DNA from: a virus
Strand: one strand, 5' to 3'
Virus record (IMG/VR): IMGVR_UViG_3300021406_000029
Span: 1 to 34,579 of that record
Length of the DNA: 34,579 bases
Positions 1 through 34,579 of the stretch are shown in pieces. The notes beneath the pieces were generated by a model that saw nothing but the letters and a program-made list of their open reading frames with translations, made no database searches and had not been told where the DNA came from. How positions within the stretch are numbered: position 1 is the first letter of the stretch; every line of letters begins with the position of its first letter. Position numbers and translations under genes: made by a program.

Positions 1-115
1 TGCCATATTTATCCATAGTCCAAATGCGTGGATAAATAACATTGTCTGGATTATTAAATATCTTTGCATCGCCGTAGTCGCCTACACCGTAGTTCCCACC
101 ACCATACCCATATCC
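1..115. repeat. Left copy of 115-bp terminal overlap
   Basis: These bases reappear at 34465-34579 with only two differences (positions 19 t/a and 26 g/a). Joining the two copies gives a 34,464-bp circle and restores one uninterrupted reading frame. On the coding (minus) strand one change is silent in an Arg codon and the other swaps Thr for Ser, which looks like natural strain variation. I read this as the overlap of a circular or circularly permuted genome rather than a functional repeat. Confidence 0.85.
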
Positions 116-976
116 TATCGATTCTTCCTCAACACCTGCTGGTATTTGGGTCTGAATTGTTGTGCCAGCTCCACCTGCTCCCGTAACAGCCGACGTCGCT
201 ATCGTATCCGTTTGGATGGTGAATGTATTCTCATCCACGATGTTAGTGATGATAGTTTCACCATTAATCGACGCAGCGAGGATGCCATCCACATTTCCTG
301 ATGCCGCAATCTTAATTCTGTCACCCTTCAGCAGGCCATTAGCAGGATAATTGACATACAAATAACTTGCAGCCCAAGTCATATTGATTGTGTCTTGGCC
401 AGTACCATTCGATGCGATGCCAACATTAATCTGAACAGCAGCATTACTGACAACAGTGACAGGAAATGTTCCATTAATATTGGCCGCCGGAATACCAAAA
501 TATGTCCCTGTGACACCACTGATATTAATTAGATCTCCATTTTGGAAGTAATTGGTGATCTCCAAGGTGATGATCGGGCTATGAATAGTGAAATTGACAG
601 GAACATCGACTGCAGAATTGTATTCCGTTGAAAACGCATTTGGTATTGCAATAGGGGTAACGTTCAAAGGTGTGATGTTATAAAATGAATCATTCTGCAA
701 AGGAGAATAGGCATAAAGACGAGTAGTTGTTCCTATAATAGTAATAGGATTGCCCTTCTGATCCCGACAAGAAAATATATTCCGAGCTACGCCCAAAATG
801 GTTTGATTGTTTTGAGAGAAAATGCGTTGCCATCCACCGACCTTGCGTAACTTTCCTTCCTGAAAACGAATCTTATCGCCGTCAGTAAACAAGATAGTAT
901 CGAGAGGGGTAGAATCCTCCAAAGGATTGACCCCAGGTATAATGGCCAGCTTAATGCGTTTTCCCAGGGTCGCCAT
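1..976 (-). CDS. Tail hub / DNA-stabilisation protein, P22 gp10-like (N-terminal part)
   Basis: This is the first part of a 918-residue protein that continues at 34464 and stops at 32684; the joined length is exactly 919 codons. The ATG at 976 follows a TAGGTAG-type ribosome site, 10 nt after the previous stop codon. The N-terminus (PGVNPLEDSTPLDT, then DKIRFQEGKLRKVGGWQ, residues about 14-50) has the pattern of podovirus tail-hub / packaged-DNA stabilisation proteins such as P22 gp10, which plug the portal-adaptor stack. Residues 147-176 and 218-246 are two copies of a GD-x-I-x-I-x-G ... GI-x-A-x-x-ING motif. A GYG-rich segment with YGVGDYGD lies at 290-303. The family assignment is by pattern and gene order. 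The protein is about twice the size of P22 gp10, mostly because of inserted repeats. Confidence 0.7.
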   Translation of the reverse strand, partial: MATLGKRIKLAIIPGVNPLEDSTPLDTILFTDGDKIRFQEGKLRKVGGWQRIFSQNNQTILGVARNIFSCRDQKGNPITIIGTTTRLYAYSPLQNDSFYNITPLNVTPIAIPNAFSTEYNSAVDVPVNFTIHSPIITLEITNYFQNGDLINISGVTGTYFGIPAANINGTFPVTVVSNAAVQINVGIASNGTGQDTINMTWAASYLYVNYPANGLLKGDRIKIAASGNVDGILAASINGETIITNIVDENTFTIQTDTIATSAVTGAGGAGTTIQTQIPAGVEEESIGYGYGGGNYGVGDYGDAKIFNNPDNVIYPRIWTMDKYG

Positions 977-985
977 GGCTACCTA

Positions 986-1870
986 CTAAAAATGTTCGAT
1001 GATACGCACCAATCCGGGAGATCCCGATCCACCAGAAGATACAGTTCCACCACTACCACCATTACCATATCCGATCGCGGTCAGTCCTATGCTTCCAGGG
1101 GGCTGCGAAGTGATCTGTCCGAATACCGGACTAGCTCCTCCAAATCCGGAAACGGGAGTAGGTAAATTAGCGCTGTAGCCACCGGTGCCGCCTTGTAATA
1201 GCAACGGACTCGCCGATATGCCAACAATAACTCCTGTGCCGCCTGCACCACCAGTAGTTCCTGAACCACTACTGCCACCTGTCGCTGTGATGGTGCCACC
1301 TGCAGAAGGGGAAAGGACAGTGGATCCACCCGCGCCATTCGGTGCTCCAGCCGCTCCAATGTTAACCGCGATAGATGCGCCAGCTTGTGTGGCGGTTAAT
1401 TGGCACCAGAAGTAGCCACCACCACCACCACCTGCTCCACCACCACTAAATACAGTTCCACCACCACCACCACCAACACCCTCGACAGTAACATAAGAAA
1501 TATTGGCACTAGCTGTGTAAGTGCTACTGGAAGTATAGATGAATACATTTGGAGGAGTTGTAGCAGAACCGCTCCCAATAGGAACGTAGGTGTGCGTCAC
1601 AGGATCGATGCTGCCAATCTGGAGCCACTGCACGCCGTCATAGATATTGTAGATCCAGTCGGTGGAAACAGTAGTATTGATCCAGGTAGAACCGGCCGTC
1701 AAAATCGGCGCCGTTGGTGCTGTATTGCCGATGTTATTGGTGAAAGAGGCAAGCAATTGTGTATCTTGTGCACTCAAGTTACCATTTAACTGAGTTCCCC
1801 ACACATTCGCATCAATAGATGAGTTTGGTACGGGTAATGTCCATGAAAAATTAGGCGTAGATGTAGGCAT
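986..1870 (-). CDS. Glycine-rich tail fibre / adhesin-like protein
   Basis: A 294-residue protein. Its N-terminal half has the usual fibre-base look (WTLPVPNSSIDANVWGTQLN near the start, then a YNIYDGVQWLQIG segment near residue 80). From about residue 130 onward it is dominated by runs of glycine with interspersed Ser, Ala and Pro, ending in SPGLVRIIEHF. Glycine-rich C-terminal domains with this kind of ending are common in phage fibre tips, and in T-even-type gp38 adhesins polyglycine helices form the receptor-binding body. It starts one base after the stop of the adaptor gene (TAATATG), suggesting translational coupling. Receptor binding is an inference. Its place between adaptor and tail hub is unusual for a fibre, so a collar or tail-needle role is possible. 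Confidence 0.6.
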   Translation of the reverse strand: MPTSTPNFSWTLPVPNSSIDANVWGTQLNGNLSAQDTQLLASFTNNIGNTAPTAPILTAGSTWINTTVSTDWIYNIYDGVQWLQIGSIDPVTHTYVPIGSGSATTPPNVFIYTSSSTYTASANISYVTVEGVGGGGGGTVFSGGGAGGGGGGYFWCQLTATQAGASIAVNIGAAGAPNGAGGSTVLSPSAGGTITATGGSSGSGTTGGAGGTGVIVGISASPLLLQGGTGGYSANLPTPVSGFGGASPVFGQITSQPPGSIGLTAIGYGNGGSGGTVSSGGSGSPGLVRIIEHF

Positions 1871-1871
1871 A

Positions 1872-2549
1872 TTACATACTCAAATTATTGATGGTGGAAC
1901 GTTGGGAGTTGCGTAACCGTAACTGGCTAAGAGCAACACCCGCTTTTTCAAATTCACTGGCCGCGAGTTCTGGAGATTGTAAACTGTCCCTATAGAAAAT
2001 CCCGCGCGCCTTATATCTCGTAACATCCTGGGTAAAATCACCCAACCAGATGCTGGTATCATTCTCATTTACTGGGTAGGCATCTCGGTAGTAGTAATAC
2101 ATCTCCAATATATAATTTCCCGTATTTGTCCACGGATGAAGATATAGATTATTACCGAATATTGCCCATACGGCTGGTGTACCTTGATCCGATCCAAACC
2201 GACGGAAGTTCTTCAAGTCATAGAATGTTCTTTCCTCAAATCCGCTCGATGCAGTAACGATCGTGTATGAGTTATAATCCTGTGGAAAAACTGGCGGATT
2301 TGGAAGAGGAGGAACCGGACCAATCAACAGGATTAATTCCAGTACACTGATGAAATCAGCAGGTAATGGAACATGGTCCGTGAAAGCCGGAACATCGATA
2401 TAAACCAACTCTGTATTGATAAATAGTTGTTCAATCTCGAGCTCTTTAATGGCGCTCACAATGGCATTCTGAACCTGCGTGGAAAAGCTGGCATCACGAT
2501 ACGTTTCTGCCAGAATCTGCGTTGTCATTTGACCAAATGTAAGCGCCAT
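1872..2549 (-). CDS. Head-tail adaptor, P22 gp4-like
   Basis: A 225-residue protein starting MALTFGQMTTQILAETYRD, mostly helical at the N-terminus, followed by a segment rich in Pro and aromatic residues (VPLPADFISVLELI) and a C-terminal helix. This arrangement, the size and the position after the capsid genes and before the tail hub match the phage adaptor family (P22 gp4 type), which forms the ring under the portal and receives the tail hub. It lies 11 bp downstream of the preceding gene with an AGGATA ribosome site. No catalytic motif is visible; P22 gp4 has been reported to have muramidase activity, but I see no basis to claim that here. Confidence 0.6.
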   Translation of the reverse strand: MALTFGQMTTQILAETYRDASFSTQVQNAIVSAIKELEIEQLFINTELVYIDVPAFTDHVPLPADFISVLELILLIGPVPPLPNPPVFPQDYNSYTIVTASSGFEERTFYDLKNFRRFGSDQGTPAVWAIFGNNLYLHPWTNTGNYILEMYYYYRDAYPVNENDTSIWLGDFTQDVTRYKARGIFYRDSLQSPELAASEFEKAGVALSQLRLRNSQRSTINNLSM

Positions 2550-2560
2550 AAAGTACTATC

Positions 2561-3079
2561 CTATACGTTACCTTGGCAGAGATAGTCTACTTCAAGGTAG
2601 ACAGTTCCTGTAGCTGCAGCGGTCGCGAGGCCAGCAGTCACAGTAAGTACCATGTTGTAGTAACCATTGTTCGAACCAACGGTGTTCTCGTTATCAGCAT
2701 ACATATAACCAACACCACGGGTCTGCACACCATTGGTGAATGCAGGAGCGGTATTAGCAAATACATGCACTTGACCAGCTGAACCGCCGCCAACATTACC
2801 GAGGCTAGCGCCAGTGATAAAGCGGAAAGCAGCTGGAGCATCCAGTTGATTATCACCTAATTCGAATGTACCGGTAGGGGTAGCATTCGTATCAAGGGGA
2901 GCGAAGTAAACCAGTGTTGAGAGAATCACAATCCCATCAGGAGGAATGAAATTCGTAGCAACAATGGTGTCACCATTAGCCAAAGCACCAGTCAATTCGA
3001 AATACGCACCAACACGGAATGTGTGACCGGGTACAACAGGAGACTGAGCTTGGAGATTTGTGAAGTTATAAACAGTCAT
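2561..3079 (-). CDS. Beta-rich head-associated protein, unknown
   Basis: A 172-residue protein that I do not recognise as a named family. It is poor in charged residues and rich in Thr, Val, Gly and Ala, predicting mostly beta strands. There is no signal peptide or clear membrane segment. A good AGGAGA ribosome site precedes the ATG, and the gene follows the major capsid gene by only 10 bp. That place, immediately behind a capsid gene, is often held by decoration, head-completion or fibre proteins, so a capsid-surface role is the most economical guess. Confidence 0.5.
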   Translation of the reverse strand: MTVYNFTNLQAQSPVVPGHTFRVGAYFELTGALANGDTIVATNFIPPDGIVILSTLVYFAPLDTNATPTGTFELGDNQLDAPAAFRFITGASLGNVGGGSAGQVHVFANTAPAFTNGVQTRGVGYMYADNENTVGSNNGYYNMVLTVTAGLATAAATGTVYLEVDYLCQGNV

Positions 3080-3089
3080 GTTTCATCTC

Positions 3090-4205
3090 CTAAGAAGTTT
3101 GAGCGACATAAGTAGGCAGAACGATAACACCATGGTCGGTGCCATTGAACTGGATCTTCTTAATGCCCCAGATTGCGTTGATTGCGATACGGCGAGTCTG
3201 AGCAATATCAATGACATCTTCCCTTATGATGAATCCAGGCACAATTTCTTTACCATCAGAGAATCCGCGGCCTAGAGCCATAACAGCAGCATCACGACCA
3301 CAGAAAATCGCACGGCGTGTATTGGCAAGAACCAGGTTGGTTCCAGAGTCAACACCATTTGGAATTTTGTCCGTTTTGAAGATTTCGGTTTGCGAGTAAA
3401 CCATCGAACGCGCAATGCCACCATCTGTTTTACCAGCAGCGATCAAGTTACCGAAGATATCACGGTACTGAATAGGAGCCGAAGTATCTTGAAGTAGCGA
3501 TTGCCATTGGCGCGTATGAACGTACATATGGTATTTTACACCATCACGCTCAGAGATCGGGCGAATGTAAGGACGAACGGTTTCTGCTTCAGCTTCGAGC
3601 TCATCGATATGGATGAATTTCAGCGTCGCAGTAGGATCAGCATTTACTGCTTGATCGCTTGTCAAACCATTTGGATAGTAAACACGGTTAGCACTAGGAG
3701 CAAGTACAGTGTTCAAACCTTGAAGGGTTTGTTTTTGTACGCCGGTATAAGTGTAACCATCATAAACGAAGCTGTTAGGGTTAAAGCCAGCAAGCTGATA
3801 AAGAACCGAAACCACACCACGTTGTGCCAACCAATCCATGGATACTTTGTAAGTATCTTCAGGAAGATCGTACAGAACCCGTTGTTGCGAGATCGTCATT
3901 GTGTTTGGAATCTCGATTGGGTAACGCAGTTGGTTAATAAACAGATCTTCAGTGAAGTATGTAAGCGCATTACCTTGACCGGTAGCAGCTTGATCACCAA
4001 TAAGACCAGGACCAGTCTGACGTAGCAAGAAGCTAATACGAACACTGTCACCAGCCATGTTTTGGAGTTTTTCTTGTTTGGAAACGATTCCTGCTTCCAT
4101 CATCGATGCGAGCAGCCCTGTATCTGTGACGAAGTCTTTATATATCCGGTTGGACCATAATTTGACTGTCTGTAGATCAGAGCTGGCGAATTGGGTAATT
4201 GCCAT
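3090..4205 (-). CDS. Major capsid protein, N4-gp56 family
   Basis: A 371-residue protein from the ATG at 4205, preceded by GAGGT seven bases upstream; an in-frame TTG further upstream lacks such a site. The N-terminal pattern (VKLWSNRIYKDFVTDTGLLA) and the following segment with GDSVRISFLLRQTGPGLIGD near residues 50-70 resemble the N4 gp56-type major capsid family, which has the HK97 fold. The length fits a capsid subunit, and it follows the scaffold gene as expected in P22-like head clusters. The 267-bp leader upstream holds a long hairpin and three short repeats, unlike the tight spacing elsewhere in the operon, and could tune the very high expression this protein needs. Confidence 0.8.
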   Translation of the reverse strand: MAITQFASSDLQTVKLWSNRIYKDFVTDTGLLASMMEAGIVSKQEKLQNMAGDSVRISFLLRQTGPGLIGDQAATGQGNALTYFTEDLFINQLRYPIEIPNTMTISQQRVLYDLPEDTYKVSMDWLAQRGVVSVLYQLAGFNPNSFVYDGYTYTGVQKQTLQGLNTVLAPSANRVYYPNGLTSDQAVNADPTATLKFIHIDELEAEAETVRPYIRPISERDGVKYHMYVHTRQWQSLLQDTSAPIQYRDIFGNLIAAGKTDGGIARSMVYSQTEIFKTDKIPNGVDSGTNLVLANTRRAIFCGRDAAVMALGRGFSDGKEIVPGFIIREDVIDIAQTRRIAINAIWGIKKIQFNGTDHGVIVLPTYVAQTS

Positions 4206-4277
4206 AATAGACCTCAAAAAGTTAAAAACAAACGATCCGGGAAATCCGGAAGGTTAAGTCAGTTCCTTTAAGCGGCC

Positions 4278-4350
4278 TTTTACCGTGAGGCACACGACGG
4301 CTTTTAACGTGATCCACACGGGTGCTTTGGTTTTTACCGTGAACCACACG
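4278..4350. repeat. Three direct repeats in capsid-gene leader
   Basis: Three 19-bp copies of TTTTA-(A/C)-CGTGA-NN-CACACG occur at 4278-4296, 4302-4320 and 4332-4350 (plus-strand reading), 24 and 30 bp apart. On the coding strand each reads CGTGTG-NNT-CACG followed by TTAAAA or GTAAAA, and each can form a CGTG/CACG mini-hairpin with a five-base loop. They lie in the untranslated leader between scaffold and capsid genes. Function is unknown; protein-binding sites on DNA or RNA are the simplest ideas. Confidence 0.75.
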
Positions 4351-4367
4351 AAGAGCCATTAACGCAG

Positions 4368-4441
4368 ACTCGTAAGGAAAGACCTCCCGCTCTCACACAC
4401 TGCCGAAGCCCAGGATGCATAAGAGGTCTTAGCTTACGAGT
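4368..4441 (-). other. Long hairpin between scaffold and capsid genes
   Basis: The arms 4368-4376 (ACTCGTAAG) and 4433-4441 (CTTACGAGT) pair over 9 bp. After a 2x2 internal loop, 4379-4386 (AAGACCTC) pairs with 4423-4430 (GAGGTCTT) over 8 bp. The 36-base apical part contains CTTCGG in the transcript sense, able to form a UUCG-type mini-loop. The right arm in transcript sense is not followed by a U tract, so it does not look like an intrinsic terminator. It lies 31 bp past the scaffold stop codon and could be an RNA processing or stability element, a packaging-related site or a small RNA. Confidence 0.65.
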
Positions 4442-4472
4442 TTACCAAGTAATCAATAGTTTAACAAGCAAA

Positions 4473-5528
4473 TTACATTCCACCCTGTAGTTTACGAAGC
4501 ACATCGTGGAACGCTTTGGGATCAACTCCACGGCCATGTGAATTCATAAACTTATCATCAAATCTATCCAGTCCAGCGTATATTCCTACATCTTCGGATG
4601 GCTTAAGCATTACACCAGGAACTTCACGTGCTGCCGAGGCAGAAGCGCGCATGTTTTGTTCTACTTTCCCTAGATTTGTTCCCCTCGGAGCAGAAGCAGC
4701 AGGGGCTTTTGCTTGATAGCCGTAGTTCTTCGAGATCTTGTAGAACATCTCCGCCACGTTTTGGCCTTTTGTCAGTGCTGCTTGGGCAAGATTATAAAGC
4801 TTCTGGGTGGCAAGTTGTTGCGCTTCTTGTTCGTTTGCTCCCAGCATCTGAGCTGTGGCGATCTCAGCATCCACCAAATGCTTATACGCATGATCAAAGT
4901 CAGGCTGCTTCTGAACAAATTCTGCCTGCTGCATGTTCACAGCGTTTGCGAAATAACGCTCGTATTGATTGGATTCCGACAACTTGCTTTGTGCTTCAAG
5001 TTTCTTCTCAAGTTCATTGATCTTCTTCATGTAAAGATTGTGTGCCTGCTCATCCACGGGATCCAGTTCTTGGATCTTTTGTTCCTCAGCAGCATTGAGT
5101 TTATCGAGAGCTTTATTGTAGAGTTCTAACTCAGTCTGATAGCGAATACGTTCTTCCCTCTCCTTATCCAAGGCAGCTTCTAGAGTTTTCCGCTTTTCAA
5201 TCTCTTTATTGAGACGTTTCTTCGGGATAACCTTAAGCGAAGCATCGTCATCATCATCTTGTTCTTCCTGTACTGGTTGAACCTCTTGGTCCATTTGGGT
5301 GTCAGTATCGGGCTCTTCTGTTTCTTGGGGAGGGAATTCAACAGGAATCTCATTAGTTTGTGGAACATTATCGGCCTCCATTTCAGCAAGCTTGTTAATA
5401 CGCTCCAGTTCTTTATGAAATGCATTAACATCGAGTTTTCCCGGGGCTTTCCAATCCAAATTGGACTCTTGTAGTTGAATGTCTACACCTTTGGCGTCAC
5501 TAATTGTTAACTCTGAATTATCTGTCAT
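4473..5528 (-). CDS. Scaffolding protein
   Basis: A 351-residue, highly charged protein. Residues about 50-100 are strongly acidic (QEEQDDDDD), followed by Lys/Glu-rich coiled coil from about 105 to 200, Ala- and Gln-rich helices to about 270, and a low-complexity tail ending in a basic, helical segment (FHDVLRKLQGG). Size, composition and position directly upstream of the major capsid gene match phage scaffolding proteins, which direct procapsid assembly and bind coat protein through a basic C-terminal helix. No serine-protease motif is seen, so a scaffold-protease fusion is unlikely. The ATG follows GGAAG. There is no sequence-level match to a specific scaffold that I can name. Confidence 0.7.
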   Translation of the reverse strand: MTDNSELTISDAKGVDIQLQESNLDWKAPGKLDVNAFHKELERINKLAEMEADNVPQTNEIPVEFPPQETEEPDTDTQMDQEVQPVQEEQDDDDDASLKVIPKKRLNKEIEKRKTLEAALDKEREERIRYQTELELYNKALDKLNAAEEQKIQELDPVDEQAHNLYMKKINELEKKLEAQSKLSESNQYERYFANAVNMQQAEFVQKQPDFDHAYKHLVDAEIATAQMLGANEQEAQQLATQKLYNLAQAALTKGQNVAEMFYKISKNYGYQAKAPAASAPRGTNLGKVEQNMRASASAAREVPGVMLKPSEDVGIYAGLDRFDDKFMNSHGRGVDPKAFHDVLRKLQGGM

Positions 5529-5531
5529 ATT

Positions 5532-5819
5532 TTACTTCCATTGTTTGTTAATATTGCAGGTTTTTGATCCATCCAACTCACGTATAAGAGAGATATGTTG
5601 GGCTCTCCAGCGGTGAATAATGATTTCCTTTAATTCCTTTAGTTGGGCACGCATATCCGCGAATAACGTGTCCGCCTCCATATGATTCTCAATATGGTAA
5701 TGGAACAAAATGTACTCTAACTCATCGAGGAATTGTTCTTTGAAGGTTGTAAATTCCTTTAAATGGGAGTCCAAACGAACTTCTATCTCATTTAACTCGG
5801 CAGGCACCTTAATCTTCAT
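5532..5819 (-). CDS. Small coiled-coil protein between portal and scaffold
   Basis: A 95-residue protein, largely helical, with heptad-like spacing of Leu/Ile through most of its length (LNEIEVRLDSHLKEF, then LKELKEIIIHRW). The GAGGAG ribosome site is strong and it ends four bases before the scaffold start. I do not recognise a family. Its position in the head-assembly block suggests an assembly factor or minor scaffold component, but nothing in the sequence proves it. Confidence 0.55.
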   Translation of the reverse strand: MKIKVPAELNEIEVRLDSHLKEFTTFKEQFLDELEYILFHYHIENHMEADTLFADMRAQLKELKEIIIHRWRAQHISLIRELDGSKTCNINKQWK

Positions 5820-5839
5820 AGTTATGCTCCTCAGATGAA

Positions 5840-7906
5840 TTATTGTTGTATGGCCATCTCCTTATACATGCGTTCAGCATCCATGCTTAAGTTGGCCATC
5901 TCTCTGGCACTACGGACCTGATCATAATCAGCTTGGGCATTGGCTTTCTTGGCAGCCATAAATGCATCCACATCCGCATGCTCTAATTCTTTCTGTTTCA
6001 GCATCGCATCGGCCTGCGCTCGCAGAGCCTCAGCTTCCTGTTTTGCGGCCGAAGCTTGTTTGAACAACACTTCCGCCTGTGTTAGCGCTTCCATCATAGG
6101 ATCTGGTCCTTGAGGAGGAGGGGGCGCCATCATTTGCTTGATCTTACCGAGATTTTCCCCATCAAATGGAGCGTATTCCATCACCAATGGCATAATGTCC
6201 ACAGGATTAGGCTTATTAGCGAGAATTCCAGCAAGCTGCAGAAGTTTCTCAAATATTGTCTGTCTTTCATCTGGCGTGTGCGGCGTCTTTTCAATGGTGA
6301 CATCATATTCATCCGTTAGATTATCCATCAAGAGCGGTACGTATTGTGCCGATCCTTCTGGAGTAATGTGTTTGATGAGCCTACCTTCCGAGTTATCGAC
6401 CAACACACGTAAGATATCTATCATGACATGCCCTGTTTCGACCGTATATTGCTCTAGGGCATCAAAGTAAGGTGCAAGCACCATAAGACCCTGACGAACT
6501 AACTGTGCGTTTAACTGGGCAGTCATGAGCTTAGAATCAGTCATGCCCATAAAATCAGGGGTAACACCAATCACTTCCATGAGAGAGCGATTAGCAAAGT
6601 CGATCATTTGAAGCAGTCCATCCGGGACCGGGGGAGCGATCTTCGGACGGACTTTATTGGCCATAAGCGCGCCGGGACTGTAAATAGTCACCTGCGCAGC
6701 CTTGGTATAAGTATCGAGGAATCCTTCCAAGTTAGGCACAGCATCGGATTCGATCTCTACGCCACCCTTTGGAATGGTTTTCAGGAATCCCTCGTAGTCG
6801 GATACAGCCTGGTTCATGAGACGCTGAGGCTCTTTCATGGAACGTACCATGCCGTAGTAGCACTGGCGGATCTCATCATACTTTCCGGTCATGCACTTCA
6901 TGGAGAAGGACTTCTGCGTAAAGTTCTCAGACTTGCGAATAACTTGATTGCCTACAATATCAGCACGGTAGTATTTCCATTGTTTCTGCATAACGGACTT
7001 AACGTTCTCAAAACCTAAAGTTCTGAATGCTTCCTTCATGGTGGCGTTATCGCCAGAGGGAATCGGAACAATCTTATCCATGTAGGGATTGCATTTGTAT
7101 TTCTCCTGCATCACCTTGGCGAGCTCTACCACTTGCTGCGTGTGCGGATCATTTGGATCGCCTTCAAAGCCTTGCAATGGATTCTCGATGCGGTAGAAGG
7201 GAACCTTATCTCTCCATTGATATTGGTAGATAACGCCCAAGGACTTCACAATCATAACAGTATCAAAGAAGTCTAAGAACCGCGCATCGACAGCTGCGCC
7301 AAATTCGGCATCTGCTTCTTCTTTTTGGTCTTTGTTCAGTCCAACTAACCATTGATGAAGTTTGTTTCTATCAATAATGTGAGCTCTGCAAAGCCAGTTA
7401 GCTGATCCCAAGTTCTGGTTACGAGTTGTAACGTCCCACATCATGAAGTAAGGAAATATGCGCTCAGCATACGCCTCGCCATTGGGGTTCTTATCGTACT
7501 CAATGTTGTAGTCCACAAACCCAAGTCCACAGATGAGCATATCACGCATGGCAAGACTGGTCTGGTAGCGATAGTTGGATGTGTCTTCTATCCACCGAAT
7601 ACCGTCATTAGCAAGATCGGTATAGCCCTGCTCTTGTCCACTAAGAAGGCGTGGCACACACTTAATGTCCGAGCGGTTTTGGATTTGAAAGCCAGTGATT
7701 GCATCGAGAATGGTCTGCGTACGGTTGATGGTACGCGTAGGCATATTGTTTGCTAGTTGTCGTTGGTAGTCTTCTTGGAGCCATTGGCTGCCTTCGTAGA
7801 TCCCGAAATTATCCCTGATCTCATTCGCCCGCCACCAAGCCGTGACCAGCAGGTTGTCCTGGATGTTGCCATGAGCTTCCGCAACGATGTCATAGTCACT
7901 TTTCAT
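5840..7906 (-). CDS. Portal protein, P22-like
   Basis: A 688-residue protein. The N-terminal region has the P22-portal pattern: WWRANEIRDNFGIYEGSQW near residues 25-43, then PTRTINRTQTILDAITGFQ at about 56-74 followed by QNRSD. The last ~90 residues are an Ala/Gln/Glu-rich coiled coil like the barrel helix of long portals. The portal is the dodecameric ring at the capsid vertex through which the terminase pumps DNA. It is the first gene of the late operon and has its own upstream promoter (7937-7965), divergent from 8034-8441. Length is close to the P22 portal. Paired TGTATACA sites sit 76-105 bp upstream of the start, so its transcription may be controlled with that of the divergent gene. 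Confidence 0.85.
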   Translation of the reverse strand: MKSDYDIVAEAHGNIQDNLLVTAWWRANEIRDNFGIYEGSQWLQEDYQRQLANNMPTRTINRTQTILDAITGFQIQNRSDIKCVPRLLSGQEQGYTDLANDGIRWIEDTSNYRYQTSLAMRDMLICGLGFVDYNIEYDKNPNGEAYAERIFPYFMMWDVTTRNQNLGSANWLCRAHIIDRNKLHQWLVGLNKDQKEEADAEFGAAVDARFLDFFDTVMIVKSLGVIYQYQWRDKVPFYRIENPLQGFEGDPNDPHTQQVVELAKVMQEKYKCNPYMDKIVPIPSGDNATMKEAFRTLGFENVKSVMQKQWKYYRADIVGNQVIRKSENFTQKSFSMKCMTGKYDEIRQCYYGMVRSMKEPQRLMNQAVSDYEGFLKTIPKGGVEIESDAVPNLEGFLDTYTKAAQVTIYSPGALMANKVRPKIAPPVPDGLLQMIDFANRSLMEVIGVTPDFMGMTDSKLMTAQLNAQLVRQGLMVLAPYFDALEQYTVETGHVMIDILRVLVDNSEGRLIKHITPEGSAQYVPLLMDNLTDEYDVTIEKTPHTPDERQTIFEKLLQLAGILANKPNPVDIMPLVMEYAPFDGENLGKIKQMMAPPPPQGPDPMMEALTQAEVLFKQASAAKQEAEALRAQADAMLKQKELEHADVDAFMAAKKANAQADYDQVRSAREMANLSMDAERMYKEMAIQQ

Positions 7907-7936
7907 GAAATAGCCTAGATATATCTTGTACCCAAA

Positions 7937-7965
7937 ATAGTATCCAGTTTACGATGTATTTGCAA
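7937..7965 (-). promoter_or_regulatory. Sigma70-like promoter for the portal/late operon
   Basis: On the minus strand TTGCAA (7965-7960) and TACTAT (7942-7937) are separated by 17 bp, a good sigma70 match. The portal start codon lies 30 bp downstream. This is a sequence-based prediction; a late promoter might instead need a regulator. Confidence 0.55.
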
Positions 7966-7982
7966 CTTTAAAGCACTTTCTG

Positions 7983-8012
7983 TGTATACAATTTCAACCC
8001 GATTGTATACAA
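7983..8012. promoter_or_regulatory. Two tandem TGTATACA operator-like palindromes
   Basis: Perfect palindromes TGTATACA lie at 7983-7990 and 8004-8011 (the second within TTGTATACAA, 8003-8012), with centres 21 bp apart, two helical turns. They sit between the divergent portal and 8034 genes, where the core promoter of the rightward gene should be (its ribosome site AAAGGAG is at about 8022). The same palindrome recurs in five other intergenic places. Paired, helically phased sites are typical of cooperative repressor binding. Confidence 0.65.
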
Positions 8013-8033
8013 TGAAAGAAAAAAGGAGCTACT

Positions 8034-8441
8034 ATGAACGAAGATACAGTTGCAGCAATGATGAAGCAGCGAAAAAAGTACTTTATGCTCAAGTCAGCTG
8101 TATCCCAATCTCTGCTCTGCAACACAAAACTGGAAGCCCTCGGTGACAGGGTCATCATGGAATTCCGGAGATTCTTCGAAACTTCTGACATTTACCTTGA
8201 AATAGAATTGATCCAGCTGAGTATGAAATTCATACGCAAAAGCGGCGGTAAAAAATATCTCCGTTATTTCCTTTCCATCGATCATAGTGGCACTGATATA
8301 GACACTTCGAAAGAAATATGTGCACATATACGGTCGCTGCTTGAAGCATCCAGAGTCGATTATGAATCCGTATCTCCAAAGAATGAGAAGACCATCGAGA
8401 TAGAGTTCTACTCGCGCTATTCTGATGGCAACGATGTCTAA
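8034..8441 (+). CDS. Unknown protein, operator-controlled early gene
   Basis: A 135-residue protein preceded by an excellent AAAGGAG site. It looks soluble and alpha/beta: two helical segments at the start (KKYFMLKSAVSQSLL), a central basic stretch (KSGGKKYLRYF) and a C-terminal part with short strands (KTIEIEFYSRYSD). I do not recognise a family. It is the first gene of a two-gene plus-strand unit that stands alone inside minus-strand late and packaging genes, directly behind two TGTATACA palindromes, so it is probably expressed at a different time from its neighbours. A regulator or anti-host function would fit but is not shown. Confidence 0.65.
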   Translation: MNEDTVAAMMKQRKKYFMLKSAVSQSLLCNTKLEALGDRVIMEFRRFFETSDIYLEIELIQLSMKFIRKSGGKKYLRYFLSIDHSGTDIDTSKEICAHIRSLLEASRVDYESVSPKNEKTIEIEFYSRYSDGNDV

Positions 8442-8634
8442 GATGGAACGGCTGATAAAGCAGTTTTGGGATGTAAGCAAACCAAGCGTCGCTACAAGAG
8501 CTCCTCTCACAGAGATAGAGCAAGAACTCTACGAGGAGCGTGCAGCCATCATGCAGTACGATGCAGGTATGTCCCGCAAAGATGCAGAAATGGCCGCACT
8601 ACAATATATACTCGGTTATCGGCACAAGCCCTAG
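8425..8634 (+). CDS. Small protein with ERAAIM-type helical motif
   Basis: A 69-residue protein overlapping the previous gene by 17 bp. The segment YEERAAIMQYDAGMSRKDAE (about residues 37-56) resembles a short helical motif seen in phage and plasmid primase/replication proteins and in small orphan phage proteins, where its role is not settled. No good ribosome site precedes the ATG at 8425 or the alternative ATG at 8434, so expression by translational coupling is likely. Its TAG stop shares bases with the stop of the convergent gene at 8631. Confidence 0.55.
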   Translation: MATMSKMERLIKQFWDVSKPSVATRAPLTEIEQELYEERAAIMQYDAGMSRKDAEMAALQYILGYRHKP

Positions 8635-8891
8635 GCGGAAACATTGTGCGCAGGGATGCTGTCGGGACCAATCAGCTCATAGATCTTCGCATAAACGGAA
8701 TCAAACAACTCCACGGCTTTCTTATTGCCTTTAACCTTCTCGGATAGGTAACTTTCATTAGTGCCGAATATGACCTGCAGCGCGTAGTAGCCATCTTCTA
8801 GTTCCATTACGTGCATAAACTTGATCAACTCGATGTTGACGAGTACGCCCGCTTTCTTCTCAGTTGCGCCCAGTAGTATAAATTTAGCCAA
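8631..8891 (-). CDS. Small alpha/beta protein, family member 1
   Basis: An 86-residue protein starting with TTG at 8891 behind GAGGG. Pattern: short N-terminal strand (MAKFILL), a second strand with NIELIKFMHV, a beta hairpin (GYYALQVIFGT) and a C-terminal helix (KKAVELFDSVYAKIYELI). The next three upstream genes follow the same plan, so I treat them as diverged tandem copies. No enzyme motif, signal peptide or membrane segment. Function unknown; small diverged tandem copies near the packaging genes are compatible with inhibitors of host defence, but this is only a guess. Confidence 0.65.
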   Translation of the reverse strand: MAKFILLGATEKKAGVLVNIELIKFMHVMELEDGYYALQVIFGTNESYLSEKVKGNKKAVELFDSVYAKIYELIGPDSIPAHNVSA

Positions 8892-9123
8892 TTTTACCCT
8901 CTATTAGATCCAATACAATATTTCTCAAAAGGCGCGCCTCTTCTATTGTAGCAAAGGGCTTGCTAACCACCGTACTACCAGTCTCTGAATCAATCTGACA
9001 AATGCTAACAACCCATCCAGATAGGGCGCGACCTTCACATACCTCTATCTCTTTTACATAGTCTATATTAATTGTAAGATCACACTTAAAGTATTCTGTG
9101 GGTAAGCGTACAAATTTAGCCAT
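8884..9123 (-). CDS. Small alpha/beta protein, family member 2
   Basis: A 79-residue protein with the strong site AAAGGAG upstream of its ATG. It begins MAKFVRLPTEYF and has NIDYVKEIEV in the second strand, then a hairpin (GWVVSICQID) and a helix (EEARLLRNIVLDLIEG). The start MAKF and the N-I-x-x-(I/V)-K motif are shared with the gene at 8631-8891, which it overlaps by 8 bp. These shared positions support descent from a common copy, although overall identity is low. Function unknown. Confidence 0.65.
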   Translation of the reverse strand: MAKFVRLPTEYFKCDLTINIDYVKEIEVCEGRALSGWVVSICQIDSETGSTVVSKPFATIEEARLLRNIVLDLIEGKIG

Positions 9124-9138
9124 TTAGTTCTCCTTTTG

Positions 9139-9423
9139 TTATTGCTCATGCGATGATGGGGCTAGCACAAATGGCGCTCCATCCTGGACTATCGGACGTG
9201 CGTGCTGCAAACGTATTTGATCTGCTATGGTATAAAACATATTGAGAGCATCATACTCACTTTCGTAAGGTAAGCTAGAATATTCTGTAGAATTTACCAA
9301 AGTGATTACCAGCGTAAAATGATTAGGCGCTTCCCTATCGACAGCTAGTGCCGCGATATAGAATATATCTACAAGCACCTCCTCTCCATCAACAGGATCG
9401 GTCAGTTGTAAGTAGTCAGGCAT
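9139..9423 (-). CDS. Small alpha/beta protein, family member 3
   Basis: A 94-residue protein with GGAGG ten bases before the ATG. It follows the same order of elements as its two downstream neighbours: N-terminal strand (MPDYLQL), a strand with VDIFYIAALAV, a hairpin (HFTLVITLVN), then a helix (ALNMFYTIADQIRL), with an additional disordered C-terminal tail. The similarity is at the level of pattern rather than identity. It overlaps the previous gene by 22 bp. Function unknown. Confidence 0.6.
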   Translation of the reverse strand: MPDYLQLTDPVDGEEVLVDIFYIAALAVDREAPNHFTLVITLVNSTEYSSLPYESEYDALNMFYTIADQIRLQHARPIVQDGAPFVLAPSSHEQ

Positions 9424-9668
9424 TTGTCTTTATCCTCCATGTTCTCATAGATCAGCTTAAAGTACTGTTGTGCTTTCTCTTCTGTATGGAACGTATATTC
9501 AGTAGTCATGATGGCCTTATGATCTTCTTTCATACACACCTCAATGATCCATACATGCATCCATACGAGCTTATCTTTCCACAACTTGACGCCTGCTACC
9601 TCTTTCATTTCTAAGAGATGTACTTTGTTCTCATCATCGGTGATTAGGATATCCTTGCTCTTTCTCAT
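9402..9668 (-). CDS. Small alpha/beta protein, family member 4 (most diverged)
   Basis: An 88-residue protein. It starts MRKSKDILITDD, then has a strand HLLEMKEVAGVKL, a Trp-rich hairpin (WMHVWIIEVCM) and a C-terminal helix (EEKAQQYFKLIYENME). The fold order matches the three genes downstream. Its ATG overlaps the stop of the 49-residue gene at 9665 (ATGA), so the five genes from 9814 to 8631 are translated as a tight group. Function unknown. Confidence 0.6.
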   Translation of the reverse strand: MRKSKDILITDDENKVHLLEMKEVAGVKLWKDKLVWMHVWIIEVCMKEDHKAIMTTEYTFHTEEKAQQYFKLIYENMEDKDKCLTTYN

Positions 9669-9814
9669 TTCTTCCTACCTTCATGATCATCCCTCATCTT
9701 ATCGTATAAATACTCTAGCAGCATGAGTATGCATCCCATTTCCTTCTTGGTGAACCTGCGTTTAAAGCACTCATCGCACAACAATTTGATTCCCTTTACC
9801 GCCAAAGCATCCAT
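9665..9814 (-). CDS. Small Cys- and Lys-rich protein, 49 aa
   Basis: A 49-residue reading frame starting at ATG 9814 behind GGAGG (six-base spacing), three bases beyond the large-terminase stop, and ending in an ATGA overlap with the next gene. It contains LLCDECFKRRFTKKE with a C-x-x-C pair and a third Cys soon after (MGCILML), then a helical tail. A metal-binding knuckle with only one C-x-x-C pair would need dimerisation. The strong ribosome site and the tight fit between genes argue that it is real despite its size. Function unknown. Confidence 0.6.
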   Translation of the reverse strand: MDALAVKGIKLLCDECFKRRFTKKEMGCILMLLEYLYDKMRDDHEGRKK

Positions 9815-9816
9815 CG

Positions 9817-11310
9817 CTACCTCCCACCATATAATGCGTGATAATCCACGTTATTCCCACCGGGCCATTCAAAAGTTGCATCGAGCAGCCTACTCAAGGA
9901 ATCGATCATGTCGTCATGGATGCCTACAGGGAACGCTAGATACTCTTCTTCGATGAACTCCTCAATTAAATCTACTACAATACCTTCATAGTTGGTCTTC
10001 ACTAACTTCTCAGGAAGATACACGCGCTGCTCATAGAAGTAAGGAATAAGTCTACGGATACGATCCTCCTTGGAAAGGCTGCCACCGATCTCTGTGATGA
10101 AGAACCGATAGTTGCGCTCATCCATAGCTTTCTTCATATACTCAGCGTCAAGTTGCATTCCGTAACGCTCATAGAGCACATATTTAGGTCTGTACTTAGC
10201 ATGTAGTTGAAACAGGGCATCCTCGCGTTCTCTCAGGTTAAGTTTATCCCTAACCCAGTCCAGCACGTAAATGTTCCTGTCCTGTCCAAGGCCAACCACG
10301 CACATGGAGGTATAGTCACTGCTCTTCTTCTTAGAGGAGGCAGGATCGATCGTGATGTAGCAGTTATAAGCACTACTGCTAAGCTTGCCCTTGTAGAACA
10401 TGAGCCAGTCACGCATGAACTCGCCGCCACCCATCGGGGCAGGGTTCTGTTGGTATTGTCCAGCAAATGCGTAAGCACCGAGAGCCCTTTTTTCCTTCTC
10501 GATCAGCTCACCATTCATTCTATCGGGATGGAGTAGTTCCCCTTCCTCAACAGTCTTCTTGAATGCCCCAAAGTCATAGACATGTTTCTTCTCAGCAATA
10601 AGCTGGATCTTCAAATGCTCCCATCCACCCTTCTCGAGCAAATGTCCCGTCAGATCGTCCTGATGCAGTCTTTGCATAATAACAATGATAACACCGTTCT
10701 CCTTATCATTGAGCCTAGTAGCAAAGCTTTGGTCAAACCAAGTGTTGGCATTATCGCGCTCAGCTTGTGAACGAGCCTGCAGAGCCGACAAGGGATCGTC
10801 TACGATGAGGAAGTTGCCTCCTTCCCCCGTAACAGTGCCACCCGTTGATGTTGCGATTCTAAAACCCCTTTCCGTCGTAACATACTTGGCCTTGGTATTT
10901 TGATCTTCTAACAACTGAACATGAGGAAATAACCATTTGTACCATTCGGTCTGTATTACTGCCCTGCAATCTACTGAATGCTTCATGGATAGGTCGCTGG
11001 AGTAACTGGCGCACATGATCTGTTCACCTGGGTTGTGCCCCAGCAAGTATGCAGGGAAGGCCACACTAACAGAGATGGATTTCAGAAACCTAGGAGGGAT
11101 GTTGATGATCAGCCGTGTTATCTGCCTATCGCGACAGGCCTGGAGGTATTCTGCTATCAGATCAATGTGCCAGTTGTGTTTATAGGAAGCATTCGGATCC
11201 ACGACACGAAAGCATCCACGAATGAATTCGGATAGATTGGTACGATACTCTGCCTGGATCACTCGGATCTTTTCTTCTTCAGATAGTGTATCTAGGAAAC
11301 TTCCTTGCAT
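9817..11310 (-). CDS. terL: Terminase large subunit
   Basis: A 497-residue DNA-packaging motor. The ATPase half has the Walker A-like NIPPRFLKS (residues 70-78) and Walker B FLIVDDP (167-173). The nuclease half carries the RNase H-like acidic set: IDPASS with D322, YERYG with E381, and GIHDDMIDS with D466, D467 and D470. It cuts concatemers and pumps DNA through the portal. The start overlaps the small-terminase gene by 19 bp, a usual arrangement. The terminase order (small, large) is kept, but unlike P22 several small unknown genes lie between it and the portal. Confidence 0.93.
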   Translation of the reverse strand: MQGSFLDTLSEEEKIRVIQAEYRTNLSEFIRGCFRVVDPNASYKHNWHIDLIAEYLQACRDRQITRLIINIPPRFLKSISVSVAFPAYLLGHNPGEQIMCASYSSDLSMKHSVDCRAVIQTEWYKWLFPHVQLLEDQNTKAKYVTTERGFRIATSTGGTVTGEGGNFLIVDDPLSALQARSQAERDNANTWFDQSFATRLNDKENGVIIVIMQRLHQDDLTGHLLEKGGWEHLKIQLIAEKKHVYDFGAFKKTVEEGELLHPDRMNGELIEKEKRALGAYAFAGQYQQNPAPMGGGEFMRDWLMFYKGKLSSSAYNCYITIDPASSKKKSSDYTSMCVVGLGQDRNIYVLDWVRDKLNLREREDALFQLHAKYRPKYVLYERYGMQLDAEYMKKAMDERNYRFFITEIGGSLSKEDRIRRLIPYFYEQRVYLPEKLVKTNYEGIVVDLIEEFIEEEYLAFPVGIHDDMIDSLSRLLDATFEWPGGNNVDYHALYGGR

Positions 11311-11675
11311 TCTGTCTCTATAAGTCTCGATTTCATGCGCTCTAATATCTCAGCGTCTTCGTTTTTTAAGTTGTAGTTCACCATCACTTGGTTATTGATC
11401 GCCACTAAGGGATCTTTCTTCACTGGGATAATTCTATCCATAACGATTTTAATGCAGGTAACATCCCCTTGCTCAGCCAATTGTATGGTCTTAGAGATGA
11501 TACTTTCTGCTTTCTCTTCCATCATGGCCATGGCCTGTTTGACGGTAGATTTAAAGTTCAAAGTACCTTTTGGCTTGCCTCCAGGGTTGCCTGATTTACC
11601 CTTTTGGAACCCATTATACCTAAGTTTTTCAGGTTGAATTTCTGTTGTTTTCTGAACTTCAACAGCTTCATTCAT
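11292..11675 (-). CDS. DUF5681-type protein, probable small terminase
   Basis: A 127-residue protein with the FQKGKSGNPGGKPKG motif (residues 23-37) typical of the DUF5681 domain, often found directly upstream of large terminase genes, then a helical basic region (FKSTVKQAMAMMEEK) and a C-terminal helical region. The gene overlaps the large terminase. Small terminases bind the packaging site and regulate the motor. The DUF5681 assignment is fairly firm; the small-terminase role rests on context. The ribosome site is weak. Confidence 0.7.
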   Translation of the reverse strand: MNEAVEVQKTTEIQPEKLRYNGFQKGKSGNPGGKPKGTLNFKSTVKQAMAMMEEKAESIISKTIQLAEQGDVTCIKIVMDRIIPVKKDPLVAINNQVMVNYNLKNEDAEILERMKSRLIETECKEVS

Positions 11676-11677
11676 GA

Positions 11678-11908
11678 TTACAAATCATCTGGACTAGAGT
11701 GAATACGAGGAACAATCCTCACAGGAACAACTTTTGCATGCTTAATTATTTTAGATGTATAGCTCTGTAAGTCGCGCACAGCCTGATCTGTTGGAGTTTC
11801 ATTCATAGCAGCCACAATGCTTGCGAACTGCACCCGTACATCATTATTAAGTGCCATCATCTTATCTACCTCCAACTTATCCTGCAAAGTCATGCGATCA
11901 GATTTCAT
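11678..11908 (-). CDS. Unknown small protein
   Basis: A 76-residue protein behind AGGGA. The N-terminal 50 residues look helical and charged (LQDKLEVDKMMALNN), followed by a more extended, Pro- and Val-rich C-terminus (AKVVPVRIVPRIHSS). No known motif. It lies 2 bp from the DUF5681 gene and overlaps the next gene, so it belongs to the packaging transcript. A DNA-binding or packaging accessory role is only suggested by place. Confidence 0.55.
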   Translation of the reverse strand: MKSDRMTLQDKLEVDKMMALNNDVRVQFASIVAAMNETPTDQAVRDLQSYTSKIIKHAKVVPVRIVPRIHSSPDDL

Positions 11909-12096
11909 ACTTTTTCCCTGGGCATTAAATGAATTATAGGACAGATCTCTATAAGTTCTTCAATCTCGCCTTCTATTTCAAAAAGATTGTTTCTGAGTTC
12001 ATTCATTAGATAAACATGATGATTGAGGTCTTCCCAATAACCTTCAATCCTATTCTTTAACTCGGAAAGTCTCTCCAGAAGATTCATACTTTTCAT
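11905..12096 (-). CDS. Small coiled-coil protein
   Basis: A 63-residue, highly helical protein with Leu/Ile at heptad spacing (LLERLSELKNRIEGY, then LFEIEGEIEELIEI) and no transmembrane segment. It overlaps both neighbours by 4 bp, implying coupled translation. I cannot assign a function; small coiled-coil proteins next to terminases sometimes aid packaging, but nothing here is diagnostic. Confidence 0.55.
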   Translation of the reverse strand: MKSMNLLERLSELKNRIEGYWEDLNHHVYLMNELRNNLFEIEGEIEELIEICPIIHLMPREKV

Positions 12097-12296
12097 AGTT
12101 TAGCTTCCAAATTAGCCATCTTTACTTTGAGTGCATCAATCTCAGACAACAGGTCCACTTTGACCTTTGAAACAGAGGCATCGAAATGATTCAGCATAAC
12201 GCCTGCATGATCTTCTAGAGTGCTTTTGAACTTCTCTGCAAACATTTCCAAGTCTGTTTTTACTTCCGTAGCTGCGCCTTCAATAATATTGCTCAT
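12093..12296 (-). CDS. Small helical protein, phasin-like pattern
   Basis: A 67-residue protein taken from the ATG at 12296, which has GGGAG eight bases upstream; a longer frame starting further upstream would run through the operator and lacks a ribosome site. The sequence is one long amphipathic helix pair (VKTDLEMFAEKFKSTLED, then VKVDLLSEIDALKVKMANLE). The C-terminal SEIDALKxKxANLExKL pattern resembles short leucine-zipper oligomerisation tails. It is the first gene of the packaging operon and lies just behind a TTGTATACAA palindrome. Confidence 0.55.
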   Translation of the reverse strand: MSNIIEGAATEVKTDLEMFAEKFKSTLEDHAGVMLNHFDASVSKVKVDLLSEIDALKVKMANLEAKL

Positions 12297-12320
12297 CTTA
12301 TGCTCCCTTGTATGCTTTAA

Positions 12321-12330
12321 TTGTATACAA
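12321..12330. promoter_or_regulatory. TTGTATACAA palindrome between divergent genes
   Basis: A perfect 10-bp palindrome located 25 bp upstream of the 12296 gene and 55 bp upstream of the 12385 gene. An imperfect copy (TTGTATGCTT) follows at 12308-12317. On the minus strand the sequence includes TACAAT, a possible -10 element, so a bound protein would block the packaging operon promoter. Confidence 0.6.
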
Positions 12331-12384
12331 ATAATAGCAAGTCTCGTAGAGTAAATCAATCAGTAATTACATTATGGAGTAAAA

Positions 12385-12777
12385 ATGTTGGATGTTGGAT
12401 TAGGGCCCACAGAAGCACAATTATGCATTCAGTTTATGAATCAGCTAAACCAGCTAAAGCAGCTAAATTACTTCGAGACGCCTTTCATCATCATGCATGT
12501 GGCCAACGAGCGTAAGTCTACGGGAAGCAAACTGAATGATATGCTTTACAACAAGAAGCTCAAAGCAATGGGGATGCTTAAAGGCGCTCCAGATTACATC
12601 ATTACCTATCGTTTTGGTAAAACCGCTGCAATTGAATTCAAGAGAAATGCTAAATGCAAGCCTTCTCCAGCACAAATGGCCTTCAGGGAAGAATGGGAAG
12701 ATCTAGGAGCACCCTATCTACTGACTTACAGCGTCGAGGAAGCTATAGGATTTATCCATGATTTAACTGAATTATAA
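12385..12777 (+). CDS. VRR-NUC family nuclease (PD-(D/E)xK)
   Basis: A 130-residue protein with the compact PD-(D/E)xK nuclease core of the VRR-NUC family: an early acidic residue (E10 in TEAQ), MHVANER (37-43), the basic GSKLNDMLYNKK region, GAPDYII with D70, then IEFKR with E84 and K86, and PSPAQ (Q97) followed by a C-terminal helix pair. Phage VRR-NUC proteins act on branched or flap DNA, often as Holliday-junction resolvase-like enzymes clearing replication or recombination intermediates before packaging. GGAG precedes the ATG. It stands divergent from the packaging operon and shares its operator region. The family call is strong; the substrate is inferred. Confidence 0.82.
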   Translation: MLDVGLGPTEAQLCIQFMNQLNQLKQLNYFETPFIIMHVANERKSTGSKLNDMLYNKKLKAMGMLKGAPDYIITYRFGKTAAIEFKRNAKCKPSPAQMAFREEWEDLGAPYLLTYSVEEAIGFIHDLTEL

Positions 12778-12796
12778 TGCTTTCTTATATTTTCTA

Positions 12797-12825
12797 TTGA
12801 CAACTACGCTATTTTATACTATTCT
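12797..12825 (+). promoter_or_regulatory. Sigma70 promoter for the 12855 gene
   Basis: Consensus -35 TTGACA (12797-12802) and -10 TATTCT (12820-12825) with a 17-bp spacer. A second possible -10 (TATACT, 12815-12820) lies inside the spacer. The start codon with AAAGGAG follows 29 bp downstream. No TGTATACA site overlaps it, so this gene may be expressed constitutively or early. Confidence 0.65.
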
Positions 12826-12854
12826 ATTGTTATCTTATGATAAAGGAGATAGCA

Positions 12855-13250
12855 ATGCAGCACTTTAAAACCATACAACAATACGGTCAGGATCTCATAA
12901 CCGAGTTTGTCTGCGCAGTGGAAAGAGAATGCCCCCAAGAAATGGTGAGGGAACAATCCTATGTAGAACACTTCAAGCGCACAGTAGGTACATTCCTTTC
13001 GCTTGCTAATGATGACTATGCAGCAAAGCAGGCTAAGGTGAGAGGCTGGGATGATTACGCTGCCAAAGTGATCGATGCAATGTTCGATCGTAGTTATGAA
13101 GGCATTGTGTATGATGACAGTTTGGACAACATTACTAATCTATGCGAGGAGCTCATCTCAGCAATCGAATGTGTTTCTGAGGAAATGGATGATGCTGAAT
13201 ACGAACATAAACGTCAACTTGTGAGTGATTACAGATGGATGGTATTGTAA
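12855..13250 (+). CDS. Unknown acidic protein
   Basis: A 131-residue protein from ATG 12855, which has AAAGGAG six bases upstream; the in-frame ATG at 12837 would place that site inside the gene. It is acidic and almost wholly helical (ITEFVCAVERECPQ; LCEELISAIECVSEEMDD), with no membrane segment. Repeated Asp/Glu clusters and small size fit an early host-takeover or DNA-mimic protein, but I cannot support a specific function. It has its own good promoter and ends just before a strong bidirectional terminator. Confidence 0.65.
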   Translation: MQHFKTIQQYGQDLITEFVCAVERECPQEMVREQSYVEHFKRTVGTFLSLANDDYAAKQAKVRGWDDYAAKVIDAMFDRSYEGIVYDDSLDNITNLCEELISAIECVSEEMDDAEYEHKRQLVSDYRWMVL

Positions 13251-13254
13251 TCTG

Positions 13255-13262
13255 TGTATACA
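13255..13262. promoter_or_regulatory. TGTATACA palindrome downstream of the 12855 gene
   Basis: A perfect 8-bp palindrome located five bases after the stop codon, between two convergent genes. It is the one copy that does not sit upstream of any gene, which weakens a pure promoter-operator reading unless it acts at a distance, for example by looping. Confidence 0.45.
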
Positions 13263-13280
13263 TCTGATATAAAAACTCTG

Positions 13281-13330
13281 CCAGGAAGGGTAAGATATCG
13301 CTGCGATAACTTCACTTTCCTCCTTCCTGG
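13281..13330. terminator. Bidirectional terminator between convergent genes
   Basis: Arms CCAGGAAGG (13281-13289) and CCTTCCTGG (13322-13330) pair perfectly over 9 bp. The loop holds an inner hairpin TATCG-CTG-CGATA (about 13296-13308). The plus-strand arm is followed by TTCTTTATT and the minus-strand arm by AGAGTTTTTAT, so both directions end in a T-rich tract. It separates the convergent 12855 and 13335 genes. The large loop is unusual for an intrinsic terminator but the context is right. Confidence 0.7.
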
Positions 13331-13334
13331 TTCT

Positions 13335-14891
13335 TTATTGATAGCACTCTGCGGTTTCTAACATTGCAAGCTGTTCTTTCGTTCTGGCAATAAAGGCCGC
13401 ACTCAATTCATTCTTCTTGGAAAGTATCTCTTCCGTATCTGGTCTGCCATAAGTTGTGGCGAGTACGTATTCCCCACCAAGCCTAACGATCTCTCTCTCG
13501 ATATCGCTAACGCAAGCGCTTTGTTGTTCTACCAACAATGCATGCAATTCATTTTCTAATTCTTTTAAGAGTGCTGCATGACCGCTATCGCGTGCTTTAA
13601 CCATCCTAAAACCCAATGATATTCTAGCACGCTCAAAGTCTGTACAAACTGGCTTGGCTGCTTCAGGTCTAGCTATTGCCTGACAACGCATCTCGTGAGG
13701 AGTGTATCCTACAGGCTTGGATGAATTTCCGTACTTCTTTACACTTTCCTGCTTGTATTTGGATTGCCTATTGATCCATGCAAACCAATGCTCCGAATAT
13801 CTTTCTGGGGCAGCTGCTTTTGTACCCCGGTTAGGACTGAGATTGTATTGCTTAAACATCCGGAACTCTCTTTCTATCTCTTCAGGAGTAAAGCCAAGCA
13901 TCCTGCCATCCTTGATCATGGAATCACTTAACTGCAGGTCACTAATTGCAATGAGATTGCTCATATTTTCATCCTTTTCCTTCTTATTTTTAAAAAATGC
14001 ATACATTCGTAGGTTAACAAAACCCGAGTCCTGGATTGTTGGAACCAATACATCCATGCATTCATGCTTTTTTATTTCTTTTTTCTTTGATTTGTACCTG
14101 TGCCGGATAATAAAGCGGTAAAATACCTGAGAATTCGACCTGATAGCCTCCAGCTTGGTGATTCTTTCGTGTAATAAATACAGCCAGTAAGGATTATTAT
14201 TATATTCTATAGTCTGTTCTCGCACAGGAATCTGGAAGTCATAAGAGGCTTTCTTACGATTCTCAGTTCGATGATCTTGGTAATCAGGATTTCTCACTAC
14301 CAGTCTAGTATCATATCCTAAGCAACGATTTAGATAATCCTCATCCATCTCGAGCTCTGCCAGTCTCTCCATATCAAGACGGAACATTCGAGTGTTGTCT
14401 TTCATGATCTTTCCGTTTTTCCTGATGACGCGCTGCAAGCCTTTAGGCGTTTCCTGAACAATGAGAATGCCCAGCTTTATCAAATCAGCAAATATACGAC
14501 GTACAGTCATCTCGGAGACAGAACAATTGCTCAAAATGTAATTGGCAAATTGTTTGTAAGTGGCTTTCCACCAGAAATGCTCTTCATCCCAGAGGCCAAA
14601 GCGGGAAATCTTGATCTTACCAGCAAGCTTGGCTATCTTGAAAGTACGCGCTTGTGAATGAAGGGTATTAGTAGCATAAGCTAATAGGTTTCGTCTGGGA
14701 ACAAAAGGGAAGCGACTGTCAGGACCACATAGATAGGGAAGGTCCAGTTTCTCCTGGAAAGGTCTTTTACGACGGTTCGACTTAGAGTCGAAGCTATCAC
14801 CAGGAGTTGCAACTTGTTCTAAGGAACCTTCACTATTTGCAATCTGTAGTGCTTTTTCGTATTGACAGTAGGTATTTTTAGAAGTATACAT
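13335..14891 (-). CDS. Replication initiator-like protein with winged helix
   Basis: A 518-residue basic protein. A winged-helix segment lies at about 108-147 (YKQFANYILSNCSVSEMT then VRRIFADLIKLGILIVQE), as in plasmid and phage replication initiators. A Lys/Arg-rich middle (KSKKKEIKK near 268) follows. Residues about 325-380 have a DnaT-like pattern (GFTPEEIEREFRMFK, HWFAWINRQSKYK) that in other proteins contacts single-stranded DNA and loads helicase. No helicase, primase or polymerase motif is present. Iteron-like repeats and a strong hairpin lie immediately upstream. I infer that it recruits the host replication machinery at that origin. The ribosome site is poor (AGGA about 13 bases upstream), and its start codon overlaps a TGTATACT sequence, so it may be tightly regulated. 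Confidence 0.65.
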   Translation of the reverse strand: MYTSKNTYCQYEKALQIANSEGSLEQVATPGDSFDSKSNRRKRPFQEKLDLPYLCGPDSRFPFVPRRNLLAYATNTLHSQARTFKIAKLAGKIKISRFGLWDEEHFWWKATYKQFANYILSNCSVSEMTVRRIFADLIKLGILIVQETPKGLQRVIRKNGKIMKDNTRMFRLDMERLAELEMDEDYLNRCLGYDTRLVVRNPDYQDHRTENRKKASYDFQIPVREQTIEYNNNPYWLYLLHERITKLEAIRSNSQVFYRFIIRHRYKSKKKEIKKHECMDVLVPTIQDSGFVNLRMYAFFKNKKEKDENMSNLIAISDLQLSDSMIKDGRMLGFTPEEIEREFRMFKQYNLSPNRGTKAAAPERYSEHWFAWINRQSKYKQESVKKYGNSSKPVGYTPHEMRCQAIARPEAAKPVCTDFERARISLGFRMVKARDSGHAALLKELENELHALLVEQQSACVSDIEREIVRLGGEYVLATTYGRPDTEEILSKKNELSAAFIARTKEQLAMLETAECYQ

Positions 14892-14948
14892 TTAATAACA
14901 AATCGTTCCTGTAGTCAGATACTTGTATGTTTTGTTGTAGCAAATCGA

Positions 14949-14988
14949 TTGGTTCTAATAACAGTTGGTTGGTTCTAATGACAATTGG
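14949..14988. repeat. Two tandem 20-bp iteron-like repeats
   Basis: TTGGTTCTAATAACAGTTGG at 14949-14968 is followed without gap by TTGGTTCTAATGACAATTGG at 14969-14988, with two differences. They lie 58 bp upstream of the initiator-like gene in a 270-bp noncoding stretch. Short tandem repeats beside an initiator gene are the classic layout of an iteron origin. Two copies is few; related TTG-rich sequence follows. An operator function is the main alternative. Confidence 0.6.
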
Positions 14989-15032
14989 GCCGGTTGTTTT
15001 GTTTGATAGGTTTTGAAAAGACTCTATTGCGT

Positions 15033-15082
15033 GGGCCGCCAAACGCTTTCTTCCCGTCTAAAGGTTTCGGCGTAAGCGGCCC
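15033..15082. other. GC-rich hairpin in probable origin region
   Basis: GGGCCGC (15033-15039) and GCGGCCC (15076-15082) form a 7-bp perfect GC stem. The interior can extend it imperfectly (CCAAAC with GTTTCGG). The plus-strand right arm is followed by an AT-rich tract (GTTATTTAAAATTT), which resembles an unwinding element or a weak terminator. On the minus strand no T tract follows. Together with the adjacent repeats it suggests an origin region, but a terminator for rightward transcription is possible. Confidence 0.5.
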
Positions 15083-15146
15083 GTTATTTAAAATTTCCCT
15101 ATTATTATCATATATTTAAGCTAGTAAGCAAGCACTTATTCTGCTT

Positions 15147-15156
15147 TTGTATACAA
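15147..15156. promoter_or_regulatory. TTGTATACAA palindrome upstream of the initiator region
   Basis: A perfect 10-bp palindrome, 6 bp beyond the stop codon of the 43-residue membrane protein gene and about 255 bp upstream of the initiator start. If the initiator is transcribed from here, the palindrome would cover its promoter. Confidence 0.55.
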
Positions 15157-15161
15157 TTATT

Positions 15162-15293
15162 TTATTTGAACAGCGGTCTGACAAATTCCAGCACCCACAT
15201 TCCCATCAAGATAAATCCTCCAACAGCCGCCAAATCCGCCATTTTGCCAGCGGTTCTCATTACAAACCCACCAGCGTTTTCATCTTTTTCCAT
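15162..15293 (-). CDS. Small single-TM protein, 43 aa
   Basis: A 43-residue frame from ATG 15293 with GAGG upstream, overlapping the end of the IS30-like HTH gene by 34 bp. After a charged start (MEKDENAGG) and a basic residue or two, residues about 19-38 form one hydrophobic helix (ADLAAVGGFILMGMWVLEF), ending RPLFK. This looks like a small inner-membrane protein. Size and topology would also suit a phage superinfection or growth inhibitor, but this is inference only. Confidence 0.55.
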   Translation of the reverse strand: MEKDENAGGFVMRTAGKMADLAAVGGFILMGMWVLEFVRPLFK

Positions 15294-15640
15294 AATGTAT
15301 CCTCGCTCTTAGTTACATTCGCACGTAAATCCGACAGACATTTATTATATCCCACCGGATCTCCGATTGTACCATCAATAGCTTCATCCTTTCTCGTATA
15401 TTTCCTAGGACTGCCTCCATCAGGCTTTCTCTTAGGTTGATGCTTCTTATAATCAGCATCCTTCTGAGCACGAATGGCATTGTAAGGCCCACCCTCACTG
15501 CGCTTCAATTCATACAAAACGGACGTTACACTCCTGCCAAGCATGCCTGCAATAGCCGTGCAGGTCTTCTTACGGTAATATTTCTCGACTACTTTCCGCT
15601 CTTCAAACGTAAAATGCCTTGGTTTTTTATCAATAGTCAT
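15260..15640 (-). CDS. IS30-type HTH DNA-binding protein without transposase domain
   Basis: A 126-residue protein from ATG 15640 (GAGG upstream). Residues 9-50 match the IS30-transposase N-terminal helix-turn-helix pattern (FTFEERKVVEKYY, AIAGMLGRSVTSVLYELKR), followed by a basic AxxAxxxADxxK-like arm (IRAQKDADYKKHQPKRK). The rest (70-126) is Lys-rich with no DDE catalytic core, and no terminal repeats are seen, so it is not a transposase. It is probably a phage transcription regulator or DNA-architecture protein. A TGTATACA palindrome lies 27 bp upstream of its start, so it is a candidate autoregulated regulator for those sites. Confidence 0.65.
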   Translation of the reverse strand: MTIDKKPRHFTFEERKVVEKYYRKKTCTAIAGMLGRSVTSVLYELKRSEGGPYNAIRAQKDADYKKHQPKRKPDGGSPRKYTRKDEAIDGTIGDPVGYNKCLSDLRANVTKSEDTLWKKMKTLVGL

Positions 15641-15666
15641 ATTTTCCTCTTGCTTTTGCAACTGTT

Positions 15667-15674
15667 TGTATACA
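15667..15674. promoter_or_regulatory. TGTATACA palindrome upstream of the HTH gene
   Basis: A perfect palindrome 27 bp upstream of the start codon at 15640, between the ribosome site and the long inverted repeat at 15684-15754. Its closeness to the start suits direct repression of the HTH gene. Confidence 0.55.
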
Positions 15675-15683
15675 TATTGCTGT

Positions 15684-15754
15684 TAACGCCACCTACTTTT
15701 ATACACACAGGGCGCATTGCAGCGTGGACTTCGCAGTCAATGTAGGTGGCGTTA
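15684..15754. repeat. 13-bp perfect inverted repeat with structured loop
   Basis: TAACGCCACCTAC (15684-15696) and GTAGGTGGCGTTA (15742-15754) are exact reverse complements, separated by 45 bp. Inside, ATTG/CAAT and GCG/CGC can pair further. It follows directly after the stop of the smallest membrane-protein frame (the stop lies within the right arm). There is no clear T tract on either side, so it is not a standard terminator. It may be a terminator-like RNA end, a stability element or a recombination or origin site. Confidence 0.6.
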
Positions 15755-15826
15755 TTCAAATGCCGCCCACACCATAATTATCATAACCACCAACATTAAT
15801 GCTAGTAGCATACCTACATCACACAT
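15752..15826 (-). CDS. Possible 24-aa membrane peptide
   Basis: From the ATG at 15826 a 24-residue peptide reads MCDVGMLLALMLVVMIIMVW and four more residues (AAFE); it is nearly all hydrophobic. No convincing ribosome site is present at this ATG; an internal ATG (giving 19 residues) has GTAGG close by. It ends a run of tiny membrane-protein genes, which is the main reason to list it. A longer frame from further upstream overlaps the previous gene in another phase and I do not accept it. Low confidence. Confidence 0.3.
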   Translation of the reverse strand: MCDVGMLLALMLVVMIIMVWAAFE

Positions 15827-15837
15827 ATGCAGACCAA

Positions 15838-15993
15838 CTATTTGGAGCCTGGCTTTCCTTCTGAAAAATAATCGGCCCCTCCAAGGAGGATAAAGGCGAC
15901 AACGCCGTAACACCACCAAGTAAGCACCGACAGCAGAGGGAACAAAAACAAACACCCAATAATAAAGGCTAGTGCTAGAATACTAAAATTCAT
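15838..15993 (-). CDS. Small membrane protein, 51 aa
   Basis: Taken from ATG 15993, which has GGAGGAAGG upstream; longer versions have no ribosome site. It has two hydrophobic stretches (FSILALAFIIGCLFLF and LSVLTWWCYGVVAFILL) and a charged tail (DYFSEGKPGSK). It overlaps the preceding gene by 11 bp. Two-TM hairpin topology is likely. Function unknown; because the lysis cassette with a recognisable holin is elsewhere, this is not needed as a holin. Confidence 0.55.
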   Translation of the reverse strand: MNFSILALAFIIGCLFLFPLLSVLTWWCYGVVAFILLGGADYFSEGKPGSK

Positions 15994-16174
15994 CACCTTC
16001 CTCCTGCTGTATATCCCTAAAAAATAGGGGCTTGGGCATTGATTCGTACATGTGCATGATAGCAGCCAACAACGCACACCCCACTCCTATAGATATGCAC
16101 CATATCAATACGGATGATAGGGAAACGCCGGCGATACAGCTAACTATGAAAGCAAAAGCTAATAATTGTACCAT
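15983..16174 (-). CDS. Small membrane protein, 63 aa
   Basis: A 63-residue protein behind GAGGAGA. Two hydrophobic stretches (LLAFAFIVSCIAGVSLSS; VLIWCISIGVGCALLAAIM) are followed by a short acidic tail (QQEEGDEF) likely on the cytoplasmic side. No family recognised. Its strong ribosome site and position between similar small membrane genes support it being expressed. Confidence 0.6.
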   Translation of the reverse strand: MVQLLAFAFIVSCIAGVSLSSVLIWCISIGVGCALLAAIMHMYESMPKPLFFRDIQQEEGDEF

Positions 16175-16176
16175 TC

Positions 16177-16401
16177 TTATCTCCTCAATTCATCTGCAAT
16201 ACGTTTATGCATTCTTTGGATACTTTCCATTCTGTCATCCATTTCTCGGTACCATATATTAAAGTAGTTCAGAAATACTTTGAAACTCACACAACACACA
16301 CAAACAAAAAAGCACACCCAGAAAAGATACGATGATAAAACAAAAGACAAATATAACAATCCGATCGATGTGATCATCAAATAATCTTCTAATCTATACA
16401 T
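16177..16401 (-). CDS. Small membrane protein with helical charged tail, 74 aa
   Basis: A 74-residue protein. Residues about 8-45 are very hydrophobic and Cys/Phe-rich (LYLSFVLSSYLFWVCFF), probably two TM passes or one long hairpin, followed by an amphipathic tail (REMDDRMESIQRMHKRI). The ATG overlaps the stop of the HTH gene upstream, so translation is likely coupled; the ribosome site is weak. Function unknown. Confidence 0.55.
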   Translation of the reverse strand: MYRLEDYLMITSIGLLYLSFVLSSYLFWVCFFVCVCCVSFKVFLNYFNIWYREMDDRMESIQRMHKRIADELRR

Positions 16402-16615
16402 TCTGTTCTGCTTCTTGGCTGTGATCTACAGTGTTCTTATTCATGTACGCTATGACATCATCCTTGTAATAACGAATCGGGGAACGTAATCCAGAACCTA
16501 ACTTTATGTACTTTGGACCCACTTTGTTAAGACGCCACTGCGCTAGTGTTCCTATATTGAATCCTAATAATTCAGCGGCCTCTGCAGGCTTCAGCATGAT
16601 ACGATCTTTATCCAT
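16394..16615 (-). CDS. MerR/excisionase-like HTH protein
   Basis: A 73-residue protein with the helix-turn-helix of the AlpA/excisionase (HTH_17-like) group: LKPAEAAELLGFNIGTLAQW (residues 8-27), a basic wing (PKYIKLGSGLRSPIRYY) and the closing DDVIAYM. Such proteins act as excisionases or transcription regulators. It overlaps the annealing-protein stop by 8 bp and is in the same transcript. With no tyrosine integrase in the genome, a regulator role seems more likely than excision, or it could help the serine recombinase. It is another candidate reader of the TGTATACA sites, although this family usually binds direct repeats. Confidence 0.7.
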   Translation of the reverse strand: MDKDRIMLKPAEAAELLGFNIGTLAQWRLNKVGPKYIKLGSGLRSPIRYYKDDVIAYMNKNTVDHSQEAEQNV

Positions 16616-17492
16616 TGAATTTACCCATTACTTGATTGTTGATTGATCCCAAAGGTTTAAAACTCTCGACTTCCCCGTCTTCAGAGACCTCAAATCTCCC
16701 TCTATCCTTTGTCTTCTCGTTAGCCTCGATGATATAGACATGAGCCTCGCGCGAGCGGAACATATCGCCAAGCTCGGATGCATCTGAAGGATATTGCGCA
16801 GCAAACTTAGAAAGTTCTTTCTTATGAAGTTCCTTCCAATGCTTGTAATCTTCGAGTGCTTCTAGATTCGTGATTTCTTCAATCTTGAACTTCAGATACT
16901 CATGAGCTTCATTGCTTTCCATGAACTTACCATCAAGACCGAAAACATTCTTATGCTTCTCAAAAGTCTCCTTCATATCCTGATTCACTGCCTCAGTGAT
17001 CGTCATCGGTGCTGCAGGAGAAACGTTTCTAATTGTTTCAAGCTCTGTTTCATCTAAAATACCAAGTCCTGTTATAGATAAAGTCACGCGACGCTTAGCC
17101 TTCGTTTCGGCTTTCATAAAAGCATTTGCTAAAGCATCCCCTTTCAATCCGGTAATATTAACCGCTCCGATGGATACATCAATACGACCACTGGCATCCG
17201 ACGCATAAGCAATCACCATATGAATACCATTTTCGGTGCTGCGTTCGAGTTTGGTGATACTCACACCATGAATTTTCCGTAACTGATCTGTGGCATCCTT
17301 TTTGGCATACATCGTCAATTTACCATTAAGGGTCATGTACTCAAAAGGTTTTGTCAAAGGATTCAAACGTAACGATTCGCAGGTCTTGTTGTAGAATTCC
17401 AAACGCTGACTGGAAGTCAAAGAGCTGAGATTTCCAGTTACCAATACCGCTTCTATGGCAGCTATCACGTCTTCTTTAATTAGATTATTCAT
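16608..17492 (-). CDS. Single-strand annealing protein, RecT/Bet-like (putative)
   Basis: A 294-residue protein from ATG 17492 with CGGAG upstream. Two conserved-looking blocks stand out: LRLNPLTKPFEYMTLNGKL (41-59) followed by YAKKDATDQLRKIHG (62-76), recalling the LNP-(F/L)-TK-x-x-Y ... D-G segment of lambda Bet, and KAETKAKRRVTLSITGLG (127-144) followed by ILDETE. The second block occurs in phage proteins that sit in recombination or replication modules. I infer a Redbeta/RecT-type annealing protein that pairs complementary strands during recombination-dependent replication. No exonuclease partner is adjacent; the VRR-NUC protein at 12385 could serve, but this is not shown. The C-terminal third is acidic, as in many single-strand binding partners. 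Confidence 0.6.
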   Translation of the reverse strand: MNNLIKEDVIAAIEAVLVTGNLSSLTSSQRLEFYNKTCESLRLNPLTKPFEYMTLNGKLTMYAKKDATDQLRKIHGVSITKLERSTENGIHMVIAYASDASGRIDVSIGAVNITGLKGDALANAFMKAETKAKRRVTLSITGLGILDETELETIRNVSPAAPMTITEAVNQDMKETFEKHKNVFGLDGKFMESNEAHEYLKFKIEEITNLEALEDYKHWKELHKKELSKFAAQYPSDASELGDMFRSREAHVYIIEANEKTKDRGRFEVSEDGEVESFKPLGSINNQVMGKFNG

Positions 17493-17760
17493 CGTTTTTT
17501 CTCCGTTCGAACTCTTCCGAGTCCCTTTTATCAAGTTCATCTTCCCACATTTTTACCGTTTCAAGATCAACATTCATTGCTTCTCGGCAAAGCTCTATCA
17601 GCTCGTTTAAAACAGTCCCAGTTTTAGGATTGGTTTTTACAATATTCTCCATATGACGGAGAATATGGAAACAAGCATTGGCACTGCCATTTGATTCAGC
17701 GATAAATATCTGCAACTCTCTGTACGTATGCTCGCGAATATATGATTCTACTGCTGGCAT
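17485..17760 (-). CDS. Unknown helical protein
   Basis: A 91-residue protein with an AGGAGA site. It is helical throughout (YRELQIFIAESNGSANACFH; VLNELIELCREAMN) and ends with a strongly charged tail (DKRDSEEFERRKNDE). No family recognised. It overlaps the annealing-protein gene by 8 bp and is its immediate upstream partner, so a recombination accessory role is plausible but unproven. Confidence 0.55.
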   Translation of the reverse strand: MPAVESYIREHTYRELQIFIAESNGSANACFHILRHMENIVKTNPKTGTVLNELIELCREAMNVDLETVKMWEDELDKRDSEEFERRKNDE

Positions 17761-17770
17761 AATCTTTCTC

Positions 17771-18016
17771 CTAAACTGTTATAAGACTATTATACATTTT
17801 CATTCGTTTTATTTCGTCTTCCAATACTTTGATGGACTTCTCCGTCTCTTCGGAGCAATACTCAATCAAATAATTGAAAAACGACTCCGGCTCGACTTCG
17901 CTCCCTATGTGTTTTCTGATGAGTTGCTTTATCTCAAAAAACGCTGACATTCGCCCGCGCGCTATAGAAACTTCTGCAAGATCTTTATCCTGTCCCGGTA
18001 ACGCCGCTGGTCTCAC
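17771..18016 (-). CDS. Unknown first gene of the early leftward operon
   Basis: I prefer the GTG at 18016 (81 residues): the promoter -10 at 18046-18051 implies transcription from about 18039, and AGGA lies nine bases before the GTG. An upstream TTG at 18031 would leave almost no leader. The protein has a polar N-terminus (RPAALPGQDKDLAEVS), then a helical region with FFEIKQLIRKHIG and a charged C-terminal helix (SIKVLEDEIKRMKM). No motif is recognised. As the gene closest to a perfect consensus promoter it should be expressed early. Confidence 0.55.
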   Translation of the reverse strand: MRPAALPGQDKDLAEVSIARGRMSAFFEIKQLIRKHIGSEVEPESFFNYLIEYCSEETEKSIKVLEDEIKRMKMYNSLITV

Positions 18017-18045
18017 TGTGCAATTCCTCAAGTTGTTATACTTTT

Positions 18046-18073
18046 ATTATACATAGAAATAATGTATTGTCAA
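18046..18073 (-). promoter_or_regulatory. Consensus sigma70 promoter, early leftward operon
   Basis: On the minus strand TTGACA (18073-18068) and TATAAT (18051-18046), both perfect consensus hexamers, are separated by 16 bp. It drives the 18016-15752 operon. No TGTATACA palindrome overlaps it, so it is probably active straight after infection. Confidence 0.75.
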
Positions 18074-18173
18074 TATAAAATATCTATACGTATAATAATT
18101 GAATATTATAGCAAAGCGATGCATCCAGATGTTGAAAATCGCGGGGTCTTTACCACATAAATTGCGGATATTA

Positions 18174-18213
18174 TAGCGGAGAACCCCGGAGAAGTAGCGG
18201 AGAACTCCGAAGG
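18174..18213. repeat. Tandem ~20-bp repeat in the control region
   Basis: Unit TAGCGGAGAACCCCGGAGAA (18174-18193, plus one G) is followed directly by TAGCGGAGAACTCCGAAGG (18195-18213). A shorter related sequence ATATTATAGC occurs at about 18107 and again at about 18168. Direct repeats in the intergenic region between divergent operons suit binding of a regulator or initiator. Confidence 0.55.
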
Positions 18214-18216
18214 TAG

Positions 18217-18252
18217 CTGTCTAATTAGAGCTAATTTTTTCTAATTAGACAG
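18217..18252. terminator. 12-bp inverted repeat, terminator-like
   Basis: CTGTCTAATTAG (18217-18228) and CTAATTAGACAG (18241-18252) are exact reverse complements with a 12-base loop containing a further CTAATT. On the plus strand a run of six T follows at 18261-18266. It could terminate rightward transcription or act as a regulator-binding palindrome. Confidence 0.5.
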
Positions 18253-18256
18253 AGGA

Positions 18257-18335
18257 ATTATTTTTTACCCCTGTTGACAACAACTTTTAGGTACAGTGAA
18301 TTTAGGAGCTCCTTTGATACCAGGTAAAAAATAAT
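18257..18335 (+). promoter_or_regulatory. Inverted repeat enclosing a rightward promoter region
   Basis: ATTATTTTTTACC (18257-18269) and GGTAAAAAATAAT (18323-18335) are exact 13-bp reverse complements, 53 bp apart. Between them are a perfect -35 box TTGACA (18274-18279), a poor -10 (TGAATT, 18297-18302, 17-bp spacing) and a 10-bp palindrome AGGAGCTCCT (18304-18313). A strong -35 with a weak -10 suggests an activator-dependent rightward promoter for the recombinase/lysis unit. Confidence 0.5.
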
Positions 18336-18336
18336 C

Positions 18337-18344
18337 TGTATACA
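18337..18344. promoter_or_regulatory. TGTATACA palindrome upstream of the rightward unit
   Basis: A perfect palindrome 78 bp upstream of the 18422 gene and just past the inverted repeat. It would lie downstream of a start site for the promoter at 18274, where a bound repressor would block elongation or initiation of the recombinase/lysis operon. Confidence 0.6.
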
Positions 18345-18421
18345 AACGAAGAATCGGTGATTATAGTAAACCCATAGTACTTAAATCTAAGCACCAAAAG
18401 CATATGTTTTTAGGAAAGTGA

Positions 18422-18745
18422 ATGAGTGGGATATTTACGAAAAAACAGGCAGCTGTGTCGAAGATGTTTCAGATACGATTCGATTCGTACATCCGCAAAC
18501 ATTTCGATGTTGATTACCTGACGAGAGAGAATCTCGTTGCTAGCCTAGCACGAATGATGCGAAAACTCAACTTTAGAAAATTAGAAGATCATCGTATCGA
18601 CGGCTGCGTCTACATGATCAATTATTTTATGTGGCTGAGACTTAAGATGAAATTCATCGATGAAATCCCTCCGGACGCAGAACAAAAGATGTGGGATTGT
18701 TTCGCTTATACATTCAATCAGATGACAGGATATAAATATGACTAA
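18422..18745 (+). CDS. Unknown basic protein preceding the recombinase
   Basis: A 107-residue basic protein with AGGA eight to nine bases before ATG. It is helical (FTKKQAAVSKMFQIRFDSYI; LVASLARMMRKLNFRKLED) and rich in Lys, Arg, Met and aromatic residues. I do not recognise a family. It overlaps the recombinase gene by 8 bp, so the two are translated together and this may be a recombinase partner or regulator. Confidence 0.6.
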   Translation: MSGIFTKKQAAVSKMFQIRFDSYIRKHFDVDYLTRENLVASLARMMRKLNFRKLEDHRIDGCVYMINYFMWLRLKMKFIDEIPPDAEQKMWDCFAYTFNQMTGYKYD

Positions 18746-19421
18746 TACTATTATCGGCTATGCCCGTATCTCCACAGGAGATCAAACCCTTAATCTACAG
18801 ATGGATGCCCTCAAGGCTGCTGGGTGCACGAAGATCTTCCAAGACCAGGCCAGTGGCGTTAAGGAAAAAAGACAGGGATTGGACGCTGCTCTAGAGTATC
18901 TAAGAGAAGGCGATACAATCGTCGTATGGAAATACGACAGGATAAGCCGTAATGTCAAACATCTGTTGGAACTACTACATATATTTAAGGAGAAGAACGT
19001 AACTTTCCGAAGCATCACGGAAGGCATCGATACCTCTACCCCGATCGGTAAAATGATGTACACCATCATAGCAGGATTCGCCCAGCTCGAGCACGATACC
19101 ATCTGCGAACGGATTAGAGAAGGTGTGCACGCAGCCCGCGTAAGAGGGGAACCAACCGGTCGTCCAGAGAAAATAAAGAAAGAAGATCATCCAGCTTTTA
19201 AAGCCCTGTTCCTAGATAGAGAAGTGACCATCGAAAAAATATGCAAACACTTCAATGCCAGCAAAACCTGCGTGTACAATACAGCGCGCAAACTCGGAAT
19301 AGCAGCGCTACAACGCAAACTCGTCAACACAACTACTGTTGTGGACGTTCTTCCTGACTCAGACGATCCCGCTCCCGCGTCTCCACAATACACTTATCAA
19401 CCAGAATACTCAGAAAATTAG
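18738..19421 (+). CDS. Small serine recombinase (resolvase/invertase family)
   Basis: A 227-residue protein. The catalytic domain is complete: YARISTGDQ with R10 and the nucleophile S12, then KYDRISRN with D67, R68 and R71, and the long E-helix region ITEGIDTSTPIGKMMYTIIA leading to QLEHDTICERIREGV (116-130). A C-terminal helix-turn-helix follows (VTIEKICKHFNASKTCVYNT, about 163-182), then a Pro/Ser-rich tail about 30 residues longer than typical invertases. The size is that of Tn3-type resolvases and Hin/Gin invertases, not large serine integrases. Likely roles are multimer resolution or DNA inversion. Its 3' end overlaps the convergent RHH gene by 89 bp. Confidence 0.88.
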   Translation: MTNTIIGYARISTGDQTLNLQMDALKAAGCTKIFQDQASGVKEKRQGLDAALEYLREGDTIVVWKYDRISRNVKHLLELLHIFKEKNVTFRSITEGIDTSTPIGKMMYTIIAGFAQLEHDTICERIREGVHAARVRGEPTGRPEKIKKEDHPAFKALFLDREVTIEKICKHFNASKTCVYNTARKLGIAALQRKLVNTTTVVDVLPDSDDPAPASPQYTYQPEYSEN

Positions 19422-19527
19422 AGATACTACGGTATTCTGTTTTGGCCAGCTTCCGAATGTCGTCCAGTTTTCCGCGGTCTACCCTTGTCGATATCACTGC
19501 CTTCTGATTTTCTATGTTTCCTGCCAT
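19333..19527 (-). CDS. Ribbon-helix-helix (Arc/CopG-type) regulator
   Basis: A 64-residue protein from ATG 19527, preceded by AAAGGA; a longer upstream frame has no ribosome site and runs through the promoter. It has the RHH pattern: strand AVISTRVDR (10-18), helix A (GKLDDIRKLAKTEY) and helix B beginning SISNFLSILVDKCI (34-47), with an Arg/Glu/Gln-rich tail. RHH dimers insert the strand into the DNA major groove and bind short palindromes cooperatively in tandem, as MetJ and Arc do. It is therefore the best protein candidate for the TGTATACA sites. It has its own promoter containing a related palindrome and is antisense to the recombinase end. Confidence 0.75.
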   Translation of the reverse strand: MAGNIENQKAVISTRVDRGKLDDIRKLAKTEYRSISNFLSILVDKCIVETRERDRLSQEERPQQ

Positions 19528-19572
19528 GGTTGATTCCTTTATCGTTGCACTGCTAGTTGAAAATATGGTAGT

Positions 19573-19601
19573 ATTATACAGTCTACAATGTATACTATCA
19601 A
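19573..19601 (-). promoter_or_regulatory. RHH gene promoter with overlapping palindrome
   Basis: On the minus strand TTGATA (19601-19596) and TATAAT (19578-19573) are 17 bp apart, a strong sigma70 match. The spacer holds the imperfect 17-bp palindrome at 19580-19596, AGTATACA-T-TGTAGACT on the minus strand, with only one mismatched pair. Its half resembles TGTATACA. Self-repression by the RHH protein is the natural reading. Confidence 0.65.
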
Positions 19602-19618
19602 CTAAATAAGGTTGTGCC

Positions 19619-19879
19619 ATGTTACCAAGCCAGGAACCAAGGGATCAGATGATATTCAGCCATAACTCGGAAAGCTCCAGATTTCTATCCAAGATAGTAA
19701 TTATCTTATTCATTGCCTTGCAGATGATAGCAGGTTTTATGTTCTCTAATTTTTACAATGAATTCAAAGACTTAGAGGATAAAGTTGATGCATTGGATCA
19801 TAAACTTCAGCGCATTTGTGATGAATTCAACATCCTCATAATGCCTCACGCAATGCCCCTATCAGAGGATATCCAATGA
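19619..19879 (+). CDS. Single-TM coiled-coil protein, lysis-cassette member
   Basis: An 86-residue protein. A polar N-terminus with several charged residues (QEPRDQ) precedes one TM segment at about 24-44 (SKIVIILFIALQMIAGFMF), then a coiled coil (EFKDLEDKVDALDHKLQRI). The gene overlaps the holin gene by 4 bp. N-in, single-pass with periplasmic coiled coil is the topology of inner-membrane spanin subunits (Rz type) and of some pinholins or antiholins. No partner lipoprotein is seen, so I do not assign it as a spanin. Confidence 0.6.
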   Translation: MLPSQEPRDQMIFSHNSESSRFLSKIVIILFIALQMIAGFMFSNFYNEFKDLEDKVDALDHKLQRICDEFNILIMPHAMPLSEDIQ

Positions 19880-20331
19880 TTACGATACTAGCTTCCCTTC
19901 TTGGATTTCTCGGAAGTACGCTTCCAAATATATTTAAGTTATTCCAGGACAATCAGGACAAGGCACAAGAGCTAGCAATAATGCAAATGCAGATTGAGTT
20001 TGCTAAGCTAAACTTGGCAACACAATTGCAGGAAGTTCAGGTTGCTGCTGCAGGAGAGGAGCTAAAGACGCTTTATTCTACCTATGAGACAGGCGTTAAA
20101 TGGGTTGACGCACTCAACGGATGTGTCCGTCCCGTCATCGCATTTTCATTCTTCTTTCTATTTTTCATAGCAAAGCTGCCATGCATTGCACTTGCTTTTC
20201 ACGATATATATCTTGGACAAACATTCTCTGAAATTGTCCTTTACGGTCTGTGGGGAGACAATGACTCAGCGATATTTGCCGGCATTATTGCGTTCTATTT
20301 TGGTAGTAGGAGCATGTCCAAGATAAAATGA
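19876..20331 (+). CDS. Holin, 3TM GTA-holin type
   Basis: A 151-residue protein. N-terminal hydrophobic helix (ITILASLLGFLGSTLPNIF), a Gln/Leu-rich amphipathic middle (MQMQIEFAKLNLATQLQEV), then CVRPVIAFSFFFLFFIAKL (83-101) and a C-terminal AIFAGIIAFYFGSRSMSK (132-149). The VRP and FYFGSR motifs and the order of helices match the three-TM holin family known from gene-transfer agents and proteobacterial phages (PF11351-like). It forms the inner-membrane lesion that releases the endolysin. It lies between the 1-TM protein and the lysozyme, with 4-bp overlaps on both sides. Confidence 0.8.
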   Translation: MITILASLLGFLGSTLPNIFKLFQDNQDKAQELAIMQMQIEFAKLNLATQLQEVQVAAAGEELKTLYSTYETGVKWVDALNGCVRPVIAFSFFFLFFIAKLPCIALAFHDIYLGQTFSEIVLYGLWGDNDSAIFAGIIAFYFGSRSMSKIK

Positions 20332-20771
20332 TTGTTCCTCCAGTTCCCCAAGCAGCTATTGATTTAGTGAAAAAGTTCGAAGGATGTCGATTAGGTAGAT
20401 ATAGTGATATCGCTGGCAATGCCACTATTGGTTATGGCCATCTCTGCAAACCAGGCGATGGACTAAACTACATTGACGAAAATACAGCTGAGAAGTTATT
20501 AGTGCAGGATCTGCTGGTGGCTGCTGCAGCAGTGGTACGTTACACGAAAGTACCACTGAATGAAAATCAGTATGCGGCCCTAATTGATTTTGCTTTCAAT
20601 GAAGGATGTGGCAGCTTACAACGATCCATTATTCTTCAAAAGATAAACCGCTCAGAATTCAGCGAAGTTCCAAAAGAATTTATGCGATGGGTCTGGGCAA
20701 AAGGAAGACGTCAAAAAGGCTTGATAGCCCGTAGACAGGCAGAAATTGATCTATTTATGGGTACAGCATGA
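20328..20771 (+). CDS. Endolysin, GH24 T4-type lysozyme
   Basis: A 147-residue muramidase. The GH24 catalytic triad is intact: E18 in KKFEGC, D27 in RYSD and T33 in ATIGYGH, spaced 9 and 6 residues as in T4 lysozyme (E11, D20, T26). Further family features are NENQYAALIDFAFNEG (about 78-93) and the C-terminal RWVWAKGRRQKGLIARR (114-131). No signal-arrest-release segment or signal peptide is visible at the N-terminus, so it depends on the holin for export. It cleaves the glycan strand of host peptidoglycan. The ATG overlaps the end of the holin gene. Confidence 0.93.
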   Translation: MIVPPVPQAAIDLVKKFEGCRLGRYSDIAGNATIGYGHLCKPGDGLNYIDENTAEKLLVQDLLVAAAAVVRYTKVPLNENQYAALIDFAFNEGCGSLQRSIILQKINRSEFSEVPKEFMRWVWAKGRRQKGLIARRQAEIDLFMGTA

Positions 20772-20956
20772 GATTTTTAAGCGCTTCAGAATACAATCAA
20801 CTAATTTATCTGGTCGCTAAAGTCGCCAAGCAGTCGGTTCATGAGCATGAACATTATGGCGATGATTTGGAAATACCATTGCGCCAATTCTTTAAAGATG
20901 TCGGTGATTATATGGACACGTTGAGTAATTGCGGCGGTAAGTTAGATGGAAATTGA
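20768..20956 (+). CDS. Duplicated small protein, copy 1
   Basis: A 62-residue protein (MRFLSASEYNQLIYLVAKVA, then KQSVHEHEHYGDDLE and RQFFKDVGDYMDTL). It overlaps the lysozyme stop by 4 bp (ATGA). The gene after it encodes a close copy. His-rich HEHEH may bind metal, but copy 2 has only HEHH. No membrane segment. Function unknown; position suggests linkage with lysis. Confidence 0.65.
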   Translation: MRFLSASEYNQLIYLVAKVAKQSVHEHEHYGDDLEIPLRQFFKDVGDYMDTLSNCGGKLDGN

Positions 20957-20963
20957 GGGGAAA

Positions 20964-21152
20964 ATGAGGTTTTTAAGCGTTTCAGAATACAAAATGTTAG
21001 TCTATCTTATTGCTAAAGTCGCCAAGCAATCACTAAACCAGCATGAGCACCATGGGGATGATCTAGAAATCCCGGCAAGACAGTTCTTTAGAGATGTAGC
21101 CAGAGACATGGACTTGTTGGATTGTTTCGGCAGCAAGTGGGATGGCAATTGA
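20964..21152 (+). CDS. Duplicated small protein, copy 2
   Basis: A 62-residue protein taken from ATG 20964 with GAGGGG, the site overlapping the stop of copy 1. It shares MRFLS-(A/V)-SEY, (V/L)-AKVAKQS and GDDLEIP-x-RQFF with copy 1, and the two genes are still obviously alike at DNA level (for example GCTAAAGTCGCCAAGCA in both), so the duplication is fairly recent. Conserved positions suggest both are functional. Function unknown. Confidence 0.65.
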   Translation: MRFLSVSEYKMLVYLIAKVAKQSLNQHEHHGDDLEIPARQFFRDVARDMDLLDCFGSKWDGN

Positions 21153-21165
21153 TCACAAATTGTGA
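21153..21165. promoter_or_regulatory. 13-bp palindrome between convergent genes
   Basis: TCACAAATTGTGA is a perfect palindrome around a central A, immediately after the last rightward stop codon and 6 bp before the convergent 21171 stop. The loop is too short for an efficient RNA hairpin and no T tract follows, so it looks more like a protein site. No better terminator is visible here. Confidence 0.35.
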
Positions 21166-21170
21166 CCACC

Positions 21171-21314
21171 TCACATTGGCTGTTGTCTGCCAAGATAATT
21201 AGAAATCAAACGCTCTTTCGACGCAGATGATTGACGTTTCAATGTCATCAAAGGCTTCGACTTGTTTGCCTTCACATGTTGCTTTACTGTCTTGGCTTTG
21301 GATTTTTCTTTCAA
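21171..21314 (-). CDS. Small Lys-rich protein, 47 aa (TTG start)
   Basis: A 47-residue frame starting at TTG 21314, overlapping the stop of the upstream gene (TTGA), with GGAG 11 bases before it. The product is strongly basic (KEKSKAKTVKQHVKANKSK, then LKRQSSASKERLI). It fits the style of the other small basic proteins in this cluster and fills the otherwise empty end of the operon. TTG initiation and small size keep confidence low. Confidence 0.4.
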   Translation of the reverse strand: MKEKSKAKTVKQHVKANKSKPLMTLKRQSSASKERLISNYLGRQQPM

Positions 21315-21652
21315 TTATTGTTCAACTCCGTATCGCCAAGCTTCTTGAGTCTTCCTTTCTTGTTATTGTAAGGTGGCATCTTTCCACCGGCCTTAGAAAC
21401 AGGCTTATCCCTATTAGGAGAAAGTTGGGAAGAAGTAACACGTACATTGTTGCGTCCACCAACATCTGCACTAACACCCATTCCAACATTGTAATCCGCA
21501 GAACTGCCAGCCCGACGGGGTAATCTTGGAGGGATAGAACTATCTTGTTGTAGAAGTTTGCGAGCAGGAGTCGCTCTCCGCTCTGTGGGCAAGTTAGATC
21601 TCTTGCCAAGCTTATCGCCTAACTTTCCAAGAGTAGTAGGCGTACGCTTCAT
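21311..21652 (-). CDS. Basic, low-complexity protein
   Basis: A 113-residue protein from ATG 21652, with GAGAG five bases upstream inside the previous gene; the TTG further up has no ribosome site. It is rich in Arg, Lys, Gly, Ser and Pro (TTLGKLGDKLGKRSNLP; PPRLPRRAGSS; NNKKGRLKKLGD) and is probably disordered. Such proteins often bind nucleic acid. No family recognised. Confidence 0.55.
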   Translation of the reverse strand: MKRTPTTLGKLGDKLGKRSNLPTERRATPARKLLQQDSSIPPRLPRRAGSSADYNVGMGVSADVGGRNNVRVTSSQLSPNRDKPVSKAGGKMPPYNNKKGRLKKLGDTELNNN

Positions 21653-21653
21653 C

Positions 21654-21842
21654 TTATCTCTCAAATAATACGGCTAATTTCTCACGCGCTCTTTGTAATC
21701 CTGCACGATGTCTATCGTCAACACGATCTGCATAACTAGGATTCATTTTCTTTTTGATATCCGCTGCAAATTTGGCAGACTCACTCATCCTCGATGATTC
21801 ATCCGAACCCTTTTTGCTGCGATCGTATTGTCCTCTTGGCAT
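21654..21842 (-). CDS. Small basic protein, 62 aa
   Basis: A 62-residue charged, probably helical protein (MPRGQYDRSKKGSDESSRMS; RHRAGLQRAREKLAVLFER). It overlaps the upstream gene by one base and is followed by the next ATG after a single base, so the cluster is tightly coupled. No known family. Confidence 0.55.
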   Translation of the reverse strand: MPRGQYDRSKKGSDESSRMSESAKFAADIKKKMNPSYADRVDDRHRAGLQRAREKLAVLFER

Positions 21843-22042
21843 TATTTACCTCTAGGACCAGTGCGCCTAGGCATAGATTTCAATGTAGCAGCAAGATCAG
21901 CACGCTTGCGCAGGGTTGGATTCTTAGAATGTTCTGCTTTAACCAGCTTCTTCTCGGGAATCTTCTCACCTTTTTTGATGTGTAATTCCTGGCGAAGTGC
22001 ACCTGGTTTTTTTATGGCTTTGCTGATCCAATTTTCGGTCAT
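21842..22042 (-). CDS. Small conserved-type phage protein (WI-x-x-AIKKPGAL)
   Basis: A 66-residue basic protein, beginning MTENWISKAIKKPGALRQEL, then KKGEKIPEKKLVKAEHSKNP and LRKRADLAATLKSM. This W-I-x-x-A-I-K-K-P-G-A-L ... K-G-E-K-I-P ... L-x-x-T-L pattern is common among short proteins of podoviruses and related phages and prophages, with no established function. The ATG overlaps the preceding stop (ATGA). It is probably a virion or DNA-associated protein. Confidence 0.65.
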   Translation of the reverse strand: MTENWISKAIKKPGALRQELHIKKGEKIPEKKLVKAEHSKNPTLRKRADLAATLKSMPRRTGPRGK

Positions 22043-22194
22043 TTCTTTTTCCTACCAGTGCGTCTAGCTTCGCTTTCTGCGATAGCGATAATCTGCGCAC
22101 GAGGACGCGGCTTGGCTTTGCCCTCGTTTGCATGATACAATTCTTTGATATTTGAACTGATCGTTTTTTGCGACGTTCCCTTCTTCAAAGGCAT
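22039..22194 (-). CDS. Small DUF6496-like protein, 51 aa
   Basis: A 51-residue frame from ATG 22194 to TGA 22039. It begins MPLKKGTSQKTISSNIKEL and ends PRPRAQIIAIAESEARRTG with a RKKK tail. The closing (K/R)-x-(Q/A)-x-IAIA-x-SEA segment resembles the DUF6496 family of short phage proteins. It fits exactly between its neighbours (2-base gap upstream, ATGA overlap downstream). Function unknown; strongly basic. Confidence 0.6.
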   Translation of the reverse strand: MPLKKGTSQKTISSNIKELYHANEGKAKPRPRAQIIAIAESEARRTGRKKK

Positions 22195-22195
22195 C

Positions 22196-22468
22196 CTAGT
22201 ATTCTCTTTCAGACTGATACTTAGGTTTCATGTAACGAGCTCTGTTTTCCATTGCGGAAGTCTTAGCACCACTACGGAGCACTTCATCCATTTGAACATC
22301 ATGGATAGCACTGAAGCGATTCTTCAAAGGAGTCAAAGGCTCATCCCAAGGCTCACCTTCATCATACGAAGGAATACCGAGTTCCAAAGTACCCAGGCAT
22401 TCATGCTTACTGGTGCGCTCTCTACGTGCCATTTTTTTATCTTCTCTTTTTTCTTCATATCTTGCCAT
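22196..22468 (-). CDS. Small charged protein, first of the basic cluster
   Basis: A 90-residue protein from ATG 22468, behind GGAGA five bases upstream. The N-terminus is highly charged (ARYEEKREDKKMARRERTS), the middle is acidic and Pro-rich (YDEGEPWDEPLTPLKNRF), and the C-terminus is basic (SAMENRARYMKPKY). No family recognised. It is the first gene behind the promoter at 22513-22541. Confidence 0.55.
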   Translation of the reverse strand: MARYEEKREDKKMARRERTSKHECLGTLELGIPSYDEGEPWDEPLTPLKNRFSAIHDVQMDEVLRSGAKTSAMENRARYMKPKYQSEREY

Positions 22469-22512
22469 TTTTATCTCCATTTTCGAATATGTTGTGGGCA
22501 ATTGTACAGTTA

Positions 22513-22541
22513 ATTATAGTATTTTAAATCTACGGTTTCAA
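22513..22541 (-). promoter_or_regulatory. Sigma70 promoter for the small basic cluster
   Basis: On the minus strand TTGAAA (22541-22536) and TATAAT (22518-22513) are 17 bp apart, nearly perfect. It lies in the 98-bp gap after the last fibre gene and would express the 22468-21171 genes separately from the late operon. Confidence 0.72.
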
Positions 22542-22566
22542 ATTTATTCGCACTGATTCAACCATT

Positions 22567-23325
22567 TTATGGGGCAGAACTACAATTTGTCAGGGCATTC
22601 CCAGCGGCGGTGAAGGAACCACCGAGCGTGCCAAGATTAGATAGGTTATTATACTGTCCATGCCAATATAGAGCGGGAGCCGTACCCGTCGGCGTTTGGC
22701 CATTGGAACCCAAATTCACAGGATTGCCACTATTATAGAACAATGCAATGTTAGTCGGGCTTGTGAAATCCAAAAACTGCCCTGGAGCAAAATAGAACTC
22801 GCTTACACAACCATTGGTGTAGGCTCCCGCTTCATTAGAAGGGGCATATCCTAAGATATAAGGAGTATCCGTGGAGAATGCTGTTACGAAAGAACCGCCA
22901 CTGAAGGTAGGGGACCCCGGTCCCGATCCATTAATGTACATTGTGCCAACACTGGAAGACGCATTCCAGGAACATACGATATTGTTCCAAGTGCCAGTGG
23001 TGAGAGTCACAGTCGTCAGGATGTTAATGTTAGCCGTATTAGCACTGTTTGCTATGGTGCACTGCGCTCTATTATTTGTATGATTGTAACGCAAAAAGAA
23101 AATATTCCCTGCAGTTGTTCCAAAGATCATGTTATCAGTTTGGAAGGCAGTAAAATTCACCCACACACTGATGATTCCGGTGCTGGCAGTATCGAAAGTA
23201 GTAGTAGTTGGAATAGTGATGCGACTAGCAGTGCTAGTTCCACTAAAGAAAGCTGCTACATATCCCGAAGGGATATTTCCAGTAAATCCTGCAGCCATTA
23301 ACATACGAGTTGCGCTGAATGCCAT
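22567..23325 (-). CDS. LamG / concanavalin-like tail protein
   Basis: A 252-residue protein ending the late operon. A LamG-type jelly-roll pattern is recognisable: a strand with ISVWVNFTAF, later LTTGTWNNIVCSWNASS and VGTMYINGSG, and near the C-terminus VSEFYFAPGQFLDF. LamG/concanavalin-like domains bind carbohydrates or mediate subunit contacts in phage fibres. The last residues (NALTNCSSAP) form no obvious chaperone domain. AGGGA precedes the ATG. Probably a receptor-binding component at the tip of the tail complex; the receptor is unknown. Confidence 0.68.
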   Translation of the reverse strand: MAFSATRMLMAAGFTGNIPSGYVAAFFSGTSTASRITIPTTTTFDTASTGIISVWVNFTAFQTDNMIFGTTAGNIFFLRYNHTNNRAQCTIANSANTANINILTTVTLTTGTWNNIVCSWNASSSVGTMYINGSGPGSPTFSGGSFVTAFSTDTPYILGYAPSNEAGAYTNGCVSEFYFAPGQFLDFTSPTNIALFYNSGNPVNLGSNGQTPTGTAPALYWHGQYNNLSNLGTLGGSFTAAGNALTNCSSAP

Positions 23326-23333
23326 ATTAATCC

Positions 23334-24674
23334 CTAAGATGCAAAGTTTGCGCCAGATTCAAAACCGTACCAAGTAGTGCCATTATTGTGAGTCGTCATG
23401 ACGATAACATCAACATGATTCGCTGTCGTGGTTAATGTAGGAGATGTTCCTCCTGGCCAAATCGTCCCTGTCGGCCATGTCACAGTGCGACTACCTGTTC
23501 CATCTTGCACCAATTGAATAGTAACTGACACGAAATTCGATCCGGGAACGTTACTGAATGCGAGCGTGGCATTCGCTGTTAGGGTGAGCCTAAACACATT
23601 ACCATTAGCAAGATTCATTGTATAAGAGCTGCCAGTCGATGCACTAGTCAATGTCTCGGTATAATCTTGAAGATTAGCACTCCAAGTCCCAGTGGTAATA
23701 GTTCCTACAGAGGATAACGAAGACAATGTAGTCACGCTACTATTCACAAGAGTACCAGAAGTAGGCAATGTGACGCTAGTCGTTCCAGTGGTGGTTAGGG
23801 TAAGAGAATTCGCACCAGATGTAGTGAAGGCACCAGCGGTACTAACATTGCCCGCAATGGTGATCGTATTGGCGCCATTATTGACACCAGTTCCGCCATA
23901 CGTCGAACCAACTACTGATCCATTCCATGTACCACTAGTTATTGTGCCTACCGTAGCAATGCTCGATCCGCCAGCGTATGTAGAGGCAACAGCGAGAGTC
24001 GGGTTGCCTGAAACACCATCGCCATTGGTAACGGTGATTGAATTTGTTGTTCCGGTTATTGTGCGTGCAGTATAAGTATTAGTTGCGGTCTCGACCAATA
24101 CTCCGCTAGATGCAAATCCATTCCATCCACTAATACCACTAGCTAAGGTAATATCTGTACTGAAGTTTCCAGAATCGTCAGTTGCTACGATACCAGTTGC
24201 AGCAAAATTGAGTATATTCCGTCTTGTGACAGGAGTGCCATTATTTTCCACTTCCACATAGGCTTGAATAGGTTCCGTACCTGTAGTAAACCCATATACA
24301 GTAGTGCCCCCGTTATCAGTGAGGAAAGTAAAGATATCAACTGCATTCGCTGCCGTATTTAATGTCGGAGTTGAGCCACTAGCCCAAGTCACGGCTGCGG
24401 GCCAAGTGACGGTCCTGCTGCCTGTACCATCCTGTCTCAATATCACGATGAATGTAGTGGTGTTGCTAGCAGGAATATTGCTAAAGCTGAGCGTACAGTT
24501 CGCTGTCAAAGTAATATCAAAGATATCACTAAGCGCTTTATTGATCGTGTAGGAGCTACCACTACTAGACGCCGTAGTGGTAACATCCGAAGACGTGAAG
24601 TTGACCAAATTGCCAGTCATTGTTCCACCGGCAGTGGGCAAGTAGATATCGTTGACTGAATTTTGGGTCGCCAT
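23334..24674 (-). CDS. Tail fibre with internally duplicated domain
   Basis: A 446-residue, Thr/Ser/Gly-rich protein with AGGA upstream. Residues about 36-130 and 338-440 are two copies of one domain: each has GSSYT-(I/M)-N, LTANxTLxFSN-(I/V)-P, then QDGTGSRTVTWP and a closing HNNGTTWYGFESG-type segment (TVYGF in the first). The linker (about 135-330) carries repeated fibre-shaft motifs such as TSGTWNGSVVGSTYGGTGV. This organisation is common to phage tail fibre shafts. No peptidase or chaperone domain is visible at the C-terminus. Confidence 0.72.
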   Translation of the reverse strand: MATQNSVNDIYLPTAGGTMTGNLVNFTSSDVTTTASSSGSSYTINKALSDIFDITLTANCTLSFSNIPASNTTTFIVILRQDGTGSRTVTWPAAVTWASGSTPTLNTAANAVDIFTFLTDNGGTTVYGFTTGTEPIQAYVEVENNGTPVTRRNILNFAATGIVATDDSGNFSTDITLASGISGWNGFASSGVLVETATNTYTARTITGTTNSITVTNGDGVSGNPTLAVASTYAGGSSIATVGTITSGTWNGSVVGSTYGGTGVNNGANTITIAGNVSTAGAFTTSGANSLTLTTTGTTSVTLPTSGTLVNSSVTTLSSLSSVGTITTGTWSANLQDYTETLTSASTGSSYTMNLANGNVFRLTLTANATLAFSNVPGSNFVSVTIQLVQDGTGSRTVTWPTGTIWPGGTSPTLTTTANHVDVIVMTTHNNGTTWYGFESGANFAS

Positions 24675-24682
24675 GCTTCATC

Positions 24683-25396
24683 CTATGCGTAAGTGATATT
24701 GCCTGTGCTGCTGAGTACTTGGAATGTGGTATTGGCCACAGTGCAAAGCACGCGAATCGAATCGCCTTTCATGGTAGATGCTAAAGATCCGGTAACACCA
24801 GTCGTAGTCGCCACATCACCAAATTGAATCGATTGTCCAGCAGCTTGAGTTACAGTCCATCCACCAGCAGTGGTACCAGTACTGATTTCGAAGATAGTGC
24901 CATAGGCAGCTGTAGTTGGCAATGCAAAAGCTACAGGTGAAGCATTGCTAGCTGTGTATCCATTACTTGGAGCAATAGTTTGAGTGGTTCCTGTGACATC
25001 AGTCCATGTTTCTCCAGTGACAGTAGCAGCAATCGTAATGGTTCCTGCTCCATTTGTGATGCTGATGCCGGTACCTGCTGTGAGAGTAGCCTGCGCAGGA
25101 TCAGCCCCTGTACTACCGATAAGCAATTGACCGTTACTGAGAGTTTTAGATACAACTGCCGAAGTTCCTTCACCAACCAGGATACCATGAGCAGTTAAGC
25201 TCGTAGCACCAGTGCCACCATTAGCAACGCTAACGGGAGCTGTGATGTCAAAGTTAAGCGAGCCAGCACCCGTGGTGATAGTTAAAGTACTTCCGCTGCT
25301 AGTAGGTGCTGCCGAAACTGGGTTTGCGCCTGTGGAACCGATCCACAACTGACCATTGGTCAAACTATTGGTATTAATACTATTATTTGTTGCCAT
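24683..25396 (-). CDS. Short tail fibre protein, shares C-terminal domain with next gene
   Basis: A 237-residue protein behind GAGGG. Repeated shaft segments (SNGQLLIGSTGADPAQA, TAGTGISITNGAGTITIAA) are followed by a C-terminal domain at about 150-237 with GGWTVTQAAGQSIQFGD and ANTTFQVLSSTGNITYA. The same domain ends the upstream gene at 25413-26696. The QL-(W/L)-IGSTGA-(N/D)-P pattern is typical of phage fibre shafts. The shared tip suggests gene duplication or module exchange. Confidence 0.7.
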   Translation of the reverse strand: MATNNSINTNSLTNGQLWIGSTGANPVSAAPTSSGSTLTITTGAGSLNFDITAPVSVANGGTGATSLTAHGILVGEGTSAVVSKTLSNGQLLIGSTGADPAQATLTAGTGISITNGAGTITIAATVTGETWTDVTGTTQTIAPSNGYTASNASPVAFALPTTAAYGTIFEISTGTTAGGWTVTQAAGQSIQFGDVATTTGVTGSLASTMKGDSIRVLCTVANTTFQVLSSTGNITYA

Positions 25397-25412
25397 TATA
25401 TCCCTCTTATCC

Positions 25413-26696
25413 CTATACGACTGTTATATTACCATTTGAATCCGCTACCACGAATGTGGTATTCGCATTCACTGCTACTATGTCCAAACAATCGGTGACT
25501 TCAGTCGATGTTAAATGTCCCGAAGTTCCGAGTGTTGTACTTGTATTGCCCCATGCGATAGATTGACTAGATGCCTGATCAATAGTCCAACCACCAGCGT
25601 AGCCGACGATGCGTACTTCCGCGCCAGCCGCAAATGCAAGTGGCAGTGTCAGGGTAATTTGACTCACAGCGTTAACGATGTAACCAGTATTTGGTGTCAT
25701 CAAGGTACTGCTAGTGACGACAACCCAACTAAATCCACCACCACCTGTTGCGGGCTGGAAAGTAGGAGCAGAGCCGGCTCCATTTGATGTCAGAACATAT
25801 CCGGCAGTGGAAGAGGCTATAGCGGTTACATTGTTTGATCCGTCCGTAGCAAGAGCAGAATTTGCCGTTAGCATTGGAAGATTCAAGACGCCAGCGTTAT
25901 TCAATTGGAATAACAGGATAGATTCTGTGTAATCATACATCTGGAAAGAAGACGTATTCAGACCAAAAGTGGTTTGAACACCACCCGTTCCACCGCCTGT
26001 AGAATTATTACCATTGAGATAGATAGCCCCACCAGAAGTAGCCATACCGCCACCATAAATCTGGATCCAACTATCATTCAATCCGCCGTCTGTACGGAAT
26101 ATCGTTGCGCCACCACCAGGATTACCGGATAACTCGATGTGCTGTCCATGGCCATGGGACCCTGAGGGATCGCTCGTTATTTTAAGAACGGTTTCTGCTG
26201 TCAAGAGACTAGAGGGCTGGGTGAGGGCTAGTGTGTAGTTGGCATCATTCCAATTGAAATTGGCATTATCTTGCGTGATGATCGTACCATTCGAGTATAG
26301 TACCGATCCCGCGGAAAACGGCCCGAGCACGCCAGTAGCAATAATATCGCCTAACTCTGTATCAATACCCTGCAGGTTGCCCTCAACGTAGATACTGGTA
26401 GCCGTGTAATTGATGGGAGTATAATTGGCACTAATGTTAGAAGCTGTGCCACTAACAAAATGCGTACCATTCCCCACAATGGCAGTTCCTAGAGTTGGAG
26501 TTAACCCAGCGATATCATCCAGCGTCATGGCAAATGTAACATTAGTGCGAGCACTGCCAGGATCATCGGTGACAACTGCAGCGGCACCAACAAAATTTAA
26601 TGTACTTTCTTGAGGCAGATTAGATCCATTCTCTTGGATGGTAGTGTAACCACCACCTCCGCCACCGCCACCAGTAATGATTTTGATATCTGCCAT
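25413..26696 (-). CDS. Tail fibre protein with polyglycine base
   Basis: A 427-residue protein that overlaps the upstream stop codon by one base. It begins MADIKII, then eight glycines and YTTIQENGSNLPQESTL, a phage fibre motif. A middle shaft (about 100-310) is rich in Gly, Asn, Ser and Thr. The C-terminal domain (about 330-427: GGWTIDQASSQSIAWGN, then NANTTFVVADSNGNITVV) is paralogous to that of 24683-25396. The polyglycine run is a likely flexible hinge or attachment element. Confidence 0.7.
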   Translation of the reverse strand: MADIKIITGGGGGGGGYTTIQENGSNLPQESTLNFVGAAAVVTDDPGSARTNVTFAMTLDDIAGLTPTLGTAIVGNGTHFVSGTASNISANYTPINYTATSIYVEGNLQGIDTELGDIIATGVLGPFSAGSVLYSNGTIITQDNANFNWNDANYTLALTQPSSLLTAETVLKITSDPSGSHGHGQHIELSGNPGGGATIFRTDGGLNDSWIQIYGGGMATSGGAIYLNGNNSTGGGTGGVQTTFGLNTSSFQMYDYTESILLFQLNNAGVLNLPMLTANSALATDGSNNVTAIASSTAGYVLTSNGAGSAPTFQPATGGGGFSWVVVTSSTLMTPNTGYIVNAVSQITLTLPLAFAAGAEVRIVGYAGGWTIDQASSQSIAWGNTSTTLGTSGHLTSTEVTDCLDIVAVNANTTFVVADSNGNITVV

Positions 26697-27031
26697 TAGA
26701 TTATCTGAGCCGTTACATTAAGGTTAGTAGAGCCGCCAGCATTGGAAAGAACACAACGAATAAGATCACCGTAAACCACATTTTCCAAAGTAACCTGACC
26801 ATCTTGGGTGAAGGACATAACTGCACCGCTGAGATTAAGGATAGGAACCCAGTACGTGTTATCAAATGGCGTAATTGTTTGGAATAATATTGTTGCCCCA
26901 TCCCACGTTCCCCAAAATTTTAAACATGCTGTTCCCTTCGGGAGCAGAAATGGAAATCCAGCAGAATTAGCGCTTGTTGTTTGGGCCTCAAAGAACGGTA
27001 TAAATTGAGTATCAACCGTTTGTATGGTCAT
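26696..27031 (-). CDS. Small beta-rich tail-associated protein
   Basis: A 111-residue protein with AGGAGA upstream and 20-bp overlap with the M15 peptidase gene. It is predicted mainly beta (FPFLLPKGTACLKFWGTWDG, then VIL... and AVMSFTQDGQVTLENVVYG), ending LNVTAQII. No membrane segment. I do not recognise a family. Its place between peptidase and fibre genes suggests a tail or fibre adaptor. Confidence 0.55.
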   Translation of the reverse strand: MTIQTVDTQFIPFFEAQTTSANSAGFPFLLPKGTACLKFWGTWDGATILFQTITPFDNTYWVPILNLSGAVMSFTQDGQVTLENVVYGDLIRCVLSNAGGSTNLNVTAQII

Positions 27032-27551
27032 CTTTGTATCTCCTGTACATTTCGGCGTCTACGGCCTCCGGACCGTAAACATCGTAAGGATTTTTGTCCC
27101 TACACTGAATATGCACTATTTCATGATTCAAGGTTGATCCCATCGTCACAAACAGTCCCTCTTCCCTCGCAATATCTGCAAGTATGTTCTTTCTCAAGGC
27201 AACATCTTCCGTCGCAAATGGATCAGCTGGTTTAACAACTACATCCAATGCTTCGCCCCAGTTGTGCCAATCGAACCCAGGCTTTTCCTTGGGATTCCAA
27301 TCTGTCAAAGTACGTCCTGTCGCGGCAGAACTGAGTACCTCTGACAAAAATGGGCTTCCCGCCATCTCCAACTCTATAACTGCCGACATAATAGCTGAAT
27401 CGGAATTTATAGATCTCCATCTCTCGGCATGATCAAATAGATTGATAAAGCCTCGATACGGATTGATATTTAAACCATTCTCTAAAGCTTTCACCCGAAC
27501 CTTGCTGTAGGCCACGAGGAAATCTTCATCTAACTGGCTTAAATCTACCAT
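27012..27551 (-). CDS. M15-type peptidoglycan peptidase (D,D-peptidase-like)
   Basis: A 179-residue protein with the metal-binding motifs of the M15/VanY-type peptidases: WHNWGEALDVVV with H96 and D103, and NHEIVHIQ with catalytic-type E144 and third ligand H147. These enzymes cleave peptide cross-links or stem peptides of peptidoglycan and are used either as endolysins or as virion-borne wall-opening enzymes. It lies within the fibre/ejection genes on the late strand, while the lysis cassette with its GH24 lysozyme is on the opposite strand. I therefore infer a virion-associated role in DNA entry. No signal peptide or membrane anchor is seen. Confidence 0.72.
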   Translation of the reverse strand: MVDLSQLDEDFLVAYSKVRVKALENGLNINPYRGFINLFDHAERWRSINSDSAIMSAVIELEMAGSPFLSEVLSSAATGRTLTDWNPKEKPGFDWHNWGEALDVVVKPADPFATEDVALRKNILADIAREEGLFVTMGSTLNHEIVHIQCRDKNPYDVYGPEAVDAEMYRRYKDDHTNG

Positions 27552-27559
27552 CGTTTACC

Positions 27560-27931
27560 CTAGCTCAGAACTACATACGACACGCTAGAAGTATCAGCAC
27601 CCGACCCAGAATGAATTACAAATCCAGTCCCGGGAGTGATGACATAACCTAGAGCATTCGGCGTAGCATTTGCTTCGGTAAGCATCACAACACTACCAGC
27701 TGCAATAGCAGGTAAAGCAACAGTGGCCGTTCCAGCCGCAAGCGTTACAGTTCCAATTCCTAAAACTGTAGCGCCGCCAAGAAATAGTGTGCTGATCTCA
27801 GAAATCAGAGCCTCGAAAGGAGACCATTGATTTAGACCGTTAGCACCAAAACGTTGAATTACGAATTTATCAGTTGGCAGAAGAGCAGCTGTAGACACTC
27901 CTTCCGCACGCACAACACCCATTTGAGGCAT
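27560..27931 (-). CDS. Short fibre/head-fibre-like protein
   Basis: A 123-residue protein from ATG 27931 (AGGAGA upstream); an upstream in-frame start would lie within the inverted repeat and has no ribosome site. The N-terminus (AEGVSTAALLPTDKFVIQRF) looks like a trimeric fibre base, and the rest is a low-complexity beta repeat (TVTLAAGTATVALPAIAAGS; YVITPGTGFVIHSG). Such short proteins are found as head fibres or fibre base units. The start codon lies within one arm of a 15-bp inverted repeat. Confidence 0.6.
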   Translation of the reverse strand: MPQMGVVRAEGVSTAALLPTDKFVIQRFGANGLNQWSPFEALISEISTLFLGGATVLGIGTVTLAAGTATVALPAIAAGSVVMLTEANATPNALGYVITPGTGFVIHSGSGADTSSVSYVVLS

Positions 27932-28009
27932 AATAGAATCTCCTATAAAGATTCTAAATTGTAGCAAACAAAAACATGTAATGCATCAACTTTCGATTCT
28001 ATTATGCCT
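27926..28009. promoter_or_regulatory. 15-bp inverted repeat over the start codon of a fibre gene
   Basis: AGGCATAATAGAATC (27926-27940) and GATTCTATTATGCCT (27995-28009) are exact reverse complements, 54 bp apart. In the transcript the downstream arm covers the start codon and its first bases. A competing shorter hairpin pairs TAGAATC (27934-27940) with GATTCTA (27950-27956), with the ribosome site in its loop. Two mutually exclusive structures over a start codon suggest translational control. Site-specific inversion of the 54-bp interior is an alternative. Confidence 0.55.
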
Positions 28010-28021
28010 GTTATTTTTCAA

Positions 28022-29767
28022 TTACTGATTATTTAGGGCGCGTCTTTGCAATTCAGCTTCTAACTCTTCTCTGGAAAACTCCGGCTGCGGCGATGACGCT
28101 TGTTCAGGATTTGTATAAGCGTGCTCGAATTTATCGATGTCTTGCTTAAGTTCGGGATGGGTTTGTTTTATTTGTTTCATGGATTCACTTACAAAGCTCT
28201 TCTGCTTCCCTAGGTCTCTGATCTTAGATGCTCTGTAGATAGAATTTATAAAAGATGGCGCGCCTATTAGTCTGGCAGGAATATTACCAGCAACAAGACC
28301 AGCAAGCAAACCTGGAAGCCCACCATATTGAGCTCCGAGCACCCCTGCCGCGCCTTCCGTCAGGAATCTTCCTGGACCCTCCCCTACACCAGCTAATTCG
28401 ATAAACTTATCCTGAGAAGCTTTTGGCAGACCGGACAATACTATTTTTTGAGCATTTGGTTCTAATCCATTGAAGCTACGGAAAAAGTTCTCCGTGATAA
28501 ATTCATTCTGATTATTCTTTCCAAGTTCATTTATCATCGTAGCACTGAGTTGCGCTCTATGGTCGGGCGCTAAATGCTTCATTGCAACTTCCATTTTATC
28601 TGCATCTGCCCGCTTCACATCAGACAAGACAGACTTAAATGCGCCGGTTGGAGTTTCCTCCTTGATAAGCATATTAAAAATATCCCGGTCTCTTGAACTC
28701 AGGCTTGAATAAAATTCGTTCGCCTTTGACAAAGCTTCATACCCTTTAGGATTGGTGGATTTGAGATTATCCTTAATCTCGCGCTCCAATATTCCTTCGA
28801 TATGCTTGATTCTACCTTGCGCTTTATTGCCCAATTGACCGTGCGTGGTGATCAAATCAGAGAGTTCATCCTTATAGAGCTTTGCCGTTTCATAAGGCAA
28901 ATGACCATCGTTCTGAAGTATATCTGCCCTAATTCTTCCCAATAACTTCCCAGCGGGAGATTCCCTCAAAAGACTTTCATGTTGAGCGGTCTTTCCTCCC
29001 AACGAAGCTTCGATAGTTTTGGATGTTTTGCTTAAAGGGATGCGAGCATTTTCATCGATTAGATTTTCAGCTGCTCCAAACAATTTAGAGGCCTCTTCGC
29101 CAGCAATCTCTCTATACTTAGCAGCGCCCTTCTTGATTAGGCCTCCGGCTTGCTCCATTGGGACGGCCTGCTCCAAGTTACCTTCACGATTAAAGAACTC
29201 TTTCTCTGCGACACTAGGTCTTTTTAAAGAGACGGATCCAACCTTACCGCCCAGCAACGCACCTCCGAGTGCTCCAAGAGCAGGATGTTCTGGCAATAAT
29301 TCTTGTCCAGCTTCAGCACCTATTCCGGCACCAGCAAGTGGAGCAAGCTCTCCTACAGTTTGAGGTAAGAAAGCTGGTATAGCCTTCCCAAGTCCTCTGG
29401 CTGCTAGACTACCGAGTCCTCCGCCACCTGCAAATTCCACAGCAGATGACGCTGCGCGCTCCCCAAAAGTCTTAGGAGCGAATTTTCCGCCAGAAAGCTT
29501 GTCTATCAACTCTTTCGCTTTCTCACTTGGATAAGGATATTGTTCAACTGCAGTTGGAATTTTCTCTCCACGAAGTTTTTCTCCTACATATCTTCCACCT
29601 ATTGCCCCTATGTTGGAGGCAAGTTGAGGAAGATTAGCAAGTCCAGCAACGCCAGATGCTAAAGCACGACCTACCATCCCGGCACCTCGACCCAGAGTAT
29701 TGGCAAATCCATCCTGAGACTGACGTCTTTGTAGTTCCTGTAGAAGTTCTTCTTTAGAAAATTCCAT
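28022..29767 (-). CDS. Large ejection (internal virion) protein
   Basis: A 581-residue protein. Glycine-rich, hydrophobic helices lie near the N-terminus (AGMVGRALASGVAGLANLP; LGALGGALLGGKVG around 160) and again before the C-terminus (LGAQYGGLPGLLAGLVAG). The middle is charged and helical. These features and the place after two other internal-protein genes match P22 gp16/gp20-like ejection proteins, which leave the capsid with the DNA and form a conduit across the envelope. The N-terminus (MEFSKEELLQELQRR) and C-terminus (PEFSREELEAELQRR) carry the same 13-residue motif. No lytic transglycosylase motif is apparent. Confidence 0.68.
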   Translation of the reverse strand: MEFSKEELLQELQRRQSQDGFANTLGRGAGMVGRALASGVAGLANLPQLASNIGAIGGRYVGEKLRGEKIPTAVEQYPYPSEKAKELIDKLSGGKFAPKTFGERAASSAVEFAGGGGLGSLAARGLGKAIPAFLPQTVGELAPLAGAGIGAEAGQELLPEHPALGALGGALLGGKVGSVSLKRPSVAEKEFFNREGNLEQAVPMEQAGGLIKKGAAKYREIAGEEASKLFGAAENLIDENARIPLSKTSKTIEASLGGKTAQHESLLRESPAGKLLGRIRADILQNDGHLPYETAKLYKDELSDLITTHGQLGNKAQGRIKHIEGILEREIKDNLKSTNPKGYEALSKANEFYSSLSSRDRDIFNMLIKEETPTGAFKSVLSDVKRADADKMEVAMKHLAPDHRAQLSATMINELGKNNQNEFITENFFRSFNGLEPNAQKIVLSGLPKASQDKFIELAGVGEGPGRFLTEGAAGVLGAQYGGLPGLLAGLVAGNIPARLIGAPSFINSIYRASKIRDLGKQKSFVSESMKQIKQTHPELKQDIDKFEHAYTNPEQASSPQPEFSREELEAELQRRALNNQ

Positions 29768-29769
29768 TG

Positions 29770-30744
29770 TTACCTACCATAATTTTGCAGCATGCTTTGA
29801 ATTTCTTCATTCGATAAATTTTGCAACCCACGCTGAGGAATAGCCTCTTCTGCACCCAATTCATCTGGCTTAAACAACACCACATTCTCAGGATTAACCT
29901 GATACTTTTCGGCGAGATTCTTATACTGGGATGATACTTCCTTATAATTTATCACATAAGTTTTGTACTGTCCTTTAGCGCTTTTCACAAAGTCTGCTCG
30001 TTGTTCCGGAGTCAGTCTCTGGCCACTCAAAGCCTTATTGTATATATTTCTGATTCTTTCTGGAACACCAGCAGCATTTTCTGCGCTTGCAACTTCACTC
30101 TCTCTAACCGTTGAAGGAGGATCTATAAGTTTCATGAAGCCGAATGTGAGAGCAATGTCATTTGCAGCAGAAGGATTTGATGCAGCTTCTTTCACTTTAT
30201 TATATGCGTGCTTGACGGTTTTGTATTCACCCGATTCTTTAGCCACTTCAGCACGAAGCTCTTTCTCAATCTTTGCAGCTTCAGAAGGCGATACGCCCCC
30301 AGCTAATTCATTCATGAGTTGTTGTTGTCTGAGACTCATTGCCTGCTGTTCCAGTCCTAAACCTTGACGCTTCAATCCTATTTCTTCGCCACGGAAACCA
30401 AGCTCTTGGTTGCCAGCATGGATATTAAACAACGTGGCTATTTCCTGAGGCTTGAGTCCTGCAGATGCCAGAGCAGATTGCGCAGATTGTGGGTTACTCC
30501 AATCGATATTCTGCAATATTTCTGGCAGCTTCTGCTGGAGCATCATTGCTCGTTGTTGCTCAGCCTGCTGATTTTGAAAATCCTGCTGACGACGAGCTTC
30601 CTCTTGTTGCTGCTGTTGCAATAATGCCGCCTGTGTCAAGGATTGACCAACACCCGGATTGATCTGTCCAAGCGCAGCAATAAACTGCGGATTGTTAGTT
30701 AGACTACCCAATGAGTTACCAAAGTTCTCAAAGAATCCTGCCAT
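29770..30744 (-). CDS. Ejection/internal virion protein, Gln-rich
   Basis: A 324-residue protein behind AGGAGA. An Asn/Gln/Leu-rich N-terminus (GQSLTQAALLQQQQQ) leads into a Gln/Glu/Arg coiled coil, and the C-terminal half is helical with an ending NLSNEEIQSMLQNYGR. Composition and position (between two glycine-rich internal proteins) match ejection proteins of podoviruses such as P22 gp7/gp20. No enzymatic motif. The assignment is by context. Confidence 0.6.
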   Translation of the reverse strand: MAGFFENFGNSLGSLTNNPQFIAALGQINPGVGQSLTQAALLQQQQQEEARRQQDFQNQQAEQQRAMMLQQKLPEILQNIDWSNPQSAQSALASAGLKPQEIATLFNIHAGNQELGFRGEEIGLKRQGLGLEQQAMSLRQQQLMNELAGGVSPSEAAKIEKELRAEVAKESGEYKTVKHAYNKVKEAASNPSAANDIALTFGFMKLIDPPSTVRESEVASAENAAGVPERIRNIYNKALSGQRLTPEQRADFVKSAKGQYKTYVINYKEVSSQYKNLAEKYQVNPENVVLFKPDELGAEEAIPQRGLQNLSNEEIQSMLQNYGR

Positions 30745-30753
30745 GATAATCTC

Positions 30754-31935
30754 CTATCTATATCCATAAGCTGGGTTAAAACCGCGATTTCCACCAGCAA
30801 TTCCACCGTAACCGCCGGATAGTCTGCCACCCAGGCCTACGCTTCCTGGAATTTGTGGCTGCACACCATACATGCCTGCGCCGAGGGCCCCTGCTTGTGG
30901 AGCGGCTCCCCAAACATTGTTACCAAAAGTACCGCCCATACCGCCGCCTAAGTTCTGAAGTCCGCCCCCACCTTGACCCATGAAATTGCCATAATTGAGT
31001 CCTGCTGATCCAAGCGCTTGTAACCCTGCACCCCATCTCGCAGCCGCATTAGGCTTGCCTGCAACTTCACCAGTGGAAGTACCCGAAGAAGTCGGGCTTT
31101 CACCTGGAATCATATTGAGCAATGCGCCAAGATTTGCTGTGCGATTTTGAGGCAACGCTGCTTGTAGTTGGGGTTGCAAGTAATTCAAATATTGCTGGTT
31201 CTGCTCTTGAATGGCCGTACCGGAGTTGAGCAGGTCCATCAATGATTGGCGTCTTTCACCGATACCTTGCTGGCGGAGTCCCAAAGCACCTTGGAAACCC
31301 TCTGCCTGAGCAGCACGTTGCATGTTGTTATAATCATTCTGAAGTTGTCCAAGATAAGTACCGTATGCCGAACTATTCTGGGCTCCAAGATTACCATTAT
31401 TTTGTGCGCCAGCACTTGCAAGCGCAATATCACGTTGTCTGTTGATACTTTCCAATGTCGGATTAAGTACGTTCTCATTATAGAGATTCTGATAGGGAGC
31501 AAGCTCGTTACCAAGCTCTGCAGGATTACCACTGCCGGTTCCAGCGCCCTGAGCCAGTTGTGTCAATGCTTGTATCTGATAAGGGTTGAAATCTTCAATT
31601 ACCCCAAGTGGCTTTGCTCCACCATTTCCACCAAAAGGGCTGCCATTTTGGTTAAAGTATTGCTGAAGTTGTTGCAAACTTTGAGAGGCAAAAGGACCTG
31701 TATCTGCTTGTCCCATAGGAGTAGTTTGGTAAGGACCTTGCGATTGAGCAAGTGATTGAGGTAAGAATTGCTTTAGATAGGCATTCCTTAACTCCTGTGG
31801 ATAGGTTTGGAAACCACCACGCGACTCACTCTGTGATTGCGCAGGGCGAGCGCCTTTTCTTCCTCCGCCGAAGGCAGATAATGCGGCCCCTCCTGCTAAC
31901 GCTGCTCCAGCTAATGGTAATGCGGCCATTGGCAT
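30754..31935 (-). CDS. Ejection/internal virion protein, Gly/Gln-rich
   Basis: A 393-residue protein from ATG 31935, which has GGAGG eight bases upstream; a longer frame from within the GNAT gene is unlikely. It starts with a hydrophobic Ala/Gly/Leu segment (LPLAGAALAGGAALSAFGGG), then a Gln/Asn/Tyr-rich middle with NQRxIxLxSAG-like repeats and a Gly-rich, Met/Leu C-terminus ending GFNPAYGYR. Hydrophobic N-terminus and low-complexity composition suit an ejected membrane-interacting protein. It overlaps no neighbour but follows the GNAT stop immediately. Confidence 0.6.
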   Translation of the reverse strand: MPMAALPLAGAALAGGAALSAFGGGRKGARPAQSQSESRGGFQTYPQELRNAYLKQFLPQSLAQSQGPYQTTPMGQADTGPFASQSLQQLQQYFNQNGSPFGGNGGAKPLGVIEDFNPYQIQALTQLAQGAGTGSGNPAELGNELAPYQNLYNENVLNPTLESINRQRDIALASAGAQNNGNLGAQNSSAYGTYLGQLQNDYNNMQRAAQAEGFQGALGLRQQGIGERRQSLMDLLNSGTAIQEQNQQYLNYLQPQLQAALPQNRTANLGALLNMIPGESPTSSGTSTGEVAGKPNAAARWGAGLQALGSAGLNYGNFMGQGGGGLQNLGGGMGGTFGNNVWGAAPQAGALGAGMYGVQPQIPGSVGLGGRLSGGYGGIAGGNRGFNPAYGYR

Positions 31936-31936
31936 A

Positions 31937-32392
31937 TTAGTTTCCTCCGTAAATAAAATTGCTTCCCGCACAAACGAAACCGTGCTTCTTCAGATATCTA
32001 TCTTTCAATTCTGAATGATTGGCCGTCATATGCCCCATTAAAATCATAACTTTCATTTCGTCCGCGACTTTTTTGACTTCATTGATCAACATATCCGCTA
32101 TTCCATGTTGCCTATAGTCTGCATCAGTCATTAGAAATTCGTTTCCTAATATCTGAACCTCATTGTTCCAGCCAAAATGATTCCAATTCATTCCAATACA
32201 TCCAACCATTCTCTGGTCCGATGTTTCGGTCACATATACGATTCCGTTACTTATAATAGATGCTAACCAAATACCACTATAAGAACAAGCTGGAGGGAAT
32301 CCCCCGACCCTTAACTCATCAAACCAATCGAGTAAAAGAAACATTATCCTTGAGTGATCCAGAACATTGGCTTTCCTGATACTGATTTCCAT
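31937..32392 (-). CDS. GNAT-family acetyltransferase
   Basis: A 151-residue protein with the acetyl-CoA-binding signature RQHGIA (residues 94-99; R-x-x-G-x-A) followed by a helix (DMLINEVKKVADE), a strand at ILGNEFLMTDADY and C-terminal HSELKDRYLKKHGF as usual for GNATs. It lies inside the virion gene order between the small tail protein and the first ejection protein. Such GNATs recur in podovirus late operons and may acetylate virion or host proteins; the substrate is unknown. Confidence 0.75.
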   Translation of the reverse strand: MEISIRKANVLDHSRIMFLLLDWFDELRVGGFPPACSYSGIWLASIISNGIVYVTETSDQRMVGCIGMNWNHFGWNNEVQILGNEFLMTDADYRQHGIADMLINEVKKVADEMKVMILMGHMTANHSELKDRYLKKHGFVCAGSNFIYGGN

Positions 32393-32402
32393 CTCTTAAC
32401 CG

Positions 32403-32681
32403 CTAAAAAGTACTACAAACTATTCTAACCCATTGCAATGCCCCGCCAATGTTAAGCAGGTTATACTGATAGGTTGCAGTTTGAACTATATCATAAAGTT
32501 GATCACCAGTCTCTATATCTGAACTTGTGGTTGGAGCATTTCTATCGGTTCTGAGTCTGCCTTGAACGAATGTTGTAGGCAATGTCAGCTCTAGATAATT
32601 AAGCTGATCCTCTACGCGTCGAACCCTCTCTTCTCCAACGGATCCACCGGTAACGGCATTCTGATCGGTAAAACGAGACAT
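32403..32681 (-). CDS. Small tail-associated protein
   Basis: A 92-residue protein from ATG 32681 with GAGG upstream; the longer frame with an earlier Met lacks a ribosome site and would overlap the tail-hub gene. It has a charged helix (EERVRRVEDQLNYLEL) and a C-terminal beta segment (GDQLYDIVQTATYQYNLLN, then GGALQWVRIVCSTF). The GDQ-x-YD ... QW motif resembles fibre-base segments (the glycine-rich protein has YDGVQWLQIG). It may be a tail adaptor or needle-associated protein. Confidence 0.55.
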   Translation of the reverse strand: MSRFTDQNAVTGGSVGEERVRRVEDQLNYLELTLPTTFVQGRLRTDRNAPTTSSDIETGDQLYDIVQTATYQYNLLNIGGALQWVRIVCSTF

Positions 32682-32683
32682 GG

Positions 32684-34579
32684 TTACCTCGTTGATGATG
32701 GTTTGATTTCTTCGTAACAATTACCCAGCAAGAAGTTTCCATCAATCACATTACTGACAAACTGATATTGACGCTGACGCCCAACCATCATCACATCAAC
32801 TTTCGTCGTTGTAGGATTAAGGGTATAGGTGGCCTGGAAATTACTGTTCACATTGTGCACTAATGGTGATTGGGCATATAATTTAACATTGGTGTTCAAA
32901 GTCATGCCGCCCTTTTGCTTCAAGTCAGGATAGAAGCTGTAAATAACCATAGTGTTATCACCCTCATCTATCTGTGCATAGCAAGTAGTCGCATAGGAAA
33001 GCATTGGTGCATATTGATTTTCGGATGGATCCGTTGCAGGATTGTAAGCAGAATTATAATCATTGACTCCAACTTCATGCTGAAATAGACGATCCGAAGA
33101 TCCATAATTAATGGTGACATTGGGACCACCACTATTTATCACGGAACTGGTGCTAAATGCATGCATCGTGTCCACATTGATCTGCAGATACCCACCCAGA
33201 GCAAATAGAACTTTATTGGTCGAGTTAATCTCAGCGCTGCTAAATCCACCAAAGCCTACAGCATTAGTGATGCTTACTGTATCACCTGCATTAATAGTAT
33301 TCAGTCCGGAGTTTATTCCGATTATTGCCGTGCCGATCGTGATAGCGCTTCCGCCGCCTGTTCCTGAAGAAGTTGCTGCACTTCCAGCGGTGAATGAGAT
33401 GGATTGGATTGGAGGATCACCATAATCTCCCACCCCATATAGACCGGTACCATAGCCAACTGTACGTGTTACAGAAGTGACAGTACGCTCTCCATTAAGA
33501 TCAGCAGCTAAAATACCATTGGTATTCGTGGCACCACTGATGAATATCTTGTCGCCAGGGAATAGATATGCTGTGATAGCTACATCTACTACTACATTAT
33601 CCGAGGTATTGGTCGTAGTAAGAGGATTGGCACCAAGCGTATAAAAGAAAGTACTCAGAGAGTTCGGAATGACCAAAGCATTAGTGATATTGCTTTGTAT
33701 CAATAATGGGTATTGGCTAACGTTTGTTGGTTCTTCCGCTGCCGTTCTGGACAATGTACCAATCGACCAATGCGACTCTTTGTAGTTATAAATCACATAA
33801 TTGTTTGGATTAATATCCTGGCCTGCAGGATAAAAAAACCATATCTCATTAAACTCTACATTAGGGAATGTGAAGCAAGTAGAAGAGGCTGCCCAGTTGA
33901 TATTATCATACACATAACGTTTAACTGTATTATTTGGCAAGATGTTAACCGTGTAGCCATCAAATACATAGAAGTCGCCCTGTCCCATCCAGAACACCGC
34001 ATCCTCTATCTCAGAGCGCGCCTTTGGGGCTATAATGCCATCCGTAGCGAAAAGCTTCCTTATCAACCAGATCTGAGGCTTATTGATGAATTGCAGGTTA
34101 TATACTTCGCTTGATGTGAAAACGATATCGTGATTCCGTGCTGAAGCTTGACTGATTAATGGCCCTGCTTGATCCAGCACTGTGACGTAGGAGAAAGTTG
34201 AAGGACCAGGAGTCCATTGGTCGTATCCATTATTGCCAAGGAGCACATTGGATTGATCACTGAAGTATAATTGATTAAGTAATCCTTGGCTGCCTAATGT
34301 ACAGACAGAGTTATTGGACACATAAACCCACTTTACTCCTGTGGGAACGGGACTCCCAGAGATCGCTGTGATCAAGGTGGGTGCAACATCAATATCAAAG
34401 TTCGTCCAAATGTAAAGATTTGGATCCGTACTTGCTCCATCGCCTGGCGTTAGAATAAGATTGTTGCCATATTTATCCATAGACCAAATACGTGGATAAA
34501 TAACATTGTCTGGATTATTAAATATCTTTGCATCGCCGTAGTCGCCTACACCGTAGTTCCCACCACCATACCCATATCC
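32684..34579 (-). CDS. Tail hub protein, P22 gp10-like (C-terminal part)
   Basis: This is the continuation of the gene that starts at 976; the bases 34465-34579 duplicate 1-115. It encodes residues 321-918 of the joined protein. Residues about 320-600 have a repetitive beta pattern (for example NNLILTPGDG, LYFSDQSNVLLGNNGYDQW, DAVFWMGQGDFYVFDGYTV) that would suit a beta-propeller-like hub, as in gp10-type proteins. Residues about 629-657 and 719-748 hold two further, weaker copies of the GD-x-I-x-I ... LNG/INS motif found in the N-terminal part, and YGVGDYGD recurs at about 668-675. The C-terminus is a mixed beta domain (VDVMMVGRQRQYQFVSNVI). Family assignment as in the N-terminal entry. Confidence 0.68.
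   Translation of the reverse strand, partial: GYGYGGGNYGVGDYGDAKIFNNPDNVIYPRIWSMDKYGNNLILTPGDGASTDPNLYIWTNFDIDVAPTLITAISGSPVPTGVKWVYVSNNSVCTLGSQGLLNQLYFSDQSNVLLGNNGYDQWTPGPSTFSYVTVLDQAGPLISQASARNHDIVFTSSEVYNLQFINKPQIWLIRKLFATDGIIAPKARSEIEDAVFWMGQGDFYVFDGYTVNILPNNTVKRYVYDNINWAASSTCFTFPNVEFNEIWFFYPAGQDINPNNYVIYNYKESHWSIGTLSRTAAEEPTNVSQYPLLIQSNITNALVIPNSLSTFFYTLGANPLTTTNTSDNVVVDVAITAYLFPGDKIFISGATNTNGILAADLNGERTVTSVTRTVGYGTGLYGVGDYGDPPIQSISFTAGSAATSSGTGGGSAITIGTAIIGINSGLNTINAGDTVSITNAVGFGGFSSAEINSTNKVLFALGGYLQINVDTMHAFSTSSVINSGGPNVTINYGSSDRLFQHEVGVNDYNSAYNPATDPSENQYAPMLSYATTCYAQIDEGDNTMVIYSFYPDLKQKGGMTLNTNVKLYAQSPLVHNVNSNFQATYTLNPTTTKVDVMMVGRQRQYQFVSNVIDGNFLLGNCYEEIKPSSTR
34465..34579. repeat. 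Right copy of 115-bp terminal overlap
   Basis: Matches 1-115 except at 34483 and 34490. Both lie on the same reading frame of the tail-hub gene. See the left copy for the interpretation as circular overlap. Confidence 0.85.

Follow-up and report, generated by a model that had tools for sequence, protein, structure and literature searches.

The small ribbon-helix-helix (RHH) proteins Arc and Mnt are encoded by phage P22, and their operators of 21–23 bp lie over or beside their own promoter, in one local promoter region. E. coli RelB, also an RHH protein, reads TTGTAATTACAA, with the hexad core [A/T]TGT[A/C]A, spanning positions −10 to +17 of its own promoter, and contacts bases through N5 and R7 (PMC2812701). 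It acts together with the toxin RelE on adjacent half-sites which allow no spacing. Omega of pSM19035, from the MetJ/Arc family, is an RHH global regulator of a plasmid replicon with short dispersed repeats, organised as arrays of 7-bp heptads (PMC4803016). In phage SPbeta, a repeated intergenic element first spotted in silico (SPBRE) turned out to constitute the operators of MrpR, the master repressor, which is tyrosine-recombinase-like and has a 15-bp motif (PMC10516654). In mycobacteriophage L5, one phage HTH repressor serves many genome-wide operators and stoperators, asymmetric 13-mers in one orientation and mostly off promoters (PMC6550527).

The window analysed here, the whole stretch of 34,579 nucleotides, represents a complete phage genome (~34.46 kb, circularly mapping) that shares some features with each of these systems. 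Its palindrome TGTATACA, in the longer form TTGTATACAA, carries the TTGTA...TACAA arms of relO (TTGTAATTACAA) and, as for RelB, the start region is covered (PMC2812701). However, the sites are single or 21–31 bp apart. No adjacent, co-transcribed toxin gene could be recognised at the RHH locus, and a role of the RHH protein as antitoxin of a toxin-antitoxin pair was rejected on that ground. As in P22, a site (the 19589 variant) is found at the RHH gene's own promoter, but here 8-bp sites extend across most of the genome. In contrast to the Omega heptad arrays, they are isolated 8-bp palindromes in a phage. They also differ from L5-type stoperators, which were rejected as a description because TGTATACA is a perfect, symmetric palindrome, mostly adjoining gene starts. 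A literature search on TGTATACA, and on CcdA/GTATAC, found nothing. The set belongs to a known kind, dispersed phage operators: the motif is enriched, its copies are intergenic near promoters or gene starts (with the exception of 13255) and they are conserved at orthologous places.

A first-pass annotation had listed, by eye, seven exact copies of TGTATACA, and the computed count found all seven, at 7983, 8004, 12322, 13255, 15148, 15667 and 18337. Shuffled sequence gave a mean of 0.57 (sd 0.71, maximum 3), so that no shuffle reached 7, and a second-order Markov model predicted 0.77 (p 2e-5, uncorrected). Among the 6-, 8- and 10-bp palindromes of the window, TGTATACA ranks first in over-representation, and it is the most frequent 8-mer of the intergenic DNA, where 0.09 copies would be expected. 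The intergenic share of the genome is 13.4%, and all seven copies fall within it provided that the ATG starts 12296 and 15640, rather than upstream TTG starts, are used for the genes beside 12322 and 15667; the probability of this occurring by chance is ~8e-7, or ~6e-6 with the 7983/8004 pair taken as one. The 10-bp form TTGTATACAA was present at three copies (8003, 12321 and 15147), the 21-bp spacing of 7983 and 8004 was exact, and the one-base variants proposed at 14883 and 19589 were both found, all as annotated. Looser matches were not enriched (21 matches to TTGTATACAA at ≤2 mismatches in the window vs 20.6 expected), showing that the signal is the strict 8-mer. For both genes concerned, the ATG starts are better supported than the upstream TTG starts.

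The candidate operators, the predicted promoters and the genes around them are as follows.

5840..7906, minus strand: portal protein gene (688 aa), which heads the left structural block (phrog_156)
7983..7990: copy 1 of the tandem pair, between gene 8034 (plus) and the portal gene (minus), upstream of gene 8034; homolog at 13213 in G001
8003..8012: second copy of the pair, with the 10-bp form TTGTATACAA, 21 bp from the first
8034..8441, plus strand: small gene of 135 aa with no assigned function, downstream of the pair; 82% identity in G001
9817–11310: terminase large subunit, further along the packaging operon
12093..12296, minus strand: first gene of the packaging operon, 67 aa
12321..12330: TTGTATACAA, adjoining the predicted −10 of the packaging promoter and also upstream of the plus-strand nuclease-like gene
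12331..12359, minus strand: packaging-operon promoter predicted by the promoter scan, TTGATT-17-TATTAT, with TG ahead of the −10
12385..12777, plus strand: nuclease/Holliday-junction-resolvase-like gene, pointing away from the packaging operon
13255..13262: copy between convergent genes; CGTATACA in G001
13335..14891, minus strand: replication-initiator-like gene, 518 aa (phrog_678, weak; RP-C, not significant)
14883..14890: one-base variant, TGTATACT on the minus strand, over the initiator start codon
15147..15156: TTGTATACAA, directly next to the −10 predicted for the initiator gene
15156–15184, minus strand: predicted initiator promoter, TTGTCA-17-AATAAT
15260..15640, minus strand: IS30-like HTH_38 protein, 126 aa, a rival reader
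15667..15674: copy 26 bp upstream of the HTH_38 gene ATG
16394..16615, minus strand: HTH_17 protein, 73 aa, a rival reader
18337..18344: copy preceding gene 18422 and the serine recombinase gene
18422..19421, plus strand: small conserved gene (107 aa) and DNA-invertase/resolvase-type serine recombinase (227 aa)
19333–19527, minus strand: Arc-like RHH protein, 64 aa, the proposed reader
19573..19601, minus strand: predicted RHH-gene promoter, TTGATA-17-TATAAT, strong (11/12)
19589..19596: one-base variant TGTATACT, between the RHH gene (minus) and the lysis genes (plus)
19619..20771, plus strand: lysis genes (19619, small membrane-like protein; 19876, phrog_6637; 20328, endolysin)

At the packaging and initiator promoters the candidate operators adjoin the predicted −10, while the 19589 variant lies inside the predicted RHH promoter, within its spacer and touching the −35; the scan behind these promoters was overall no richer than shuffles (32 vs 30 predicted promoters). 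The packaging-promoter site is identical in G001 and reads TGTATACT in G021 (at 32170). No clear promoter was found by the scan beside 15667, and a variant, TTTATACA, occurs 31 bp from it, at 15698. The copy at 13255 has no flanking gene start; at most it is part of a conserved, weak promoter-like element on the minus strand directed at the packaging operon (TTTATA-18-TACAAT), within the spacer of which it lies. The initiator itself had no match in a search of phages and plasmids. The variant over its start codon, seemingly the weak member of the annotated set, gained support from the relatives, as G021 and L140 carry an exact TGTATACA at the equivalent place.

Control of portal and late genes was the weakest of the annotated claims. 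The tandem pair is conserved upstream of gene 8034, and the distance from copy 2 to the ATG of this gene (30 bp, start to start) is equal in G001. By contrast, an HNH-like gene sits between the pair and the portal gene in G001. In that genome the pair is retained although its flanks have diverged, with a spacing of 31 bp instead of 21 bp, a shift of about one helical turn.

The comparison with relatives suggested in the first-pass annotation shows that sites are kept at orthologous places in G001, G020, G021 and L140. These places hold 2/2 exact sites of G021, 2/2 of L140 and 1/1 of G020, G021 and L140 being close kin and not independent witnesses. The 18337 site stands out as a 14-base island, TCTGTATACAAACG, with 14 invariant columns in four genomes (the window, G020, G021 and L140). 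The RHH-less G002 and G006, TerL-60% relatives, have one exact TGTATACA copy each, within unrelated ORFs, and no convincing over-represented palindrome was detected in either, so that no swapped operator is readable there. The sites track one phage lineage, together with its RHH gene; more distant members of the group lack them. With several copies at the promoters of the main gene blocks, and many retained in position by relatives, the palindromes are very probably landing sites for one control protein of the phage. Enrichment, placement and conservation in relatives give good support to the annotated idea that a single regulator has this phage-wide set as its operators.

Three proteins had been proposed as readers, and they fared differently: the RHH protein is favoured, HTH_17 is possible but less likely and the IS30-like HTH_38 protein is disfavoured. 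The RHH gene was found in 4/4 genomes covering its locus (the window, G020, G021 and L140). In all four, a near-consensus site with a GTATAC core is conserved within the RHH promoter or next to it; it is a one-base variant and not a perfect copy, kept as such in G020, G021 and L140 and reading AGTATACA in the latter two. The gene is alone on its strand, overlapping the 3′ end of the recombinase gene, and its neighbours are the recombinase and lysis genes. The protein shows, weakly but consistently, the RHH sequence signature (a strand in which DNA-facing residues alternate, followed by helix A, a turn and helix B) and, like Arc and Mnt themselves, is small and phage-encoded; it aligns with them without gaps across strand and helix A and shares the invariant R of the strand. 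Its predicted DNA-facing triad (V12, S14 and R16) is invariant across the homologs. Pfam RHH_5 matches were weak (E 3e-4 to 9e-3), with bits below the curated cut-off of 26 (best 20.8, in L140; 17.8 in the window), as were PHROG ‘Arc-like repressor’ matches (E 0.01–0.06). Profile-profile comparisons with RelB, Arc and Mnt singletons were not significant, except for a weak Arc alignment. No match was obtained in isolate phages and plasmids, and a PDB sequence search was likewise unproductive. AlphaFold2 monomer models, from shallow alignments of 3 and 5 sequences, were all-helical with no ribbon; for an obligate dimer such models carry little information, and they do not count as support.

From these data we favour, with a probability of about 0.62, a reading in which TGTATACA/TTGTATACAA serves as operator for a single regulator, encoded by the phage and coordinating most transcription units, most likely the 64-aa RHH repressor. 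Binding, repression and dimer cooperation are inferred, as follows. The two-stranded beta ribbon of an RHH dimer would enter the major groove at a single 8-bp palindrome, with V, S and R of VISTRV facing the DNA, and the best sites would be those extending TGTATACA to TTGTATACAA. Covering the start region could repress the packaging and initiator promoters. The protein would also repress the promoter of its own gene, an autoregulation that may reach the facing lysis operon. At the 7983/8004 pair two dimers would lie on the same face of the DNA and could cooperate.

The sites could be genuine operators read by another phage protein, HTH_17, the IS30-like HTH_38 protein or a small conserved protein such as that of gene 18422, which we judge rather unlikely. 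The HTH_38 gene is flanked by the sites 15148 and 15667, but no homolog was found in the site-keeping G021 or in any other compared genome and the viral scan was empty, and it was rejected as the common reader. HTH_17 homologs do co-occur in G021 and L140; however, weak homologs are also present in G002 and G006, counted as site-free, and no conserved exact site lies near the promoter of its own operon. The gene 18422 protein is conserved and adjoins the best-conserved site, but lacks a recognisable DNA-binding domain. A host transcription factor, tying the phage to a host regulon, seems improbable: host regulators too read short palindromes of this type, yet the sites go with the phage lineage and its RHH gene, and distant group members, some of which possibly share hosts, lack them.

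We give similarly little credence to the palindromes being partition, replication or DNA-organising sites, or −10/−35 elements themselves. Their dispersion, with one copy between convergent genes, and the plasmid-like appearance of the initiator and the resolvase-type recombinase would fit such roles, and TATACA and TACAAT resemble promoter hexamers, being used by scanned promoters at 7985 and 18339. Against this, the scanned proteins included no recognisable ParA-like gene product and the regions with sites correspond to divergent gene starts. A fixed −10 or −35 element was rejected because placement relative to the predicted hexamers varies (adjoining the −10, in the spacer or at the −35), and the change in pair spacing between the window and G001 is incompatible with a promoter of fixed spacing. 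That the palindrome recurs by chance is hardly credible, being refuted by enrichment and by conservation at orthologous places.

Taken together, the operator reading with the RHH protein as reader gives this phage group, represented here by metagenome contigs only, a fully mapped candidate regulon and a candidate reader. A bolder extension, which we regard as possible though doubtful, is that this lineage, in which no CI-like repressor or integrase was recognised, relies on the 64-aa RHH protein as a genome-wide master, possibly immunity, repressor. The protein would read isolated 8-bp palindromes, some of them over translation starts, at the replication, packaging, recombinase and lysis units. 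With its short palindrome, conserved strand residues and 21/31-bp spacing, the system lends itself easily to testing. If the operator reading is true, an Arc-type protein, and not an HTH repressor, would control most of a phage genome.

An exact search for the palindrome TGTATACA returned exactly seven copies in the 34,579-bp window, at the places where the first-pass annotation had read them by eye; its three copies of the longer form TTGTATACAA, its pair spaced 21 bp apart and its two one-base variants were likewise recovered. Counting against shuffled sequence, the check proposed there, gave 0.57 expected copies (dinucleotide shuffles, all with fewer than seven), and a second-order Markov model gave 0.77; by that model TGTATACA ranks first among all 6-, 8- and 10-bp palindromes. 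Placement between genes was also confirmed: intergenic DNA is 13.4% of the genome, yet it holds 7/7 copies (0.09 expected from intergenic DNA alone), and TGTATACA is its commonest 8-mer. Relaxed matches were not enriched in the window, and the element is therefore a strict 8-mer with a weak T/A extension. The operator set is almost certainly real.

The phage encodes a portal protein, a terminase, an initiator-like protein, a serine recombinase of the DNA-invertase family and an endolysin. The window ends (1-115 and 34465-34579) overlap by ~115 bp with a few mismatches, and contig G023 runs across their junction. This makes the window a complete circular map of ~34.46 kb, so that no copy beyond the seven lies outside it. 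Two small genes side by side (20768-21152; 62 and 68 aa) are nearly identical and stem from a recent tandem duplication; in contigs G020 and G022 both find their best match in one overlapping stretch.

The promoter consensus scan as a whole was not enriched (32 in the window versus 30 in shuffles), but the strong matches in it carry information.

Sites, predicted promoters (consensus scan) and genes of candidate readers
7983 and 8004: exact pair upstream of gene 8034
12322: exact, packaging operon promoter TTGATT-17-TATTAT, operator one base past the -10
13255: exact, between convergent genes, in a promoter-like element directed toward the packaging operon
14883: one-base variant over the initiator start
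15148: exact, initiator promoter TTGTCA-17-AATAAT, operator directly past the -10
15667: exact
18337: exact, recombinase unit, operator on the -35 of a promoter-like element whose -35 match is poor
19589: one-base variant, RHH gene promoter TTGATA-17-TATAAT (11/12), operator touching the -35, in the spacer
15260-15640, minus strand: HTH_38 protein, IS30-like
16394-16615, minus strand: HTH_17 protein
19333-19527, minus strand: RHH protein, 64 aa, Arc-like ribbon-helix-helix

Operators so placed at the RHH, packaging and initiator promoters would block RNA polymerase, and repression at these predicted promoters is thus the simplest reading. At 18337, given the poor -35, the operator may activate rather than repress.

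The closest relative, IMG/VR contig 3300037562_000156 (G001, also L009/L097; TerL 93%, portal 98%), has four copies of TGTATACA. One lies at a packaging promoter identical to that of the window. Another two make up the pair in front of the gene 8034 homolog, with both cores intact, flanks diverged, and a spacing of 31 bp versus 21 bp in the window (about one helical turn more). The last copy overlies the opening codons of a 288-aa inserted ORF, HNH endonuclease-like by sequence; this gene (L097 12263-13129), absent from the window, separates the portal gene from the operator pair. The counterpart of site 13255 is CGTATACA, and its promoter-like element is kept. Between convergent genes at 13281-13330, a long hairpin (CCAGGAAGG...TATCGC-T-GCGATA...CCTTCCTGG) is identical in G001 over all 50 bases, the flanking genes being 70-80% identical; it may be a terminator acting in both directions or some other cis element.

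Conservation extends to more distant relatives, retrieved via capsid, RHH protein and DNA pattern: contigs G020, G021 (33 kb, TerL 59%) and L140, where all exact copies fall at orthologous places. Site 18337 is kept in all three as TCTGTATACAAACG, with 14 consecutive columns invariant across the four genomes before the next base varies, and the RHH promoter keeps a site with a GTATAC core. Over the initiator start, G021 and L140 carry exact TGTATACA versus TGTATACT in the window; the initiator N-terminal Y-T-S is kept, while the residues beyond it could not be aligned by eye, suggesting that it is the DNA sequence that is conserved. The G021 packaging promoter carries TGTATACT. Comparison with relatives, also proposed in the annotation, found many of the sites kept at orthologous places in G001, G020, G021 and L140.

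Other repeats were seen. Upstream of the RecT-like operon (18177-18250) there are two tandem palindrome-like pairs: CGGAGAAC(C/T)CCG, with its copies 21 bp apart (18177 and 18198), and TCTAATTAGA, with a 20-bp spacing (18220 and 18240). A second regulator may use these pairs as operators; G020, G021 and L140 do not keep them. A perfect 12-bp inverted repeat, AACGCCACCTAC...GTAGGTGGCGTT, lies just upstream of the HTH_38 gene (15685-15753). Just upstream of the initiator gene are two iteron-like direct repeats, TGT(C/T)ATTAGAACCAA, 20 bp apart (14949-14983), and its leader holds the inverted repeat GGGCCGC...GCGGCCC (15033-15082). In G020 (L127, ~100-650) the palindrome GCGATATCGC occurs 3 times in the record (0.01 expected), and at least two of these copies lie in front of the recombinase unit. 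In G021 (L128, ~5230-5260 and 32180-32220), ATTGCAAT (5 copies versus 1.6 expected) and TTGCAATC adjoin GTATAC sites and are a possible second operator.

Three candidate readers had been named, and the comparisons favour one. The RHH protein is present in 4/4 genomes covering its locus, each with a site at the RHH promoter. HTH_38 occurs in the window only, among compared genomes, which tells against it; HTH_17 is shared with G021 and L140 and has weak homologs in G002 and G006, which lack the site pattern. That pattern is absent from same-group phages without the RHH gene: G002 and G006 (TerL ~60%) have one TGTATACA copy each, within an unrelated ORF, and G026, G027 and most other compared phages have none, G027 encoding a weak RHH-like protein (E 0.02) with zero exact sites. 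The family match of the RHH protein is itself weak (RHH_5, E 3e-4 to 9e-3, below cut-off; several Arc-like PHROGs), and AlphaFold2 monomer models are all-helical and give no support. Alignment to Arc and Mnt is gap-free through the strand and helix A, and V12, S14 and R16, alternating residues of the strand, do not vary between RHH proteins of 47% identity. A palindrome of 8 bp is a fitting site for one RHH dimer. The best explanation, with a probability of roughly 0.6, is that the RHH protein reads the sites, mainly as a repressor.

Arc and Mnt are established RHH repressors of phages, and omega is an established RHH global regulator of plasmids (PMC4803016). RelB, which reads TTGTAATTACAA over the transcription start with contacts from a strand arginine (PMC2812701), is a direct precedent for RHH reading; by our own reading of the profile comparison, this arginine is equivalent in strand position to that of the phage protein. 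That one phage repressor can read short operators throughout a genome is established for SPbeta MrpR/SPBRE (PMC10516654) and mycobacteriophage stoperators (PMC6550527). The arrangement proposed here, in which an RHH protein reads single 8-bp sites at most units of one phage, may serve a temperate or plasmid-like phage as its lysogeny repressor, or act as an early-late switch. It is not a new kind of system; it is a fresh instance, perhaps a variant.
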